From Leptolyngbya sp. PCC 6406 (GTDB lineage: Bacteria; Cyanobacteriota; Cyanobacteriia; Phormidesmidales; Phormidesmidaceae): 64,000 bases of DNA. The translations under genes and the position numbers were made by a program. Positions within the stretch are counted from its first letter, which is position 1; every line of letters begins with the position of its first letter. The stretch spans positions 4,798,769-4,862,768 of the forward strand of contig NZ_KI913949.1 in NCBI RefSeq assembly GCF_000332095.2, read 5' to 3'. Shown in pieces: positions 1 through 64,000 of this stretch. Below the pieces are notes generated by a model. It was not told where the DNA came from. It did not search any database and saw only the letters and a program-made list of their open reading frames with translations.

Positions 1-29
1 CTCGTTTGTCTAGAGAGAGGAGAGTCTCC

Positions 30-2285
30 ATGACAACTACCCCGCGCGAGCGGGAGGCGAAGGTTAAGGTTGTGGTTGATACGGATCCGGTTCCTACTTC
101 ATTCGAGAAGTGGGCCAAGCCAGGTCATTTTGACCGGACCCTAGCTAGAGGCCCCAAGACCACAACGTGGATCTGGAACCTCCACGCTGACGCTCACGAT
201 TTCGATAGTCATACCAGTGACTTAGAAGATATTTCGCGCAAGATCTTTAGTGCACATTTTGGCCACCTGGCCATTATCTTCATCTGGTTGAGCGGCATGT
301 ATTTCCATGGCGCTCGTTTTTCTAACTACGAAGCTTGGATGACTAACCCCACGGGCATCAAGCCCAGTGCTCAGGTTGTCTGGCCCATCTTTGGCCAAGA
401 GATCCTGAACGCTGACGTGGGTGGCGGATTCCAAGGGATTCAGATTACGTCCGGTTTCTTCCAACTGTGGCGGGCCTCCGGCATTACCAACAGCTACCAG
501 CTCTACTGCACCGCCATCGGTGGCCTTGTGATGGCTGGCCTCATGCTGTTTGCTGGCTGGTTCCACTACCACAAAAAAGCTCCCAAGCTTGAGTGGTTCC
601 AGAATGTGGAATCCATGATGAACCACCACCTAGCAGGCTTGCTTGGGCTGGGTTGCTTGGGCTGGGCAGGTCACCAGATCCATGTCTCCCTGCCTATCAA
701 TAAGCTGCTGGATGCAGGCGTGGCACCGCAGGATATCCCCCTGCCCCATGAGTTCATCCTAGATAAGAGCTTGATGGCGGAGCTGTACCCCAGCTTTGCC
801 CAGGGCTTGACCCCCTTCTTTACCCTGAATTGGGCGGCCTACGCTGACTTCCTCACCTTCAAAGGGGGATTGAACCCTGTAACTGGTGGTCTTTGGTTGT
901 CAGATACGGCCCACCATCACCTAGCCCTAGCGGTTCTGTTCATCGTCGCAGGGCACTTCTATCGCACGAACTGGGGCATTGGCCACAGCTTTAAAGAGGT
1001 GCTGGAAGCCCATAAGGGTCCCTTTACCGGGGAAGGTCACAAGGGCATGTACGAGATCTTTACGAACTCCTGGCATTGCCAACTGTCGTGGAACCTCGCT
1101 TGGATGGGCTCTCTGTCCATTCTTGTTGCCCAGCACATGTACTCCATGCCCCCCTATCCGTACATTGCGACGGATTACCCCACTCAGTTGTCGCTCTTTA
1201 CCCACCACATGTGGATTGGCGGCTTCTTGATTGTGGGTGCGGGTGCCCACGCAGCAATTTTCATGGTGCGGGATTACGATCCAGCCACCCATGTAAACAA
1301 CCTGTTGGATCGGGTGCTGCGCTCTCGTGACGCCATCATTTCCCACCTGAACTGGGTCTGTATCTTCCTCGGCTTCCACAGCTTTGGGCTATACATCCAT
1401 AACGACACCATGCGGGCCTTGGGGCGTCCCCAAGACATGTTCTCGGACTCCGCAATTCAGCTACAGCCGATCTTTGCCCAATGGATCCAAGGTATTCATG
1501 CAGGGGCAGCGGGTGCAACAGCTCCCCATGCCCTAGCGAGCGTGAGCCCTGCCTTTGGCGGTGACGTAGTGGCGGTGGCCGGTAAGGTCGCGATGATGCC
1601 TATCACCTTGGGTACGGCGGACTTCATGGTCCACCATATCCATGCGTTCACCATCCATGTGACCGTGTTGATTCTACTGAAGGGTGTCCTGTATGCCCGC
1701 AGTTCTCGCCTTGTACCCGATAAAGGCGAGTTGGGATTCCGGTTCCCCTGCGACGGCCCTGGCCGTGGCGGTACCTGTCAGGTATCTGGTTGGGACCACG
1801 TCTTCCTAGGACTGTTCTGGATGTACAACTCTCTATCCATCGTGATCTTCCACTTCAGTTGGAAGATGCAATCTGATGTTTGGGGAACGGTTTCCGACAG
1901 TGGTGCGGTATCTCATATCACCGCTGGCAATTTTGCCAACAGCGCCATCACCATCAATGGTTGGTTGCGTGACTTCCTGTGGGCGCAAGCCTCTCAGGTC
2001 ATTGGTTCCTACGGTTCAGCTTTGTCTGCCTATGGCTTGCTGTTCCTGGGTGCTCACTTTGTCTGGGCATTTAGCCTGATGTTCCTGTTTAGCGGTCGCG
2101 GCTACTGGCAGGAGTTGATTGAGTCCATCGTTTGGGCTCATAGCAAGCTGAAGCTAGCCCCGGCAATTCAGCCTCGTGCCCTGAGCATCACTCAAGGTCG
2201 GGCTGTTGGGGTAGCTCACTACCTCCTGGGGGGAATTGTGACCACTTGGTCATTCTTCCTGGCGCGAATTATTGCCGTTGGATAA
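30..2285 (+). CDS. psaA: Photosystem I P700 chlorophyll a apoprotein A1
   Basis: One of the two large subunits of the photosystem I reaction centre in the thylakoid membrane. It binds P700, most antenna chlorophylls, and half of the Fx iron-sulfur cluster. The 751-residue length and the many His-rich hydrophobic helices match the family. The Fx motif [10 protein letters not shown] is at residues 574-583, and its two Cys ligands are present. An upstream in-frame start would add eight residues. The ATG at 30 is preferred because a purine-rich GAGAGAGGAGAG run precedes it and the protein then begins MTTTP, as in cyanobacterial PsaA. psaB follows after 26 nt, so the two are surely co-transcribed. 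The promoter lies outside the window. Confidence 0.98.
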
Positions 2286-2311
2286 GAGCGCGGAGGACTC
2301 ATTAACACGCT

Positions 2312-4540
2312 ATGGCGACTAAATTCCCGAAATTTAGCCAAGCACTGGCCCAGGATCCGACAACTCGTCGGATCTGGTACGGGATTGCCACGGCCCACGA
2401 CTTTGAAAGCCACGATGGCATGACGGAGGAGAATCTTTACCAAAAGATCTTCGCCTCCCACTTCGGTCATCTAGCAATCATCTTCCTGTGGACCTCGGGC
2501 AACCTCTTCCACGTTGCTTGGCAAGGCAACTTCGAACAGTGGATCAAGGATCCCCTGAACATCCGTCCCATCGCCCACGCGATTTGGGACCCCCATTTTG
2601 GCCAACCTGCGGTGGAAGCCTTCACCCAGGCGGGCGCATCTAGTCCGGTCAACATTGCTTATTCCGGTGTGTATCACTGGTGGTACACCATCGGTATGCG
2701 CACCAACGCCGACCTGTACAGCGGAGCTGTATTCTTACTGCTGATGTCTGCGGTCTTCCTGTTCGCAGGGTGGCTTCACCTTCAGCCCAAGTTTCGACCC
2801 AGCCTGTCTTGGTTCAAAAATGCCGAATCTCGGTTGAACCATCACCTGGCAGGTCTGTTTGGGGTCAGCTCCCTGGCTTGGACCGGTCACTTGGTCCACG
2901 TTGCAATTCCTGAAGCTCGGGGTCAGCATGTGGGTTGGGATAACTTCCTGTCCACACCGCCTCACCCTGATGGGCTCCTGCCTTTCTTCACAGGGAAATG
3001 GGGAGTCTATGCCCAGAATCCGGATACCGCTGACCATCTCTTTGGCACCAGCCAGGGTGCGGGCACGGCTATCTTGACCTTCTTGGGTGGCTTCCATCCT
3101 CAAACGGAAGCAATGTGGCTGACGGACATTGCTCACCACCACCTCGCGATCGCGGTGCTCTTCATCATTGCGGGTCACATGTACCGGACTAACTTCGGTA
3201 TTGGCCACAGCATGAAGGAGATCATGAATGCCCACAATCCTCCGAAGGGCACTCCCTTTGGCGGCATGATTGGGGAGGGGCATAAGGGTATCTACGACAC
3301 CTACAACAATTCCCTCCATTTCCAGTTGGCTTGGCACCTCGCTTGTCTAGGGGTTGTGACCTCTCTGGTGGCGCAGCACATGTACTCGCTGCCCTCCTAC
3401 GCTTTCATCGCGAAGGACTTCACGACTCAGGCGGCGCTGTACACCCACCACCAGTACATTGCTGGATTCATCATGGTAGGGGCCTTTGCCCACGGGGCAA
3501 TCTTCCTGGTCCGCGATTACGATCCGGCTGCTAATAAGAACAACGTCCTCGACCGCGTTCTTCAGCACAAGGAAGCGATCATCTCTCACCTGAGCTGGGT
3601 TTCTCTATTCCTGGGTTTCCACACCCTGGGGCTGTACGTCCACAATGACGTTGTGGTTGCCTTCGGTACCCCCGAAAAGCAAATTCTTGTGGAGCCTGTG
3701 TTTGCTCAGTGGATTCAGGCGGCGCACGGCAAGCTGCTCTATGGGTTTGACACCCTGCTGTCTAATCCTGACAGCATTGCTTCCACCGCTTGGCCCAACA
3801 ACGGCAACGTGTGGTTAGAGGGCTGGCTCAACGCGATCAACAGTGGCAGTAACTCCCTGTTCCTGACCATTGGCCCTGGGGACTTCCTGGTCCACCATGC
3901 GATCGCACTAGGTCTGCACACCACCACCCTGATCTTGGTGAAGGGTGCCTTGGATGCTCGCGGCTCCAAGCTCATGCCGGACAAAAAAGACTTCGGCTAT
4001 AGCTTCCCCTGCGACGGCCCTGGCCGTGGCGGCACCTGCGACATCTCTGCGTGGGACTCCTTCTATCTGGCCATGTTCTGGATGTTGAACACTATTGGCT
4101 GGGTGACCTTCTACTGGCACTGGAAACACTTGAGTATCTGGTCTGGTAACGTCGCTCAGTTCAATGAAAACTCCAACTACCTCATGGGCTGGCTCCGGGA
4201 TTATCTGTGGCTCAACTCCTCGCAGTTGATCAACGGGTACAACCCCTACGGCATGAACAACCTGTCGGTGTGGGCCTGGATGTTCCTCTTTGGACACCTA
4301 GTCTGGGCTACGGGCTTCATGTTCTTGATCTCCTGGCGGGGCTACTGGCAGGAACTGATCGAGACCATCGTTTGGGCTCATGAGCGGACTCCCCTGGCGA
4401 ACCTGGTTCGCTGGAAGGATAAGCCAGTGGCACTGTCCATCGTTCAGGCTCGTGTGGTGGGCCTAGCTCACTTCACGGTGGGGTATATTCTCACCTACGC
4501 CGCCTTCCTGATAGCTTCGACCTCAAGCCGCTTTGGTTGA
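2312..4540 (+). CDS. psaB: Photosystem I P700 chlorophyll a apoprotein A2
   Basis: Partner of PsaA in the photosystem I heterodimer. It supplies the second half of the P700 special pair and of the Fx 4Fe-4S site. The 742 residues have the expected eleven-helix pattern with His-rich chlorophyll ligands. The Fx motif [10 protein letters not shown] lies at residues 567-576 and carries both Cys ligands. The start ATG follows a GCGGAGGACTC ribosome site. The gene ends just before a strong intrinsic terminator, making psaA-psaB a closed two-gene transcription unit. Confidence 0.98.
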
Positions 4541-4566
4541 CGAGGCTGTCGGTTAGGTAAATAACT

Positions 4567-4604
4567 AGAAACCCTCCTATTGCCTTCGGGCTAGGGGGGT
4601 TTCT
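4567..4604 (+). terminator. Intrinsic terminator of psaAB
   Basis: A 13-bp stem (AGAAACCCTCCTA pairing with TAGGGGGGTTTCT, one G-U pair) encloses a loop containing TTCG. It lies 27 nt after the psaB stop codon. Confidence 0.85.
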
Positions 4605-4729
4605 AGGTTTGAGCGGTTTGCACGGCCCCCTTAGCCCCATAAATCTGTCCCTAGGTTCTTGCCTCGCTTCAAGGATCCTGTTTGAATAAAATCAATTCAG
4701 AATGAACTTTTATTAAATGAGGATGCCCT

Positions 4730-6211
4730 ATGTACATTGTGCAGGTTGCCTCGGAGTGCGCTCCGGTGATTAAAGCGGGGGGATTGGGGGACGTAGTGTA
4801 CGGCCTCAGTCGCCAGTTGGAATCCCAGGGTCACTGTGTCGAGCTGATTCTGCCTAAGTACAACAACATGCGCTACGACCACATCTGGGGGTTGCACCAA
4901 GCCTATCTAGGGCTGTCGGTGCCTTGGTATGGCGGGGCGATTGACTGTACAGTGCATTGCGGCTGGGTGCATGGGCGGCTGTGCTTCTTCATTGAGCCCC
5001 ATTCCAGTGATATGTTCTTCGATCGGGGCACCTACTACGGCTGTGATGACGACCCTATGCGCTTTGCCTTTTTCAGCAAAGCTGCGCTGGAATTCCTGCT
5101 CCAGAGCAACAAACGCCCTGATGTGATCCACTGCCACGACTGGCAGACGGGCCTAATTCCCGTGATGCTCTACGAGATGTACCAGTATTCCGGCATGGAG
5201 TACCAGCGAGTGCTCTACACCATCCACAACTTCAAGCACCAAGGGTTTGGCGGATCGGAAATTCTCTGGGCCACGGGGCTCAATCGAGAGGAGCATTACT
5301 TCCACTACGACCGCTTGCGAGACAATTTCAACCCCTTCTCTCTCAACTTTATGAAGGGAGGCATTGTCTATTCCAACTACGTCAACACGGTTTCCCCCCA
5401 CCATGCTTGGGAAGCCCACTATGGCACCTGTAGTTTTGGTCTAGGTGACACGATTCATCGACACCAGCAGAAGTTTTGCGGCATTCTCAACGGGGTCGAT
5501 TACGGCATCTGGAACCCGGAGACCGACACCCACATTCCCCACCCCTACAGCCTCAGCACCTTTGAAGACAAGGGGATAAACCAAAAGGCTCTGCGGGAAC
5601 GGCTACTCCTACGAATGGCGAATAAGCCCATCGTCGCCTATGTGGGTCGCCTAGATGACCAGAAAGGGGTGCATCTGGTTCACCATGCCATGTACTACAC
5701 TCTCAACCGGGGCGCGCAATTTGTCCTACTGGGGTCTGCAACCGATCGCCAGACAAATGACTGGTTCTGGCACGAAAAGCGCTTCCTCAACGACAATCCC
5801 GATATCCACTTGGAACTCAGCTTCAACGAGGAGCTGGCCCACCTGATCTACGCCGGGGCGGACCTGATGGTGGTCCCCAGCAACTTTGAGCCCTGCGGCC
5901 TGACCCAACTCATTGCGATGAAGTACGGCACCGTACCCATCGTGCGCGGGGTGGGTGGCCTGGTCAGCACTGTCTTTGATTGGGATTACGACCCCAACCA
6001 TCCCCCGGAGGAACGGACAGGGTTTGTGTTCTACGAAACGGACAACTATGCCCTGGAGTCGGCCCTAAATCGTGCGCTGGATCTGTACTACAACGAGCCG
6101 AAGGTGTTTCAACAGCTTGCGCTCCAGGGGATGCAGTATGACTATTCTTGGCGCAATCCGGCGGTGGAGTACGTTGAGATCTATGACTTGATCCGTCACA
6201 AATGGGATTAG
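4730..6211 (+). CDS. glgA: Glycogen synthase (ADP-glucose type, GlgA2-like)
   Basis: Transfers glucose from ADP-glucose to the non-reducing end of alpha-1,4-glucan in the cytosol. This is a GT5 family GT-B enzyme of 493 residues. The N-terminal KAGGLGD motif (Lys15, ADP-glucose binding) and a C-terminal stretch around EPCGLTQLIAMKYGT with the family Glu are visible. The N-terminus MYIVQVASECAPVIKAGG closely resembles the cyanobacterial GlgA2 clade as I recall it. Cyanobacteria usually carry a second, more divergent GlgA1 elsewhere. The gene has its own upstream region of about 125 nt after the psaB terminator, with GAGGA a short distance before the ATG. Confidence 0.95.
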   Translation: MYIVQVASECAPVIKAGGLGDVVYGLSRQLESQGHCVELILPKYNNMRYDHIWGLHQAYLGLSVPWYGGAIDCTVHCGWVHGRLCFFIEPHSSDMFFDRGTYYGCDDDPMRFAFFSKAALEFLLQSNKRPDVIHCHDWQTGLIPVMLYEMYQYSGMEYQRVLYTIHNFKHQGFGGSEILWATGLNREEHYFHYDRLRDNFNPFSLNFMKGGIVYSNYVNTVSPHHAWEAHYGTCSFGLGDTIHRHQQKFCGILNGVDYGIWNPETDTHIPHPYSLSTFEDKGINQKALRERLLLRMANKPIVAYVGRLDDQKGVHLVHHAMYYTLNRGAQFVLLGSATDRQTNDWFWHEKRFLNDNPDIHLELSFNEELAHLIYAGADLMVVPSNFEPCGLTQLIAMKYGTVPIVRGVGGLVSTVFDWDYDPNHPPEERTGFVFYETDNYALESALNRALDLYYNEPKVFQQLALQGMQYDYSWRNPAVEYVEIYDLIRHKWD

Positions 6212-6287
6212 GCGATCGCGCTCATCCCCGCTCTGTTGCCCATGGGGACAGCGAGTAGACTGAAGTCATTCCCTCAGGAAGTCACCT

Positions 6288-6714
6288 ATGAGCCAGCGGA
6301 CAGCGGACAAGGTACGCTGGACAGCGGCAGATTTAGATCTGTTTCCAGACAACGGCAATCGGTATGAAATCATCGATGGGAATCTCTTGGTGACTAGAGT
6401 CCCAAACTGGAGGCATCAAAAGGCAAGTACTCGGATGAGTACGGCTCTGGATACTTGGTGTTTAGAAACGGGCCTAGGCGAGGCGGTGCAGGCTCCTGGT
6501 GTGATTTTTACTGATGCTGATAATGTGATTCCCGATGTGGTTTGGGTCAGCCAAGAGCGGCTATCCCTGTTACTAGATGAAGCCGGACATCTGACTGCGG
6601 CTCCGGACTTGGTTGTAGAAGTGCTGTCTCCCGGCGAGGAAAATGAGAGGAGAGACCGCGCTCTGAAGCTCAAGCTCTATTCTGAACGGGGTGTTCAGGA
6701 ATACTGGATTGTGG
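6288..6714 (+). CDS. Uma2 family endonuclease-like protein, 5' exon (interrupted by a group II intron)
   Basis: First 142 codons plus one base of a Uma2-family (DUF820, PD-(D/E)XK-like fold) gene. These proteins are abundant in cyanobacteria and their cellular role is unknown. Visible core residues include the PDVVW and LVVEVLSPGE segments typical of the nuclease-like site, followed by KLKLYSERGVQEYWIV. Reading straight on, the frame hits a stop at 6723 inside the intron. If bases 6715-9565 are removed, the frame joins exactly to 9566-9708 and gives a 189-residue protein of normal Uma2 length. The ATG has an AGGAAG ribosome site just upstream. Whether functional protein is made depends on splicing, which looks compromised. 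Confidence 0.85.
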
Positions 6715-7303
6715 GTGCGACGTGAAAGCTGTACCTGCTGACTGAGAGGCCGTCCTCTCTGGGGAATTCTTGCTCCCCATCGTCCCGTAACGGGGTCAAT
6801 GACCCTGCCTACGTTGCTAGTAAGTAATGAACGCAATGGAATGCAAGGCACGCAAGCACGACCTCTGGCAGCCTCCATCTGGAGAGAGTGCAAGACGAAG
6901 ACTGTGAAGGGTTAACGCGAGTGAATCATCGTAAGTGTCGTCACAGTAGCCGAGTGAAAGAGGCTGAAACACTCTGACCAAAAGGTAAGTGGGTGGGCGG
7001 TCAAAGTCTACGAGTTGACCGTGCAGGAACCGAACTCCCACCGGCATATAGATGGAACCCCCCACAGTCGCAGGTCACAGGTAGGGAACACGGTAAGCCC
7101 GATAGGGTCTGAGGCCAGGTCGATAGCCTCAGTAAGCCAGTCTGTAAAGGCGGCAGAACTCCCTAGCGGGTAAAGGAAACTGGAGAAAGCGAAGGCTGTG
7201 GGTAATGCCGCAGATAGGGGTTCAAGCTTTGCCCCGGACTGAAAGGTCGCAGACTTCCAGTGGGTCTTCACCGATAAACCACTGTAAAGGAACCTAATCG
7301 TGA

Positions 7304-7862
7304 GTGAAAGATAGAGTCGGCAACGACATCGGAACTACGACAGCGCAAGTGGACTGGCACAGCATCGTCTGGAAGTCGGTCAACAAGCGGTTGCGGAACC
7401 TGAGACGGCGAATTTACCGGGCGAGCCAACAGCAGCAGTGGAATCGGGTGAGAAGCCTGATGAAACTGATGCTACGGAGTCATGCCAACCTGTTGTGGTC
7501 GGTGCGACGAGTCACCCAACTGAATGCCGGACGCAAGACGGCGGGCATTGATGGTTATACCGCCCTAACACCCGCCCAGCGGGTGCACCTGGTCCATCAG
7601 ATGTCGGCCTATGCGCCCGGTCAGGTGCGTCCAGCCCGACGGATATATATTCCCAAGGCTAAGGGTAAACAGCGTCCCCTGGGGATCCCTTGCGTCCTTG
7701 ACCGAGTGGCCCAAAGCCTGGTCAAGAATGCCCTGGAACCCAGTTGGGAAGCTCGCTTTGAGGCACATAGCTATGGGTTTCGGCCCGGACGCAGTGCCCA
7801 GGACGCTATCGACCAAACGTGGATTCGCCTCAACCAAGGCCATGACAGTTGGATTCCTTACA
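7304..7862 (+). pseudogene. Group II intron reverse transcriptase/maturase, N-terminal fragment
   Basis: About 186 residues of the intron-encoded protein, starting from a GTG. They cover the RT-0 and early RT blocks: AGRKTAGIDGYT, RRIYIPKAKGKQRPLGIP and the HSYGFRPGRSAQDAI signature. The reading frame runs into IS sequence right after LNQGHDSWI, just before the block holding the first catalytic Asp. The YADD core and the X/maturase domain are absent from the window. The fragment cannot be an active reverse transcriptase or maturase. Confidence 0.88.
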
Positions 7863-7876
7863 GGGTGACAACCCCC

Positions 7877-9076
7877 CTAGAGAGCTTGCTGGATAAGGGA
7901 TAGAGCGTGAAAACCTCGCTGAAAATAGCGGTGTTTATGGGGTTTAAGGGCCACCAGCTTGAGCGCCCAATCGGCCCATAAATCCATGGCATAGAGCCAT
8001 CGTTGCCCATAGAGACTGAAGCTAAAGTCACTGTGCCGTGGAGCCTTATCTTGGTGCTCTTGGAGACGTCCGGCATACTGAGCTAGCTTGGCCTCCTGCA
8101 TCCACTGGCCGTGGAGAGTCGCCAAACTGTAAGCCAGAGCGATCAGTAAAACTAAGGCTAAGAATCGGGTGTCATTGACCTTGGTATCCTCCAAGTTATA
8201 GCCCCCAGTCTTAAAGTCTTTGAAGAGCTGTTCAATGCCCCAGCGACATCGATAGACCGCTAACGCTTGCTTCAAGGTGGGCAGATTAGTCAGGATATAC
8301 CACGGTTCCTTCGGCCCCTTCTGGCGATAGGAGCGCTTCCAATACACCGCTAAATTAAACGGGCCAATACCATCGCCTTTGTTGCACAAAACTCCCTCAT
8401 AAAATCGAGACTGGCCCGGTTTGAAGCCAACGTTTTTGAGGACTTGATAGTCGGTATCGGTATCGGTCTTGAAATGGAAGTCCTTTTTCTGTCGGAGTGC
8501 AAAGGACACCCCGCGCTGATCCAACCATTCCGCCAGTTTAGGGCTATGGAACTCCCGGTCACCCAGCAGTAGAACCGGGTAGGACTTAAACAAGGACAGG
8601 GCCGCTTTCAGCAGTCGCCGTTGCGTTTTCAGGTCACTCGTACCCGCCCGCCCTAAACGCTCCCAATAGACGGGTAAAGCATGAGTCCCCCACACCACGC
8701 TGACCATGAATATATTTCGCCCTTTCCATTCCGTGCGGTCCATTGCCAGAATCCAATAGCCGTGTTTATGGTGTTTGAGCGTTCTCAGACGACGGCGTTG
8801 GTCACGGTTCAAGCCCCGTCCCGTTTCCACTTGGCGGATCCAATATTTGAGCAGTGGAAACCACAGCACCTTGAGCGTGAGTTTGGGTAAGGCTAAAAAG
8901 CGTTGTAAGTTCCGTTTGCGACTTTGATACTGAATGGGCTGAGGAAAGACGCTGGCTAAGACGGAGAGTTTGACTTGGCGATGCGCTTGTAGCAATAACA
9001 ACAGTAACTGGAAGGTCAAGTACTGTTTTTCATTGAGATGGGTGAGAAGGGTAGTTTGGTAGAATGTAGGGAACAT
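7877..9076 (-). CDS. IS4-family DDE transposase
   Basis: A 399-residue transposase that appears intact. The DDE triad is visible: Asp113 in AMDRTEW, Asp173 in LGDREF and Glu282 in the C-terminal block. The family signature Y-(2)-R-(3)-E-(6)-K is exact (Tyr275, Arg278, Glu282, Lys289). The gene fills almost the whole element and runs opposite to the host intron. A stem-loop with a T-run, in the outward orientation, sits just upstream of its start. Confidence 0.93.
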   Translation of the reverse strand: MFPTFYQTTLLTHLNEKQYLTFQLLLLLLQAHRQVKLSVLASVFPQPIQYQSRKRNLQRFLALPKLTLKVLWFPLLKYWIRQVETGRGLNRDQRRRLRTLKHHKHGYWILAMDRTEWKGRNIFMVSVVWGTHALPVYWERLGRAGTSDLKTQRRLLKAALSLFKSYPVLLLGDREFHSPKLAEWLDQRGVSFALRQKKDFHFKTDTDTDYQVLKNVGFKPGQSRFYEGVLCNKGDGIGPFNLAVYWKRSYRQKGPKEPWYILTNLPTLKQALAVYRCRWGIEQLFKDFKTGGYNLEDTKVNDTRFLALVLLIALAYSLATLHGQWMQEAKLAQYAGRLQEHQDKAPRHSDFSFSLYGQRWLYAMDLWADWALKLVALKPHKHRYFQRGFHALSLIQQAL

Positions 9077-9086
9077 ATTTGGTTGG

Positions 9087-9115
9087 GGGAGCTGTACTGA
9101 GGCTCCCTTTTTTTT
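9087..9115 (+). terminator. Rho-independent terminator at the IS edge
   Basis: GGGAGC (9087-9092) pairs with GCTCCC (9102-9107), followed by eight T residues. It points rightward, against transposase transcription. Transcripts entering from the Uma2/intron side should stop here, before the HNH fragment and intron domains V and VI. Confidence 0.75.
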
Positions 9116-9172
9116 GTCCCCTCCATTATCTCAAAACCCTGTACCGTATGACGTTGAGTGCCCTTGTCACCC

Positions 9173-9490
9173 GTTAAGGTCAAAGTCAAAGGCACCGCCT
9201 CTCCGGATGACCCTGACCTGCACGACTACTGGCAACACCGTCAACAGCGGCATGGCAAGCGATACTGGAGTCGAGGCTCCACGTATTATCGACTGGCCCA
9301 AAGTCAGCAATGGCGGTGCCCTGTCTGTGGTGAAGGGCTCGTCAATGGCGAGGAAGTCCATGCTCATCACCGCTCTCCTGTCCAGGCGGGTGGTTTGAGT
9401 CAGGACGAGAACCTACAATTGCTCCATCAGGCCTGTCATCGGCAGGTACATGGTCAGGCCAAAACACCTGTTGGCTCACAGAGGGCTTGA
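9173..9490 (+). pseudogene. Group II intron protein, C-terminal HNH endonuclease fragment
   Basis: About 105 codons after the IS encode the En domain of the intron protein. It starts with a PVKVKVKG segment and then shows an HNH zinc site: CPVC, HAHHRSP, NLQLLHQACH. The stop codon (9488-9490) overlaps the first bases of domain V, as is usual for such introns. No start codon of its own is expected, because it is the tail of the protein whose head is at 7304. Confidence 0.85.
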
Positions 9491-9522
9491 GCCGGATGAG
9501 AGGAAACTATCAAGTCCGGTTC
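9489..9522 (+). ncRNA. Group II intron domain V (catalytic hairpin)
   Basis: A 34-nt hairpin beginning GAGCCGG and closing CCGGTTC, with a GAAA-type tetraloop in the middle. The AGC catalytic triad is at 9490-9492. Domain VI follows directly. Confidence 0.9.
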
Positions 9523-9565
9523 TTAGGGGGGAGAGGGGCAGCGATGTCTTTCTCTCCTACCCAAC

Positions 9566-9708
9566 AACATTGGCAAAAAGGACAGTTGGAGGTCTATCGC
9601 CGAGAGCAGATGCAATTGAGGCTGGTAACGACCCTATTTGCCTCAGATGTACTAGTCAGTCCCCTGCTGCCTGGTTTTGCCTATCCCGTGGCACAAATAT
9701 TTCACTGA
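9566..9708 (+). CDS. Uma2 family endonuclease-like protein, 3' exon
   Basis: Completes the gene begun at 6288. After joining to G6714 the frame reads E-H-W-Q-K-G-Q-L-E-V-Y-R-R-E and ends with the typical Uma2 tail SPLLPGFAYPVAQIF. Forty-six residues plus the split Glu codon belong to this exon. A partial MITE end (CTAGGGGCTGTGG) begins two bases after the stop codon. Confidence 0.85.
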
Positions 9709-9709
9709 A

Positions 9710-9743
9710 CTAGGGGCTGTGGACAATCAAAGCCAGATTCCTT
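9710..9743 (+). repeat. Solo end of the 132-bp MITE-like family
   Basis: CTAGGGGCTGTGGACAATCA and the bases after it match the inverted right end of the elements at 43834-43965 and 55379-55510. The rest of the element is missing here. Confidence 0.65.
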
Positions 9744-9768
9744 CCTTCAATCGGAAAACCCAAAATTA

Positions 9769-10875
9769 TTAGGTCAATAGAAATTCAATAATGGCCTGGG
9801 CGATCGCAGAATTTCCCTCCCGATCCAGGGGTATCTCACTTTGGGGTGGGGTGGGGGTGGCTTGGAGGAAGGACCAGTCTCCGGCAAAAAATGTCTCGGC
9901 ACAGAGGACTTGGTGGGGATGGTGGGCCTGGATGCCGGAGATCAGCAGGGGGCTTTCGGCAAAGTCGTCGCGGGTGATGGTCACTAAGGGAATACCCAGG
10001 CGGCAGGCTTCGGAAAAGGTGCTGAAGCCCGGTTTTGACACCACCCGTCCACAGAGGGGCATGAGGTCTACGGGACGGTAGCTGCGAGGGTCAAGGTCCG
10101 ACCCCAGGGGGACATTTTGGATCTGTCGCACATTGGCCAGGGGGGGAGCCTGGAGATCAAAGGTGATGAACTGCCAGTCGGGAAAGGTGCTTAACCCGGC
10201 GTAGGGAATTTGGGCCAAGCCCAATCCGCCAAAGGTGAGCAAGACTGTCTTTTCCACCGGGGCGGTGATGTCCCACCGCGATCGCAGATGGTCTTCTCCA
10301 TACCGAGGACTGCCCCCGGTCAACCCGACATCGGTGACGTGGGGAAAGGCTGCCATGGACTCATGGAAAGGGAGGCGAAAAAGGTGATCGCACTGGCTAA
10401 AGTGTCCCTGAATCCAATCGACTACGGCGGCAAACTCGTCCCCCCAGGGTTGATAGATAAAGTCCCAGCCGAAATTGCTCATCATCCAGCAGGGCACTCC
10501 GGCCCGATGGGCTAGGGGGACTGCCAAGGGAGGGATATCCCCTAGCACCAGCCCCACCCCCGCCGAGTTTAGGAATTCCGCCTCTGCGACCACTAGGTCC
10601 GTCGCCTTGGTCTGGAGGGTTTGGAGAGCCGTCAAGGTGGCGGACTTGTCCATGGTGAGGCTATCGGCTTGGATTACCCCCACGTCAAAGGCCCGCGATC
10701 GCAGTTTGTACGGCCCCGCCATGTAAGACTCCAGGAGCCAGTCAGGAGCCGTTGTCGCCAGAATAATATCGATCTCCGGGCAGAGCGTCTGCACCGTAGC
10801 CGCCACAGAGGCCGCCCGAGTGGCATGGCCAAAACCGTGGTTGGTAATCGCAACGTAGAGAACAGGGCGCGGCAT
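9769..10875 (-). CDS. GT-B fold glycosyltransferase-like protein
   Basis: A 368-residue protein with a MurG/GT1-like layout. The N-terminal glycine motif is NHGFGHATRA. A second half contains LLTFGGLGLA, and a donor-site-like segment reads VVSKPGFSTFSEACRLGIPLV. Related proteins are annotated in many cyanobacteria as glycosyltransferases or UDP-GlcNAc:LPS-like transferases, some resembling the N-terminal half of arabinokinases. The acceptor and donor cannot be told from sequence. There is no signal peptide or membrane segment, so it is probably cytosolic. It stands alone on the minus strand. Confidence 0.75.
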   Translation of the reverse strand: MPRPVLYVAITNHGFGHATRAASVAATVQTLCPEIDIILATTAPDWLLESYMAGPYKLRSRAFDVGVIQADSLTMDKSATLTALQTLQTKATDLVVAEAEFLNSAGVGLVLGDIPPLAVPLAHRAGVPCWMMSNFGWDFIYQPWGDEFAAVVDWIQGHFSQCDHLFRLPFHESMAAFPHVTDVGLTGGSPRYGEDHLRSRWDITAPVEKTVLLTFGGLGLAQIPYAGLSTFPDWQFITFDLQAPPLANVRQIQNVPLGSDLDPRSYRPVDLMPLCGRVVSKPGFSTFSEACRLGIPLVTITRDDFAESPLLISGIQAHHPHQVLCAETFFAGDWSFLQATPTPPQSEIPLDREGNSAIAQAIIEFLLT

Positions 10876-10916
10876 TGCTAGACTCGTACTGGACGGCAGA
10901 AATAACTCACATATTT

Positions 10917-10992
10917 AGTGGAGCAGGAGCCCTTGTGAGACAAAGAATTTCTTTTCATCCTTCTGCCTTCTTACTTCTGCCTTTCTCTACTA
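10917..10992 (-). repeat. Repeat X copy (stop-codon-adjacent repeat)
   Basis: Read on the minus strand it begins CTAGTAGAGAAAGGCAGAAG and ends CACAAGGGCTCCTGCTCCAC. A near-identical copy is at 34467-34537, and split or partial copies are at 33354 and 51890. The leading CTAG contains the TAG stop of the gene at 10990. Confidence 0.7.
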
Positions 10993-11643
10993 GTCGCTCT
11001 GGCTATCCGACAAACCTAAATCCTCTAGATCCGAGAAATCCAGATCATCGCTATCCTCCTCCCGCAGTTCTTCACTGTCAGGGGGTAAAGGTATGGATGC
11101 CGCACCATCACTCTCGGGCTCATAAATCACCGTCGGTAGCCCCGCCCCCTGTAGTCCCTTAAGAATGCGATCGGGGCTCTCAGGAAAAACAACAAAGAGG
11201 GGTCTGACCACATCGGCACCATCGCTGAGGAGATGTTCATGGCGGGCGGGTAGCATCCATTCATAGCCGCGATCCAGCAGAATTTGCGTCCGTCGCCACC
11301 GCATCAACAGATCTGAAAAGTCCTCCTGGGGACGATGGATCAGAATAAATAATTCCACCCCAGTTTTTATCTTCCACTCCGGGTCACACATCAGCAGCAC
11401 GACATCGCAGGGCAAAGCTACGGCTTCCCCAGCGGAGAGGGTGCCTGCCTCAATGGCAACACCTTGAATCGACTGTCGTACCCGAATATTAGGTAGGGGA
11501 ATCGTGACAATACTTTCCTTGGGCCGTCGCATACTGGGAATCGCTTCCAAATACGGACGGTATTGTTTCAACAAGGCTAAGGCCCCGCTGTACTCACTAC
11601 AGGTGGAGAGCAGCGTCTCGTACTGAACCTGTTGGACAGCCAT
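10990..11643 (-). CDS. Conserved cyanobacterial protein with acidic tail, function unknown
   Basis: A 217-residue protein starting MAVQQVQYETLL; a start six codons earlier is possible. I do not recognise a named family. The body is a mixed alpha/beta globular region. The last 35 residues are an acidic low-complexity tail rich in Asp, Glu, Ser and Leu (EEDSDDLDFSDLEDL). No signal peptide or membrane helix is seen. The stop codon lies in the end of a dispersed repeat. The heat-shock gene upstream has its own terminator, so this gene is probably transcribed separately. Confidence 0.7.
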   Translation of the reverse strand: MAVQQVQYETLLSTCSEYSGALALLKQYRPYLEAIPSMRRPKESIVTIPLPNIRVRQSIQGVAIEAGTLSAGEAVALPCDVVLLMCDPEWKIKTGVELFILIHRPQEDFSDLLMRWRRTQILLDRGYEWMLPARHEHLLSDGADVVRPLFVVFPESPDRILKGLQGAGLPTVIYEPESDGAASIPLPPDSEELREEDSDDLDFSDLEDLGLSDSQSD

Positions 11644-11888
11644 GGTGATGACAAACAGCAATTAAGGTGGGCAATGGCTGCATTCTAGCGAACACTCTGC
11701 GCGATCGCCGCTCCGGTTAAGCATCTGTCTATAGTTATAGCTTTGGCCAATTTGCATCAGATGCGGGTACCGCTCTAATGCGTTGTGCCCCAGCAAAGCG
11801 GCTGGCAGTCTTGACCGAATTGGACTGGCGACTGCTATAACCATGAGAATTATCTGTAAGTTGTCCTCATTATCGAGGTATTTACCCT

Positions 11889-11933
11889 AACGGAAAAACC
11901 TTCCTGCTGGCGGTACCTACCACCAGCAGGAAG
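11889..11933 (-). terminator. Intrinsic terminator of the small heat-shock gene
   Basis: On the minus strand an 11-bp perfect stem (CTTCCTGCTGG with CCAGCAGGAAG, 11900-11933) is followed by GTTTTTCC. Confidence 0.85.
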
Positions 11934-11959
11934 CAAGAAGGTTGACTGAGAATAGCAGC

Positions 11960-12400
11960 CTAACTCAGATTGACCTTAACAACCTTGGCTTTTTCAGACT
12001 CAGCCTTAGGCAAGGTTAGCCGCAAGATGCCATCCTTATAATCCGCTTCGACCTGATCATTCTGAACCCGTGACGAGAGCGGAATGACCCGCTGGAATTT
12101 GCCATAGCAAAACTCCGTTCGAGTCACGCCCTTTTCCTCAGTTTTGGTATCGGTTTTGCGTTCACCCGCAATGGAAACTGCCTCCGCTGACACCTGAATG
12201 TCCAAGTCATTGGGATCAATCCCCGGTATCTCTAGCTTCAGATGAATAGCCTCTTGGGTATCATCCATTTCTACCCGAGGCATCATTGAAAAGGCGCGAT
12301 CGCCATCGCGGGAGGTTGGCAGAATCTCGTCAAATAATCGATTCATTTGCCGCTGAAGAGTGTCAATTTCCCGTAAAGGTTCCCAACGTACCAGTGCCAT
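11960..12400 (-). CDS. hspA: Small heat-shock protein, Hsp20 family
   Basis: An ATP-independent holdase chaperone of 146 residues, the usual length for cyanobacterial HspA/Hsp17. It opens with MALVRWEPLREIDTLQRQMNRLFDEI. An alpha-crystallin domain spans about residues 40-140, with the conserved LEIPGIDPNDLDIQV block and a GILRLTLPKAE segment near the end. The ribosome site AGGAGG sits 9 nt before the ATG and is part of a hairpin that may act as a heat sensor (separate entry). A strong terminator follows, so the gene is monocistronic. Confidence 0.95.
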   Translation of the reverse strand: MALVRWEPLREIDTLQRQMNRLFDEILPTSRDGDRAFSMMPRVEMDDTQEAIHLKLEIPGIDPNDLDIQVSAEAVSIAGERKTDTKTEEKGVTRTEFCYGKFQRVIPLSSRVQNDQVEADYKDGILRLTLPKAESEKAKVVKVNLS

Positions 12401-12440
12401 AATGTCTAACCTCCTATTTCTTAATGAGGGGAAATAGGTT
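12401..12440 (-). promoter_or_regulatory. Candidate RNA thermometer in the hsp20 5' leader
   Basis: In the minus-strand leader, CCTATTTC pairs perfectly with GAAATAGG, and the flanking AAC and GTT can extend the stem. The 3' arm overlaps the ribosome site AGGAGG (12410-12415) immediately before the start codon. A single short A/U-rich hairpin sequestering the ribosome site is how the Synechocystis hsp17 thermosensor works. Function here is inferred from that parallel. Confidence 0.6.
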
Positions 12441-12701
12441 GAATTGCCTGTTGGAGTATTTCAGCCTCAAAACATCTTCAGCATTGAATCAAAGGCCCAT
12501 TTCTGGCCAATTCACATTTTAGTTTCTGCTGAGATTCAATACAGAGATGTAGCTGCAACACTCTTAGGAAGACTCTATTTCCTGACAGGTCTACCTTATC
12601 ATCTGTTACCGATGCTGGTAGGCCGGTTTCTTGGATATCAAAAGTACCCATAGCCGTACCCAGGCTGAAAACCCGATTATAAAAGGCCAAAACTAAACGT
12701 C

Positions 12702-12736
12702 AAAACCGGGACACCCGTAACAGGCATCCCGGTTTT
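12702..12736. terminator. Bidirectional terminator-like hairpin
   Basis: A perfect 10-bp stem, AAAACCGGGA pairing with TCCCGGTTTT around a 15-nt loop. The short A and T runs at its ends lie within the stem. Confidence 0.55.
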
Positions 12737-12804
12737 ATGCTTCCGATATCAACTCAGCCCTGGTATAACCCTAATCCTGGGCCTATGGCCGCTGGACTAT
12801 ACTA

Positions 12805-12875
12805 AACCTTGTCCAAGTCCAGAAGTGGAGTTTTCCCGGTGGGGAAACTCCAGACTTCGAGCTGGACTTGGTATA
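12805..12875. repeat. Palindromic repeat Y, copy 1
   Basis: Outer arms CCAAGTCCAG (12813-12822) and CTGGACTTGG (12862-12871) enclose a second hairpin, GGAGTTTTCCC-ggt-GGGGAAACTCC. A copy with only a few differences lies at 30853-30919. Confidence 0.75.
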
Positions 12876-12878
12876 GAA

Positions 12879-14720
12879 CTAGACAATGGGAGCCATCTTC
12901 ACAGGGTTGTTTGCCAACAATTCCTGTAGCTCCTCTGCATCCACGGTTTCCTTCTCCATCAGCATGGCGGCAAGACTATCGAGGATAGAACGGTTTTCCA
13001 CCAATACCGACTTTGCCCGAATGTAGGCTTGTTCGACAAGTTGGCTCACCTCGGAGTCGATGGTGGAGGCGGTTTCCTCAGAAAAGTCTCGCTCGGAATT
13101 GATATCACGGCCCAGGAACATGTTGCCCTGTTGGCGACCCAAGGTAACTGGCCCTAGACGTTCGCTCATGCCAAACCGGGTGACCATTTGCCGCGCTACT
13201 CGTGCGACCTGTTGCAGGTCGTTAGAGGCCCCGGTGGTGACTTCCTCATTACCGTAGATGATTTCTTCGGCAATACGGCCCCCTAGGGCTACGGCCATCT
13301 GGTTTTGCAGATAGGAGCGAGAGTAGAGCCCCGATTCCATGCGCTCTTCACTGGGGGTAAACCAAGTCAAGCCGCCTGCCCGTCCCCGAGGGATGATGCT
13401 GATTTTTTGCACTGGGTCGTAGTCAGGCATAAGGGCACCGACGAGGGCATGACCCGCTTCATGGTAGGCCACCAGTTCCTTGCGCTTTTCACTCATAACC
13501 CGATCCTTCTTCTCTGGACCGGCGAGGACGCGATCGATGGCGTCGTTCACTTCATCCATAGAGATTTCGGTGAGGTTACGACGGGCCGCTAGGATTGCTG
13601 ACTCGTTGAGTAGGTTCGACAGGTCTGCCCCGGTAAAACCGGGAGTCCGGCGGGCAATACGATCTAGGTCCACATCTTTGGAGAAAGTTTTGCCCCGAGC
13701 GTGGACTTGGAGGATTTCCAGCCGACCAGCAAAGTCTGGGCGATCTACCACGACCTGACGGTCAAAACGACCTGGGCGTAGGAGGGCAGAGTCGAGGACA
13801 TCGGGGCGGTTGGTGGCGGCGATAATGATGATGCCAGTATTGCCCTCAAAACCATCCATCTCGGTGAGAAGCTGGTTTAGGGTCTGTTCCCGTTCGTCGT
13901 TGCCGCCACCGAGTCCGGCACCCCGCTGACGACCCACAGCGTCAATCTCGTCGATAAAGACGATGCAGGGGGCATTGCTCTTGGCTTGTTCAAACAGGTC
14001 TCGAACGCGGGACGCGCCGACGCCAACGAACATTTCCACAAACTCAGAACCAGAGATGGAGAAGAACGGGACTCCCGCTTCCCCAGCGACGGCACGGGCT
14101 AAGAGGGTTTTACCGGTTCCCGGAGGCCCTACAAGCAATACCCCTTTGGGAATTTTGGCCCCGATGGCGGTGAAGCGGTCGGCGTTTTTCAGGAAGTCAA
14201 CGACTTCCGTTAGTTCTAGCTTGGCTTGCTCAATGCCTGCTACATCCCCAAAGGTAACTTGGGTTTGGGGCTCCATCTGCACTCTTGCCTTGGACTTTCC
14301 AAAGTTCATGGCTTGGCTGCCAGGGCCATTCTGTGCCCGCCGGAGAACAAAGAACAGCACTACCAGCAGCAGGATGGGAATCAAGAAGGTGCTGAACAGC
14401 CGCACCAAGGCTCCATCATCTCCTTGGGGGAAGACTACGATGTCAACGTTGTTTTGCTCTAGAAGCCCAATGAGTTCGGGGTCATTGGGTAGGTTGACGG
14501 TGACTTGGCCGCTGCCATCTGGAGCGGTGAAGCGGGCGCGCGCCCGATCGGCACTGATGCTGACCCGTTCAATAGTGTTGCTTTCAACGGCATTCAGGAA
14601 GCGGCTGTAGCGCCAGCTTTGGGTTTCCTGACCCGAGTTGTCTAAGATTGCTGTGGCAATGGCGATCACCGCCACTACGAGCAATGCGTACAATCCTGCG
14701 TTTCTCCACCGCTTATTCAC
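12879..14720 (-). CDS. ftsH: ATP-dependent zinc metalloprotease FtsH (FtsH3-like)
   Basis: A membrane-anchored hexameric AAA+ protease that degrades damaged membrane proteins; in cyanobacteria FtsH complexes act in photosystem II repair and stress regulation. The protein has 613 residues from the GTG at 14720. That start has GGAGG upstream and gives [14 protein letters not shown]; an upstream ATG would add 20 residues. Two N-terminal membrane segments flank a short lumenal/periplasmic domain. Next come Walker A GPPGTGKT (about residues 197-204), the SRH region and the zinc site HEAGH (about 418-422). The sequence resembles Synechocystis FtsH3 (slr1604) more than FtsH2, as judged from memory. 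Confidence 0.96.
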
Positions 14721-14919
14721 GGGGCTATGCCTCCAAACAGTAATCAGGGCTAGGTTGTGGGGGAAGGGTTGCCGGGGCAAGCCTTCCGATGGCCCTTAAA
14801 GACCAGACTAAAAGTTGCGTATCGGTTTATCGGTTTTGTCCTAGGGTGTGTGCCTTGTAGGACTGTCTCGATCAGTTATCGACATCAATTATTAAATTAT
14901 GTTAACTGATTTTCAGGAT

Positions 14920-15717
14920 TCAGGCAGATTGCCTGTGTAAAGCTTGCCTCAGGGCCTGAATTGGGGCGTGATCTGGATTGTAGTTCAAGGGTGTGGCGGT
15001 CCGCAGAATCTGTCGGATGGGGACGACTTCTACCACGCTATTGCTGTAGGCCAGGTGGGTGAAGTGCGATCGCACTGCCGCAGTCCAATCAACGACTCTG
15101 GCGTCTTGACCCTGCTGGGCTAACCCGGTCAAAATTTGTGATCGCGCCACACCGGGCAAGATCCCTGCCGTCAGGGGCGGTGTCCACCACTGTCCCTCGG
15201 CCCACCCCCAGAGGGAGCCCGTACTGGTTTCCAACCAATGTCCGTCGGCGCTGGTGAGAATCGCTTCCTGGGCTCCCTGCTGCTGCGCCGCCTGGAGTGC
15301 CAGCCAGCAGCCCAGGTAGTTGCCGGTCTTGTGCCCCGGCAGGGGCCGACTGTAGTCCGGGTCTGCGACCCAGGCGATGACCCCCTGCCGCTGACGGCTT
15401 GCTAAATCCTCTGGCAGCGATCGTCCAGTAATGAGCTCACGCCCATCGGGAAAAAGGGTAATTCTGAGAACGGCATACTGGGAGGCTAGGATTTCTGCCC
15501 CCGACCGGACTTGACCCCAATTCGGCCTATGCCAATGAAAGGTTTGGAGGGATTGACTCACGCGATCGCAGTGGGGCTGCCATGCCGTGAAGGGATGATC
15601 CAAATTGTTCTCATAAACTCGCAGGGTAGTAAATACTGTCGCGCCGTAGAGTAGCGCCGGATCCGTGGGCAGGAGGGGCAGATGGGTGGGGTGGGGAGCG
15701 CCGTGGTACCAGAGCAA
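14920..15717 (-). CDS. pabC: Class IV aminotransferase, probable 4-amino-4-deoxychorismate lyase
   Basis: A 265-residue PLP enzyme of fold type IV. The PLP lysine is probably in PGHKTGNYLG, and the cofactor-binding Glu in ILTSADGHWLETSTG. This set fits aminodeoxychorismate lyase, which makes p-aminobenzoate for folate. Branched-chain or D-amino-acid transaminases of the same family are the alternatives, but the short length and lone context favour PabC. It lies 199 nt upstream of ftsH on the same strand. Its own upstream side is a repeat-filled region. Confidence 0.75.
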   Translation of the reverse strand: MLWYHGAPHPTHLPLLPTDPALLYGATVFTTLRVYENNLDHPFTAWQPHCDRVSQSLQTFHWHRPNWGQVRSGAEILASQYAVLRITLFPDGRELITGRSLPEDLASRQRQGVIAWVADPDYSRPLPGHKTGNYLGCWLALQAAQQQGAQEAILTSADGHWLETSTGSLWGWAEGQWWTPPLTAGILPGVARSQILTGLAQQGQDARVVDWTAAVRSHFTHLAYSNSVVEVVPIRQILRTATPLNYNPDHAPIQALRQALHRQSA

Positions 15718-15777
15718 GGGGTGGGGGGGTGAGGGGGTGCGGGTATTGGGAGTTTTGAGTTTTGAATGGAATGTCTC

Positions 15778-15852
15778 GTAGGGGCGGGTTTAGTCGGGAT
15801 TGGGTGGGTGATTCAGGAATGGGCTGGCAAAACCCGCCCTGCCCCGTGCCGG
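15778..15852. repeat. REP-like palindrome, copy A
   Basis: Starts GTAGGGGCGGGTTTAG and ends CAAAACCCGCCCTGCC plus GTGCC. The inverted ends can form a stem around about 40 nt. Confidence 0.8.
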
Positions 15853-15927
15853 AGAATCCAGTCCTTTCGTTTTGAATTGAATTTCCCGGTAGGGGCGCGG
15901 TTTCCGCACCCAATGCAGAATGTCGCC

Positions 15928-16002
15928 GTAGGGGCGGGTTTGGCTCGTATTGGCTGGGATATCCAGAATGGGAGTCTCAAAACCCGCCCTGCCTGTTGCC
16001 GG
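15928..16002. repeat. REP-like palindrome, copy B
   Basis: Same ends as copy A (GTAGGGGCGGGTTTGG and CAAAACCCGCCCTGCC) with a different middle (CCAGAATGGGAGTCT). Confidence 0.8.
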
Positions 16003-16313
16003 GTGACCGGTATTGGGGTGGGTAGGGGCGAGCGGCGCTCGCCCTTGCAGGGGGATTGGAGTTATTCCCGCAGGGGCAATCCCTTGCCTTGGCTGTGCTC
16101 AAGGAACCTCCTCCTAACATCCCCTCTTGGGAGGGGTGCCCGAAGGGCGGGGTGGGTCACGGGTGGGGGGGTGAGCATGGAATCTGGGCTTTATCTATTG
16201 ATAATGTAATGACTGCGATCGCGGCAACGGTAAAATCTAAGCCACTGGCAGGGACAATAATCGCTACGCTCCAGGGAAGATAGTAAACAAACCGAAACGG
16301 TTGAGGATTTCCG

Positions 16314-17099
16314 ATGGTAATGGATGGGCTTGGAGACATCAAGGGACTATTGCTGGACCTAAATGGGGTGTTTTATGTGGCCAATAGGGCGTTGCCGGGA
16401 GCTGTTGCGACGGTGGAAGCTCTGCAAGAGAGTGGTCTGCCCTACCGTTTTGTCACCAATAACACCACCGAGTCGATCCAGTCCCTAAGCCAAGGGTTGA
16501 AGTCGATGGGACTGCCTATCGATCCTGTGGAAATCATCAGTGCCCCCTATGCCGCTGTGCTGCATCTGCGACAGATGGGCCAGCCCAAGATTTATCCTCT
16601 ACTTTCAGAAAATGCGCAGCAGGATTTCGCTGAGTTCCCTATCTCTGATACCCAGGCTGATGTGGTGGTAATCGGGGACATGGGGGACGAGTGGAACTAT
16701 CGGGTGCTGAATCGGGCCTTTCGCTTGGTGATGCAGGGAGCCCAGGTGATTGCTCTCCACAAGGGGAAATTTTGGCAGTGGGAAGCGGGGCTGCAACTGG
16801 ACATCGGGGCCTTTGTGGTGGGGCTAGAGTACGCCACGGATGCAGATGCGCTGGTGGTGGGCAAGCCCAACCCCTTCTTTTTCAAGATGGCACTGGCGGA
16901 GTTAGGGCTACCCCCGGAACAGGTGGCAATGGTGGGGGATGACATTGAGGCTGATGTGGCGGGAGCCCAGGGCGCAGGGCTGAAGGGGGTGCTGGTCAAA
17001 ACGGGGAAATATCGGCCCCATTTTGTCGATCTGCTGGGCATTCAGCCGGATCTGGAACTGGAGTCGATTAGTGCGATCGCGACTTGGCTAGGATCGTGA
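16314..17099 (+). CDS. HAD superfamily IIA hydrolase (LHPP-like)
   Basis: A 261-residue phosphatase-fold protein. Motif I is LLLDLNGVFY: the nucleophile Asp15 is present, but the usual second Asp of DxD is Asn17, as in the LHPP-like subgroup where this position also varies. Motif II is RFVTNNTTES, and motif III/IV reads VGKPNPFFF then MVGDDIEADV. Substrates of this subgroup (TIGR01458-like) are unsettled; phospho-His/Lys and pyrophosphate have been proposed for LHPP. It is probably cytosolic. The gene is alone, just after the repeat region; a start two codons later is possible. Confidence 0.85.
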   Translation: MVMDGLGDIKGLLLDLNGVFYVANRALPGAVATVEALQESGLPYRFVTNNTTESIQSLSQGLKSMGLPIDPVEIISAPYAAVLHLRQMGQPKIYPLLSENAQQDFAEFPISDTQADVVVIGDMGDEWNYRVLNRAFRLVMQGAQVIALHKGKFWQWEAGLQLDIGAFVVGLEYATDADALVVGKPNPFFFKMALAELGLPPEQVAMVGDDIEADVAGAQGAGLKGVLVKTGKYRPHFVDLLGIQPDLELESISAIATWLGS

Positions 17100-17159
17100 T
17101 GTGCTGTTGACGCCTTGGACTGGCGACTTCTACACATTAATTCATGGAGAGCAGTCCAA

Positions 17160-17741
17160 ATGACTAACCCAGCTATCGCGATTGCCAGTCCCCAAAGCTT
17201 CACCCATTCCGGCCTGACGTGGGATCAGTTCAAGGCGCTGCAACGGGCCTTTGCTGACTCCCCTGGGGTGCGGGTAGCCTTCTACAGAGGAGAGGTGGAA
17301 CTTTTGTCCGTATCACCAGAGCACGGCATCATTGCGGGCAATCTGGGCTTTCTACTAGAACTTTGGATGCTAGAACAAGCCATTGACTTCATTGCCACAG
17401 AAGATATGACCGTCGAGCAAGAGGGCATCGTTAGTGCCCAAGGCGACAAGTCCTACTGCTTTGGCACAGAGCGCAAAGAACAGCCTGATCTGTCTATCGA
17501 GGTGGTCATCAAGGGTGAAGGACAAACTAAGCTGAAACGGTATGCAGCCCTGGGGATTGCAGAGGTTTGGTTCTGGCAAAATCAGCAAATCACCCTCTAT
17601 CAGCTTGGGGAACGCAACTATCGCCAGATTGAGACAAGTCAGTTTGTTCCTGGTGTGAACCTAGCGGCCCTGGCAGCATGTGTGGCCATCGAAAGCCGTG
17701 CTCAGGCTCTGCGAGCATTCAGAGCACAGGGAACTGAATAG
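17160..17741 (+). CDS. Uma2 family endonuclease-like protein (intact copy)
   Basis: A 193-residue Uma2/DUF820 protein, the second of three Uma2 loci in the window. The nuclease-like core reads ERKEQPDLSIEVVI, and a Lys follows in KLKRYAALGIAEVWFW. The ATG at 17160 gives the usual N-terminus before LTWDQFKAL; a longer frame starts 15 codons earlier without support. Family members are multicopy in cyanobacteria and their function is not known. Confidence 0.85.
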   Translation: MTNPAIAIASPQSFTHSGLTWDQFKALQRAFADSPGVRVAFYRGEVELLSVSPEHGIIAGNLGFLLELWMLEQAIDFIATEDMTVEQEGIVSAQGDKSYCFGTERKEQPDLSIEVVIKGEGQTKLKRYAALGIAEVWFWQNQQITLYQLGERNYRQIETSQFVPGVNLAALAACVAIESRAQALRAFRAQGTE

Positions 17742-17840
17742 TGGGCATTACCGATAGGGCGTACTGACCGCGCCCCAAACCTGAAATGTGCGGGCAAAGC
17801 GCCTGGGAACGACACCTAACTCTTGCAGTCTGAAATTCAA

Positions 17841-17913
17841 TGGAGCTAAGCGGATTCGAACCGCTGACCCCCTCAATGCCATTGAGGTGCTCTACCAACT
17901 GAGCTATAGCCCC
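17841..17913 (-). tRNA. trnA-GGC: tRNA-Ala (anticodon GGC)
   Basis: A 73-nt cloverleaf on the minus strand. The acceptor arms are GGGGCTA and TAGCTCC, including the G3-U70 pair that marks alanine tRNAs. The D-arm reads TAGCTCAGTTGGTAGAGC. The anticodon stem is CCTCA/TGAGG with loop ATGGCAT, giving anticodon GGC. The T-arm contains GGTTCGAATCC. CCA is not encoded: the discriminator A is followed by TTG. Confidence 0.97.
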
Positions 17914-18038
17914 GCACAATCGCGCTCTTAATCTTCACGCCTAGGGAGGGACAGCGTCAAGCCCTTTGCAGAAGTTTCTGTTTTTGCCTTGGGGAAACGC
18001 GCTAGAGTCGAGCCATAGCCGTTCAACATTCAGACTTT

Positions 18039-19145
18039 ATGGTGTCTCCCCAATCCTCCAACAGTGATCCAGATGTTGCTCCAGTGGATGTCGCTCCAGT
18101 GGACGAGCAGTTGGAGGCTCTAACCCTCCAACTGCGACGCAAAAAGGGCACCTGGGTATCCTGGGGGCGGGCCTGCCAAGCCCTACAAAAAGCAGGCCGT
18201 AGTCCTCAAAACATCTTTGAAGACACCGGATTTGAGCCCATTCACCAAAATCAGCTCATTGTCGCAGCCCAGGTTTATGACTCGGTGATGAAGGCGGAGG
18301 TGTCCGAAGCGGTGCGATCGCACTTTACCGAGCGAGGCAGCGATCTGCTCTACGAAATCCGAGTGTTGTCCCAGGAGGATCGTGCCCGTGCCGCCGTGTT
18401 TGCCCTTGACAATGACCTCGATACTGAAGCCATGAAGGACGTGGTCAAGGCGTTAAAGGAGTACGGATACCGCAAGCAGCTCCCCAGCCACTTTACCGAG
18501 GCTACGGGTGATGCGGTAGCCTACCACTACTGGAAGCTAGCCCGCCAACAGTCTGAGCTCCAAGCGCGATCGCGCCTGATTGCCCAGGGTCTCCGATTTG
18601 CCGCCAGCCCCACAGCTCGCCAACAGATCGAGAAGCTGCTGACGGATTTCTCCGTTGTCAAAGCTCGCCCCGCCCCAACCCTGCCCGTATATCGACTAGA
18701 AAGCGATGGGGAACTCCCCTACCTGATTCCAGTGGCGGGAGCCCTGCCCCTCTCCCCAGAGGAATTTCAGGCGGTTCCCGTAACGGTCCCAGAAGAGCCC
18801 TTCGGCATCGTTAAATTTAGTGGCACCGGGGCTTGGGCTCCGATTCCCGGTTGGCAGGTGATTTTACAGGCCGAAGATCCCATCGGCATCTTGGCCCAGC
18901 CCCATCAGATCCCCAACGTGACGAACCCCGACAGCAAGGAGCAGGTGTTGCTGGTGGTAGACCGGGGACAGCGGGCTTGGGATGATATGAGCTATTTCCT
19001 CAGCACCGATGGCACCACCGTCACCCTCCAATGGTTTGACACCGAGCCAACGGTTAAAATCCTGGGACGACTGGTGCTCGTGCTACGCCCCAAACACATC
19101 CTGGATGAAAACTACACCCGTGAGATATACCAGTTTGAAGAATAG
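18039..19145 (+). CDS. raf1: Rubisco accumulation factor 1
   Basis: An assembly chaperone that holds RbcL dimers during Rubisco octamer formation in the cytosol. The 368-residue length matches cyanobacterial Raf1. Visible blocks include the helical N-terminal part around KGTWVSWGRACQALQKAG and FEPIHQNQLIVAAQVY, and a C-terminal beta-rich dimerisation half with PYLIPVAGALPL and VDRGQRAWDDMSYF. The stop codon region is tandemly duplicated (17-bp unit at 19131-19147 and 19148-19164), producing a second in-frame TAG just downstream. A small conserved gene follows 53 nt later. Confidence 0.93.
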   Translation: MVSPQSSNSDPDVAPVDVAPVDEQLEALTLQLRRKKGTWVSWGRACQALQKAGRSPQNIFEDTGFEPIHQNQLIVAAQVYDSVMKAEVSEAVRSHFTERGSDLLYEIRVLSQEDRARAAVFALDNDLDTEAMKDVVKALKEYGYRKQLPSHFTEATGDAVAYHYWKLARQQSELQARSRLIAQGLRFAASPTARQQIEKLLTDFSVVKARPAPTLPVYRLESDGELPYLIPVAGALPLSPEEFQAVPVTVPEEPFGIVKFSGTGAWAPIPGWQVILQAEDPIGILAQPHQIPNVTNPDSKEQVLLVVDRGQRAWDDMSYFLSTDGTTVTLQWFDTEPTVKILGRLVLVLRPKHILDENYTREIYQFEE

Positions 19146-19198
19146 GGCAGTTTGAAGAATAGGGCTCTAAAAGCAGTAATGCTAAGGAAAACATCACT

Positions 19199-19414
19199 AT
19201 GGCTATTCAGCGTCGCCTTGCCCGCAGCATCTTCTTGGAAACCGAGGTGGTGGAATTGCGGCAACTATGCCTGACTCCGGGGCGAGTGTTTGAGCCGGGA
19301 CAATACATCGCCAGAGATCTACCGGACATTGCCTTTGAAATGGGGCTGGTGGAGCAACTCTCCCCAATACCAGAGGGGCAAGACGCTGATGGAACCCAGC
19401 CAGATACGCCCTGA
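19199..19414 (+). CDS. Small conserved cyanobacterial protein, function unknown
   Basis: A 71-residue protein whose N-terminal 55 residues are compact (RSIFLETEVVELRQLCLTPG then DLPDIAFEMGLVEQL), followed by a polar tail. I recognise no named domain. It is probably co-transcribed with raf1. The ATG has only a weak purine stretch (AAGGAAAA) upstream. The pattern of charged and hydrophobic residues supports a real gene over the two antisense frames that overlap it. Confidence 0.55.
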   Translation: MAIQRRLARSIFLETEVVELRQLCLTPGRVFEPGQYIARDLPDIAFEMGLVEQLSPIPEGQDADGTQPDTP

Positions 19415-19429
19415 TAAAGCGCATCCATG

Positions 19430-19543
19430 GCCGTTTCCTAGTGGATTAGGTACACCTCAACTTAATCGCCCTTCGGCGAACAATCGGCGAACAAGGGGCT
19501 TAAGCCCCCTGTCTGTACTGAACCCGAGTGAGAACCGCTATAT
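19430..19543 (-). repeat. MITE-like element with GCGGTTC ends, copy 2
   Basis: An inverted copy of the element at 27593-27702. It shares GGTACACCTCAACTTAAT, the palindrome GGGGCTTAAGCCCC, and the end GAACCGCTATA (19532-19542). The left end is degraded. Confidence 0.75.
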
Positions 19544-19586
19544 AGCTTTGGCCAGTTTGATCAGGACTGGCTCTTTCTGGGACGGT

Positions 19587-20399
19587 TTAAAACGCTGATT
19601 CCGGGAGTTCCGGGGGCTCGGTGCCAAACCACTTTTGATAAATTTCAGTATAGGTGCCGTTTTCGATCAGGGCGGCGAAGGCAGTATTAATCACCTCCAC
19701 ATTGGGGGAGCCCTTGGGTAGGGCAATACCGTAGAATTCCTCCGTCAGCAGTTCCCCCACCACCTTAAGGCCGTTTATATTGCCGGATGCGATCGCATCT
19801 AGGGTTACGGGGGCGTCATTGATTACCGCATCCACATTGCCATTGGCCAGTTCCTGTAATGCCAGAGGTGCAGAGTCAAACGTACTGATAACGGCTCCAG
19901 GAATCTCCGCCGCTTGATCTGCACCCGTGGTGCCGATCTGGACAGCAATGCGTTTGCCCTCTAGGTCTGCCAGGGACGTAGTTGCAGTGTCTTCTGCCTT
20001 GACCGCGATCGCCAACCCCGCCTTGATGTAAGGACGGGAGAAATCCACCGTATTCAGCCGTTCTTGGGTGATCGTCATACCACTAATGGCCGCATCCACC
20101 GTCCCCGCCTGGAGAGCTGGAATAATGCCATCGAAGGGCAGCGATTCAAATTGGATTTCCACCCCAGCTTCTGCACCAATGGCCTTCATCAAATCGATAT
20201 CAAAGCCGTCCAGTTCTCCGCCATCCGCCTGAAACTCAAAGGGGGGGAAAGCGGGCTCAGTGGCCACCTTGAGGATGTCGCCAGCAGCTTCCCCTCCACC
20301 GTCGGCTGTGGGAGCACCGCCTCCACAGGCTGCAAAGAGTACGGAAGCCCCTAGACCTAGGGCCAGGTTGCGTAGAAAGGCAGATCTGCGAATGGTCAT
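19587..20399 (-). CDS. Polar amino acid ABC transporter substrate-binding lipoprotein
   Basis: A periplasmic solute-binding protein of family 3 (SBP_bac_3), 270 residues. A twin-arginine-like RR pair precedes a hydrophobic stretch and a lipobox LFAAC with acylated Cys25. The mature domain starts ILKVATEPAFPPFEF. It continues with the family's ligand-site segments (LDGFDIDLMKAIG, DAAISGMTITQER, VDFSRPYI). Glutamine or another polar amino acid is likely; the exact ligand cannot be read. It is divergent from an ATPase gene of the same transporter class. Confidence 0.9.
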   Translation of the reverse strand: MTIRRSAFLRNLALGLGASVLFAACGGGAPTADGGGEAAGDILKVATEPAFPPFEFQADGGELDGFDIDLMKAIGAEAGVEIQFESLPFDGIIPALQAGTVDAAISGMTITQERLNTVDFSRPYIKAGLAIAVKAEDTATTSLADLEGKRIAVQIGTTGADQAAEIPGAVISTFDSAPLALQELANGNVDAVINDAPVTLDAIASGNINGLKVVGELLTEEFYGIALPKGSPNVEVINTAFAALIENGTYTEIYQKWFGTEPPELPESAF

Positions 20400-20491
20400 A
20401 AATTGTCTAGAGAAGCACGATTAGAGTTATGCCAGTGATGATACTCTGTGTTTCTACTGCACGGTGCAGCTTTCACTACAAGTCTTGTTTT
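20400..20491. promoter_or_regulatory. Divergent promoter region of the ABC transporter pair
   Basis: Ninety-two bp separate the start codons of the binding protein (left) and the ATPase (right). Promoters for both must lie here or overlap the coding starts. No clear operator was recognised. Confidence 0.5.
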
Positions 20492-21256
20492 ATGTCAGAC
20501 GCTCTATCCGCGATTTATTTTCAGGATCTGCACAAGCGCTACGGAGACTTGGAGGTGTTGCGGGGATTAACCGGCCAAGTGGAAGTCGGGGAGGTAGTGG
20601 CCATCATTGGCTCCTCCGGCTGTGGCAAAAGTACCCTACTGCGCTGTTTCAACCGCCTAGAAAGTATCAATAATGGTGTACTACGGGTCAACGGCATGGA
20701 TCTGTCCCATCCAGATTTATCCCGGAAGCAGTTGCAACGGCTGCGGGCTCAGGTGGGCATGGTATTTCAGCAGTTCAACCTATTTCCCCACATGACGGTG
20801 TTGGAAAATCTGATGTTGGCTCCTCGCAAGGTGCTGGGGCGAGACAACACCGAAAGCCGAGATCGCGCCCATTTGTACCTGGAGAAGGTAGGACTGTCGG
20901 CCAAGGCAGAGACCTATCCCGATCAGCTCTCGGGAGGACAAAAGCAGCGGGTGGCCATTGCCCGAGCCCTGTGTATGCAGCCGGATATCATGCTCTTTGA
21001 CGAGCCCACCAGTGCCCTAGACCCAGAGCTAGTGGGTGAGGTGCTGGGGGTCATGAAGCAACTGGCGGAGGATGGCATGACCATGGCTATCGTCACCCAC
21101 GAGATGCAATTTGCCCGTGATGTGGCGGATCGAGTCATTTTTCTCAACCAGGGTGTAATTGAAGAAGCGGGTCGCGCCTACGACGTAATTACCAATCCCC
21201 AAAGCGATCGCCTACGGGCCTTTCTGAGCCGAATGCAGTTGGCCGGGGTAGCTTGA
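20492..21256 (+). CDS. Polar amino acid ABC transporter ATP-binding protein (GlnQ/BgtA type)
   Basis: A 254-residue ABC ATPase. Walker A is GSSGCGKST at 40-48, followed by a [21 protein letters not shown]-loop region. The signature LSGGQ is at 146-150, then Walker [14 protein letters not shown] and the switch His in VTHEM. The GlnQ-like sequence indicates uptake of glutamine or basic/polar amino acids. The frame is open upstream to 20429, but [18 protein letters not shown] is the natural N-terminus. No permease gene is nearby. In Synechocystis the Bgt system encodes its permease elsewhere. Confidence 0.92.
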
Positions 21257-21599
21257 CCGCAATAACATCACAGAGCATGGGGGTGAGGGTATGAAGCTGT
21301 ATTTTGTATACAGTGTATTGCTCCGTATTGCTCGTACCCTGATGCGATTTGTTGTCCAACCTCCAGGAAATTACACTGGGCCTCTAAGAGGCTGATGGTG
21401 GACACTAGAACATTCCAGTGAAATTTTTGCAGGGTTTTGTCCTTGACAAGTTCAGCCAAGCGACGCTGGCGTGACAAAATCCTAGCTATAGTCGCACCCT
21501 TGAGTCCTACGCGATACTAATCCTAAAGATTGCGATTTAGTGCTGTTGTTTAGGGATGATCTATCGGGGTTCGGATGAGATCCATTTGCGCCTAACGCC
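21257..21599. other. Intergenic region, no supported gene
   Basis: Nothing recognisable was found. A 69-codon minus-strand frame beginning MSRQRRLAELV lacks a ribosome site and recognised homology and is not accepted as a gene. Confidence 0.5.
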
Positions 21600-22043
21600 A
21601 TGACCCAGCTTCGCAGACTGTTGTTGGTGGAAGATAGCCCGGACGACATTGAGTTGACCATGATCGCCTTTGAGCAGGTGGGAATTCCTGAACGATCGGT
21701 AACGATAGCGCGGGATGGGGTGGAGGCATTGCAACTGCTGATCCCTTCAGAGACGGGGGCTGAGCCGCTCTACCCTGAGCTGATATTACTGGATCTGAAT
21801 ATGCCCCGCATGGGGGGGCTGGAAGTACTGCAACGGCTACGCCAGAGCCCCATCGGTCGAGTGATTCCGGTGGTGATCTTGACAACCTCCGATGAGGAGC
21901 AAGATCGCTTCCAGAGCTACGAACTGGGCTGCAACAGTTATATTCGCAAGCCCATTGACTATGACCAGTTCTTGAGAGCACTGCACCAACTGGGGCGCTA
22001 CTGGCTCATGCTTAACTGTCCACCTCCGTTTCTTTTGCGGTAG
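21600..22043 (+). CDS. Response regulator, single CheY-like domain (Rcp1-like)
   Basis: A stand-alone receiver domain of 147 residues. The acidic pocket is Glu11/Asp12 in VEDSPDD, the phospho-acceptor is Asp65 in LILLDLNMPRMGG, Thr95 lies in LTTSDEE, and Lys117 lies in YIRKPID. The VEDSPDDIELT opening and long beta-alpha loops resemble regulators that pair with phytochrome-type kinases (Rcp1). No kinase gene is adjacent; the nearest is the hybrid kinase at 47.6 kb. There is no output domain, so it must act by protein contact. Confidence 0.9.
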   Translation: MTQLRRLLLVEDSPDDIELTMIAFEQVGIPERSVTIARDGVEALQLLIPSETGAEPLYPELILLDLNMPRMGGLEVLQRLRQSPIGRVIPVVILTTSDEEQDRFQSYELGCNSYIRKPIDYDQFLRALHQLGRYWLMLNCPPPFLLR

Positions 22044-22202
22044 GCGCTAGGGATGGAGTTTTGAATGGGGAGCGAAGTGAAGAATCCCGATCTGGCGCAA
22101 GGAACGATTCCAGGGGGAAATTTTGAAGTGCAGGGGGGTACTGGGAGTCTACGGGATGATAATGCTAGCCTAGAGTTTCTTAGCTAATACCCCGAGGTTG
22201 CC

Positions 22203-25052
22203 ATGGGCATCCCCTTTTCCTTCCCCCGACTTGGTTTGCGTCGTTGGCAAAACCTGTGGCGCGGCGGGCGACGATGGGGGCGCTGGGGCGCATTAGTCTT
22301 GGCGACAATAGGGACAACCTGGCTGTTGGCCTTGGTCCCGGCCCAGTCTTGGCCAGGGGAACCAACGTCTCCAGTGACCCGTTCCTCGACCAGTTCCCTA
22401 ATCAGTTCTTGGCCAGGGGATGCTGTACTGGCTCAAGCTTCACCCTTGCAGACCAGCTATGAGCTTTACGAATCGGGGCAACTGACGGAGTCTGCCACCC
22501 TTTTGGAAGAGACGCTGCGGGCCTATGAGGCTAATGGAGATTCTCTGCGGACAGCGGTGGCCCTTAGTAATTTGGCCTTGGTGCGGGGACAGTTGGGCCA
22601 ATGGTCCCAGGCCCAGGGAGCCGTGGAACGGGCAATTTCTCTCCTCCGGGAGGGCAACGATGCCCGTCGTCCGGTGGTGTTGGCCCAGACCTGGACTATT
22701 CAGGGTCAACTGTACTTGGCCCAAGGAAATGAAGTTGCGGCCTTGGCTGCGTTTGAAACGGCAACGGTTCTCTACGAGGCCCAGGGCGATACCATTCGCC
22801 AGGTGCGGAGTCGTATTAATCAGGCCCAAGCTCTTCAACATCAAGGCTTTTACCGCCGTGCCATTCGAGACATTCTTTTGCCCCTGGAAACTTGGTTGCG
22901 ATCGCAGCCCGATTCCCTAGTCAAGGCCGAGGGGTTAAACAGTCTAGGGGGAGCCCTGCTGGTGGCGGACAGTACCGCCCAGGCAAGAACCGTTCTGGAA
23001 GAAAGTTTGGTGGTGCTAAAGCGATTGGAGGCTAGATCCAGTACTTTTTCTACCGCTGATCAGGCCCATTTGCCCGAGGTATTGACCGCCCTCTACATCA
23101 GTTTGGGCAATGCGGCTCGATCGCCGCAAGATCCAGACGCCGCCCTCGACTATTACCGTCAGGCGGCAGCGGCCAGTCCTGGCTCCAATCGCCTGCGAGC
23201 CCACCTGAATGAACTCAGTTTGCTGGTGGAGGCCCAGCAGTACAACGCCGCCAATGCCCTCAGCCAGCGCCTCTGGACCGAGGTCACCGAACAACCCTTA
23301 AGCCGCGATGCTCTCCAAGGGCGGATCAATTTTGCCAACAGCCTGATTCAACTCCAAGCGGGTTGTGGGAGCCCAGGGTGCGCTGCCCCAAGTTGGGGAG
23401 AGATCGAATCTCTGCTGTCGGCGACCCAACTCCAGGCCCAAAACCTGGGCGATCGCCGTACCAATGCCTACGTGACGGGCCTGCGGGGCACCGTAGCCCT
23501 GAAACAATCTCAGTGGCAACAGGCTCACCAGTTGACGGAACAAGCCCTGGTGATCGCCGCCGCTGTGAATGCTACGGATATCACCTACCGTTGGCATGAG
23601 CAATTGGGGCAAATTCAGGAGGCCCAAGGTAATTTGCCCGGTGCGATCGCGGCTTATCAGTCAGCGGTCAACACCCTGAAACGGCTGCGGACAGATTTGC
23701 TCGCCGTCAACCCCGATCTGCAATTTTCCTTCCAAAAGAGTGTGGAGCCGATCCACCGCAAGCTGGTGAGTCTGCTAATCGAGTCCTATGAGCAGGGGGG
23801 CAACAAGGCAGACCGTAAGGCCAACGGTACGGCGAACCCCTTGGGGGCGGCCCGCATGGTGATTGAATCCCTCCAGCAGGAGGAATTGAACAATTATCTC
23901 CGGGCGGCCTGCCTAGATCTACAAGAGGTGCAAATCGATCAAATTGCCCAGGCCCAATCTGCCGCCGTCATTTACCCCATCATCCTCAGTGATCGTCTTG
24001 CTACCATCGTCAGCTATCCCGGCCAAAGCACCTTAGCGGCCAAGGCGAGGGACACCCAGTCCACAGAGAAGCAACTCAGGGAGAACGAGGAACTGCTCGA
24101 ACTCTACCCCACCCGCATCAGCGCCACGGAAATGGACACTACCCTAAGGGAACTGCGGCGGGCGCTGACGAACCGCATTAGCCTGGGCTACCGCACCTCT
24201 GCCCAGCAGGTTTACGACTGGGTGATTCGTCCCCTAGAGGCGGATCTTGCCACCAGGGGCATTGATACCCTGGTGTTTGTGTTGGATGGGGGACTGCGCA
24301 ATGTGCCCATGGCAGCCCTGTTTGACGGGGAGAAGTTCTTGATTGAAAAATACGCGATCGCACTCACCCCCGGCCTGCAACTCTTGGCTCCCCAGCCCCT
24401 GTTAGAAACCAATCTATCGACCCTCGCCTTTGGTCTGTCAGAGCCGGTCAATGTCAATATCCCCAACACCTCTCGCCAGGTTCGATTTTCCGCCCTCCCC
24501 AATGTGGCGGCGGAACTGGACCAAATTCAGGCCCTCCTCCCTGCGACTCAGATCCTGATGAACGAGGAGTTCACCCCTGCCAGTTTCCGACAGGCCCTAG
24601 CCAACACCCGCGCCCCCATCGTCCATCTTGCTACCCATGGCCAGTTCAGCTCCAACCAAAACGAAACCTTTATCGTGGCTTCCGGGGGCACCACCATCAC
24701 CATTGATGATTTGACGGGATCCCTAGAAGCCACCGCCACCAATCGTGCCGCCGCCGTAGAACTGCTGGTCTTGAGTGCCTGTGAAACCGCCGCTGGGGAC
24801 GATCGGGCTGCCCTAGGTCTGGCCGGTATTGCGGTTCGGGCCGGAGCCCGCAGCACCCTCGCCAGCCTCTGGCAGGTGGATGATGTGGCCACATCCCAAT
24901 TGATGACGCGGTTTTACGAAACCCTAACCACCCAACGAGTCACGAAGGCCCAAGCCCTCCAGGCCGCCCAGAGAGCCATCCTTGACGATCCCCGCTACCG
25001 CCGCCACCCCTATTTCTGGGCTCCCTTTGTGATGGTGGGCAACTGGTTGTAG
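22203..25052 (+). CDS. TPR-CHAT domain protein (caspase-like)
   Basis: A 949-residue protein with an Arg-rich N-terminus and a hydrophobic segment at about 28-46, likely a signal or anchor. TPR-like helical repeats cover about 75-520, starting TSYELYESGQLTESATLLEE. A C-terminal CHAT domain spans about 600-949. The predicted Cys-protease dyad is present: His812 in HLATHGQF and Cys860 in LSACETA. CHAT proteins are caspase/separase relatives; some are executed in defence or cell death, but those in cyanobacteria with TPRs are mostly uncharacterised. It stands alone, convergent with the gene at 25062. Confidence 0.9.
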   Translation: MGIPFSFPRLGLRRWQNLWRGGRRWGRWGALVLATIGTTWLLALVPAQSWPGEPTSPVTRSSTSSLISSWPGDAVLAQASPLQTSYELYESGQLTESATLLEETLRAYEANGDSLRTAVALSNLALVRGQLGQWSQAQGAVERAISLLREGNDARRPVVLAQTWTIQGQLYLAQGNEVAALAAFETATVLYEAQGDTIRQVRSRINQAQALQHQGFYRRAIRDILLPLETWLRSQPDSLVKAEGLNSLGGALLVADSTAQARTVLEESLVVLKRLEARSSTFSTADQAHLPEVLTALYISLGNAARSPQDPDAALDYYRQAAAASPGSNRLRAHLNELSLLVEAQQYNAANALSQRLWTEVTEQPLSRDALQGRINFANSLIQLQAGCGSPGCAAPSWGEIESLLSATQLQAQNLGDRRTNAYVTGLRGTVALKQSQWQQAHQLTEQALVIAAAVNATDITYRWHEQLGQIQEAQGNLPGAIAAYQSAVNTLKRLRTDLLAVNPDLQFSFQKSVEPIHRKLVSLLIESYEQGGNKADRKANGTANPLGAARMVIESLQQEELNNYLRAACLDLQEVQIDQIAQAQSAAVIYPIILSDRLATIVSYPGQSTLAAKARDTQSTEKQLRENEELLELYPTRISATEMDTTLRELRRALTNRISLGYRTSAQQVYDWVIRPLEADLATRGIDTLVFVLDGGLRNVPMAALFDGEKFLIEKYAIALTPGLQLLAPQPLLETNLSTLAFGLSEPVNVNIPNTSRQVRFSALPNVAAELDQIQALLPATQILMNEEFTPASFRQALANTRAPIVHLATHGQFSSNQNETFIVASGGTTITIDDLTGSLEATATNRAAAVELLVLSACETAAGDDRAALGLAGIAVRAGARSTLASLWQVDDVATSQLMTRFYETLTTQRVTKAQALQAAQRAILDDPRYRRHPYFWAPFVMVGNWL

Positions 25053-25061
25053 ACCCATAAC

Positions 25062-26138
25062 CTATGGGATACCGGCAGCAACGCCATCAATAACGCCATC
25101 AATGGCGGGCAGAATTTTGAGGCGGACAGTGTGGGCAAGGGGGCTGTCGGCATCGCCGATTTGCACCGTTAGGGTGGTGCTAGTGAGGGGATCAAGGCGG
25201 GCCAACAGCTCCCGCAGATGGGGAGTACTGGCTCCGCTATCTACGAAGACCCGTTCTGAGAGTTTGGTGAGACGGTTCCAGGTGTTGTAGAGCTTGGCAA
25301 CGGTTTGCTCCAGTTGGGCGGCTTGGTTCACCATATCGGCGGTGGCGTTGAGACAGCCGACCCGTAGGGCTTCCTCTAGGGCATTTTCCAAGTCCAGCCC
25401 CTCGTGGTTTAGGGCCTGAACTTGGACGGCGGCTTCCAGATATTTCGCCAGATAGCGAGCTTCTGCGGTGACCTGTTTGAGGGTGTCGAGATCGGGATTG
25501 AGCGTAACTTCGGTTTTGAGGGTGTTTTGGTGAATGGGCGGGAGCTTTTCCATTTCCCGAACCAAGGGTGCTAGGTAGCGGGTGGGAATGGTGTTGTTGG
25601 CGGCTTTTTCCTTCACCTCCGTAGGCAGGAGATCCGAGGACATGGCGGTCCATTCGTCGGAGACTTGGCGCACCTCGCGGCGGGTAATGTGATCCCCCCG
25701 GCGGGCGGCATCGCTGACCAGTTGCTGCACTTCGGGGGATGCCTGGGCGGTTTCCACAAAGGCTCGTTTACTGAACTGGTTTACGTCCTCAGGTTCTAGC
25801 AGGCCCTCCTGTAGCAGGGTGTCGGCACTGTCCGCCAGCTCAATTAGGGAATAGGCTTGGCTTTTGGTAATTTCCTGATCCTTTAGCCAGTTCAGAAAGC
25901 CTGTACCCCGGCCATCTCCGCCCCGTTTTTCGCGATCGCGCACCGCCCGCAAAATTCGGCCCCGCCAAATATCCGTTTGCAGATCAAAGCGATCGCACAC
26001 CTGCCATGCGGTCTCGATCCGCTGCCGAAACTCCCCCTCAGAGATCTGATCATCTTCAGGATCCGGCAGTTGAAAGTTCAGGTCTGCCGGGGATTCCAGC
26101 ATCTCAGGCACAGCATCCGGGGTAAGACGGGCAGTCAT
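25062..26138 (-). CDS. Conserved cyanobacterial protein, function unknown
   Basis: A 358-residue, mostly helical, soluble protein. I recognise no named family. A segment at about 60-110 (FLNWLKDQEITKSQAYSLIE) looks like a helix-turn-helix-type or ParB-like helical region, and the middle is rich in charged helices. The tail is beta-rich (STTLTVQIGDADSPLAHTVRLKILPAI). It ends nine bases from the CHAT gene (convergent) and is divergent from the DUF58 gene. No transmembrane segment is seen. Confidence 0.75.
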   Translation of the reverse strand: MTARLTPDAVPEMLESPADLNFQLPDPEDDQISEGEFRQRIETAWQVCDRFDLQTDIWRGRILRAVRDREKRGGDGRGTGFLNWLKDQEITKSQAYSLIELADSADTLLQEGLLEPEDVNQFSKRAFVETAQASPEVQQLVSDAARRGDHITRREVRQVSDEWTAMSSDLLPTEVKEKAANNTIPTRYLAPLVREMEKLPPIHQNTLKTEVTLNPDLDTLKQVTAEARYLAKYLEAAVQVQALNHEGLDLENALEEALRVGCLNATADMVNQAAQLEQTVAKLYNTWNRLTKLSERVFVDSGASTPHLRELLARLDPLTSTTLTVQIGDADSPLAHTVRLKILPAIDGVIDGVAAGIP

Positions 26139-26195
26139 AGGCTCCTAGCGGGGTGGTGGGTCATGGGCAAGCTATTATCCCACGGGTGTCGAGCT

Positions 26196-27425
26196 ATGCT
26201 GACTAAACGGGCTCTCTCTGGCTTCCGTCCTCCTATGCTTCGCCTCCAATCCCTCCACGACTGGCTCGAAATCCACTGGGTCGTCCCGGCCTATAGCGGT
26301 GGCTTGCTGCTGGGGCTAACAATTATTTTCTTTGGGGCTGCGACCAATACGATGGCGGGTTGGTTGTATGTGATCAGCGGTATCTTGCTGGCCTTGCTCC
26401 TGGTTTCAGCCCTTTTGCCCCCCCGAGCGTTACGGGGGCTACGGGTCACTCGGGCTCCCCTACGCCCCATTAGCGTAGGAGAGGTTTTGCCCCTGAGCCT
26501 GACCCTTACGAATCCCAGTTCCCAGCCCCGTGCCCTGCTCCAGATAGAGGATCCCCTACCGAAGGGGCTAGGGCCGTTGCAGTCCACTGCGATTGCGGCT
26601 CTTGGTCCCCACCACAGTCACCCCTGGCGCTATGAGGTCAAGGCTACCCAGCGCGGCATCTATCAGTGGCCAGAGGTGAGTCTGCGAACAGCGGCCCCGG
26701 TGGGGTTGTTTTGGTGTCGGCGCTCGGTGGTGGCTCCAGCCCAAGTGACGGTATATCCCCAGGTATGGCCCCTGCGCCACTGCCCAATTTTGGAAGATAT
26801 GAGTCTATCTACGGGGCTAAGGTGGCAACAATCACGCCTTGCGGACCAGGCTACCGAGGGGCTGACCCGTGCCTTGCACCCCTACCGCTGGGGCGACCCT
26901 ACCCGGCTGATCCATTGGCGCACCAGTGCCCGCTATGGAGAACTGCGGGTACGAGAACTGGAGCAACTGACGGCAGACAATCAAGTCTTGCTGGCCCTGG
27001 ATGTCCAAGCCACTTGGCAACCGGAGGACTTTGAGGCAGCGGTGAGTGCTGCCGCTACTCTCTATGTCTACGGGCTGGAGCATCGCCTAACGGTGGCGCT
27101 GTGGATGGCCCCCACGGGAATTTTGCAAGATAAACACGGAGTGCTGTCGGCATTGGCGGCAGTGATGCCCAGTAATGCAGGGGCTAGCCACAATGGTCAG
27201 AGACCAGCCCCAAGGGACAATCGCAGGGGCCAGCCTCCGCTCCGTCTACCCCGCTCGCCCCTCCTCTGGCTGAGCCCAACCTATGCCCCAGGGTTGCCTA
27301 AGGGCAGCGCTTGGGTGGCTTGGTCCCCCACCCTGTCCGCTAGCCAGGGGGTACTGCTGCCTATAGGTGGGAACCGTCCCCTAGCAGACCAACTTCAATC
27401 AATGCCCACTGTTCTAGGGCACTAA
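26196..27425 (+). CDS. DUF58 domain membrane protein
   Basis: About 409 residues from the ATG at 26196; an ATG at 26235 and upstream in-frame starts are also possible, none with a good ribosome site. Two hydrophobic segments near the N-terminus (PAYSGGLLLGLTIIFFGA and TMAGWLYVISGILLALLLVSAL) precede a beta-rich region. The DUF58 signature follows: HPYRWGDPTRLIHWRTSARYGELRVRE in overlapping pieces. In many bacteria DUF58 proteins pair with a MoxR ATPase and transglutaminase-like protein. Neither is present in this window. Confidence 0.85.
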   Translation: MLTKRALSGFRPPMLRLQSLHDWLEIHWVVPAYSGGLLLGLTIIFFGAATNTMAGWLYVISGILLALLLVSALLPPRALRGLRVTRAPLRPISVGEVLPLSLTLTNPSSQPRALLQIEDPLPKGLGPLQSTAIAALGPHHSHPWRYEVKATQRGIYQWPEVSLRTAAPVGLFWCRRSVVAPAQVTVYPQVWPLRHCPILEDMSLSTGLRWQQSRLADQATEGLTRALHPYRWGDPTRLIHWRTSARYGELRVRELEQLTADNQVLLALDVQATWQPEDFEAAVSAAATLYVYGLEHRLTVALWMAPTGILQDKHGVLSALAAVMPSNAGASHNGQRPAPRDNRRGQPPLRLPRSPLLWLSPTYAPGLPKGSAWVAWSPTLSASQGVLLPIGGNRPLADQLQSMPTVLGH

Positions 27426-27994
27426 GAATCCATCCAATAGCGATCCTGCATGAGCCTTGAGTAAGCCTGAGTTCGACTTAAGCTTCGCTACCCATCCGCC
27501 AGGGAATAAATTGCCCTGGCTCACAGCAGAAGTCCGTTAAAACGGACTCGCCCCCCTATCCCCAGCCCAACTCCCAGTCCATCAAAAATGGACTTATAGC
27601 GGTTCTCACTCGGGTGAAGTACAGGCAAGGGGCTTAAGCCCCTTGTTCGCCAAAGTGTCATTAAGTTGAGGTGTACCTCATACATTAGGGAACCGCTATA
27701 AGCCTGTTAGCCGGGAATTTTGAATTCCCGGCGGGGTGACAGCGCTGATACCGAATTGACGTTTTTTAGCCCTCTACTCCTTGTCGAACTCAGGTTTGAG
27801 TAAGCCTCTTGCTCCGTGGGTTACGCTTCGCTTCACCCACGCTACGAAGGTCTTCAGACATCAAATGGGATTGCCATACTCGGTTTTGCCGATGAAGAAT
27901 CAAGGCTTGGAGGGTGTTTCCGGATAGGCTCTCAATGGGCGGCACCTCAAACCATCCCCCATCGCAACTGGACTGGCCTAGATCTCGTCATTCA
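27426..27994. other. Intergenic region with MITE-like repeat
   Basis: No gene. Contains the 110-bp element at 27593-27702 and a GGGTTACGCTTCGCTTCACCC palindromic cyanobacterial motif (about 27819-27840). Confidence 0.6.
27593..27702 (+). repeat. MITE-like element, copy 1
   Basis: Perfect 13-bp terminal inverted repeats CTTATAGCGGTTC and GAACCGCTATAAG, 110 bp overall, with an internal GGGGCTTAAGCCCC palindrome. It has no coding capacity. An inverted, more degraded copy is at 19430-19543. Confidence 0.85.
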
Positions 27995-30850
27995 CTAGAT
28001 CTCGTCATTCAATTGGGTCAAGATGCGCTCCAGATCGCGTTGGGCTTGACCATAGCCATCCCAGTCCCCCGCTTGGAGGGCAGTCTGTCCAGCGGTGTAG
28101 GCATCCAGGGCCGCTTGGATCTGGGCTGCCACCTCTGGGGTTGCCGGTGCCTGGGGAACGGCCACCTGATCGGGGTCAAGGGTAGCTTCCGCCTCCGGTG
28201 CCGCATCGGGATCAGCCGCCCCAAAGATTTCAACAAGCGCGGCATCCAGCGTCTCCGCCATGACAATGCGATCGCTATAGGCCACAATCACCCGCCGCAG
28301 TTCCGGCAGTTCCCCCTGCTCCGCCCGCAGATACACCGGCTCCACATAGAGCAGCGATCGCTCAATGGGAATCACCAACATATCTCCCCGGATCACCCGT
28401 GATCCCTCTTGACTCCAGAGGGTAAGCTGCTGAGAAATCTCAGGGGTTTGGTTAATGCGGGCTTCGATTTGGCTGGGGCCGTAGATCAACCGCTCTTTAG
28501 GAAACTGGTATTCCAACAGCGTGCCGTAGCTATCGCCATCGGAGCGCCCCGCCAGCCATGCCACCATGTTGTCGCGGTTCACAGGGGTAAAGGGCATGAT
28601 CTGGATGAACTCCTCGGGGCTGGTGTCCGGGAGCCGCATGATGGTGTGGTAGGGCTCCATCATCACCGACGCGCCTTCGTAAATCTGCATGGGGAAGCGC
28701 CACACATCCTCTCGGTTGTAAAACACCTCGGGGTTGGCCATGTGGTAGGTCCGGTACATGTGGGCCTGGAGGGTGAAGAGATCCTGGGGATAGCGAAAGT
28801 GTTCTTGCAGGGCGGAGGGCACCGTCGTCATATCCTGAAACAGGTTGGGGAAAATCTTGCGGTAGGTGGACAGGATCGGATCGGTCCCATCTAGGGCATA
28901 GAAGGTAAGGCTGCCATCGTAGGCGTCAATCACGACCTTGGCGGCATCGCGGATGTAGTTGGTGCCCCGACGGGCGATCTGGGCTAGGACGGGATTCCCC
29001 AGGATGTCATTTACGTCGCTGCTGCGAATGAGGGGCTGGGAATAGGGATAGCGATCGCTGGTGGTGTAGGCATCCAGCACCCACTTCAAGCGTCCCTCCA
29101 CCACAGCAATGTAGGGATCGCTGTCGTAGGTGAGGAACGGGGCGACCTGCCGTGCCCGCTCTACAATTTGCCGATGATAGTGAACACGGGAATCCGGGAT
29201 GAAATAGTTGGAAATCAGTGCATTGAAATCCCCCAGTTCAAAGGCATAGGCTAGCCGTCGCCCCAGGGAGCCTATGGGCACACCGCCGCTGCCCTCGTAG
29301 CGATTAACGGCATTGTCGTTTCCTAGGGGATAGTCAAATTCGTCGGTGTCGGTGCCCGTGAAGATGTAGTTTCGGGTCGCCTCACCGTAGTAGATCCGGG
29401 GTTCCTCCAAAGCCAGATCGATATCAATCACGGGGGGAATGTTTCTGATCATGAGTTCCGGCAGACCATCCGTCGTCGCCTGGTTCACCGGACTCATGAC
29501 GATGCCGTAGCCATGGGTAAATTTGAGCCGCTGATTGACCCAGGTTTGGGCCTCGGGGGCAGCTTGGCTGTAGTCCATTTCCCGAGCGGCCACCATCACC
29601 TGACGGTAGTTGCCGTCCAGGGTGTAGCGATCCACGTCTACATCCTGGAATCGGTAGTAGAGGCGAATTTCCTGGAGTTGGCGGTAGGTGCTGAGGATGG
29701 GGCGGTAGTCCCAGAGGCGAATGTTGTCTACCGTGGGACTATTGGCGGTGAGGTCAGCCTGGGTCAGACTGGCCTCGGCGGGAAAGTCATTACTCTCCAC
29801 CGTCGCTAAACCATAGGCGTCGCGGGTGTAGGCAATGTTGTGCTCAATGTAGGGCTGTTCCCTGACCAATTCATTGGGAGCGACTTGGAATCGTTGCTGA
29901 AACCAGGGATAGAAACCGCTGACCAGCACTAACACGGCTACATACAACACAATGCCGACGCTGGGCAGCAAAAAGCCGCTGCGTCCAAGGGAAACGATGA
30001 ACAGCGCTGCCACCGCTAGGGTGACAAAGGCCATCATCCAGTAGGCTTGCAGGCGAGCATTAACATCGGTAAATCCGGCCCCAAAGATGATCCCTGAGGG
30101 GGAGAACAGAAGTTCGTACCGCTCTAGGTAGAACCCTACGGCGATGAGCACGGCCAGTCCCGCCAGCAGCAGACACAGGTGGGTCTTGGCAGCCCCAGTG
30201 AGGAAATATTTCCAGCCCCGCTCTGGTCGAATTTCCCCCTTTAGGGCATAAACTGCGATCGCAATTGCCAAGGCCCACAGCACCAGTTGCAGTAACCCCA
30301 GTTGCAGCCCCTGATAAATCGGCAGTTGAAAAAAGTAGAAGGAGAGGTCTTGCTGAAAGAGGGGATCCCTCTGGTCAAAGGGGGTGAGGTTCAAAAACTG
30401 GAGGATGCTGTCCCAGGCAGCAGCTCCCTGAAGAGCGATGCCAAAGGCCACCACGAGACTAAGTGCGATCGCGCCATAGCTGGGCAAAACCGCCAACCGG
30501 GGAATCGGGGGAGCATTCTTCCCCAGCCGCCAGGGAGAATCCCGAGTTAGGGCTGCTGCCAGACCGTAGTTGGCTAACAAAAAGCCCGCCGCCAGGACCA
30601 GGGTAGCCAGCCAGATCAACCCCTGCCAGCGAATCCGCCGCCAAAAGACATCGGCATAGTCCACCGCAGCAAACCACCAGGATTCCGTCAGCAGGTGGAT
30701 CACCGCTCCCGACAACACGAGGACCAACACCACAGCGATCGCCGGAAATAGAATGAGGGGAGGCCGACGACTACTTTTGTAGGAAGCACTGGAGGAAGAA
30801 CGTTTCACAGTAAAAAACCGACAGAAAAAACCGACAAGACTAGATCTCAA
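27995..30850 (-). CDS. UPF0182 family membrane protein
   Basis: A 951-residue member of the UPF0182 family, found in cyanobacteria, actinobacteria and clostridia; its role is not known. The first third holds about seven membrane helices (from LILFPAIAVVLVLVLSGAVI onward). It is followed by a large exported domain with family segments such as ANELVREQPYIEHNI, YFIPDSRVHYHRQIVERA and LLYVEPVYLRAEQGELPELR. The C-terminal 80 residues are acidic, Ala/Pro-rich and end in a helical stretch. The N-terminal 15 residues before VKRSSSS may be extra. Repeat Y lies immediately upstream. Confidence 0.93.
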   Translation of the reverse strand: MRSSLVGFFCRFFTVKRSSSSASYKSSRRPPLILFPAIAVVLVLVLSGAVIHLLTESWWFAAVDYADVFWRRIRWQGLIWLATLVLAAGFLLANYGLAAALTRDSPWRLGKNAPPIPRLAVLPSYGAIALSLVVAFGIALQGAAAWDSILQFLNLTPFDQRDPLFQQDLSFYFFQLPIYQGLQLGLLQLVLWALAIAIAVYALKGEIRPERGWKYFLTGAAKTHLCLLLAGLAVLIAVGFYLERYELLFSPSGIIFGAGFTDVNARLQAYWMMAFVTLAVAALFIVSLGRSGFLLPSVGIVLYVAVLVLVSGFYPWFQQRFQVAPNELVREQPYIEHNIAYTRDAYGLATVESNDFPAEASLTQADLTANSPTVDNIRLWDYRPILSTYRQLQEIRLYYRFQDVDVDRYTLDGNYRQVMVAAREMDYSQAAPEAQTWVNQRLKFTHGYGIVMSPVNQATTDGLPELMIRNIPPVIDIDLALEEPRIYYGEATRNYIFTGTDTDEFDYPLGNDNAVNRYEGSGGVPIGSLGRRLAYAFELGDFNALISNYFIPDSRVHYHRQIVERARQVAPFLTYDSDPYIAVVEGRLKWVLDAYTTSDRYPYSQPLIRSSDVNDILGNPVLAQIARRGTNYIRDAAKVVIDAYDGSLTFYALDGTDPILSTYRKIFPNLFQDMTTVPSALQEHFRYPQDLFTLQAHMYRTYHMANPEVFYNREDVWRFPMQIYEGASVMMEPYHTIMRLPDTSPEEFIQIMPFTPVNRDNMVAWLAGRSDGDSYGTLLEYQFPKERLIYGPSQIEARINQTPEISQQLTLWSQEGSRVIRGDMLVIPIERSLLYVEPVYLRAEQGELPELRRVIVAYSDRIVMAETLDAALVEIFGAADPDAAPEAEATLDPDQVAVPQAPATPEVAAQIQAALDAYTAGQTALQAGDWDGYGQAQRDLERILTQLNDEI

Positions 30851-31167
30851 CCTTGCCCAAGTCCAGAAATGGAGCTTTCCCGGTGGGGAAACTCCAGATT
30901 TCGAGCTGGACTTGGTATAAAGCTACATGAGCCCCATTCAAGCTCTGTCTACCCTAGCGCTGCTGGCAGCGAGATATGGAGTGAACCCCTAGTTTTTTAC
31001 ATTCGCACCATTGCGTTTCCCAAAGGGCTCAGTATACTTTCAGGACATCTAGGTCACGCTGAAATACCAGGGATGCATCTATATCTGGTGTCCAGTCCCC
31101 GGTTTAGGGGTCAAGAACCCCCTAAAGGGTTGGCCCAATTCCATTTAGGTACGTTTATTAGGGATAT
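30851..31167. other. Intergenic region upstream of divergent genes
   Basis: Contains palindromic repeat Y copy 2 and a hairpin-forming stretch, TTTAGGGGT-caag-AACCCCCTAAA (about 31099-31125), in the leader of the gene at 31168. No gene was seen. Confidence 0.55.
30853..30919. repeat. Palindromic repeat Y, copy 2
   Basis: CCAAGTCCAG (30857-30866) and CTGGACTTGG (30906-30915) enclose GGAGCTTTCCC-ggt-GGGGAAACTCC. It differs from copy 1 at a handful of positions. Confidence 0.75.
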
Positions 31168-33357
31168 ATGAATAATCCCCGTCCATGGCCCTACGGGCAG
31201 CGACCCGTTAACCCGCCCTCGCCCCCAGTGACCGCTGCGGGCAGTGCCAAGATGCCGCCACCGCGACGGGGACAGCAGCCCCGCCCGAATCTGCAACCCC
31301 CAAATCCACGATGGTCAGAGACCGGCCCAAAGGGGCCATCGCAGTGGGTCAACTCCAGCCCCGGAGCCACCATGCCCCCGCCCGCCCCCAAAGCGGAGGC
31401 GCGCTCGATCTATCCTGCGCCCAAGCAGCCCCGATCCAGACAGCCCGCGTCCAAGCCATCTGAACCCAGAGACCCTACCCCACAAAAACCAACCCGTCAG
31501 CGGCGTTCTGCTTCCCGTGCCCAGACCGAGGTCGCCTCCCTGAGATCTCAGCTAGACACCCCCGCTACCGACCTCCGCCCCTCCCTCTGGATTCGTCTTG
31601 CCAGCAATTGGACCCTATGGGCCTTAGTCGCCTTAGCCTTATTTGGGGGGGTAGCGACAGCCTCCGCCGTGAGTCTGTTTCGCATTCCTAACCTGCCCAA
31701 CTGCCGCGCCATCTTCTGGCCCTTGGCCTCCGCCTCAACCCGCCTGCAATGTGCAGACGCCTACGCTGATCAAGGCTCCGTAGAAAGTCTCCTAGCAGCT
31801 ATTTCCCTGGTGGAAAGACTGCCCCAGGATCATCCCCTCCGTAGCGACATTGACGAACGAGTCGAGCGCTGGGCCGAACAGATTTTGACTATTGCCGACC
31901 GTACCTTCCATGAAGGAGACCTGCAAGAAGCCATCGCCATTGCCCGCCGCATCCCCGGACACACCGCCGCTGCGGCCCTAGTCGTGGACCGCATTGCAAC
32001 CTGGGAAGACATTTGGCAAAAAGCAAGCACTATTTTTGCCAATGCTGAAACCTATCTCCAGGAAGGTAAGTTCCGCGAAGCCTTCGGCGAGGCAATCCAA
32101 CTTCGTAATGTGGGGAATGACTATTGGCAAACCACCAAATATGAGGAACTGCTGAACCTGATTACGGCGGCACGGCGGGATATAAATCTTCTGGGTCAAG
32201 CCCGTCGCCTAGCAGAACGGGGAAGCGTAACGGCAATCTTAGAGGCTCTAGAGCTAATTGGTCAGATTCAGGATACGAGCCCCCTCCATGGGGAAGCTCA
32301 AACCTTGATGAAGGAAATCAGCCGCAAACTGCTGGATCTGGCAGAGAATGCCCTAGCACGAGCTGACAGTGCCAGTGCTTTGGACATTCTGGGCAAGATT
32401 CCCCCTAAAGCCGGACTGGCCGGGGAAGTTGCCGATTTCAAAACCCTAGCGGAAGCCTACGAACTCACCTGGGACAACTCCACCATGGGCTATGAGACCG
32501 CCATTCTGCGGCTCCAGAGTATTAGTCGCGATCGTCCTCTCTACAGCCGCGCCCAAGCCCTGATTGGTGAATGGCAGCAACAGGTAGAGGGGTTGGCCCT
32601 CCTGGACTGGTCTCGACGGGTGGCAGAACCCGGCACCGTGGCAGATCTGCGGGCCGCCATCATCGAAGCCCGCCGGATCGGGCGAGACAATCCCCGTTGG
32701 CAAGACGCCCAGCAGCAAATCGACCGCTGGCAGCGGGAAATTTCTCGCATCGAAGACGGCCCCTACCTATCCCAGGCCAAGGCTCTTGCTGGGGCAGGGG
32801 ATCGCGCCGCCCTCAGCGCCGCCATCGAAACAGCCCAGGTGATTCCACGCGGGAGCAGCCTCTACAGTGAAGCCCAGGATCTGATTGCAGACTGGCGCTG
32901 GGAAATACAACGCCTCGACCATGCACCAATCTTGGCCCAGGCCCGTCAACTCGCCGCTGCGGGGAATTTCTCCCAAGCGATCGCCGTAGCCTCCCAAATT
33001 CCCCAGGGCCAAGCCCTCCATAGTGATGCCCAAAGCCTAGTCAGAACCTGGCGCGGGGAAGTCAGTGGCGGCGACCAACTCCAGCGGGCTTACCAAAGCG
33101 CCCAAGGCGGCACCATCGCTGCTTTGGTGCAAGCTATTAATATCGCTCGGGAGGTTCCCGAAGGTAGCAGTCGCTGGAGTGAGGCCCAAGGCGTCATCAA
33201 CCAGTGGAGTTGGGATATTCTCCGTAGTGCAGAAAGTGAGGCGAATCGCGATCTGCCCCAGGCGATTCAAATCGCGCGGCAGGTGCCTGCCCGCACCGAA
33301 GCCTATGCCTCTGCTCAGCTCAAAATCCAAGAATGGACCGCCTTGTCAAACCCCTAG
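31168..33357 (+). CDS. Large membrane-anchored helical-repeat protein, Pro-rich N-terminus
   Basis: 729 residues in three parts. Residues 1-140 are Pro/Arg/Ser-rich and disordered. A single membrane helix (WTLWALVALALFGGVATASAV) sits near 145-170. The remainder is a chain of about eight degenerate repeats of roughly 50-65 residues. The repeat pattern is A-x-G-(x)n-A-I-x-x-A-x-x-I-P-x-G-S-x-L-Y-x-E-A-Q-x-x-I-x-x-W. Cys residues appear just after the membrane segment. Related cyanobacterial proteins are sometimes labelled chromosome segregation ATPase, but no ATPase motif is present. By topology the repeats would be periplasmic or lumenal, suited to protein binding. Confidence 0.8.
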   Translation: MNNPRPWPYGQRPVNPPSPPVTAAGSAKMPPPRRGQQPRPNLQPPNPRWSETGPKGPSQWVNSSPGATMPPPAPKAEARSIYPAPKQPRSRQPASKPSEPRDPTPQKPTRQRRSASRAQTEVASLRSQLDTPATDLRPSLWIRLASNWTLWALVALALFGGVATASAVSLFRIPNLPNCRAIFWPLASASTRLQCADAYADQGSVESLLAAISLVERLPQDHPLRSDIDERVERWAEQILTIADRTFHEGDLQEAIAIARRIPGHTAAAALVVDRIATWEDIWQKASTIFANAETYLQEGKFREAFGEAIQLRNVGNDYWQTTKYEELLNLITAARRDINLLGQARRLAERGSVTAILEALELIGQIQDTSPLHGEAQTLMKEISRKLLDLAENALARADSASALDILGKIPPKAGLAGEVADFKTLAEAYELTWDNSTMGYETAILRLQSISRDRPLYSRAQALIGEWQQQVEGLALLDWSRRVAEPGTVADLRAAIIEARRIGRDNPRWQDAQQQIDRWQREISRIEDGPYLSQAKALAGAGDRAALSAAIETAQVIPRGSSLYSEAQDLIADWRWEIQRLDHAPILAQARQLAAAGNFSQAIAVASQIPQGQALHSDAQSLVRTWRGEVSGGDQLQRAYQSAQGGTIAALVQAINIAREVPEGSSRWSEAQGVINQWSWDILRSAESEANRDLPQAIQIARQVPARTEAYASAQLKIQEWTALSNP

Positions 33358-33424
33358 GGCGGGAAGGCAGAAGGCAGAAGGATGTAAGGCTTTGCCCGTG
33401 CGTAGCAGGATGAAAAGGACTGTC

Positions 33425-33655
33425 ACAACTTGGAAGGTTACAGAGAACTGAGCCCATTGACTGCTGGCTAAGCGGAGTCGTTCGCGCAGCGTCTCCCGAA
33501 GGGAGAAAGCCAGCCACATCACCGGGTTCTGGCCGTTCCCTAGCCCCTCCGGGGCGGCAAAGCCAACGACTCTGCTCAGGGAACTGGATGTCTGTATGGA
33601 GACAACGACTTAGCAGGCTTTTCAGCTTGTTTTAAGACATAACCTTCCAAGTCGT
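33425..33655. mobile_element. 231-bp MITE-like element inserted in repeat X
   Basis: Terminal inverted repeats ACAACTTGGAAGGTTA and TAACCTTCCAAGTCGT (15 of 16 match). Flanking 8-mers GGACTGTC and GGACTTCC look like a slightly decayed target-site duplication. It has no coding frame. Sequence on both sides matches the uninterrupted copy of repeat X at 34467-34537. Confidence 0.7.
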
Positions 33656-33821
33656 GGACTTCCTCGTTTCACAAGGGCTCCTGCTCTACCAAATAGGTGA
33701 GTTATTGCTGCCATCGTCGCGTCGTCGCGCAAGCGTCCCGCTTGCCGCAGTGTTAGCACAGCGTGACACATCAATCCGAGTTGAACACCCTATCCCCCCA
33801 AACTGGTGCCTGAACACCCGT

Positions 33822-33859
33822 AAAAAAGCGGCTGTTCCCAAGGGAACAGCCGCTTTTTT
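33822..33859 (-). terminator. Terminator of the small gene at 33921 (bidirectional)
   Basis: AAAAAAGCGGCTGTTCCC pairs perfectly with GGGAACAGCCGCTTTTTT across an AA spacer. T-runs flank the stem on both strands, so it can end transcription from either side. Confidence 0.88.
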
Positions 33860-33920
33860 ACAAATCCTCTTGCAAGGCATTACTGAGCCAATCTAACGAA
33901 GCTGATGGGCCTGCCCCAGA

Positions 33921-34115
33921 TCATTCCATGGTCCCGAGGCTGGCATCCTGGTTACGAATGTTGTCGGGATCTACATAGTGGCAGGTCGCCTCATCAATGC
34001 AGATCAAGGCCCACCCAGACTGCTCAATTTCCACCAATTCATAGTCGGTGTCGCGGACAAAAAAGCCCTTGTGGTTGCGAGTCTCAGGCTTAACTTTGAC
34101 AGTGCGTGTATCCAT
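33921..34115 (-). CDS. Small conserved cyanobacterial protein, function unknown
   Basis: A 64-residue protein beginning MDTRTVKVKPETRNHKGFF. The pattern is that of a small beta-rich fold, with LVEIEQSGWALICIDEATCHYVDPDNI near the middle (cited in overlapping pieces). I do not know its function. It is monocistronic: a perfect intrinsic terminator lies 62 nt after the stop, and the upstream neighbour has its own terminator. Confidence 0.7.
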   Translation of the reverse strand: MDTRTVKVKPETRNHKGFFVRDTDYELVEIEQSGWALICIDEATCHYVDPDNIRNQDASLGTME

Positions 34116-34534
34116 GGGTTTGGCTCCGTAATTTAGCTCGACAGAAAGAAAAATCTCAGTAAACCTTATCGGTTCGTTAAAGAAAGCTTATCACCCAAAT
34201 TCGAGCCATGCCGTTAAGTTATCTAATCGTTCTTACCGATCCCCGATGGGATTTCATGCCGATTCCGGCTAGGACAATAAAAGGCTGAAACCCTTGTATG
34301 AAAAAGCCCTGGACAATTGCCAGGGCTTTTTAAGAGGGCGACACAGGCCGCAATATTGTTCACAAAAGTTTTTTGCGGACTGTTACGGGCTAGCGGTATC
34401 CACTCCGCCCTTCCGAGGCTGGAATCCGCCAGAAGCTAGTACTCGACGGCATAAAAACTTGCCTATTTGATGGAGCAGGAGCCCTTGTGAGACCAGGAAT
34501 TCCTTTTCTGCCTTCTGCCCTCTGCCTTTCTGTA
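34116..34534. other. Intergenic region with terminator and repeat
   Basis: No gene. Contains a strong hairpin at 34301-34331 and repeat X at 34467-34537. Confidence 0.6.
34301..34331 (-). terminator. Intrinsic terminator (bidirectional)
   Basis: AAAAAGCCCTGG pairs with CCAGGGCTTTTT around a 7-nt loop. It probably ends transcripts of the TPR gene to the right. Confidence 0.82.
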
Positions 34535-34537
34535 CTA
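34467..34537 (-). repeat. Repeat X copy
   Basis: On the minus strand: CTAGTACAGAAAGGCAGAGG, then repeated GGCAGAA units, then CTCACAAGGGCTCCTGCTCC. Its first CTAG contains the stop codon of the TPR gene. Confidence 0.75.
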
Positions 34538-34957
34538 GCTGTCAAAGAGCCATGTGCGTACCCGCTCTAGACTTTTCCAGTCCGGACGACGGCGTAATCC
34601 ATCTTCAAGATTTTCCCGCACTTCCTGACGCAGTTCCTCTGACACCATCATCACCTGAGTCACCAGTTCGATGTGATCCCGCACCCCCTTCTTCCCCGTT
34701 TCCAGGTAGGCGATGGCTAAATTGATCCGCGATTGGGGATCTTGGGGGTTGAGCTTCACTGCCCGCTGGGCAGTCTTGAAGGCGAGGGATCCCTTGCCCT
34801 CAAGCAGGTATAGCCATGCTAGGCAGGTGAAGGCGGCGCTGCTTTTGGGGGCGCGATCGCAAACCTCCTTGAACAGGGGAATCAGTTCCGCTACCGGATC
34901 CCCTGCTTTATACCGGGCAATACCTTGATCAAATAGCGATTCAGCGCTCTGAGTCAT
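34535..34957 (-). CDS. Small tetratricopeptide-repeat protein
   Basis: A 140-residue soluble protein from the ATG at 34957, which gives MTQSAESLFDQGIARYKAG; a frame 13 codons longer looks spurious. At least two TPR units are visible: LFDQGIARYKAGDPVAELI, and SAAFTCLAWLYLLEGKGSLAF joined to TAQRAVKLNPQDPQSR. It is probably a protein-interaction module of unknown partner. The stop codon falls in a repeat X end. Confidence 0.8.
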   Translation of the reverse strand: MTQSAESLFDQGIARYKAGDPVAELIPLFKEVCDRAPKSSAAFTCLAWLYLLEGKGSLAFKTAQRAVKLNPQDPQSRINLAIAYLETGKKGVRDHIELVTQVMMVSEELRQEVRENLEDGLRRRPDWKSLERVRTWLFDS

Positions 34958-35207
34958 GCTGCAATTACCTGTCTCACCGGGATAAGAGTATTCCAACTCA
35001 AGACTTGTCCGGCCTCTATCTCAGTAATTCTGGGATAGAGCAGCCAAACCAAGCCTGCGGTCAATTCCATGGGATGACCCTGTAGATGGAACCCTCTGAA
35101 GCCTACAGCAGGCCCGAGCCATAGAAAAGCCCAAGCCATTGTAAATTCCCCAGTCAATAGGAGCTAAACTCGCCCCGACAGATGGGACTTGATTTCTGTG
35201 CGGATCC

Positions 35208-35561
35208 CTAAGTGCCGAAGGACTTGCCGCAGCCGCAGGTTTGGGCGGCATTGGGGTTGGTGAACTGGAAGCCACCGCCAATCAGGGCGTTGCTGTAGTC
35301 CAGCACGAGGCCATAGAGGTAGAGCAGACTTTTGCGATCGCAAACCACCTTGAAGCCATCGTAGTCATAGACCTCATCGTGGTCCCCCACATTGCCAAGG
35401 TCTTCAAAGTCCATCATGTAGGACATGCCAGAGCAGCCGCCCTGCCGCACCCCCACCCGCAGGCACAGGTCTTTACCGTGCTGGGCTTGGAGCGCCTGGA
35501 CATGCTGGAGGGCAGCCTCAGTCATCTGAATGCCCCGTTCGTTTTGCACTGTCTGTGTCAT
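35208..35561 (-). CDS. sufA: Iron-sulfur cluster carrier, SufA/IscA/ErpA family
   Basis: A-type carrier that binds Fe or Fe-S clusters and passes them to apoproteins. The 117 residues include the three invariant cysteines: Cys43 in QGGCSGMSY, and Cys109 and Cys111 in TCGCGKSF. The cyanobacterial SufA and IscA paralogues differ slightly; the MTEAALQHVQAL start fits either, so the symbol is approximate. The gene is alone on the minus strand, with an AGAAATTGTAATG-type start region and no suf partners nearby. Confidence 0.9.
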   Translation of the reverse strand: MTQTVQNERGIQMTEAALQHVQALQAQHGKDLCLRVGVRQGGCSGMSYMMDFEDLGNVGDHDEVYDYDGFKVVCDRKSLLYLYGLVLDYSNALIGGGFQFTNPNAAQTCGCGKSFGT

Positions 35562-35706
35562 TACAATTTCTAGGGTGCTAGGTGGATATTAAGGTAGGTT
35601 TTGGAGCAGGGGGGTGTAGCGTCTGCCTTCACCTGTGCCCAGTGTAGCTTAGGAGCCAGTCTCCCCAGCATTGAAGCCGCCATTGGTCTGGCATTGATGG
35701 CAGAGG

Positions 35707-35797
35707 GAGTGGGGGTATGGGGGTATGGGGGTGGATGGGTGGATGGGTAGGGGGTTTGGGGTGGATGGGTAGGGGGTTTGGGGTGGATGGGTAGGGG
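35707..35797 (+). repeat. G-rich direct repeats (quadruplex-prone)
   Basis: Runs of three to five G recur every 4-8 nt in short direct repeats built on GGGGGTAT and TGGATGGGTAGGGGGTTTGG. Confidence 0.7.
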
Positions 35798-35875
35798 CGC
35801 GGTTTCCGCGCCCAATGCAGGAAGTAGCAGATGACAGGAATTTTGAGTTTTGAATTAAATATTCCGTAGGGGCGG

Positions 35876-35942
35876 GTTTAGCTCGTGTCTACCGGGAAAT
35901 CCCAAATGGGAGGCTCAAAACCCGCCCTACCCAGTCGCCGGG
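35876..35942. repeat. REP-like palindrome, copy C
   Basis: GTAGGGGCGGGTTTAGC at the left and TCAAAACCCGCCCTACC at the right, with a TCCCAAATGGGAGG centre. Confidence 0.78.
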
Positions 35943-36154
35943 TGATCGGTATTGGGGGGTTGGGGGTATTAGGGTATTGGGGGAGTTTTGAATTTTGAAT
36001 TCAATTTCCCGTAGGGGCAATCCCTTGTGGTTGCCCTTGTTGCCGGGTGACCCGAATGGGGAGTGGGGAGGTGGTAGGGGCGGGCGGTGCTCGCCCTGCC
36101 AGGGAGTGGGGGAGTGATGGAGCTGTTCTTCAGAGACCAGGTCGTAACCCTGGG

Positions 36155-37267
36155 CTAGATCAGGGTCGCCAGTCGCTTTTGCAAACTCTCGGGACTGAAC
36201 TGGGCGAGGGTTTCTTGACGCAGCCAACTGCCTTCACAGCGGGGGTCGGTGCCCGTCAGAATCTCCCCACAGGCGGCGGCTACCGCGTCGGGATCCCGGT
36301 GGGGCACCCGCCAGCCCATGCGACCATCCTGAAGGGGATCCGCCGATCCATCCGCATCCCCGGAGAGGACAGGCACTCCGCAGGCCATGGCCTCCATGTA
36401 GACAATGCCAAACCCCTCTTGGGAGGGCATCACGTAGGCATCCGCTAGCCGATAGTGATCCGCTAGTGCGTCATTGGGCACGAACCCGGCAAAGACGACC
36501 CGATCCGCCACCCCCAGATCCTGGGCCAGTTGGGCCAGTCGGGGTTGGTCGTCACCCCGGCCAATCACCAGGTATTTCACCTCGGGAAAGCGCTGACAAA
36601 TCTGGGGCAGGGCGCGGATCGTCACATCTACCCCCTTGTAGATGTCCCCGGACCAGAGCCGCGCCACCGTCATCAGGATGCGGCTACCCTCTAGGCCATA
36701 CTGCTGAAGAAGCTGGGGAGATTTAGGGCCGGGGGTAAACACCGTCCCGTCTACAGCGCAGGGCAGTAGGTGAGCTTTTCCTGGATCCAGATCATTGGCC
36801 TGACAGGCCAAGTCGCGGCTGTAGCGGCTAATGCACCAAAGGCTGTCCGCCCCCTGTAATGCCTGCTGCTGCCGGGGGGGCAGGGGAGCCCACACCTCCT
36901 TGCCATAGGTCATCACCGTATAGGGAATGCGGAACCGTTTACACAGGGGAGCAACCAGAGGAGCCAAACGGACATGGCCACAGATGATTCGCTGATAGCG
37001 GCCCCGTAGTAAATGCCACAGTAAAATCAACGCCATCCGTAGCCGTCCCAGGTTGGCGGAGGGGCTCTCTAGGTAGTAGAAGGTAAGTCTGGAATCGCGA
37101 AAGGGATTATCACAGCTCGCACCATCCCGCAGTAGCAGCACATCGGCGGGGGGTAGGGCAGGGTTGGTGGCATAGGCCCGGAGAACATCCTTGACGTAGG
37201 ACTGGATCCCCCCTTCGCAGGAAAAAATTTGCAGGAATACAAAGCTAATACGCGGTTGACGTGCCAC
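36155..37267 (-). CDS. Glycosyltransferase family 4 protein
   Basis: A 370-residue retaining GT-B glycosyltransferase. The C-terminal half has the GT4 signature: RILMTVARLWSGDIYKGVD, then VIGRGDD, and the EX7E motif in EGFGIVYMEAMACGVPVLSG. No membrane segment is seen. It lies 36 nt downstream of the GDP-mannose dehydratase gene on the same strand, so the two are likely co-transcribed. Together they suggest transfer of mannose, or a deoxyhexose derived from it, into a cell-surface polysaccharide. The real acceptor is unknown. Confidence 0.88.
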   Translation of the reverse strand: MARQPRISFVFLQIFSCEGGIQSYVKDVLRAYATNPALPPADVLLLRDGASCDNPFRDSRLTFYYLESPSANLGRLRMALILLWHLLRGRYQRIICGHVRLAPLVAPLCKRFRIPYTVMTYGKEVWAPLPPRQQQALQGADSLWCISRYSRDLACQANDLDPGKAHLLPCAVDGTVFTPGPKSPQLLQQYGLEGSRILMTVARLWSGDIYKGVDVTIRALPQICQRFPEVKYLVIGRGDDQPRLAQLAQDLGVADRVVFAGFVPNDALADHYRLADAYVMPSQEGFGIVYMEAMACGVPVLSGDADGSADPLQDGRMGWRVPHRDPDAVAAACGEILTGTDPRCEGSWLRQETLAQFSPESLQKRLATLI

Positions 37268-37303
37268 TCAGTTCTGTCCTCGAATACCTGAAAATTCTGT
37301 GTC

Positions 37304-38305
37304 TTAAAAGGCGGGCTGGGCGGAGGCAAGGGGGGAGACTTGGCCTGCTTGCAGACGGGCTAGGTCGGTCTGAACCATTTTTTCAATCAGTTGTTCAAAG
37401 CTGACCTGGGGCTGCCAGTTCAAGCCCGTATTGGCCTTGTGGGGATTGGCCACGAGTTGAAAATGTTCATCTTGACGAATCAGATGGGGATCAATGTCCA
37501 CGTAGGTTTCCCACTTCAGATCCACGCTGGCAAAGGCGGCGGCGACCAGATCTCGGACACTGTGGAGGATCCCGGTGCCAATCACGTAGTCTTCAGGGCT
37601 ATCGGCTTGCAACATGCGCCACATGGCTTCCACGTAGTCTCCGGCAAACCCCCAATCGCGCTTGGCGTCTAGGTTCCCCATGGTGAGGCGATCGCGCAGA
37701 CCCAGTTTGATGGCGGCGGCGGCGAGGGCCACCTTGCGAGTGACGAATTGGGGCGGACGACGGGGGGACTCATGGTTGTAGAGCACGCCGCTACAGGCAA
37801 AGAGGCCATAGCGATCGCGGTGATGCACCATGGTCCAGTGGGCGTGGAGTTTTGCTGCCCCGTAGGGATTTTTGGGGCGAAAGGGGGTGGTTTCCGCCTG
37901 GGGTGATTCCTGCACATCCCCAAAGATTTCTGAGCTGCTGGCCTGGTAAAAGCGGGTGGTTAAGCCCGCCTGCCGAATCCCATCTAGGAGGCGGGTGGCG
38001 GTGCCCGTAATCAAGTCCAGGGTGCCGAGGGGATCATTCCAGGAGGCGGGAACAAAGCTGGGAGCGGCTAGGTTGTAGATCTCCTGGGGCTGGAGGTCGG
38101 CGACGGCACGGCGGAGTGCGATCTCATCCGTGAGGTCAACGGGCAAAATCTCAACGGTCTCCGCCAGATCCTCCAACTTGGCGACACTGGCTTGACGGCT
38201 GGGGGGTACTAGCCCCACCACCCGATAGCCCCGCCCCAGCAGCAGCCGACTGAGATAGTAGCCGTCCTGCCCTGTAATACCCGTGATCAGTGCCGTTGCT
38301 GCCAT
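37304..38305 (-). CDS. gmd: GDP-mannose 4,6-dehydratase
   Basis: An extended SDR enzyme (333 residues) converting GDP-D-mannose to GDP-4-keto-6-deoxymannose, the branch point to GDP-fucose and GDP-rhamnose. It shows the NADP loop TGITGQDG at 7-14, SSSEIFG, the catalytic Tyr and Lys in NPYGAAKLHA, and the family mark NHESPRR. A fucose synthase (fcl) or reductase (rmd) partner is not in the window. It is followed 36 nt later by a GT4 gene and preceded by moeA, 98 nt away. Confidence 0.93.
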   Translation of the reverse strand: MAATALITGITGQDGYYLSRLLLGRGYRVVGLVPPSRQASVAKLEDLAETVEILPVDLTDEIALRRAVADLQPQEIYNLAAPSFVPASWNDPLGTLDLITGTATRLLDGIRQAGLTTRFYQASSSEIFGDVQESPQAETTPFRPKNPYGAAKLHAHWTMVHHRDRYGLFACSGVLYNHESPRRPPQFVTRKVALAAAAIKLGLRDRLTMGNLDAKRDWGFAGDYVEAMWRMLQADSPEDYVIGTGILHSVRDLVAAAFASVDLKWETYVDIDPHLIRQDEHFQLVANPHKANTGLNWQPQVSFEQLIEKMVQTDLARLQAGQVSPLASAQPAF

Positions 38306-38403
38306 ATGCTTTGTGCTGTTTAACGCCCTCGTGGGAATGAATCAGGGGTCTCACGTAAGGATGCCCAGGGGATTGGGATCTTCCCACCCCATGGATAACA
38401 TCC

Positions 38404-39690
38404 CTAATACTTCCCGATACGCCCGACCAACATCACCGCTACAGGATTTCCTGCCGCCACCAGCCGGGTGCCTACGGGTACCACTGCCAGCGCATTGGTG
38501 CCCGCTAGGTTGATCAGGTTACCGGAACTGTGGCTACCCCCGGCCAAGGAAAAGGTGAGACCCTGGTCGGTACTGGCTAAATGGCCCCAGAGGTAGGTTT
38601 CCCGTTGTCCCCCCGCCTTGAGATCCTGTTGCGATCGCGCCTCGACAAACACAGGAGACCACCCCGCTGCCCGCCCTGACAATTTCCGCAGCGCAGGCTC
38701 CACAAAGCGCCAAAAGCTGACCAGAGCCGACACGGGATTTCCCGGTAAGCCAAAGTAAAGGGTTGGGGCCACCCTCTGTCCAGGGCTAGGTTCCGAGCTG
38801 GGGAACCTAGCCACAGTCAGGGGCTTGCCCGGTTTCACCGCCACCGCCCGAATTTCCAGCACCGCCCCCAACTCCATCAAAATCCGATCCACATAGTCAT
38901 AGTCCCCCACCGACACGCCCCCGGAGGATAGAACGCAATCGGCTTGGGTGAGGGCAGCCGCGATCGCCTCTCGCAGGGCTTCGGGGTCATCCGGGATGAT
39001 GCCCAGAGGCACGGGTTCCCCTCCCGCTGCCTGGACCAACGCCGCCAGGGCGTATTGGTTGGAATCCACAATCTGACCGGGCTGCAAGGGCTGATCCGGC
39101 ATAACCAGTTCATCCCCCGTAGACAGAATCGCCACCCGAGGCCGTCGATACACAGGCACCTGAGCCCATTGTGCCGCCGCTAAGACCGCAATTTCCGGGG
39201 CGTGTAATTCCAACCCAGCCGCCAGCAGGTCATCCCCCGCCCGCCGAAAACTAGCCCGGTGGCGCACAAAGGCTTGGGGCTCAGGTGCAGCCAGGATCTC
39301 AACACCATCCCCCTGCCGCTGCGTCTCCTCCTGAATCACAATCGTATCTGTCCCCAGAGGCAACATGGATCCGGTTAAAATCCGTGCCGTTTCCCCCGAT
39401 TGGATGATCCGTTGGGGAGTTTTGCCCGCTGGAATCTCTTCCACAACGGTCAAAATCACAGGGGTTTCCGCGCTAGCCTCTGCCACATCGGCATACCGCA
39501 CCGCATAGCCATCCATGGCGGAATTGTCCCAGTGGGGAAAGTCCAGGGGGCTTTGTACCGTCGTCGCCAGCACCCGCCCCATGGCCTGGAAGAGGGGAAT
39601 CGTTTCGAGATCGCGCTCCGGATCCAAAGGCTGGACCCAGCTCAAAATCTGGGCTTCAGCGACATCAGCGGGAATCATCGACGCAGACAT
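38404..39690 (-). CDS. moeA: Molybdopterin molybdenumtransferase
   Basis: Inserts molybdate into molybdopterin to make Mo-cofactor. The 428 residues contain the MoeA blocks: DNSAMDGYAVR, AGKTPQ, RILTGSMLPLGTDTIVIQE, VAILSTGDEL, SSGGVSVGDYDY and FGLPGNPVSA. In cyanobacteria the cofactor serves chiefly nitrate reductase. Its first codons overlap the end of a small upstream gene (39665-39931) by 26 nt, hinting at coupled translation. Confidence 0.95.
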   Translation of the reverse strand: MSASMIPADVAEAQILSWVQPLDPERDLETIPLFQAMGRVLATTVQSPLDFPHWDNSAMDGYAVRYADVAEASAETPVILTVVEEIPAGKTPQRIIQSGETARILTGSMLPLGTDTIVIQEETQRQGDGVEILAAPEPQAFVRHRASFRRAGDDLLAAGLELHAPEIAVLAAAQWAQVPVYRRPRVAILSTGDELVMPDQPLQPGQIVDSNQYALAALVQAAGGEPVPLGIIPDDPEALREAIAAALTQADCVLSSGGVSVGDYDYVDRILMELGAVLEIRAVAVKPGKPLTVARFPSSEPSPGQRVAPTLYFGLPGNPVSALVSFWRFVEPALRKLSGRAAGWSPVFVEARSQQDLKAGGQRETYLWGHLASTDQGLTFSLAGGSHSSGNLINLAGTNALAVVPVGTRLVAAGNPVAVMLVGRIGKY

Positions 39691-39931
39691 AGGGCGTTAT
39701 CCCACCACAGGAGGGGCCAGGGTGACTTGCAACACCGGGCCACCAAGGTGACACCGGAGCCGGAATGGCTATCTGGGTGACATTAACGCACACCTGGACC
39801 TGGATGGGCCAACTTGGCTGCCGCACCCAGACCCGATCGCCCCGACAGGCCACCACCAAAAACCCTGGAAGATGGGACGACTGCCCCTTCAAACGCACCC
39901 TCACCCCAGTCCGTAACGAGATCGCGGGCAT
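39665..39931 (-). CDS. Small cyanobacterial protein overlapping moeA, function unknown
   Basis: An 88-residue product beginning MPAISLRTGVRVRLKGQSSH. The N-terminal 55 residues look like a small SH3-like beta fold, with FLVVACRGDRVWVRQPSW resembling short cyanobacterial hypothetical proteins as I recall them. The C-terminal third is less protein-like. The frame ends 26 nt inside moeA. The opposite strand also has an open frame here, so this call rests mainly on the residue pattern and the operon-like position. Confidence 0.5.
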   Translation of the reverse strand: MPAISLRTGVRVRLKGQSSHLPGFLVVACRGDRVWVRQPSWPIQVQVCVNVTQIAIPAPVSPWWPGVASHPGPSCGGITPYVCVDDSR

Positions 39932-40056
39932 CGGCAGATTCCCAACGCAGCACTGCCTAGATTGTAGCCGCAGCTAGTATAAATGAACTACATCGATAGG
40001 GCTTCTTGACCGTCAATAAAGCTCTTCTCGACCCCCTGCCACCCTCACGATGCCTG

Positions 40057-41217
40057 TCACCGTCTACCGTGGGATAACATCAACGTGGTGGCGTTGTCGA
40101 TGGCGCAATAATTGCCCGCATCATCCACCGCACCAAAGGTCCGCAGTTGCTCCTGAAGGGGACTGGGAAGTTGGGGATAGGTGAGGTCGCCATCCCCAGC
40201 CGAGATTCTGGCCCAAAAATCCTGTAGGTGGGGAGCATACTGCTCCGCCTCCGCCAGCGACAAACTGAAGGGGGGACAGGTGAGGAGGCGCACCATAAAG
40301 CCAAAGGCGCGATCGCGCATCCAATCCAGGGAAGCAGCTTGCAAATCTGGCCAGTCCGCCACCGATAGGATGCGGTGGGTCTCGATCTGGATTTCCAGTT
40401 GCCCAGTAGCCGTGGGAGTAGCGGTCAGAATCCGGTAGGGGTGAGGGTAGCTAACCAGGGATCCGGTGGTCACTTCCCAAAGCCCCTCCCTCTGGACTAC
40501 ATCCTGAACATGAAGATGGCCCGTCAACAGTAGGGCCACCGGGGACGATTGTAGGTGCTTGAGAAGAGCCTTCCGGTTCCGCAGTATATAGCGCTGTCCA
40601 AGGGGATGGCGGCTTTGCCCTGGCAAATGTTCCAAAACGTTGTGGTGAATCATCACCATCACCCATTGGTCAGCGCAGTCCCTGAGGTTGCCCTCTAACC
40701 AGTGTCGCTGGGGAGCGGTCAGGTAACCGTAGGGAATTTGATTACCCTCCTGGTCAAAGGCAATGGAATTGAGGCCGATCAGGTGAAGTCCCGGTAAAAT
40801 TTCCTGGCGATAGTAGGGTAAATCACTGCCGTCGTAGCCAAAGTCTCGATAGAGGTGGGGAAATTCCTTTAGGCTGAGGGGGCAAGGGGCTCCGACCGGC
40901 CTTTGAGCATCACCCCCCGCCCGCGTTAGCACATCATGATTTCCCGGCACCACATAGACGGGGAAAGGCAACTGGCGCAGGCGATTCACCAACCATTCAT
41001 GGTTTTCCCGCTCTCCGTGTTGAGTCAGATCCCCCGGCAGTAGCAGAAAGTCTAGGTCCGCCTCCGCCAGATCCGCCAATATGGCTTCAAAAACGGGGAT
41101 GCTCACCTCGACTAAGTGAAACCGATTGGGGATCTGCCGAATCGTATGGGGCAGAGCAATGTGGGGATCGCTAATAATGGCAAAACGAAAAGGGCGCAAG
41201 TTCAACTCCCTCGACAC
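40057..41217 (-). CDS. Calcineurin-like metallophosphoesterase
   Basis: A 386-residue protein with the binuclear-metal phosphoesterase motifs in order: ISDPHIALP (DxH), LLPGDLTQHGE (GD), VVPGNHDV (GNHD), MIHHNVLEH and LLTGHLHVQ (GHxH). A cyclic-nucleotide phosphodiesterase or phosphatase is possible; the closest textbook class is CpdA-like, but the substrate is not determinable. The C-terminal 130 residues form an extra helical domain. It is a single gene. Confidence 0.88.
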   Translation of the reverse strand: MSRELNLRPFRFAIISDPHIALPHTIRQIPNRFHLVEVSIPVFEAILADLAEADLDFLLLPGDLTQHGERENHEWLVNRLRQLPFPVYVVPGNHDVLTRAGGDAQRPVGAPCPLSLKEFPHLYRDFGYDGSDLPYYRQEILPGLHLIGLNSIAFDQEGNQIPYGYLTAPQRHWLEGNLRDCADQWVMVMIHHNVLEHLPGQSRHPLGQRYILRNRKALLKHLQSSPVALLLTGHLHVQDVVQREGLWEVTTGSLVSYPHPYRILTATPTATGQLEIQIETHRILSVADWPDLQAASLDWMRDRAFGFMVRLLTCPPFSLSLAEAEQYAPHLQDFWARISAGDGDLTYPQLPSPLQEQLRTFGAVDDAGNYCAIDNATTLMLSHGRR

Positions 41218-41389
41218 TCTAACGGCCTCTTAGAAATCAGCCCAATCATAACGATATGGACGATCAGTCATCGACCCTCGTCGCTGGAGAACGTCGAGGG
41301 GGCGCAACCGATAGCCATACAATCTTCAATCGGCATCGTTAAATGGGGATCCCCTTAGCTGCTGGCGTCTCCACTGCGATGGTCTAGGA

Positions 41390-41707
41390 TCAGTCTTTGG
41401 CCACCGCTTCCTCGGTTGCCGCTTCCTCAGTTGCCGCTTCCTCAGTTGCCACTTCCTCAGTTACTGCTTCGGTAGTAGTCTCCTCAGGCGCAATCACTTC
41501 CGGGGCGGGCTCTTCTTCCTTGATGGGCTGGGGCTTAGGACCACGCATGAGGGCTGGGGATACCCCTCGCTTCACTTCTTCGCGATCGCGTCCCTTGCCC
41601 CGTCCCCCCTTGCGATCCTTGTCACCAGACTCTCGCCGCGCTTCCCGTTTGGGCTCATCACCAGTGCCAGGGGCACGCTCAGATTTTTTGATAGGCCGCT
41701 CAACCAT
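41390..41707 (-). CDS. Low-complexity charged cyanobacterial protein, function unknown
   Basis: 105 residues: MVERPIKKSERAPG at the start, then a basic Arg/Lys/Gly stretch (KDRKGGRGKGRDREE). A short conserved-looking PALMRGPKPQPIK segment follows, and then an acidic Glu/Thr/Ala tail of repeated ATEEA pentads. The tail is encoded by 15-bp direct repeats. The protein appears disordered. The basic-then-acidic layout with the RGPKP segment recurs in cyanobacteria as I recall. No function is known. Confidence 0.65.
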   Translation of the reverse strand: MVERPIKKSERAPGTGDEPKREARRESGDKDRKGGRGKGRDREEVKRGVSPALMRGPKPQPIKEEEPAPEVIAPEETTTEAVTEEVATEEAATEEAATEEAVAKD

Positions 41708-41793
41708 GGCTCAACAGTTCTTAACAGCCTGATGATCCTACCCCATCGAGTCAATCTATCGCCGAGAAACGCAACCTCTGGAACCGGAACATC

Positions 41794-42960
41794 TTATAGA
41801 CAAGCCTTCACAAAGGATTCCAAGCGATCCATGCCCCGTTCAATGGTGTCGAGGTCCGTGGCGTAGGACACGCGGATATTACCCTCCGCCCCAAAGGCGA
41901 CGCCGGGGATAGTGGCCACGTGCTTCTCCTCCAGCAGCGCATTGCAAAAATCTAGAGAGGACAACCCCAGGTTCGCAATGCTGACAAAGAGATAGAAGGC
42001 TCCATCGGGCTCCAGACAAGACAGCCCCGGAATTCCGTTGACCCGATCGGCAATCACCCGCCGCCGTTGGGCAAAGGCCCGTCTCATGGTTTCCACGCAG
42101 TCTTGGGGTCCCTCTAGGGCCGCGATCGCACCGTACTGGGCAAAGGTGCAAACATTGGAAGTACTGTGACTTTGGAGCGTATTCATAGCTCGAATCAATT
42201 CCACAGGACCAGCCAGGTACCCCAGCCGCCAACCCGTCATAGCAAAGGCTTTGGCAAAGCCACTACTGACCACCGTGCGTTCAAAGGCTCCGGGACTAAC
42301 CGCCCCAATACTCAGGTGCTCGGCCTCCCCATAACGGATTTTTTCGTAGATTTCGTCCGAGGCCACCAGCAAATCATGACCCTCGACAACGGCGGCCAAG
42401 GCCCGAATCTCGTCGGGGGTGTAGATCATTCCCGTGGGATTAGAGGGGGAATTCAGCACAAACAGGCGAGTACGGGGGGTGATAGCCTGCTGGAGTTGCT
42501 CAGGAGTGATTTTGTAACCTGTCTCGGCAGTCGTAGGCACAATCACCGGAATCCCATCCGCCAGCTTGACCATTTCCGGGTAGCTGACCCAGTAGGGGGC
42601 CGGAATGATCACCTCATCTCCCGGATTAATCAAGGTCATCATCAGACCGTAGAGGGAATGCTTGCCACCATTGGTAACGATGATGTTTTCGGGACCGTAG
42701 GGGAGGTTATTTTCGGTCCTCAGTTTATGTGCGATCGCGGCCCGTAGGGCGGGCTCACCAGCGGCGGGACCGTAGCGGGTTTTGCCCTCATCCAGGGCTT
42801 TTTTGGCAGCGGCGATAATGTGGGCAGGGGTATCAAAGTCAGGCTCTCCAGCACTGAAGCTACACACGTCCAGCCCCTGGGTTGTCATGGCCTTAGCCTT
42901 AGCGGAGATGGCCAACGTCATGGAGGGGGAAACCCGATTAACCCGATCTGCCAATTTCAT
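41794..42960 (-). CDS. aspC: Aspartate aminotransferase, class I
   Basis: A PLP-dependent transaminase of 388 residues interconverting aspartate and 2-oxoglutarate with oxaloacetate and glutamate. It has the subgroup 1b features [33 protein letters not shown] and the PLP-lysine segment [18 protein letters not shown]. Some enzymes of this subgroup also accept prephenate; that cannot be decided here. It is a single gene on the minus strand, with repeat sequence upstream. Confidence 0.93.
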
Positions 42961-43425
42961 GTCTTGCCTGCCGATCTGCCAATCTCCCTAGGCTAGCTCG
43001 AAAAGGGAGTCCTCTAGAGCCAATTTCTTTAGGATTCATGACAAGGAATACAGACAAATCATCCCCATGCAGATAGAGAACATGTGGCTCAGACTCTCCG
43101 GCACTGGGTAGGGCGGGTTTTGAGTCCCCCATTTGGGATCCCCCAAACGAAAGGACTGGATTACCCGGCACGGGGCAGGGCGGGTTTTGCCAGCCCATTC
43201 CTGAATCACCCACCCAATCCCGGCTAAACCCGCCCCTACGGTTCTTCCCTGTTACCTGTTTGTTACCTGTTACCCCCTGCATTGGGCGCGGCATCTCTGC
43301 GGTGCATTGCTTCGCGTGGGCGAAGCCACGCCTTAGCGTTATGCACCCTACGGGAAATTCAAAACTCAAAATTCCTGTCACCCCATCACCCCCACACTCC
43401 TACACCCCCACACCCCCACCTAAGG
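42961..43425. other. Repeat-rich intergenic region
   Basis: Contains REP-like palindromes in reverse orientation (43106-43239) and fragments of the GCGCGGC and TCAAAACTCAAAATTC motifs. No supported gene. Confidence 0.65.
43106..43239. repeat. Composite REP-like repeat, copy D (inverted)
   Basis: A half unit (43106-43145) and a full unit (43166-43239) in the orientation opposite to copy A. The linker AACGAAAGGACTGGATTACC is the reverse complement of the flank of copy A. Confidence 0.78.
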
Positions 43426-43803
43426 TCATTGCGAACTGAGGGCAATAAAGAAGCTGATGCCCAAAAGGAGTACCAGGCTGATCCAGACCCCGTAGCGGCG
43501 CAGGATGAGGCGTGGCGTCCAAGAGTGGGATGGCCCTTTTGGACCAGTCTTTGACCATCCCGATGTCTCGACCTCGCTGATGCCCACCGACTGGTAGAGC
43601 GTGCAGGTGGTCGCCTGGGGCCGTTGGGGAAAGGTGCAGGAATCGTCAGCATGATAAGCACAGTCAGCACAAAGATACTGGCTTCCTAGAGTCTGATGTA
43701 GGGGAATGCCGGGATGCCCATGGGCCTTTAGCAGCAGCCCACAGTGGGGACATTGGATCGCCACAGTCTGCACCGGGGTCTGACAGCGGGGACAGCTTGG
43801 CAT
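43426..43803 (-). CDS. Zinc-ribbon membrane protein, function unknown
   Basis: 125 residues: an N-terminal double-CxxC zinc ribbon (CPRCQTP and CPHCGLLL). A second Cys cluster follows (CADCAYHADDSC). A single C-terminal membrane helix (GVWISLVLLLGISFFIALS) completes it. The layout fits a tail-anchored small metal-binding protein. No family name is known to me. It is a single gene on the minus strand. Confidence 0.8.
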   Translation of the reverse strand: MPSCPRCQTPVQTVAIQCPHCGLLLKAHGHPGIPLHQTLGSQYLCADCAYHADDSCTFPQRPQATTCTLYQSVGISEVETSGWSKTGPKGPSHSWTPRLILRRYGVWISLVLLLGISFFIALSSQ

Positions 43804-43833
43804 AGGAATATCCTCAGGCGTTCCCTCCGTATC

Positions 43834-43965
43834 CTAGGACCTGTAGACAAGTAACGGGGAAACCCTTGCGAGGTAGGCATGACCACGCCCGCCCTAATGA
43901 ATCAAGCTAGGGGCTGTAACCGCCCCATAACCAGGAATCTGGCTTTGATTATCTACAGCCCCTAG
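43834..43965. mobile_element. 132-bp MITE-like element, copy A
   Basis: Starts CTAGGACCTGTAGACAAGTA and ends ATTATCTACAGCCCCTAG. The right half is itself a palindrome (CTAGGGGCTGTA with TACAGCCCCTAG). A copy of identical length is at 55379-55510. The final CTAG supplies the stop codon of the gene at 43962. Confidence 0.75.
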
Positions 43966-44282
43966 TCCGCCCTCGGTCCCACCGGAAACCGCCGCACCTG
44001 GAATTCCCGAGCATTTTCCAGGGTATAGGCCACCCCCAAGGCTTGGTCAAACTGGACCTCAATCGCAGTTAAATCCGTCTCGGAAATCGCCTTCCACTCC
44101 TCCCGACTGCGCCAGCGAATCATCAGACTCACCAACTCGGCATCTGTGGGATCCAGCCAGGTTTCCTTCGACAAAAAACCGGGATAGCGCCGCAGGGCAG
44201 GGGTCCAAATTTCCTCATCCAATTGCACATAGCGCTCTCGCTGGTCGGCAGGCACCCGAAACTCAAGCCATTCAATCACCAC
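43962..44282 (-). CDS. Cyanobacterial TIGR03792-type protein
   Basis: 106 residues starting MVIEWLEFRVPADQRERYVQ. The pattern of a dimeric alpha/beta barrel (antibiotic biosynthesis monooxygenase-like fold) is visible: EEIWTPALRRYPGFLSKETW, then LMIRWRSREEWKAI. This matches a cyanobacterial family catalogued as TIGR03792, with no known function. The TAG stop and everything after it belong to a MITE end, so the original C-terminus may have been altered. Confidence 0.78.
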   Translation of the reverse strand: MVIEWLEFRVPADQRERYVQLDEEIWTPALRRYPGFLSKETWLDPTDAELVSLMIRWRSREEWKAISETDLTAIEVQFDQALGVAYTLENAREFQVRRFPVGPRAD

Positions 44283-44473
44283 AGAATCCTCTCCTCCCCC
44301 GCTTCTTGCACCGTTGATGCCCCGTTATTAGGCGGGGGTATGCCGTGTTTTCCTGCTCACCCCTTGCCCCCATAGAACAGATAAGGTTCGGTTGTCAGCA
44401 TAGGAGGATCTTTACATTCTTTGTCAGAATAAAGCTTGAACAGGGTCACGCTGACCCTTTGCCTGGAGGCACC

Positions 44474-44797
44474 ATGGATACCAATAGCCTGCTGCGTCAA
44501 ATGCTGATGATCGGCATTGGCACAACCTCTCTAGTGGCGGAACGCCTGCGCCAGGTGAGTGAAGAGTGGGTCCGCGACGGCAAGTTCAATCCAGAACAGG
44601 CCAGTCGGTTTGTGGATGAGGTGATGGCTCAGTTTTCGACCGATTCCACTGGGTTTGAAGAACAGATGAACCGCCAGCTTCGCAATGTGTTGCAAGATCT
44701 GGGGGTGCCTCGGCAAAACGAGATGGATGAGTTGCGGGGCCGCATTGATCGCCTAGAGCGCCAGGTTCGTGACCTGGAAAATAAGCTCTGGAAGTAA
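44474..44797 (+). CDS. Phasin-like small coiled-coil protein
   Basis: 107 residues from the ATG at 44474, which follows TGGAGG. The N-terminus MDTNSLLRQMLMIGIGTTSLVAERLRQV is amphipathic. The C-terminus is a coiled coil (ELRGRIDRLERQVRDLENKLWK, quoted in part). Cyanobacterial proteins of this shape are annotated as phasin-family or PHA-synthase-associated. No PHA genes are nearby, so a granule role is only a family-level guess. Confidence 0.75.
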   Translation: MDTNSLLRQMLMIGIGTTSLVAERLRQVSEEWVRDGKFNPEQASRFVDEVMAQFSTDSTGFEEQMNRQLRNVLQDLGVPRQNEMDELRGRIDRLERQVRDLENKLWK

Positions 44798-44933
44798 TGC
44801 CGTCTTCACCAAGTCCATGGTGCTTAGGGTAAAAACCTGCCGTGATGACCCTAATCTCGGTAGGATAGGTCTGTTTGGCATTCGTGAATGCCATTGATAT
44901 CTTGCTGTAAATCGCTGCTGGAGGAAATTCCCC

Positions 44934-45494
44934 GTGCGCGAGATTCTCATAAGCTTTGCTGTGTTGGCGGTGTGCTGTGTTGTGCTGGTAGTAGCTCAAT
45001 TCACTGGCGGCCAGGATGACGCGATCGCGGCAAATCTCATCACCCAAGACCTAGCCGCTCCTGCGGAGACATTGGTGGCCCAGTCCGCCGCCGATTTAGC
45101 TCCCGCAGAGCCTACCCCCGAGGACTCGTCTGAAATGGCTGAAGAAGCAATTCATTATGTAACGACCGATTCCGGCTTGCAGTATGTAGATACCCTGGAG
45201 GGCACTGGTGCCATGCCCCAATCTGGGCAGCGGGTAACCGTTCATTACACAGGCACCCTAGAAGATGGCACCAAGTTTGATAGTTCCCGCGATCGCAATC
45301 GCCCCTTTAGCTTCACCATTGGCGTTGGACAGGTGATCAAGGGCTGGGACGAAGGGGTATCCACCATGCGGGTTGGCGGACAGCGACGGCTCGTAATCCC
45401 CCCCGAGTTGGGGTACGGAGCCCGAGGAGCTGGTGGCGTAATTCCCCCCAACGCCACCCTGATCTTCGAGGTGGAACTGCTCCGCATTGGCTAA
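44934..45494 (+). CDS. FKBP-type peptidyl-prolyl cis-trans isomerase, exported
   Basis: 186 residues. A GTG start at 44934 follows GGAGGAAATTCCCC. An N-terminal membrane/signal segment ([18 protein letters not shown]) is followed by a Pro/Ala/Glu linker. The FKBP domain spans about 85-186 with [33 protein letters not shown] and [17 protein letters not shown], all typical of the rotamase pocket. The location is periplasmic or lumenal, possibly anchored. A terminator follows. Confidence 0.93.
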
Positions 45495-45526
45495 GGCGAG
45501 GCTAAGACGGCCCATAGGATAGCGTG

Positions 45527-45565
45527 AAAAATCCCCGGCTATTACCTCCAATGGCCGGGGGTTTT
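45527..45565 (+). terminator. Intrinsic terminator of the FKBP gene
   Basis: AAAAATCCCCGGC pairs with GCCGGGGGTTTT around a 14-nt loop, 32 nt after the stop codon. Confidence 0.82.
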
Positions 45566-45617
45566 AACAGGGATGGATGCTCAAATAAACACCCTTTGAA
45601 CAAACATCAACAACCTG

Positions 45618-46091
45618 TCACATGCTCCGGCGGGCTAAATGGACCGTCTCCGGAAACACCCCCACCAGTTGGGCAAAAGCTTCGTCGGGTACCCGCGCCA
45701 CAATCTCTTGGTCAAAATACATTTTGAACTGCTCCAGAATCATCTGCGCCCGCTCAATAGGCACCGGACGATCAGTGAAATTCTGGGTGAGCCGCACCCA
45801 CTGGAGCCGAATGCGAATCGCTTTTTGCTGATCTTCATGGGAAGCTGGGGTCAGCAAAGACAGCTTACCCAGGGGAATCACCTGGCTACAGTGCTGATCA
45901 AACAGCCCCCCCACTGCGGCCCCTGGCCCCGCAAATACGGCATAAAACTTGCGATAGATCACAATGCCATTACGGCGGCGAGGGTTAACGATCCAAAGCT
46001 TGCCGCTGGTAATGCGCTCTAGGATCTCATCTGCTCCCGCATCTTGCTTCACAGGGGAATAGGCTACAGAGTCTTGATGGGTCGGAAGCAT
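45618..46091 (-). CDS. Conserved cyanobacterial protein, function unknown
   Basis: 157 residues. The central part (ILERITSGKLWIVNPRRRNG, then VIYRKFYAVFAGPGAAVGGL) is the most structured-looking, followed by charged helices (QKAIRIRLQWVRLTQ). No signal peptide, membrane helix or known domain is evident. It is convergent with the FKBP gene, which ends about 120 nt away, so the FKBP terminator may serve both. Upstream is a long non-coding stretch. Confidence 0.72.
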   Translation of the reverse strand: MLPTHQDSVAYSPVKQDAGADEILERITSGKLWIVNPRRRNGIVIYRKFYAVFAGPGAAVGGLFDQHCSQVIPLGKLSLLTPASHEDQQKAIRIRLQWVRLTQNFTDRPVPIERAQMILEQFKMYFDQEIVARVPDEAFAQLVGVFPETVHLARRSM

Positions 46092-46752
46092 AGTAACAGA
46101 TTGTCGTCAGCACACATTCAGCGATAGTCCCTAATCAGGGTCAGAGCGCTCTAGCCCGACAATTCACAGCACACCTGACCATCACCTAATACACCCAGAA
46201 TGCTGCTGTCCAGGATTGCTTGGCTCGGAGCAGAACGCTAGGGGCTGTCATCAATTCATGTCAGAACCTTTGTTGTACAACGGCTACAGCCCCTAGCCAT
46301 ATCACAGGACCGGGCGCGGCAATGCTTACCCGGCAAGGCTTTCACCCGTAATTGATGACGCGCCCTAACCGAAGGGAAAACGTCAGGAATACCTGACAAA
46401 AATCCGAAACCTTATTCAGGGACTAAGCGTCTGGTAACCAGGCATATCAGGAATGGAATCATAGAGATATATCAGGAGAGACAATCTGGCTCCCGACAAA
46501 TCTAGGACACTATTACCACATGCCTGAGGGGTAAAACGGGTGACGAATCCCCTGCACACCATCAATTTTAAGAGAATCAACGGATATCCCATAGCGTCTA
46601 CTACGGCAAAGCATGAAGCTCCTATGAAGATGTGGGATATCCCTGTAATCTTTCTGTAAAAGGACTAGGGGGCAATCCCCCTAGAGGGTTTCAGCTAAAC
46701 CCCTATTCTGAATCTGGGTAGAGGCCAGAGTATAGATTAGCCAGAGTATAGA
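46092..46752. other. Long intergenic region with MITE and hairpins
   Basis: 661 bp without a supported gene. It holds a 130-bp MITE-like element (46238-46367) and a GTCAGG-aata-CCTGAC hairpin (about 46382-46397). A GGATATCCCA/TGGGATATCC inverted pair lies at 46582-46642. A compact stem CTAGGGGG-caat-CCCCCTAG follows at 46665-46684. Confidence 0.6.
46238..46367. mobile_element. 130-bp MITE-like element, copy C (diverged)
   Basis: Ends CTAGGGGCTGTCATCAATTC and AATTGATGACGCGCCCTA. The interior (CAAGGCTTTCACCCG) is the reverse complement of the left-arm region of copies A and B, with several differences. Confidence 0.7.
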
Positions 46753-47403
46753 TCAGCCAGAGTCACACCCATTGTCCAACCCAGGGGATGATTTCTCAGA
46801 TGCAAGACTTTTACGCAGCAATAGCCGTCGAGGGCGGGCTCCTAGCAGGGACAGCAGCGTTGTTTCCGCATATTGGATCTGATATCCCGCCTGACGGTAT
46901 AGCCGTCGAGCCGAGACATTGTCCTCCATGACGTGGAGATAAAGTTCTCGAAACCCCCAGGTATGGGCAGTTTCCTCACAAGCCGCCAGCAGGTGACGAG
47001 CTACTCCCTGACGCCGCGCATTTTCTCTCACCGCCAGATTCGAGAGATACAGTTGGCGGGGCTGGCGGTTCACCCAGAGGGGATAGCGCCGAGGAGCCAC
47101 CTCCACGGTCCCCACCAGCCACTCTGAAGTTGTAGTGGGGCCAATTATCACCGCCGCCAAGCAGGCATGGTGGGCTGTCGCCGCATTTAGACGCTGCTTT
47201 AGATCTTCGTAAATGCTGAATCGCAGGAAGGGAAAGGCCCACTGCCGCCAACTGGTAGGGGGGTAAAAGCTACGGGTCAGGATGTCCGCAAGCTGGTGGA
47301 GATCCTGGGCAGCGGCAACCCGGACCTTATAGGGGCTCTGACTCAGGGAAGGAAATGACAACACCAGAACACCACGATGGCCAGAGCCATGATGAAATCC
47401 CAC
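46753..47403 (-). CDS. GNAT family N-acetyltransferase
   Basis: 216 residues with the GNAT acetyl-CoA site in the segment LYLSNLAVRENARRQGVARHLL (the RRQGVA loop), then ELYLHVMEDNVSARRLYRQAGY. The first 25 residues look dispensable, so an internal start is possible. A member of this kind can acetylate a protein N-terminus or a small molecule; the substrate is unknown. The gene is divergent from cyaC, 183 bp away. Confidence 0.85.
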   Translation of the reverse strand: MGFHHGSGHRGVLVLSFPSLSQSPYKVRVAAAQDLHQLADILTRSFYPPTSWRQWAFPFLRFSIYEDLKQRLNAATAHHACLAAVIIGPTTTSEWLVGTVEVAPRRYPLWVNRQPRQLYLSNLAVRENARRQGVARHLLAACEETAHTWGFRELYLHVMEDNVSARRLYRQAGYQIQYAETTLLSLLGARPRRLLLRKSLASEKSSPGLDNGCDSG

Positions 47404-47586
47404 AGGGTCTGGGCACCCTGGGATTAGGTAAACTCAGGACGCTTGCCCCTCAGCAAGCAGTGTACCCTTCTCTTCCCCTAGCGCACAGCCCAGGGAACTC
47501 CCCGGATTGAATTCTGCCCTTGGCGTAAGGGTAGAAAGTACGGATTTCCTTTAGACCGTTTTTGGCCTGTTAGGCTGATCGAGTGC

Positions 47587-50500
47587 ATGCAGTTGTCTAC
47601 CCCCTATTCTGATGCCACCCTCGGGAAGCCCAAGCTGTTGGTCGTGGACGATGAGCCAGACAACTTGGACTTGCTCTATCGCACCTTCTACCGACAGTTC
47701 AAGGTGCTCCGGGCCGACAATGGCTACGATGCCTTAGCACTGCTAGAGGCCCAGCCCGATGTCGCGGTAATTATTTCCGACCAGCGGATGCCGGGAATGA
47801 GCGGTACTGAGTTTCTGAGTCAAACCGCCGCCACCTATCCCAACATCATCCGGATTATTCTGACCGGATACACGGATGTAGAGGATTTGGTCGATGCCAT
47901 TAATGAGGGCCGCGTCTTCAAATACGTCACCAAGCCCTGGGAAGATGAACATCTGCGGGCAGTGGTGAAACAGGCCCTTGAAACCCATCAGGTGTTGAAG
48001 GCTAGGACGGAGGATCTACAACGGGTCTTGCGCCAGGAAAGCCTACTCAATGCCATTACCAATACCATTCGCAATGCTGCTGGGTCTCGCCCCATGATGC
48101 AGACCATTGTGGAGACGGTGGGGGCACTGATAGAGGCCACAATCTGTGTTCTACGCCCTGTTTCTGGGGCCGGGTTAGGCAGTCAGACGTTTATCTACAC
48201 AGCAACAACCGGTGTTGATGGGGGCAGGGCGACGGCGCTGGTGGATCAGTTAGCGTGGGAAGTGGAAGAGGTCCAGATTATTGGCGGAGAAGGTCGGATT
48301 TTACCCCCCACTACCACTGAGGCCGTCTACCAAGATCTGGATATCCGCTCTAGCATCCTCATTCCCCTGAGTAGCCAGCACACTGTCATGGCGGTGCTGG
48401 CCCTGCATCATTGTGGCCAATCTCGGCACTGGGAAAACCACGAAACTCAGTTGTTGGTGACGGTGGCGGATCAGGCAGCTCTGGCTCTGGCTCAGGCCAG
48501 CACCTATGAGCAGATGCAGGCCCTCGCTCGTCAGGAGCAGTTGATCAACACGGTGACTCAGGCAATCCGCTCTAGTTTGGAGCCGGAGGCTATTTTTGCC
48601 GCTATTACTCAGGAACTTGGGCAGGCGCTCCAGGTGGATGGCTGTGTGCTCTCCCTCTGGACAGCAACGGATGAGTATGTGGAATGCGTGGGGCTGTACG
48701 ATCGCACTGTCGATGACAATATTCCCCCTACGGACTTGCCTCGGTCCCAGGTGCCGATCCATGCCAACCCGGTGTTGCAAGAAATTTTGGCCACCCATCA
48801 ACCGGTGGTGGTGGATGATCTAGCCCAGCGCCCTGAAATGGACATGGCCCAAGCCCTACGGTCCTCCGCCCGTTCGCTGTTGGTGGTGCCCTTGGTGACG
48901 GAGGGGAATGTCATTGGTAGTATTTCGCTGCGCCAAACCGGGCAGCCCCGTCCTTGGCACCCTAATGACATTAATCTGGTCCAAGTGGTGGCGGCCCAGG
49001 CTGCGATCGCAGTTCAACAGTCCCGACTCTACCAGACCACCCGTGACCAAGCGGCACAGCTCTTGGCGCTGGATCGCCAGAAGACCGAGTTTTTCCAGAA
49101 TATTTCCCACGAATTTCGTACCCCCCTCACCCTCACCCTCGGGCCGCTGGAGTCGGCGGTAAACCGAGGGGAAGGGCTAGACCATGACCAATCCCAAGTC
49201 GCCCTCCGCAATGCCCGTCGCCTGCTGCGGCTAGTCAACCAGCTCCTAGACCTGCAACGGTTGGATGCAGGCCGAATGCAGCCCACCTTCCGGCCCTGTG
49301 GCCTGGATCGCTTTGTGGATGAAATTGTCACCGCCTTTCGCCCTTATTGCGATCGCAGACAGATTCACCTAGTCACCCAGCTTCAACCCTGCCCTCCGGT
49401 GTACCTAGACCTAGAGAAGTTCGACAAGGTGCTCTACAACCTGCTGTCGAACGCGGTTAAATTCACCCCAGCAGAGGGCACAATCACGGTGACGCTGCAC
49501 CCAGAGGGTGACCATGCCATCCTGACGGTCAAGGATACAGGCATTGGCATTCGAGCCGACCAGTTACCTCATCTGTTTGAGCGGTTTCAGCAGGCAGATG
49601 GGTCTACCAACCGCAGCTATGAGGGCAGCGGTCTCGGCCTTGCCCTCGTCCAAGAACTGATCAATCTCCATAAGGGAGAGGTAGAAGTCCAGTCCACCTA
49701 CGGAGAAGGCACCACCTTCCGCGTACAGTTACCCCTAGGTTCCCGGCATTTGCCCCCCGATCAAGTGCTGGAAGCCCCGGTAGACCTAGAGATGGGGCGA
49801 GCGGCAGTAGAACTAGCAGACGTGGCCCTAGAAGGGCCAGAAGCCTCTGAAGCGGCTCCCCCTGCTAGGGCCGAATCCTCCCCTGGCCCCGACAGTCCCC
49901 ATATTCTGGTCGTAGACGATAATGCAGACCTGCGAGCCTACGTATCCCACGTCTTGCAACGCCAGGGCTACCAAGTCCGTACCGCCCACAGTGGCACAAT
50001 GGCCCTAGAGATGGCCCACAGCCAGCCCCCCAATCTGATTCTGACGGACCTAATGATGCCGGGGATGTCTGGGTTAGAACTGATTCAGCAGGTGCGACAA
50101 GATGAGCGCCTGCGGACAGTTCCCGTCGTGTTGCTCACCGCCAAGGTGGATGACGAAACCCGTATTGAAGGCATGGAGCAGGGGGCAGACGCCTACCTAA
50201 GTAAGCCCTTCAACGATCGTGAACTGCTGGCGGAGGTGCGCAACCTGCTGGCACTAAAGGCCAATGAACAGCGGGTGGCGGAACTCAACCAGTATCTGAC
50301 GGAATCGGTGCTGCGGCGATTCTTGCCCAAATCTCTGGTGCAGAAAGCTGCCTGTGGGGAGCTACAGCTTGACCTCAAACCCGAACCCCGCCTTGTCACT
50401 ATCCTCTTCAGCGACATTGTGGGTTTTACCCCCCTGTCTAACTTATTAGGCTCCCGGCGGGTAGCCCAGTTGCTGAATGAATACCTGGAGGTCATGACTG

Positions 50501-50958
50501 ATGCCATTTTTGCCTGCAACGGCACTGTGGATAAGTTTATGGGTGATGGCGTGCTAGCCCTGTTTGGGGCACCGGAGGAATGGTCCCCGGCGGATCAAGC
50601 TCGCCACGCGATCGCGGCAGTCCATCGAATGCACCAGGTACTCCAGCGCCTCAACCAACATTGGCAAACCCAGGGGATTCAGACCGTTCAATTTCGCTGC
50701 GGCATCCACCAGGGGGATGCGGTGGTGGGCATGTTCGGCAGTTCTGTGCGGGCGGACTATACGGCCATCGGTCCCTGTGTCAACATTGCCTCTCGGCTCC
50801 AAGAGGCAGCGGACCCCAATGGGGTGCTGGTTTCGGCAGAGGTAGCCCAACACCTTGACCCCAGTGAACTAGGGACGCCCCGACCTGTGGCGTTACGGGG
50901 GGTGCCAACTCCCATTCTAGCCTCGACCCTATGCCTAGAGGTGCCCGCCCTGCCCTAG
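47587..50958 (+). CDS. cyaC: CyaC-type hybrid histidine kinase / adenylate cyclase
   Basis: 1123 residues with domains in order REC1, GAF, GAF, histidine kinase, REC2, class III cyclase. REC1 has the acidic DDE at 21-23 and phospho-acceptor Asp65. GAF domains span roughly 165-305 and 325-480. The HisKA His508 lies in NISHEFRTP, followed by an HATPase with an SNAVKF N-box and a GIGI loop. REC2 Asp821 lies in LTDLMMPGMSG. The cyclase has metal-binding Asp943 and Asp987, Lys983 and Thr1059 at the purine-specifying sites, and Asn1066 and Arg1070 for transition-state binding. Lys plus Thr is the pair in Spirulina CyaC, so cAMP is the predicted product. The order matches CyaC of Anabaena and Spirulina apart from the number of GAF domains. 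Confidence 0.93.
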   Translation: MQLSTPYSDATLGKPKLLVVDDEPDNLDLLYRTFYRQFKVLRADNGYDALALLEAQPDVAVIISDQRMPGMSGTEFLSQTAATYPNIIRIILTGYTDVEDLVDAINEGRVFKYVTKPWEDEHLRAVVKQALETHQVLKARTEDLQRVLRQESLLNAITNTIRNAAGSRPMMQTIVETVGALIEATICVLRPVSGAGLGSQTFIYTATTGVDGGRATALVDQLAWEVEEVQIIGGEGRILPPTTTEAVYQDLDIRSSILIPLSSQHTVMAVLALHHCGQSRHWENHETQLLVTVADQAALALAQASTYEQMQALARQEQLINTVTQAIRSSLEPEAIFAAITQELGQALQVDGCVLSLWTATDEYVECVGLYDRTVDDNIPPTDLPRSQVPIHANPVLQEILATHQPVVVDDLAQRPEMDMAQALRSSARSLLVVPLVTEGNVIGSISLRQTGQPRPWHPNDINLVQVVAAQAAIAVQQSRLYQTTRDQAAQLLALDRQKTEFFQNISHEFRTPLTLTLGPLESAVNRGEGLDHDQSQVALRNARRLLRLVNQLLDLQRLDAGRMQPTFRPCGLDRFVDEIVTAFRPYCDRRQIHLVTQLQPCPPVYLDLEKFDKVLYNLLSNAVKFTPAEGTITVTLHPEGDHAILTVKDTGIGIRADQLPHLFERFQQADGSTNRSYEGSGLGLALVQELINLHKGEVEVQSTYGEGTTFRVQLPLGSRHLPPDQVLEAPVDLEMGRAAVELADVALEGPEASEAAPPARAESSPGPDSPHILVVDDNADLRAYVSHVLQRQGYQVRTAHSGTMALEMAHSQPPNLILTDLMMPGMSGLELIQQVRQDERLRTVPVVLLTAKVDDETRIEGMEQGADAYLSKPFNDRELLAEVRNLLALKANEQRVAELNQYLTESVLRRFLPKSLVQKAACGELQLDLKPEPRLVTILFSDIVGFTPLSNLLGSRRVAQLLNEYLEVMTDAIFACNGTVDKFMGDGVLALFGAPEEWSPADQARHAIAAVHRMHQVLQRLNQHWQTQGIQTVQFRCGIHQGDAVVGMFGSSVRADYTAIGPCVNIASRLQEAADPNGVLVSAEVAQHLDPSELGTPRPVALRGVPTPILASTLCLEVPALP

Positions 50959-51017
50959 GGATTCTTTATACGCTGGCATAGGCATTAAGCTGAGGGCAAT
51001 GCCCTTGGGTGCTGCTA

Positions 51018-51893
51018 ATGGGATCTCCTCTCTGGCCCGACCACCACCAAGATCCGGTTTATCTCTGGCCCGCCAGCGCGATCGCGGCCCTCGCCATCCA
51101 TGGGGCTGGCCTCTGGGGCTGGGTTGTACAAGCCCGTAGTGCTGCCTCGGTTCCGCCCGCTGCGATTGAACTGGTCACGCTAACGGAGATCTCTGGAACC
51201 TCGGCCCCAACGGTAGCCTCTAGAAATATGCAGACCGGGACTGAACAAACCGGGACTGAAGCACTCCCCGAAGTATCCCTGCCTACAGCGATGGCTCCCA
51301 ATACGGCCTCCTCGGAAACGTCGGATTTACCGACCCTTCCTCCAGTGCAACCGGAGAGCCCCCCCAGTAGCACCTCATCCCCCGCCCCCAGAGCTAGCCC
51401 ACCCACGACTCCTGGCTCCTCGCCCACTCCTGTTCCCCCTACAAATGGCAGTGGTAGTGCCAATGGTAGTGGCAATGGCAATGGCAGCAGGAATAGCAAT
51501 GGCAATGAAACAGCCCCAGCGGGAGACGGTGTGCAAACCCGCTGGGCCATAGACTGGGTTCCCGAAGCCCGCGATCGCCCCGATACCCTGCCCCAATTGC
51601 CACCGGGTTGGCAGACCCGCTACCTACGGGTCACCGACTATCCCCAATGCCTGTCCCAGGAACTGGTCAGTCGTTCCGCCAGCGTGACCGTCAGACTCCA
51701 AATCCTGGTGGATGAAAGTGGTCAAATCCTAGGATCATGGGTGCTGCAATCCAGCGGCAACACGGTCTACGATCGCGCCATGCAATGTATTGTTCAAAAT
51801 CAAACCCAGCCCCTGATTCCCGCCACGATCGCCGGAACCCCCATTCTCTCTGACGCCGCCCTGCTAGAAATTGCCGGGGTGATTACACCCTAG
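51018..51893 (+). CDS. TonB-like protein with Pro/Ser/Asn-rich linker
   Basis: About 291 residues from the ATG at 51018; a GTG at 51009 is also possible. One hydrophobic segment (LWPASAIAALAIHGAGLWGWVV) near the N-terminus anchors it in the membrane. A long linker rich in Pro/Thr/Ser becomes an Asn-Gly-Ser run near residues 143-162. A TonB-C-like domain follows from about residue 195 (SVTVRLQILVDESGQILGSW, then NTVYDRAMQCIV). It probably spans the periplasm. No ExbB/ExbD or receptor genes are close. The stop codon touches a repeat X-like sequence. Confidence 0.78.
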   Translation: MGSPLWPDHHQDPVYLWPASAIAALAIHGAGLWGWVVQARSAASVPPAAIELVTLTEISGTSAPTVASRNMQTGTEQTGTEALPEVSLPTAMAPNTASSETSDLPTLPPVQPESPPSSTSSPAPRASPPTTPGSSPTPVPPTNGSGSANGSGNGNGSRNSNGNETAPAGDGVQTRWAIDWVPEARDRPDTLPQLPPGWQTRYLRVTDYPQCLSQELVSRSASVTVRLQILVDESGQILGSWVLQSSGNTVYDRAMQCIVQNQTQPLIPATIAGTPILSDAALLEIAGVITP

Positions 51894-52235
51894 TACCGCA
51901 AGGCAGAAGGAGGAAAGGGGATTTCAGGACACACATAGGTGGGTGGGGGAGTTTTGAATTTTGAATGGAATGTCTCGTAGGGGCGGGTTTAGCCGGGATT
52001 GGGTAGGTGATTTAGGAATGGGCTGGCAAAACCCGCCCTGCCTGTCCGTGTAGCCCCCTACAGAACTTTCAAACATTCCCTGCGAAGTCTTTACCAAACG
52101 AGTTCATGGGGAGCTTCGGGGTTTGTTACGCTGATGGGAACACTTAGGTTGCCTCCGACACATAGCGGCCCATTGCCCCCATGTTGGCTGATATGTAAAT
52201 TCTAAATTCTTGCCTCGTTATCGTTATCCCCTGCC
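51894..52235. other. Intergenic region with repeats
   Basis: Begins with a repeat X-like GGCAGAAGG stretch (51890-51915) and contains a REP-like palindrome (51977-52048). The phosphatase promoter should lie near 52080-52230. Confidence 0.6.
51977..52048. repeat. REP-like palindrome, copy E
   Basis: GTAGGGGCGGGTTTAGCC on the left and CAAAACCCGCCCTGCC on the right, with the same GGAATGGGCTGG interior as copy A. Confidence 0.8.
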
Positions 52236-52982
52236 ATGTCTCGCCGCCTATTTATTGGAGATGTTCACGGTCACTACGATGGACTCATGGGGCTCCTTGA
52301 GGCCATGGATCCCAGAGAAGATGACCGTATGTACTTTGTCGGTGATTTGATCGATCGCGGTAACCAAAGCGCCCTAGTGATTGAGTATGTGCGTAAATAC
52401 GCCACTGGCTGCGTCTTGGGCAATCATGAACAACTATTACTAGAAGCCTTTGCCGATGGTCATGCCAACGCCAGCGCCCTCCAAGCCTGGTTATACAGCG
52501 GCGGGCAGGCCACCCTCTCCAGCTATGACCAGATGGATCTGCTAAACGATCATCTGCAATAGCTACGCAGCTTGCCCCTCTACATTGACCTAGACGATGT
52601 TTGGCTGGTTCACGCTGGCATCCATCCCGAATTGCCCATCGGTGAGCAGACTGCGGAGGAATTGTGTTGGATTCGAGATCGGTTTCACAATAATCCGATG
52701 CCTTACTTTCCCAATAAGCTCATCATCACTGGGCATACCATCACCTTCACCTTCCCAGATACGACCGTAGGTCAACTGGTGGAGGGACCGGGCTGGCTCA
52801 ATATTGACACCGGGGCCTATCATCCCCGCAGTGGTTGGCTGACGGGTCTGGATCTAGATAATGAATTGGTCTATCAGTTCAACGTCTATGACCAGACCCA
52901 ACGCCTGCGATCGCTAGAGGAATCCATCAGTCCCTTTGTGGGGCAGCGCCAGCGCTCTCCCCTCGGTGCCGTTGTGTTCTGA
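52236..52982 (+). pseudogene. Serine/threonine-type metallophosphatase interrupted by an in-frame amber codon
   Basis: A 248-codon PPP-like phosphatase frame broken by TAG at 52560-52562, codon 109. The front part carries GDVHG, GDLIDRG and GNHE. The rear part carries the metal ligands in VHAGIHPEL and TGHT. After the stop the same frame continues L-R-S-L-P-L-Y-I-D-L, where relatives usually read HLEWLRSLP, so a single TGG-to-TAG change explains the lesion. Both halves are otherwise well conserved. Each half alone lacks part of the metal site, so the gene is inactive unless the stop is read through. A sequencing error is possible. Confidence 0.85.
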
Positions 52983-53016
52983 TGGAATGCTGGGACTTTA
53001 TTCCTGTGCAAATTCC

Positions 53017-53835
53017 TTAGGGATCAAGCGCGATCGCAAATTGCTGGATCAAATCCGCAAGTTCCCTCGGTTCATCCCACAGTACAGAACTCGGAGTATC
53101 CATCGGCTTCAGCTTACCCCGTCCCACCCGGCTGGCATAGGTTTGCCCTAAAGCCTGTTTCACCATCGCCGTGCCCTCCGGCTGCAAGACCCACATTGGG
53201 GGCAGCAGCCCCGGCAACGCCTCATCCAGCAATTCTGCGCGGCGCTCCCCTCGCCGCCCCTGAAACAGGATTCGACAGGCAGCAGGGTAGCGTCGCAACT
53301 CCCGCCGCCGTAACTCCACTTGTCGCAGCCAGCGTCTACCTCCCAACAGAGACACCAGAGGACGAATCAGCCATAAAGCCAAAAGGAGAGGAGACCAACG
53401 CCGAGCCAGCCATGCCTCCCTGCGCCAGCGATTCCCTAACCCCGGTGGCATCACCCCCTCCGGTGCCATCACCACCAGTCCCCGCACTTGGTCGGGATAG
53501 CGTAGGGCATAACGGGTCGCAACCCAAGCTCCTAAAGAATCGGCAACAAAGATTACAGCAGGAGATCGCACCCCAGCCAAAAACTCCGCCAAGCCATTCA
53601 CCTGAAGCGCTACGGAATAGGCCGTCCGAGGAAGCACCGTAGACTCTCCAAAGCCCAGTAGATCCGGCGCAAGGCAGTGAAACCGGGGTAACAACACCTC
53701 CATCAACGGCACCCACTGGCTGCTCTCCGCCCAACTCCCATGGAGAAACACTAAGGTTGCCCCCTGGCCCCCCTCTCGCCAAAATAGCGTGCCCTTCGAG
53801 AGGCGCATCCGCCCATTGCGCAATAGTCCTGTCAT
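53017..53835 (-). CDS. Alpha/beta hydrolase fold protein
   Basis: 272 residues with the oxyanion segment LVFLHGSW (His32-Gly33), DLLGFGES, and the nucleophile Ser100 in VADSLGAW. The elbow is thus Ala-x-Ser-x-Gly rather than Gly-x-Ser-x-Gly. The C-terminal segment where the catalytic His usually sits reads MDTPSSVLWDEPRELADLI and lacks a His. It may be catalytically dead or use another residue. The cap region is very Arg-rich. It follows the nudix gene by 54 nt on the same strand. Confidence 0.82.
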   Translation of the reverse strand: MTGLLRNGRMRLSKGTLFWREGGQGATLVFLHGSWAESSQWVPLMEVLLPRFHCLAPDLLGFGESTVLPRTAYSVALQVNGLAEFLAGVRSPAVIFVADSLGAWVATRYALRYPDQVRGLVVMAPEGVMPPGLGNRWRREAWLARRWSPLLLALWLIRPLVSLLGGRRWLRQVELRRRELRRYPAACRILFQGRRGERRAELLDEALPGLLPPMWVLQPEGTAMVKQALGQTYASRVGRGKLKPMDTPSSVLWDEPRELADLIQQFAIALDP

Positions 53836-53889
53836 CGTGACCTATGACCTGTCATGCTGATTGTCGCTGGCTTAGCGGATAGCAGAGAG

Positions 53890-54351
53890 TCATGCCAACA
53901 CCGTATTCCCCGCCAGATAATCCCGAAGCTGCTGGGTGTGGTCATGGGACAAGGTTAGATGGAGCAATTCATCCCTCGAAAAACCCATCACCTCAAGAAT
54001 CTCCGCCGGATCCCCAATACGGGGTGTCCCCTCTACTTGAGCCTCCAGGGCTACGCAGACCGAATGGAAGCGGGGATCACGCTCGGGCGCGGAATATATT
54101 CCCACTAGACGCCCCATCTGGATCACTGTCAAGCCCGTTTCCTCCGCCAGTTCCCGGCGAGCAGCGGTGGTAATGTCCTCACCCCAATCCACAATGCCCC
54201 CCGGCAGGCTCCAGAGGCCATTATCTCGCCGCCGCACCAACAGAATTTCCCCATTAGGCAACCGGGGAATGATGCTGGTACCCAGAATGGGACGACGGAG
54301 CAATAACCCCAGCAACACCCGCATTGGACGCCAGAGCCCCATCATACCCAT
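53890..54351 (-). CDS. NUDIX hydrolase
   Basis: A 153-residue nudix protein with a canonical box at 51-73 (GGIVDWGEDITTAARRELAE then ETG). An N-terminal hydrophobic/basic stretch (MRVLLGLLLRRPILG) may touch the membrane. It hydrolyses a nucleoside diphosphate linked to an unknown group. The start codon lies three bases after the stop of the peroxiredoxin gene, so the two are translated from one message. Confidence 0.9.
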   Translation of the reverse strand: MGMMGLWRPMRVLLGLLLRRPILGTSIIPRLPNGEILLVRRRDNGLWSLPGGIVDWGEDITTAARRELAEETGLTVIQMGRLVGIYSAPERDPRFHSVCVALEAQVEGTPRIGDPAEILEVMGFSRDELLHLTLSHDHTQQLRDYLAGNTVLA

Positions 54352-54354
54352 AGC

Positions 54355-54834
54355 CTAGGATTCGCCATGGGCGAGGGATAGCAGGTCTTGCAGCACCTCC
54401 GCCGCATGCAGTTCTGGCTTGACCTTGCGATAAATTTTCTCCACCTTGCCATCGGGGCCAATGATAAAGCTGTGGCGAAAGACCCCCATAAATTCCTTGC
54501 CCATGAATTTTTTGAGGCCATAGCTGCCGTAGACAGCAGCGACTTCCCCTCCTGTATCGATCAGCAGTGGGAAGGGCAAACTATATTTAGCGATGAATTT
54601 GCTGTGGGCCTTCGCAGCATCAGCATTTATCCCCAAAACCACCGCATCCTGATCCTGATATTGGTCATAGGCATCTCGAAAGCCACAGGCTTCCTTCGTA
54701 CAACCCGGTGTATTGTCTCGGGGGTAAAAGTACAGCACCACCCGCCGCCCCTGGAAATCACTGAGCTTGACTTGATTGCCCTCAGCATCAGGCAAATCAA
54801 AGTCGGGGGCGGGGTCACCAACGGCAAGCGTCAT
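54355..54834 (-). CDS. bcp: Peroxiredoxin, BCP/PrxQ type
   Basis: A thiol peroxidase of 159 residues from the ATG at 54834. That start gives MTLAVGDPAPDFDLPDAEGN; a frame 38 codons longer translates repeat DNA. The peroxidatic Cys45 and resolving Cys50 lie in NTPGCTKEAC, as in atypical 2-Cys BCP. It reduces H2O2 and organic peroxides with thioredoxin. It heads a minus-strand operon bcp, nudix, alpha/beta hydrolase. Confidence 0.93.
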   Translation of the reverse strand: MTLAVGDPAPDFDLPDAEGNQVKLSDFQGRRVVLYFYPRDNTPGCTKEACGFRDAYDQYQDQDAVVLGINADAAKAHSKFIAKYSLPFPLLIDTGGEVAAVYGSYGLKKFMGKEFMGVFRHSFIIGPDGKVEKIYRKVKPELHAAEVLQDLLSLAHGES

Positions 54835-55089
54835 CAGGCTTTCTCCAGATCGAGTGTCGCTATTGTATCCCGGTGGATGGGTGATGGGGTGTTGGAGTAG
54901 GGGGGTGTATAGCCTAACGGCATTCAAGAAAGGCGTTGGCGAAGCCACTCCCAGGGAGTTAGCCTGCCCGGAGGGCTTAGGGGTGGGGGAGTTTTGAATT
55001 TTGAATTTCCCGGTAGGGGCGCGGTTTCCGCGCCCAATGCAGGATGTCGCCGTAGGGGCGCGGTTTCCGTGCCAATGCAGGATGTCGCC

Positions 55090-55167
55090 GTAGGGGCGGG
55101 TTTAGCCGGAATTGGGTGGGTGATGATTCAGGAATGGGCTGACAAAACCCGCCCTGCCCCGTGCCGG
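55090..55167. repeat. REP-like palindrome, copy F
   Basis: GTAGGGGCGGGTTTAGCC on the left and CAAAACCCGCCCTGCCCC on the right, followed by GTGCCGG as in copy A. Confidence 0.8.
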
Positions 55168-55378
55168 ATAATCCAGGATCAAGGTCAACTCCGTACCCGT
55201 CCTAACCCGGTGTTGGGAACTCAGAATGGGAGGCTCAAAGCCCGCCCTTCTCGATATCGGGAAACCCCGAATTAGTAGCTCTTGCTGAGGAATCCCAAGA
55301 CAATCCCTCCAAACCCACTCTGCCCGGTGCTAAAATCAAAGTCGAAATGAGTTCGCTTAAGCCCATTTCAGATCATCA

Positions 55379-55510
55379 CTAGGGCGTGTGGACAATTAAC
55401 GGGGAAATCCTTGCGAGGTAGGCATGACCACGCCCACCTTACTAAATCAAGCTAGGAGCTGTAGCCGCCCCATAATCAGGATCTGGCTTTGTATTATCCA
55501 CAGCCCCTAG
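55379..55510. mobile_element. 132-bp MITE-like element, copy B
   Basis: Starts CTAGGGCGTGTGGACAATTA and ends TATTATCCACAGCCCCTAG. It has the same length and order as copy A at 43834-43965. The left arm also closes on itself (GGGCGTG with CACGCCC). Confidence 0.8.
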
Positions 55511-55584
55511 TAAATCCGCGCTGACACATATTGCATCTTGAGTTCACCGCCTCCTGAGTTCACCTATCGTCGTCTATTGCCACT

Positions 55585-57690
55585 ATGAGTTTAACGATTC
55601 CGCAAAATCCCTTACTGGTTGGCGAAGGACTGCCTCCTTTCGACAACATTCAGCCGCAGCATGTGGTGCCCGGTATACACCAGCTTTTGGAGACTCTAAA
55701 CCAGGAACTGGAGACCCTAGAGGCTCGGGTTCAGCCTAGCTGGGAGGATTTGGTAGAGCCCCTAACCCGTATTGAAGAGCGCCTGCGCTGGAGTTGGGGA
55801 ATTATCAGCCACTTGATGGGGGTGAAAAACAGCTCCGAACTCCGGGACGCCTACGAATCAGTACAGCCCGCTCTAGTGAAATTTTCCAGCCGTTTAGGTC
55901 AGAGTCGGCCCCTCTACCGGGCGTTTAAGCAACTGCAAGAGGGAAACGGGTGGACAACCCTGGATCTTGCCCAGAGGCGCATTGTAGAAGCAGCCATTCG
56001 GGAAGCGGAACTCTCGGGTGTGGGCTTAGAGGGCAGCACGAAGGAGCGCTTTAACGAGATCCAGCAGTCGCTGGCGGAGCTTTCTACCAAGTTTTCTAAT
56101 CACGTTCTGGATGCGACCAAGTCCTTCAGTCTGACCCTAAGCACCCCGGAAGACATTGAGGGGTTGCCCCCCAGTCTGCTGGCTTTGTCGGCCCAGGCAG
56201 CTCAGGAAGCAGCGGATGAAGATGAGCAGGAGTTTCAGGAGCAGGCGCAGGCAGCAGGGCCATGGCGCATTACTCTGGACTATCCCAGCTATGTACCGTT
56301 TCTACAGCACAGTCGGCGGCGAGATCTGCGAGAACAGGTCTATCGTGCCTTTGTCACCCGTGCCGCCTCTGGGGAGTGGGACAATCAGCCCATCATTGAG
56401 CGTACGCTGGAGCTACGGCAAGAAATGGCGCAAATTTTGGGCTATGCCACCTATGCGGAACTCAGTATTGCGCGTAAAATGGCCCCCTCGGTAGCGGCAG
56501 TAGAGCAGTTGATGGAGGAACTGCGGCGGGCGAGTTACGACGCGGCAGTGAAAGAATTGGCCGATCTCCAGAACTTTGCCCAAGCGAAGAGGGCGGCAGA
56601 GGCGGAGGATCTGAAGCAGTGGGATGTGCCTTTCTGGGCGGAGCGGATGCGGGAGGAACAGTATGGCCTCAATGACGAAGAGTTACGCCCCTACTTTCCC
56701 TTACCTCAGGTATTAGAGGGATTGTTTGGCCTAGCTCACCAATTGTTTGGGGTCACGATTACCCCCGCCGATGGAACAGCTCCGGTATGGCATTCAGATG
56801 TGCGCTATTTCCAGGTTGCTGACGAAGGGGGGCAAGTGATCGCACATTTTTACCTTGACCCCTACAGCCGTCCCTCAGAAAAGCGCGGCGGGGCCTGGAT
56901 GGATGAATGTGTCAACCGGGGTAAGTTTGGCACTGTTATCCGGCTACCGGTGGCCTATTTGATCTGTAACCAGTCTCCCCCGGTGGCGGGAAAGCCCAGC
57001 CTGATGACCTTTAGGGAGGTGGAAACCCTATTCCACGAATTTGGCCATGGCCTTCAGCACATGCTGACCCAGGTGGACTATCCTGGTGCGGCGGGCATCA
57101 ACAATGTGGAGTGGGATGCGGTGGAACTGCCCAGCCAGTTTATGGAGAACTGGTGTTATCACCGGGACACGTTGCTCACCCTAGCTCGCCATTACGAAAC
57201 AGGAGCGCCGTTGCCGGAGAAACTCTACCAGCGCTTGCTACTGGCCCGAAATTTCATGACGGGCTCCGCCATTTTGCGGCAGGTGAACTTTGGCTGGCTG
57301 GATCTGGAACTGCACCACCGCTACCGCGCCGATGGCGAAGAAACAATCTGGGATGTGCGCGATCGCTTTGCAGCCAAAACCATGGTGTTGAAGCCGTTGC
57401 CAGAGGATGCGTCGCTCTGTTCCTTTGGCCATATCTTTGCCGGGGGCTATGCGGCGGGTTACTACAGCTATTTCTGGGCAGAGGTGCTCAGTGCTGATGC
57501 CTTTGCGGCCTTTGAGGATGCGGGTCTGGAGGATGAAACCGCGATCGCGGAAACAGGGCGGCGGTTTCGCAATACGGTGTTAGCCATGGGGGGAAGTTGC
57601 CATCCCATGGAGGTGTTCAAATCCTTCCGAGGAAGAGAGCCCAGCACCGCTGCGCTACTCCGTCACCGAGGGCTGAGCACTGCTGCCTAG
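55585..57690 (+). CDS. prlC: Oligopeptidase A (M3 family metallopeptidase)
   Basis: A 701-residue cytosolic zinc peptidase that clears short peptides, including cleaved signal peptides. The zinc motif HEFGH has His484, Glu485 and His488. The third ligand Glu follows in EWDAVELPSQFMENW, and the C-terminal GHIFAGGYAAGYYSYFWAE block is diagnostic of the family. N-terminal MSLTIPQNPLLVGEGLPPFD is as in cyanobacterial homologues. The TAG stop is part of a CTAGGGGGTGTGAACAAT sequence resembling a MITE end. Confidence 0.95.
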   Translation: MSLTIPQNPLLVGEGLPPFDNIQPQHVVPGIHQLLETLNQELETLEARVQPSWEDLVEPLTRIEERLRWSWGIISHLMGVKNSSELRDAYESVQPALVKFSSRLGQSRPLYRAFKQLQEGNGWTTLDLAQRRIVEAAIREAELSGVGLEGSTKERFNEIQQSLAELSTKFSNHVLDATKSFSLTLSTPEDIEGLPPSLLALSAQAAQEAADEDEQEFQEQAQAAGPWRITLDYPSYVPFLQHSRRRDLREQVYRAFVTRAASGEWDNQPIIERTLELRQEMAQILGYATYAELSIARKMAPSVAAVEQLMEELRRASYDAAVKELADLQNFAQAKRAAEAEDLKQWDVPFWAERMREEQYGLNDEELRPYFPLPQVLEGLFGLAHQLFGVTITPADGTAPVWHSDVRYFQVADEGGQVIAHFYLDPYSRPSEKRGGAWMDECVNRGKFGTVIRLPVAYLICNQSPPVAGKPSLMTFREVETLFHEFGHGLQHMLTQVDYPGAAGINNVEWDAVELPSQFMENWCYHRDTLLTLARHYETGAPLPEKLYQRLLLARNFMTGSAILRQVNFGWLDLELHHRYRADGEETIWDVRDRFAAKTMVLKPLPEDASLCSFGHIFAGGYAAGYYSYFWAEVLSADAFAAFEDAGLEDETAIAETGRRFRNTVLAMGGSCHPMEVFKSFRGREPSTAALLRHRGLSTAA

Positions 57691-57790
57691 GGGGTGTGAA
57701 CAATAAATCTGTGTTACCTTATCTCCAGTGCAAACAATTGCACAATGACCTGAGATAAAAACCGTCCAGGGAATTAAGGAGGTGATGCCC

Positions 57791-57862
57791 ATGTCAGACA
57801 GTAGTAAATGCATGGGTCTCCAGGTTGAAGTGAGCCGGCTGCGTGCCGGGGCTGTTCACTAG
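57791..57862 (+). CDS. Candidate 23-residue small protein or leader peptide
   Basis: ATG with AAGGAGG exactly 8 nt upstream, the best ribosome site in this part of the window. The product begins MSDSSKCMGLQVEV and ends RAGAVH, with one Cys at position 7. An ATG two codons earlier is too close to the ribosome site. The peptide is soluble, not a membrane microprotein. Without homologues it may be a leader peptide or chance; the flanking hairpins and terminator favour a functional unit. Confidence 0.4.
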   Translation: MSDSSKCMGLQVEVSRLRAGAVH

Positions 57863-57959
57863 GAGCCAGTCTCAATCTCCCTCAGATTGACTGAGCCATT
57901 GAAGCTGGATTCTGGAGTTCCTTCCGGCAGTCTGGTTTCAACCTGATAGACCCGCTAGA

Positions 57960-58014
57960 CCGCCCCTATCCTGAGAAGGCATATCCTTCTTTGGGTAGGG
58001 GCGGATAGTTTTTT
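57960..58014 (+). terminator. Intrinsic terminator of the small structured locus
   Basis: CCGCCCCTATCC (57960-57971) pairs with GGGTAGGGGCGG (57993-58004), with an inner GAAGG/CCTTC stem, then TAGTTTTTTC. Confidence 0.85.
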
Positions 58015-58104
58015 CAGGGGTCACAATGAACGGGAATGCTATTTCCTGGGGCCAACTACAACACCCCAGATAGGGTTCGCAATCATCACAAGGCAAGACC
58101 AACT

Positions 58105-58386
58105 ATGGCTACTCTTCTGACCCATGACACTATTCAGTCTAAGCTGAGCCCGCTGAAGGGATGGACCCTCAAGGGCAAGGCGATTCAAACGGTGAAGACC
58201 TTTGACGGATTCCCGAGTGCGATCGCATTTGTAAATAAGCTCGTAGATCCTGCTGAAGCTGCCGGACACCACCCCGACATCGCCATCTCCTACAACCAAG
58301 TCACCATCACCGTCACCTCCCACGACGCGGGGGGGCTCACGGAAAAGGATTTTGCCCTCGCCGCCGAAATCAACCAGATCGCCTAA
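58105..58386 (+). CDS. Pterin-4a-carbinolamine dehydratase
   Basis: A 93-residue DCoH/PhhB family protein that dehydrates 4a-hydroxytetrahydropterins. The catalytic His pair is His55-His56 in EAAGHHPDIA, followed by YNQVTITVTSHDAGGLTEKD, typical of the fold. The ATG at 58105 gives a family-length product; an in-frame start 23 codons earlier crosses the region after the terminator and is unlikely. In cyanobacteria, relatives have been linked to pterin metabolism and, in plants and carboxysome loci, to Rubisco assembly, but no such neighbours are present. Confidence 0.9.
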   Translation: MATLLTHDTIQSKLSPLKGWTLKGKAIQTVKTFDGFPSAIAFVNKLVDPAEAAGHHPDIAISYNQVTITVTSHDAGGLTEKDFALAAEINQIA

Positions 58387-58753
58387 ATACGGTGGCTGAA
58401 TTCCCCGGCACGGGGTAGGGCGGGTTTTGAGCCTTCCATTTGGGATTTCCCAGTAGACACGAGCTAAACCCGCCCCTACGGCAACATCCTGCATCGGGCG
58501 CGGAACCGCGCCCCTACCATCACCCCATCACTCCCCCAATCCCTCCCGTAACAATCATTACATTCAGAATGTTCCAGAAATGGGACTTTGATGTGTTCTA
58601 GACGACTTACATTCTCCTGGGTTCCCCTGCTACTATCCAATGCAGGATAAGTGGTGAGAGCAGCGTGAAACCCTCTTGGAGAAAGGATTACAGGGTTTAC
58701 GGCTGCTTAACATACACTTAATCCCACCTTAAACGTGTGAGGAAAGTGAGTAT
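58387..58753. other. Intergenic region upstream of the porins
   Basis: Holds a reverse-oriented REP-like palindrome (58406-58480) and an AT-richer stretch (about 58540-58750) that must carry the porin promoter and a long leader. No gene was seen. Confidence 0.6.
58406..58480. repeat. REP-like palindrome, copy G (inverted)
   Basis: GGCACGGGGTAGGGCGGGTT on the left and AAACCCGCCCCTAC on the right, with the interior like that of copy C. Confidence 0.8.
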
Positions 58754-60244
58754 ATGTCTGTACAACTTTGGAAGGCGGCTCTCATGAGCCCTGCGCTTCT
58801 AGGCATTGCGTTAACCAGCAGCGCGATCGCAGTTGAAGCTCCCAGCATTGAAATCGAAGCTCCCAGCGTCGAAACCCTAGACACGATTGCAGTCGAAGAG
58901 CCCGTACAACTGGCTCAAGTCGCCAGTGTTAACGACCTCAGCGACGTTCTGCCCTCCGACTGGGCCTACACCGCGCTACAAAACCTGGTAGAAACCTACG
59001 GTTGTATCGAGGGCTATCCCAACCGTACCTTCCGGGGTAACCAAGCCCTGACCCGCTACGAGTTCGCTGCCGGTTTGAACGCCTGTCTGGACGTGATTGC
59101 TGACCTCATCACCGGAGGTGGAACAGACGGTAGCACCCTCGCCACCATCCAGCGCCTTCAGCAAGAGTTCCAAGCTGAACTCGCCACCCTGCGCGGTCGT
59201 GTGGATGCCCTAGAAGCAGAAACCGCTCAGCTTCGCGCTCAGCAGTTCTCCACCACCACCAAGCTACGGGGTCAAGTGGACGCCAACTTGGTTGTCCCCT
59301 TCGGTAATATTGCGGCTACTCCAGCTAACCCTGGCCCTGATAGCTTTACAACCTTCAACACCCGAGTTCGTTTGAACTTCGACACCAGCTTCACCGGACG
59401 AGATCGCCTCCGCACCCGTCTACAGGCTCGTGATGGTAACGCTATCCCGACGGCTGGCGGTCTTGCCAATGGCGGTAGTGATAGTGGTCCTGGCAACTTG
59501 AATGTAGCCCTAGATGACTTCTTTTACCGTTTTCCTATTGGTAGCCGCGTGACAGCGACTCTGGCTGCTAACTCCGTTTCAAAGGACAGCTTTGTAACGA
59601 GCACAATCGTTCCCTTTGATGGCCCCAGCGTCGCTGACCCCGGTGGTCCTGCGCTCTACGACTTTGATATGGGTGGCGATGGCTTTGGTGGTGGTCTGAG
59701 CTTCCAAATTACGGACAGCTTGGTCTTTGACACTGGTTATTCTGCTGCTCGTGGTGGTTCTAACAATCCCAACCAGGGTGGTATCTTCGGTGCAAATCGT
59801 CAGAGCTACATTGCTCAACTGAGCTTCTTGCCAGAAGGCTTCTTCAATGCTGCATTGGTGTACATGCACGGCAGTAATAACAACAACAACGCATCAGCTT
59901 TCACGAATACCTATGGTGCCCTCGCTAGCCTAGATTTTGGCCGCTTTATCCTAGCGGGCTACTTTGCCCACCATGACGAATCGGGAACACCTCGGAGCAC
60001 CGATAGCTGGCAGATTGGGGCCGCTTTCCCCGACCTGTTTCTAGAAGGCTCTGAACTGGGTGTGTACTACGCTAGCCTGCCTAGCTACAATTCCCGCCCC
60101 TACATGGTTGAGGGCTACTACGCTATTCCCGTGAGCCGTAACCTCACCCTGACTCCTGCTCTGATCTACGGCAACCTCGACCGTAACTCCGCCGTTGATG
60201 TCAACAACTTCTACGGTGCTATCCGGGCGACCTTCACCTTCTAG
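58754..60244 (+). CDS. SLH-domain outer membrane porin (first of tandem pair)
   Basis: A 496-residue porin of the cyanobacterial SLH/OprB-like (iron uptake porin, SomA/B-like) family. It has a signal peptide at 1-28 ending SSAIAVEA and an SLH domain at about 65-125 (LPSDWAYTALQNLVETYGC, then NRTFRGNQALTRYEFAAGL) for binding peptidoglycan-linked polymer. A short coiled coil (LQQEFQAELATLRGRVDALE) leads to a beta-barrel ending in the usual Phe (ATFTF). Such porins dominate the cyanobacterial outer membrane and pass inorganic ions. Ribosome site GAGGAAAGTGAG precedes the ATG. Confidence 0.93.
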   Translation: MSVQLWKAALMSPALLGIALTSSAIAVEAPSIEIEAPSVETLDTIAVEEPVQLAQVASVNDLSDVLPSDWAYTALQNLVETYGCIEGYPNRTFRGNQALTRYEFAAGLNACLDVIADLITGGGTDGSTLATIQRLQQEFQAELATLRGRVDALEAETAQLRAQQFSTTTKLRGQVDANLVVPFGNIAATPANPGPDSFTTFNTRVRLNFDTSFTGRDRLRTRLQARDGNAIPTAGGLANGGSDSGPGNLNVALDDFFYRFPIGSRVTATLAANSVSKDSFVTSTIVPFDGPSVADPGGPALYDFDMGGDGFGGGLSFQITDSLVFDTGYSAARGGSNNPNQGGIFGANRQSYIAQLSFLPEGFFNAALVYMHGSNNNNNASAFTNTYGALASLDFGRFILAGYFAHHDESGTPRSTDSWQIGAAFPDLFLEGSELGVYYASLPSYNSRPYMVEGYYAIPVSRNLTLTPALIYGNLDRNSAVDVNNFYGAIRATFTF

Positions 60245-60265
60245 GGTTTAGGCACCCTCCCTCAG

Positions 60266-60289
60266 CGGGGTCTAGCACACTAGACCCCG
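60266..60289 (+). terminator. Hairpin between the tandem porins
   Basis: A perfect 10-bp stem CGGGGTCTAG with CTAGACCCCG around a CACA loop, without a T-run. It may be an attenuator or an mRNA-stabilising end between the two genes. Confidence 0.55.
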
Positions 60290-60490
60290 TGCCCCTCACA
60301 CATCGGCTGAAAAGTTAGGGTTTGGCAACGGGAACTTTGCCTGCCCCAATTAAATCTGTTACTATCAGCAGAACGCGATAGGAAATCTTTGTACGTGCAG
60401 TAATGCGCTTACTTGGCCTCACGCGCTTTGTTGATAGTTTTTGCTATCAGCCTAAAACCTACCTCATGGTGTGAGGGGAGAATATAGACT

Positions 60491-61966
60491 ATGACGACTC
60501 AATTTTGGAAAGCAGCTTTCATGAGCCCTGCCCTCCTGGGTATGGTCATGGCAAGTGCCAGTGTGGCGGCTGAAGCCCCCACCGTTGAATCCTTAGACAT
60601 TTCCGCTTCTGAGCCTGTTCAACTAGCTCAAGTTGCCAGCGTTAGCGACCTCAGCGATGTGCTGCCCTCCGATTGGGCCTACACCGCGCTACAAAACCTG
60701 GTAGAAACCTACGGTTGTATCGAAGGCTATCCCAACCGCACCTTCCGGGGTAACCAAGCCCTGACCCGCTACGAGTTCGCCGCCGGTCTGAACGCCTGTT
60801 TGGACGTTATTGCTGGTCTCATCACCGGAGACGGTCTAGACGGTAGCACCCTCGCCACCATCCAGCGCCTTCAGCAAGAGTTCCAAGCAGAACTCGCCAC
60901 CCTGCGCGGTCGTGTGGATGCCCTAGAAGCAGAAACCGCTCAGCTTCGCGCTCAGCAGTTCTCTACCACCACCAAGCTCCGTGGTCAAGTGGACTCTAAT
61001 TTGGTTGTCCCCTTCGGTAACACCGCTGCTGGCCCTGATAGCTTTACCACCTTCAACAGCCGTGCACGTCTGAACTTCGACACCAGCTTCACCGGTAGCG
61101 ATCTCTTACGGACTCGCCTCCAAGCAGGGGATGGGGCAGCTCCTCTGGCTACTGCTGGTGGCCTTGCCAATGCTGGTGGAGATGGCACCTTTAACGTTGC
61201 TCTCGATGACTTTTACTATCGCTTCCCCATTGGTAGCCGAGTTACTGCCACGCTGGCAGCCAACTCCGTGCAAACTGATGATTTCGTCACCAGCACCATC
61301 GTTCCCTGGGATGGTCCTGCGGTAGCTGACCCTAGCGGCCCTCTACTTTATGACTTTGGCATGGGTGGCGGTGGCTTCGCCGCTGGCCTAAGCTTCCAGA
61401 TTACCAACAGCTTGGTCTTCGATGCAGGCTACTCTGCTGGCCGTACAGCTACTCCTCTTGGTGGATCTAACAATCCCAACGCTGGTGGTATCTTTGGTTC
61501 TCCTAGCCAAAGCTACATTGCCCAGCTAAGTTTCCTCCCTGAGGGCTTCTTTAGCGGTGCTCTGGTATATGCGAACGGGACTACAGCCCCTACTGCCCCT
61601 GGAGTACTTCCTGTAGTTGCTGGAGCCTCTACTGACACCTATGGTGCCCTGGCTAGCCTTGACTTTGGTCGATTCATCCTGGCGGGCTCCTTTGCCCACC
61701 ATACCTCTGGTCCTGCTAGCACCGATAGCTGGCAGATTGGGGCTGCTTTCCCTGACCTGTTCCTGGAAGGCTCTCAACTGGGTGTGTACTACGCTAGCCT
61801 ACCTAGCTACACCTCCCGCCCCTATATGGTTGAAGGTTACTACTCCATCCCCGTCAACCAGTTCTTGACCCTAACCCCAGCTCTGATCTACGGCAACCTA
61901 GATCGTAACTCGGCAACAGATGTCAACAACTTCTACGGTGCTATCCGGGCAACCTTCAGCTTCTAG
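60491..61966 (+). CDS. SLH-domain outer membrane porin (second of tandem pair)
   Basis: A 491-residue paralogue of the preceding gene. The same layout holds: signal peptide (ASASVAAEA end), SLH domain, coiled coil, beta-barrel ending ATFSF. The DNA for the SLH and coiled-coil region is nearly identical between the copies, while the barrel loops differ in length and sequence (for example GTTAPTAPGVLPVVAGAST here). It has its own leader of 246 nt and a GTGAGGGGAGAA ribosome site. A strong terminator ends the pair. Confidence 0.93.
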   Translation: MTTQFWKAAFMSPALLGMVMASASVAAEAPTVESLDISASEPVQLAQVASVSDLSDVLPSDWAYTALQNLVETYGCIEGYPNRTFRGNQALTRYEFAAGLNACLDVIAGLITGDGLDGSTLATIQRLQQEFQAELATLRGRVDALEAETAQLRAQQFSTTTKLRGQVDSNLVVPFGNTAAGPDSFTTFNSRARLNFDTSFTGSDLLRTRLQAGDGAAPLATAGGLANAGGDGTFNVALDDFYYRFPIGSRVTATLAANSVQTDDFVTSTIVPWDGPAVADPSGPLLYDFGMGGGGFAAGLSFQITNSLVFDAGYSAGRTATPLGGSNNPNAGGIFGSPSQSYIAQLSFLPEGFFSGALVYANGTTAPTAPGVLPVVAGASTDTYGALASLDFGRFILAGSFAHHTSGPASTDSWQIGAAFPDLFLEGSQLGVYYASLPSYTSRPYMVEGYYSIPVNQFLTLTPALIYGNLDRNSATDVNNFYGAIRATFSF

Positions 61967-61996
61967 AGCACGTTCTCTCTAGGTTGATTAATTGCT

Positions 61997-62032
61997 AAAA
62001 AAGGGGCTCTGCATGTGCAGAGCCCCTTTTTT
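61997..62032 (+). terminator. Intrinsic terminator of the porin pair
   Basis: AAAAAAGGGGCTCTGCA pairs with TGCAGAGCCCCTTTTTT across a TG spacer, 30 nt after the stop codon. Confidence 0.92.
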
Positions 62033-62035
62033 ATT

Positions 62036-62287
62036 GATGTCACGAGCTATTCAGATGTGAAGGACTATCTCCCTTACCAAGTGCCGGAAATTTGGCTGTA
62101 TAAGTCTGGTCGCTTAGAAATATATCGCCTAGTTCAGAGCCAATACTTGCTCCAGACCAAAAGTATGCACTTTCCAGGCCGAGGAAATCTCTCTGGCCTG
62201 GTTCAAGATTGTCTCAACATCGCCTACGAGCGGAATTCTAGTGCCGCATTGCGATCGCTGCGGGCCGCTCTAGGGAATCAACCTTAA
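62036..62287 (+). pseudogene. Uma2 family C-terminal remnant
   Basis: About 83 codons beginning right after the porin terminator. They encode the tail half of a Uma2 protein: VKDYLPYQVPEIWLYKSGRL, then EIYRLVQSQYLLQT, LVQDCLNIAYERNSS and a closing LRSLRAAL. The nuclease-like N-terminal core is missing, and the only start in frame lies inside the terminator stem. It is read here as a truncated gene. Its stop overlaps the stop of the convergent gene at 62284. Confidence 0.65.
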
Positions 62288-62496
62288 TCAATAGAGATTT
62301 TTTGGGGGCCGTCGCTGGGGGGTGGGGGGAAATTGTCTCCACCGCCATCAGGGGCACCCGCTTGGGTATCGAGCCAGCTCTTGAGCGGATCTTCATTCAA
62401 GTTGAGCCGGAGTAACCCTGAGGTAAAACCGCCGATAAAGGCTATCGGTTGTCGGGTTAGCTCTTGTACAAAGGGTGTCAATTCATCCAAAAACAT
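62284..62496 (-). CDS. Small conserved cyanobacterial protein, function unknown
   Basis: 70 residues: MFLDELTPFVQELTRQPIAF, then a short hydrophobic/Gly segment (IGGFTSGLLRLNLNEDPLKS) and a Pro-rich tail. The first 45 residues form a pattern I recall from many cyanobacterial genomes. It may associate with membranes through the amphipathic middle, but no clear transmembrane helix is present. It is a single gene. Confidence 0.72.
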   Translation of the reverse strand: MFLDELTPFVQELTRQPIAFIGGFTSGLLRLNLNEDPLKSWLDTQAGAPDGGGDNFPPPPSDGPQKISID

Positions 62497-62725
62497 GTCA
62501 TACCTCCATCGCAGTGAGATCGCTCTTTATCCTAAGGGTATTCCATCCTAAAGGGCATCCCACCACCACAATAAAGCTGAACTCGTTAGTACATCCCGGC
62601 GGAAATACTCTAACCGTTCTATCGTGGAACATCTCGGCCCCTCACCCTAGCCCTCTCCCACGGGGAGAGGGGACCGGAAAATATTGGGCTAGGGCGGCAT
62701 ACAATGCCACGCTTTAGTTGGGGTT

Positions 62726-62758
62726 AAATTTTGACGGGTCGAAGACCGTCAAAATTTT
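62726..62758 (-). terminator. Probable terminator of the CRY-DASH gene
   Basis: AAATTTTGACGG pairs with CCGTCAAAATTT around an 8-nt loop, 20 nt past the minus-strand stop codon. The T-run is part of the stem. Confidence 0.6.
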
Positions 62759-62778
62759 CCTGACGGAACACTAGACCG

Positions 62779-64000
62779 TCAGCGTGGACAATGGGTGTCA
62801 GCCCTTGGCTGCGCCAATGCTTGATTGTAGAGGGCTTCATTAGCCCGTACCGACTGCTGCAAATCCACAAGGGGGCGAGGGTAATCTACCCCGAGCTGGA
62901 TCTGAAATCGGCGTTGCTCCTCAGGCCGCAATTTACCGGGGAGATGCACCTGGGCCGCAGGGACTTGGGCTAGCGCTGGAATCCAGTGTTTGACATAGCG
63001 CCCCTGGGGATCGTAGTCCTGGGCCTGCTTAGGAATGTTGAAATAACGAAAGCCCCGAGCGTCATTGCCAACCCCGGCGGTGTAGTTCCAGTTTCCCCAG
63101 TTGCTACACACGTCGTAGTCGATCAGCAGAGACTCGAACCACTCTGCCCCCATACGCCAGTCGATGCCTAAATTCTTGGTCAGGGAGCTGGCAACATTCT
63201 GACGACCCCGGTTGGACATAAACCCAGTAGCAGCTAGCTCCCGCATATTGGCATCCACAAAGGGATAGCCCGTCATGCCCTGACACCATGCTTCAAATCG
63301 GGGCCAGTCTTGCCGCCACGGCACAGAGATGCCCTGTATACCGGAGGGGTAAAAAACACTATCGCGATATCGAGTACAGACAAATCTAAAGTAGTCCCGC
63401 CACAACAGTTCAAAGACCAGCCAGTAGGTCGAATCATTTTTGACCCGCTGGGTTTCGTAGTCCTGCACCGCACTGTGGATGTATCGAGGAGACAGACAAC
63501 CTAGGGCCAGCCAAGGAGAAAACTTAGAGGAATAATCTGCCCCCAGCAGCCCATTGCGGGTTTCCTTATAGGTTTTCAGGCAGTCTGCTGCCCAGAAGTA
63601 ATGGTGCAGACGAGCCAATCCCGCCGTTTCGCCCCCGGTGAATACTAGGGTAGCCCGATCATCCCGGATAGGCGGTTGCAGACCCAGATTCTGGAGGGAT
63701 GACAAGGAGCCCGGTTCAAGTCCCTGGGGCAGCGGCAGCAGTTGGGTGGGTGGGGGGCTCGGAGTAGATACCCTACTATCCCGCTCTACCCGTTTGCGAA
63801 ATTGAGTAAAGATATCCGGCAGTTGCTCTAGGGGAAAGGGCAGATCGTCGGGATGGTACAGCGTAGCGCCCCAGAAGTGCTGTACTGCTACGCCCTGGGT
63901 CGCCAGTGTGCGGGTGAGGGCAGACTCCACCGTCGTTTCCTCCGGGGTGACCTCCCGATGCCAATACACGCGATCGCACTTCACCTCCCGCGCCAGGGCT
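62779..64000 (-). CDS. cry: Cryptochrome DASH / photolyase family protein (5' end outside window)
   Basis: 407 codons are visible; the frame stays open to the window edge (ALAREVKCDRVYWHRE reads through), so the N-terminal part lies beyond 64000. The FAD-binding C-terminal domain is present: GGETAGLARLHHYFW, KFSPWLALGCLSPR, LLWRDYFRFV, MRELAATGFMSNRGRQNVAS and NWGNWNYTAGVGNDAR. The tail FNIPKQAQDYDPQGRYVKHW is characteristic of CRY-DASH rather than classical photolyase. CRY-DASH proteins repair CPD lesions in single-stranded DNA and may have a regulatory role. The sequence is compatible with sll1629-type genes. Confidence 0.93.
   Translation of the reverse strand, partial: ALAREVKCDRVYWHREVTPEETTVESALTRTLATQGVAVQHFWGATLYHPDDLPFPLEQLPDIFTQFRKRVERDSRVSTPSPPPTQLLPLPQGLEPGSLSSLQNLGLQPPIRDDRATLVFTGGETAGLARLHHYFWAADCLKTYKETRNGLLGADYSSKFSPWLALGCLSPRYIHSAVQDYETQRVKNDSTYWLVFELLWRDYFRFVCTRYRDSVFYPSGIQGISVPWRQDWPRFEAWCQGMTGYPFVDANMRELAATGFMSNRGRQNVASSLTKNLGIDWRMGAEWFESLLIDYDVCSNWGNWNYTAGVGNDARGFRYFNIPKQAQDYDPQGRYVKHWIPALAQVPAAQVHLPGKLRPEEQRRFQIQLGVDYPRPLVDLQQSVRANEALYNQALAQPRADTHCPR

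Follow-up and report, generated by a model that had tools for sequence, protein, structure and literature searches.

Repeats with CTAG edges and the stop codons of neighbouring genes in Leptolyngbya sp. PCC 6406

Gene ends and repeat copies in the window

In the window, that is, the whole stretch of 64,000 nucleotides of Leptolyngbya sp. PCC 6406 that was analysed, six genes end in a TAG stop codon that lies within the edge of a short dispersed repeat. Four of these stops lie on edges of a repeat of about 103 bp, named X, and two on edges of a miniature inverted-repeat element of about 132 bp, named M. The features are as follows, with positions counted from the first letter of the window.

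9710..9727, plus strand: single M edge, away from called stops
10883..10993, minus strand: copy of repeat X; the minus-strand gene 10990-11661 has its TAG stop (10992-10990, minus strand) within the CTAG of this copy at 10990-10993
33354..33420 (end approximate), plus strand: first piece of a split X copy, whose CTAG at 33354-33357 holds the TAG stop (33355-33357) of the plus-strand gene ending at 33357
33656..33716, plus strand: second piece, apparently of the same X copy
34436..34538, minus strand: full X copy with CTAG on each edge, of which 34535-34538 holds the TAG stop (34537-34535, minus strand) of the minus-strand gene ending at 34535
43834..43965, plus strand: copy of the MITE M, whose CTAG at 43962-43965 holds the TAG stop (43964-43962, minus strand) of the minus-strand gene 43962-44282
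46238..46367, plus strand: sister element M2 (CTAGGGGCTGTCATCAAT), away from any stop, with numerous copies in the relative G003
51890..51935 (end approximate), plus strand: edge of an X subfamily, CTAGTACCGCAAGGCAG, with further exact copies in the genome; its CTAG at 51890-51893 holds the TAG stop (51891-51893) of the plus-strand gene 51009-51893
55379..55510, plus strand: complete M copy, away from any stop
57687..57704, plus strand: M-type edge CTAGGGGGTGTGAACAAT, containing the TAG stop (57688-57690, plus strand) of prlC (oligopeptidase A)

The preliminary description had attributed the stops of the genes ending at 10990 and 34535 to the terminal CTAG of X and that of the gene at 43962 to a MITE end, and had placed the prlC stop at 57690 within MITE-like sequence; all four are present as described, and for the M-type edge at prlC a second edge was looked for and not found. 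It had also seen X-like sequence behind the stops at 33357 and 51893. The spacing at the four GGCAGAAGG sites is identical (TAG, 7 nt, AGGCAG), and these two stops are therefore X edges too. The split X copy appears to be interrupted by an insert (33421-33655, approximate), and sequence similar to this insert also occurs in the relatives G001, G002 and G003.

CTAG is frequent in the window, with 244 occurrences. A further repeat pair (12802-12881 and 30846-30925) is 91 percent alike, and one of its copies adjoins a TAG stop at 12879. Two neighbouring similar ORFs of 496 and 491 aa (58754-60244 and 60491-61966), each with CTAG at its end, are probably the result of a tandem duplication.

Element edges, target site and stop counts

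The counts below refer to 752 kb of the 5.78-Mb genome (three contigs), composed of the window and 117 stretches (about 688 kb) around places with elements; 19 of the 84 places with element-edge matches lay outside this sample (2 on contig C2 and 17 weak places with two mismatches), and the element list is partial, the two candidate scans having scored 40/133 and 40/66. Genes were taken from a codon-usage caller written for this analysis, which misses small genes. Stop positions are independent of the start codon chosen, and a lower caller threshold gave the same picture of stops at edges. The edge counts contain both copies of one duplicated segment (776574 and 783565), exclude the 33357 edge, which is too diverged, and leave out some X BLAST matches that are covered as 3-kb loci.

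Both repeats are short and multicopy. X, as seen in the full copy at 34436-34538, has the ends CTAGTACAGAAAGGCAG and CTAGTACTCGACGGCAT. M was found in 66 complete copies, mostly 120-137 bp from edge to edge, with the inverted terminal repeats GGGCTGTGGACAAT and GGCGTGTGGACAAT; it reads GGCGTGTGGACAAT...ATTGTCCACAGCCC between two flanking CTAGs, and its ends are also written CTAGGGGCTGTGGACAAT. When the attributes of a MITE were tested, small size, multiple copies and inverted terminal repeats were found for M and X, and target duplication for M. CTAG or TTAG stands on both edges of M, X and a resident insertion sequence (IS) of the IS630 family, in agreement with the earlier suggestion that the elements target CTAG. 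Tandem M copies, which overlap by one common CTAG, likewise back this suggestion. Such copies occur as a group of three at C1:2165056-2165443 and a group of two at C1:4215812-4216070, with a single CTAG between neighbours, as if the later copy had been inserted into the edge of the earlier one.

The edge pairs of complete M copies bear on what is duplicated upon insertion. CTAG/CTAG was found in 43 of 66 copies, TTAG/CTAG in 10, TTAG/CTAA in none and CTAA/CTAG in two. The ten TTAG/CTAG pairs together with the lack of TTAG/CTAA favour a duplication of TA alone, with the terminal G belonging to the element; the two CTAA/CTAG copies speak against this unless they have mutated, and the CTAG/CTAG pairs (43 in M, as well as 11/11 copies of the IS) fit a two-base or a four-base duplication alike. 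The duplication of TA rather than of four bases is thus deduced from M, and the same is presumed for X. TTAG occurs mostly at the GGCGTG edge of M (14/75 edges, compared with 4/95 of the other edge), and M2 in G003 is asymmetric likewise (7/35 edges compared with 1/36, based on the 30 of 40 M2 matches that had loci). This near-confinement of TTAG to one edge of M and M2 indicates that either the target choice or the direction of insertion is asymmetric.

The resident IS is 1.3 kb long and present in 11 full-length copies, in all of which a DDE_3 (PF13358) transposase scores above the cut-off and CTAG flanks both sides. X and this IS have 15/20 end bases in common at each end, as counted by eye, and to judge from these ends the IS may mobilise X. 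A transposase for M was looked for among the genome's PF13358 and PF13586 elements and not found. Two other IS considered as partners, an IS630-type one ending in TATAGCGG and one ending in AGAGGGTGTCTGA, were rejected, as their ends are unlike those of M or X. In other cyanobacteria three widely spaced M-type edge pairs were found (L280, L282 and L308), and an autonomous M was discarded after the ORFs between the edges of L282 and L308 had proved unlike transposases by eye. Directly outside nine of the 11 IS copies stands CTAGTAC of another repeat. One IS copy adjoins the CTAG edge of M and another adjoins that of X, and old elements thus appear to offer landing sites at their edges.

Stops were found exactly at the element edge far more often than elsewhere. 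At 30/170 M edges and 17/50 X edges an inbound gene has its TAG stop precisely on the edge; the X edges were collected mostly with a CTAG-containing pattern, so that those whose CTAG is intact are favoured. Distance 0 forms a sharp spike (47/220 edges) and other distances are thinly spread, whereas only 68/1647 other non-coding CTAG orientations in the same 752 kb lie at a stop; edges inside called genes are few (M 6/170, X 2/50). Nineteen of the 66 complete M copies lie at a stop. After removal of one duplicated and three tandem copies, 18 of 62 independent insertions remain, to be compared with 78 of the 988 stop or intergenic CTAG sites (Fisher test, odds ratio 4.8, p 3e-6); of the CTAG sites outside elements, 1871 lie within genes, 910 are intergenic and 78 are at stops. 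In another group of CTAG-ended repeats, 5/25 inbound genes have their stop within 4 bp of the edge.

The spike recurs in G003 and in a set of 63 loci of other cyanobacteria, drawn from at least 80 loci (115 stretches) among the matches listed after 17 that were non-cyanobacterial by title had been omitted; in the tests outside this genome, edges with less than 300 bp upstream were dropped and YTAG was required at the edge. We therefore give next to no credence to the idea that the repeats simply land anywhere within spacers and meet stops by coincidence. TAG stops are indeed frequent (281/549 called stops in the fetched stretches), but the spike at distance 0, its recurrence in other genomes and the behaviour of two dispersed repeat families without CTAG ends, in which the stop lies within 4 bp of the edge in 0/13 and 0/18 inbound genes (0/31), all stand against it. 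This bears out the earlier impression that six gene ends in the window exceed random landing. These two families also agree with CTAG being the target.

Probable restoration of stops rather than shortening of genes

The elements are very probably non-autonomous and of the IS630 type, inserting at CTAG, copying TA and beginning with G, so that TAG is restored on both sides. X and M would thus be non-autonomous transposons that target CTAG, and in the case of M also TTAG. Upon insertion the central TA would be duplicated and, with an element that starts with G at each end, the target C-TAG would become C-TA[G...element...C]TA-G, in which each edge reads CTAG. A gene that ended in the target CTAG would accordingly retain its stop and its whole protein, and so would both members of a convergent pair whose stops lie in a single CTAG. 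Insertions inside genes would presumably be lost by selection, leaving survivors in spacers and on CTAG stops, and in short spacers the CTAG stops would make up a large share of the remaining sites. As TAG is rebuilt on both sides, gene ends, even a CTAG common to convergent genes, would be harmless landing sites, and among the few such places for M and X.

The preliminary description had also considered that the elements terminate genes in place, in which case the edge would supply a new stop and the C-termini would be shortened. The letters of the stop do lie within the repeat edge. Yet at five sites in the window the protein ends in nearly the same place, to within about 4 residues, in relatives that lack the element, and at three of these sites (34535, 43962 and 10990) the CTAG stop is already present in at least one element-free relative. 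In G001, where no X copy is present, the orthologue of the gene ending at 34535 has its stop at the same residue and likewise in CTAG. For the gene ending at 43962, the orthologues in G001, G002 and G003 stop in CTAG without M, with lengths of about 107, about 107 and about 102 aa compared with 106. In five genomes the end of the orthologue differs by no more than about 3 aa from that of the gene ending at 10990, and in one of these (G010) it is in CTAG. At the remaining two sites the relative has a TAA stop: the prlC orthologue of G003 has 700 aa compared with 701 aa, and the G001 orthologue of the gene ending at 33357 is 4 aa longer, a difference in the direction that shortening would give. 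For the gene 51009-51893, a DNA search of G001, G002 and G003 found no orthologue. The alignment with relatives, which had been proposed for detecting shortened C-termini, thus revealed small differences and no clear shortening.

The reading frames point the same way. In the 752 kb, 47 genes have their stop at the edge and 5 enter the element in another frame, whereas random truncation would place about two thirds in other frames; the corresponding counts are 12 and 1 for the 63 loci from other cyanobacteria, and 8 and 0 for G003. Moreover, with CTAG as the target, a C-TAG in frame is a stop even before the insertion, and the edge has none to create. An M copy between two convergent genes, a mutL-like gene and one for an L12 C-terminal domain, has both stops at its edges (C1:4379478/4379602). 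Of the 10 MutL orthologues examined, eight end within 3 aa and the others are broken off early; in G003 the partner gene has the same end residue. Profile matches for Peptidase M3, MutL and the L12 C-terminal domain extend almost to the ends of the profiles. The two genes were not found as neighbours in the relatives searched, and a common CTAG as the original target of this M copy is accordingly a deduction. Given the frame bias and the conserved protein ends, the shortening of genes in place is highly improbable, and annotators should not take such edges as gene truncation.

Residual preference for stops and comparison with known systems

Compared with all other non-coding CTAGs, the excess of edges at stops is about 5- to 7-fold in this genome, and the odds ratio is 2.7 in each of the two outside sets (other cyanobacteria and G003). 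Much of it disappears when the available CTAGs are considered. In spacers of up to 150 bp, where stop CTAGs make up 20/50 of the available sites, 14/26 M and 7/13 X insertions lie at stops, giving an odds ratio of 1.75 each, which is not significant; the ratios are borderline (about 2 to 2.7) in spacers of up to 250 bp and significant in those of up to 400 bp (3.4 for M and 2.7 for X, with stricter gene calls). When the stop was compared with the next 50 bp in this genome, copies were distributed 51:17 against 55:53 for free CTAGs with other repeats masked (p 0.002), or against 71:85 unmasked; with masking this corresponds to 0.93 copies per free CTAG at the stop and 0.32 within the next 50 bp. 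The preliminary description had held that a genome-wide overlap no higher than random would speak against its observation. The overlap is clearly higher than that, although most of the excess is due to the target sequence. CTAG targeting, combined with the loss of insertions that do harm, accounts for the general pattern, and an approximately 3-fold preference for stops in this genome is left over as a small testable puzzle.

It is possible, but unlikely, that M and X are directed to gene ends or stops by more than the choice of CTAG, e.g. by transcription or by the DNA structure at 3′-ends. The threefold preference for stop CTAGs over those 1-50 bp downstream in this genome is what such steering would produce, and copies at stops show no difference in age from those elsewhere (17 and 44 copies, p 0.99). 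Against it, the same comparison in the 63 loci of other cyanobacteria gave 12:9 against 40:31 (odds ratio 1.03), that in G003 gave 8:1 against 13:5 (p 0.63), none of the 11 copies of the IS630-family element lies on a stop, and the short spacers of up to 150 bp showed no significant excess. Slightly less probable still is selection that retains copies at 3′-ends as terminators or mRNA stabilisers, as proposed for REP and BOX-like repeats. Edges do favour the 3′ side of genes, with an odds ratio, relative to all other non-coding CTAGs, of 6 here and 2.7 in other cyanobacteria, but the excess is at the exact stop and not within the following 50 bp (M 11/170 compared with 80/1647 in the background), and copies at stops are neither older nor more conserved.

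Three further candidates for the residual preference were tried and rejected. Avoidance of terminators was dropped as 54-base contexts fold alike at and near stops (few sites, 19 and 7, respectively), an extended target motif as the base composition beside CTAG is weak, and longer survival at stops as divergence is alike and single edges lie at stops in 9/38 cases compared with 19/66 for complete elements. CTAG targeting with restoration of TAG remains the reading that we prefer for the stops at edges.

Both the targeting of CTAG and repeats that contain stop codons have been published before, and in the open-licence literature searched no link between the two was found. IS630 of Shigella reportedly prefers the TA in CTAG, an observation said to go back to Tenzen and Ohtsubo in 1991. 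The resident IS resembles IS630 / Tc1-mariner elements in its DDE_3 transposase and in the CTAG on both sides, whereas X and M differ from such IS in being non-autonomous and, in the case of M, in accepting TTAG, mostly at one edge. A passage of PMC2170065 states that ISY100 of Synechocystis duplicates TA. According to the relevant part of PMC3189936, MITEPsy1 of Pseudomonas syringae targets CTAG or YTAA; it has a four-base duplication and IS5-like ends, in contrast to M, whose edges fit a TA duplication better. An IS5-type four-base scheme predicts TTAG/CTAA pairs, which were found in 0/66 copies of M, while the 43 CTAG/CTAG pairs suit either scheme. PMC3049150 presents RUP of pneumococcus and Nezha of cyanobacteria as short repeats that presumably owe their movement to a resident IS with similar ends (IS630-Spn1 and an ISNpu3-like element, respectively), and X can be likened to them, by description rather than by sequence comparison, in that a resident IS has similar ends.

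With regard to stop codons, the closest parallel is the BOX repeat of Streptococcus pneumoniae, which was compared for this phenomenon alone. For 36 of 58 overlapping genes the stop codon lies inside the repeat, and the part of PMC3049150 concerned with BOX reports no strong evidence of truncation. BOX differs from M and X in sequence and in its modular structure (boxA-boxB-boxC), and its account, in the same part of that article, comes without a target-site reason. For M and X, a CTAG target, the copying of TA and an element that starts with G would rebuild TAG on both sides and thus offer a mechanical reason why repeats seem to encode stops.

Follow-up and report, generated by a model that had tools for sequence, protein, structure and literature searches.

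The hok-type mRNAs are marked by long-range pairing between their 5′ and 3′ parts; the full-length RNA is silent, and trimming of the 3′ end activates it. Among the cyanobacteria, Yfr6 of Prochlorococcus is a structured RNA of ~240 nt with a central 33-codon ORF, for which a Northern signal was reported only in MED4 and SS120 (PMC1242208). Closer to the subject of this study is ncl0160, which was named first in Synechocystis PCC 6803 (Mitschke et al. 2011, as cited in PMC4734099). Brenes-Alvarez et al. 2016 counted 83 homologs of it in the genomes they studied, with the homolog set in Nostoc PCC 7120 resting on start sites from dRNA-seq (PMC4734099). In their description ncl0160 is likely translated into a peptide of 23-25 aa, with TAA, TAG and TGA serving as stop codons in 47, 34 and 2 cases; the main text offers no mechanism, and the supplement shows a predicted structure, which may or may not include a helix between the ORF and the 3′UTR (PMC4734099). 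In the literature searched, we found no mention of ncl0160 beyond Brenes-Alvarez et al. 2016.

The locus analyzed here lies in a 64,000-nucleotide stretch of Leptolyngbya sp. PCC 6406 DNA (the window) and is almost certainly a homolog of Ncl0160, the two being equated by their described features rather than by a published sequence. Like Ncl0160 as it is described in that paper, it belongs to a family with a wide cyanobacterial spread, an ORF for 23-25 aa preceded by a ribosome site, mostly ATG starts, and similar stop proportions. Of 130 distinct ORFs, 128 have 23-24 codons, the ORF with its ribosome site is widespread among non-marine cyanobacteria (BLAST with a 101-nt 5′-module consensus matched 222 of 291 class genomes), and the stop codons TAA, TAG and TGA occur 67, 61 and 2 times in the 130 ORFs, in the reported order of TAA > TAG >> TGA. 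From the agreement in length, ribosome site, breadth, and stop usage, we take the locus to belong to the same family. The original prediction held that the locus matches no RNA or protein family. As far as databases go this is correct: none of 4227 Rfam models reached its gathering score over 57691-58014, nor did anything appear up to E = 5, and the 23-aa peptide had no match in Pfam or NCBIfam, a weak test for so short a peptide, nor in solved structures. The literature, on the other hand, does hold a family that fits.

Architecture and distribution of the element

As read from the sequence, a compact gene fills positions 57691-58014, with a predicted extended -10 promoter, a 5′ hairpin, a ribosome site, a 23-codon ORF, and a strong terminator (Table 1). 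The parts named in the original prediction were all found in place, including AAGGAGG (57776-57782), which lies 8 nt ahead of the ATG (57791), the 23-residue peptide with its single Cys, and the long terminator, in which T6 (58009-58014) comes directly after the stem CTA..CCGCCCCTATCC / GGGTAGGGGCGG.TAG (57955-58008). The exception concerns a proposed nested 5′ hairpin, of which the inner part stands. The outer arm (TTATCTC) lies inside the predicted promoter and relatives do not preserve it, so that probably only the inner hairpin is present in the RNA. Where the inner hairpin sits, relatives show a hairpin of varying sequence. The exact ribosome-site 11-mer AAGGAGGTGAT has eight copies in the genome, and only this one precedes a start codon; two of the others are the antisense of 16S ends.

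Table 1. Features of the element, in window positions.
Feature	Position	Strand	Basis
Predicted extended -10 promoter element TGTTACCTT	57712..57720	+	motif recurrence upstream of homologs
Predicted transcription start	near 57727	+	predicted along with the -10 element
5′ hairpin AGTGCA-aacaat-TGCAC, near predicted 5′ end	57727..57743	+	sequence, fold
Ribosome-binding site AAGGAGGTGAT, 11-nt complement of 16S rRNA 3′ tail	57776..57786	+	GGAGGTGATGCC invariant in alignment A1
Start-codon hairpin, GCCCATG (57787-57793) with CATGGGT (57811-57817)	57787..57818	+	RNAalifold, folding
23-codon ORF MSDSSKCMGLQVEVSRLRAGAVH, one Cys, stop TAG	57791..57862	+	frame conservation, stop-free alignment
Long-range helix, ORF strand (GGGTC, CAGGTTGAA, GCCGGCTG, GCCGGGG)	57814..57851	+	own-vs-swapped duplex energies, compensatory pair types
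Variable apical hairpin region after the stop codon	57863..57917	+	local folding; sequence conservation poor
Long-range helix, 3′UTR strand (TTCCTTCCGGCAGTCTGGTTTCAACCTGATAGACCC)	57918..57953	+	duplex energies, compensatory pair types
Intrinsic terminator, stem and T6	57955..58014	+	compensatory changes; stem-T-run in relatives

The element had been suspected of being too organized for spacer DNA, and this is borne out. A 330-nt stretch folds far better than its shuffles (z -4.6, and -6.0 for the 3′ part), and the presence of homologs in most genomes of the class places the organization far beyond chance. BLAST of the interval gave matches in 51 of 59 relatives, and a covariance model, with strict filters applied, gave matches in 85 of the 244 genomes of the phylum. 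Among the named hosts are Nostoc, Microcoleus, Pseudanabaena, Fischerella, Moorena, Thermosynechococcus, and Acaryochloris. One family, whose genomes measure 1.6-3 Mb and which probably represents the marine picocyanobacteria, was without a match to the covariance model. A lack of conservation of both the peptide and the stems, which was to count against the original prediction, was clearly not seen. Carriage by phages was also considered and dropped, as the nine viral-contig matches to a short pattern all represent one unrelated phage locus.

Comparison of the homologs indicates that the element is a stand-alone transcription unit, whose own promoter element and terminator are kept while the neighbours change. 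Of 153 upstream regions of homologs, 134 carry the motif TGnTAnnnT at a distance of 30-85 nt from the ribosome site, against 14.7 expected in shuffles, and a terminator stem with a T-run was found in 168 of 177 loci, with many compensatory changes in the stem among 47 homologs. The predicted transcript has a median length of 294 nt. Similar short G+C-rich stretches at 54994-55275 and 58410-58500, with MQDVAVGAGLA in one frame, flank prlC and the element and are apparently an interspersed repeat, part of which the terminator stem (TAGGGGCGG) resembles.

Neighbouring genes

The gene that begins ~90 nt further on, at the ATG at 58105, is a true pterin dehydratase (PCD; Pterin_4a, PF01329, 3e-29), as had been claimed. 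It was also proposed that the small ORF is a leader peptide acting on this gene, which in its explicit form would be an attenuator, with terminator formation depending on where the ribosome stands on the ORF. The order of ORF, terminator, and PCD gene in this genome speaks for such a device, and the same order recurs in 63 of the 126 loci that have enough flank. However, a leader-peptide attenuator calls for a conserved regulated gene downstream in cis, and the remaining loci have no PCD there. Of 54 callable loci among these, 17 have their next sizeable ORF on the opposite strand, by strand calls based on longest ORFs rather than curated genes. Where PCD is present, the distance to its reading frame is very variable and reaches 1.4 kb, and the gene stands behind a terminator that shares no stem with the ORF helix described below; no antiterminator was found. 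Upstream, psbD was found in 42 of 135 loci, and the other neighbours differ in kind and strand. Since the neighbours vary and PCD follows in only 63 of 126 loci, the element is no general leader of the PCD gene. We therefore reject cis control of pterin dehydratase as a general role and regard the attenuator as very improbable, whereas a special cis effect on PCD in this one genome is possible.

Further observations concern the surroundings. Far upstream in the window, at 9487-9565 on the + strand, Rfam gave a match to a group II intron domain (58.7 bits). Right after the pterin dehydratase gene, two outer-membrane porin-like ORFs (496 and 491 aa) that closely resemble each other lie in tandem on the + strand (58754-60244 and 60491-61966). 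In many draft contigs (such as L070, L073, L077, and L104) the element lies 250-600 nt from the contig end. An rRNA neighbourhood was considered and dropped, as no rRNA was found near the element in 18 named loci. In many longer contigs the gene upstream is psbD, which is often duplicated, and this duplication probably breaks the assemblies.

Selection on the reading frame and on an ORF-3′UTR helix

The evolution of the ORF indicates that its translation is under selection. From the ATG to an anchor near the ORF end, the length is 49, 52, or 55 nt, and thus in one phase, in 155 of 155 distinct homologs, with indels in 3-nt steps only; six divergent loci without the anchor were left out of this count. 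In contrast, the distances from the anchor to the next conserved block in the 3′UTR fall into all three phases (42/63/49). All 116 aligned ORFs are free of in-frame stops, where column shuffles would lead one to expect 6.6. At the same time, the RNA itself is under strong constraint at the nucleotide level, as seen from a pN/pS of 0.81 together with synonymous sites that are as frozen as the others (AGT AGT AAA GGT). For many codons a single synonymous form has become fixed, e.g., AGT, AGT, GGT, CTG, and GCC.

The freezing of synonymous sites is in part attributable to a long-range helix, in which, judging from the homologs, the latter half of the ORF is paired to 3′UTR sequence just ahead of the terminator. 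GGGUC-NN-CAGGUUGAA and the ORF end GCCGGCUG..GCCGGGG pair with UYCCGGCAGUC-x-GGUUUCAACCUGAAGACCC, and the segments so joined include GGGUC/GACCC and CAGGUUGAA/UUCAACCUG. Duplexes between strands of the same locus were stronger than those between swapped strands by -5.95 kcal/mol and were better in 85% of swaps (p = 1.9e-9 over 31 clusters), where relatedness is a partial confound that clustering reduces rather than removes. An RNAalifold consensus of 47 sequences has compensatory changes in 15 of 36 pairs. At the helix position in codon 13, the pair types A-U, C-G, G-C, and U-A all occur: the second base of the codon is A, C, or G, and the 3′ strand changes with it, which argues that pairing outranks the residue. 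Two other pairings were tried and set aside. For the 5′ UUUAGG with CCUGAA, own pairs were no better than swapped ones (p = 0.24), and a pairing of the 3′ strand with the segment after the stop codon is visible here and in close relatives but gave p = 0.1-0.5 across clusters.

Selection for coding and RNA structure are thus both seen in the homologs, so that frame-preserving evolution of the ORF and covariation of the RNA together support the suggestion of a microprotein gene or possible dual-function RNA. If the element were a plain micro-mRNA, its function would lie in the 23-residue peptide, and the structure of the RNA would set only the expression or stability of that peptide. Such a reading would account for the strict conservation of frame (155 of 155), for the very strong ribosome site, and for the C-terminal (L)CAGAVL and the SSK motif, whose frame is preserved even where distant lineages carry indels. 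It fits less well with the frozen synonymous sites and with residues that vary freely where the RNA permits (H/L/R at codon 10, E/A/G/D at codon 13, C/R/W at codon 18). Moreover, in a few lineages (L068, named Thermosynechococcus, and L198 and L201) an earlier stop ends the ORF at ~17 codons, and in such ORFs, as in L068, the C-terminal motif is lost. We consider the peptide-only reading rather doubtful.

A small RNA that base-pairs in trans, with the ORF as a by-product, is the opposite extreme, and we hold it to be unlikely. Its seed would be the conserved 3′ strand or the loop GAYAGUAGUAAA, both of which are conserved beyond what coding needs, and a free-standing unit with variable neighbours would suit it. 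However, pairing with the ORF already accounts for why the 3′ strand is conserved, and strict conservation of frame would not be expected of a by-product.

Predicted start-codon competition and relation to known systems

The sequence GGGTC (57814-57818) is common to the long-range helix and to the start-codon hairpin, whose GCCC/GGGU pairing is predicted by RNAalifold in 47 of 47 sequences with no covariation. As both uses of GGGUC are invariant, covariation cannot prove that the two compete, but folding predicts that helix formation gates the start codon through this shared segment. Averaged over 127 sequences, the AUG has a predicted equilibrium probability of being unpaired of 0.573 in the full RNA, 0.344 with the 3′ strand of another species, 0.096 with the 3′ strand shuffled, and 0.089 in RNA truncated without it, and the start-codon hairpin is predicted to dominate once the 3′ strand is absent. 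For the RNA of this locus the predicted mean is about 0.24 at full length vs <0.001 when truncated. Even at full length its A and U are mostly paired (unpaired 0.07 and 0.10), so that the predicted gating is weaker here.

On these grounds, we propose that a transcript of ~290 nt, running from its predicted own promoter to its own terminator, would serve both as a micro-mRNA for the 23-residue peptide and as a conserved structured RNA. The ORF-3′UTR helix would take GGGUC from the hairpin that buries the start codon, and intact full-length RNA could therefore start translation whereas nascent or 3′-shortened RNA could not. A ribosome reading the ORF would then open the helix and free the 3′ strand. 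The act of translation would count for no less than the peptide itself, and the RNA would probably act in trans rather than on the adjoining gene. A translation-coupled regulator in trans, in which translation of the ORF and the ORF-3′UTR helix oppose each other, is in our view the most likely role, with a probability of about one half. The comparative evidence supports its foundations, namely the independent unit, the selection on frame, and the helix, while the consequences of ribosome passage and the action in trans are what we infer from them. Against it speak a few distant lineages with an ORF shortened to ~17 codons or with a rearranged 3′ half. In some distant genomes (L200 and L202-L204) the rearrangement affects the terminator and the 3′ strand, and in L200 a complement of the ORF segment (AAACCTGAGATCC) lies before, not after, the CCAGCAG block. 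A more specific form may be put forward tentatively: pairing of the 3′UTR inside the micro-ORF would open the start codon, only complete transcripts would be translated, and ribosomes would reset the switch, making the RNA a phylum-wide sensor of translation or of RNA 3′-end integrity.

An RNA-peptide gene kept in most of the cyanobacteria sampled likely has a basic role, and it is one without an Rfam model. What this analysis adds to the main text on Ncl0160 is the selection on frame, the ORF-3′UTR helix, the predicted GGGUC competition, and the variability of the neighbours; the helices and the competition are defined well enough by the comparative evidence to be testable with a few point mutants. 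The element resembles Yfr6 as a structured RNA with a small ORF inside, but the ORF differs in length and the lineage of Yfr6 is probably without a match to our covariance model. With the hok-type mRNAs it shares a small ORF whose translation hinges, here by prediction, on the 3′ end pairing back. In contrast to hok, whose full-length RNA is silent, the full-length RNA here is predicted to be the open form, and the peptide is not of the hydrophobic toxin type.
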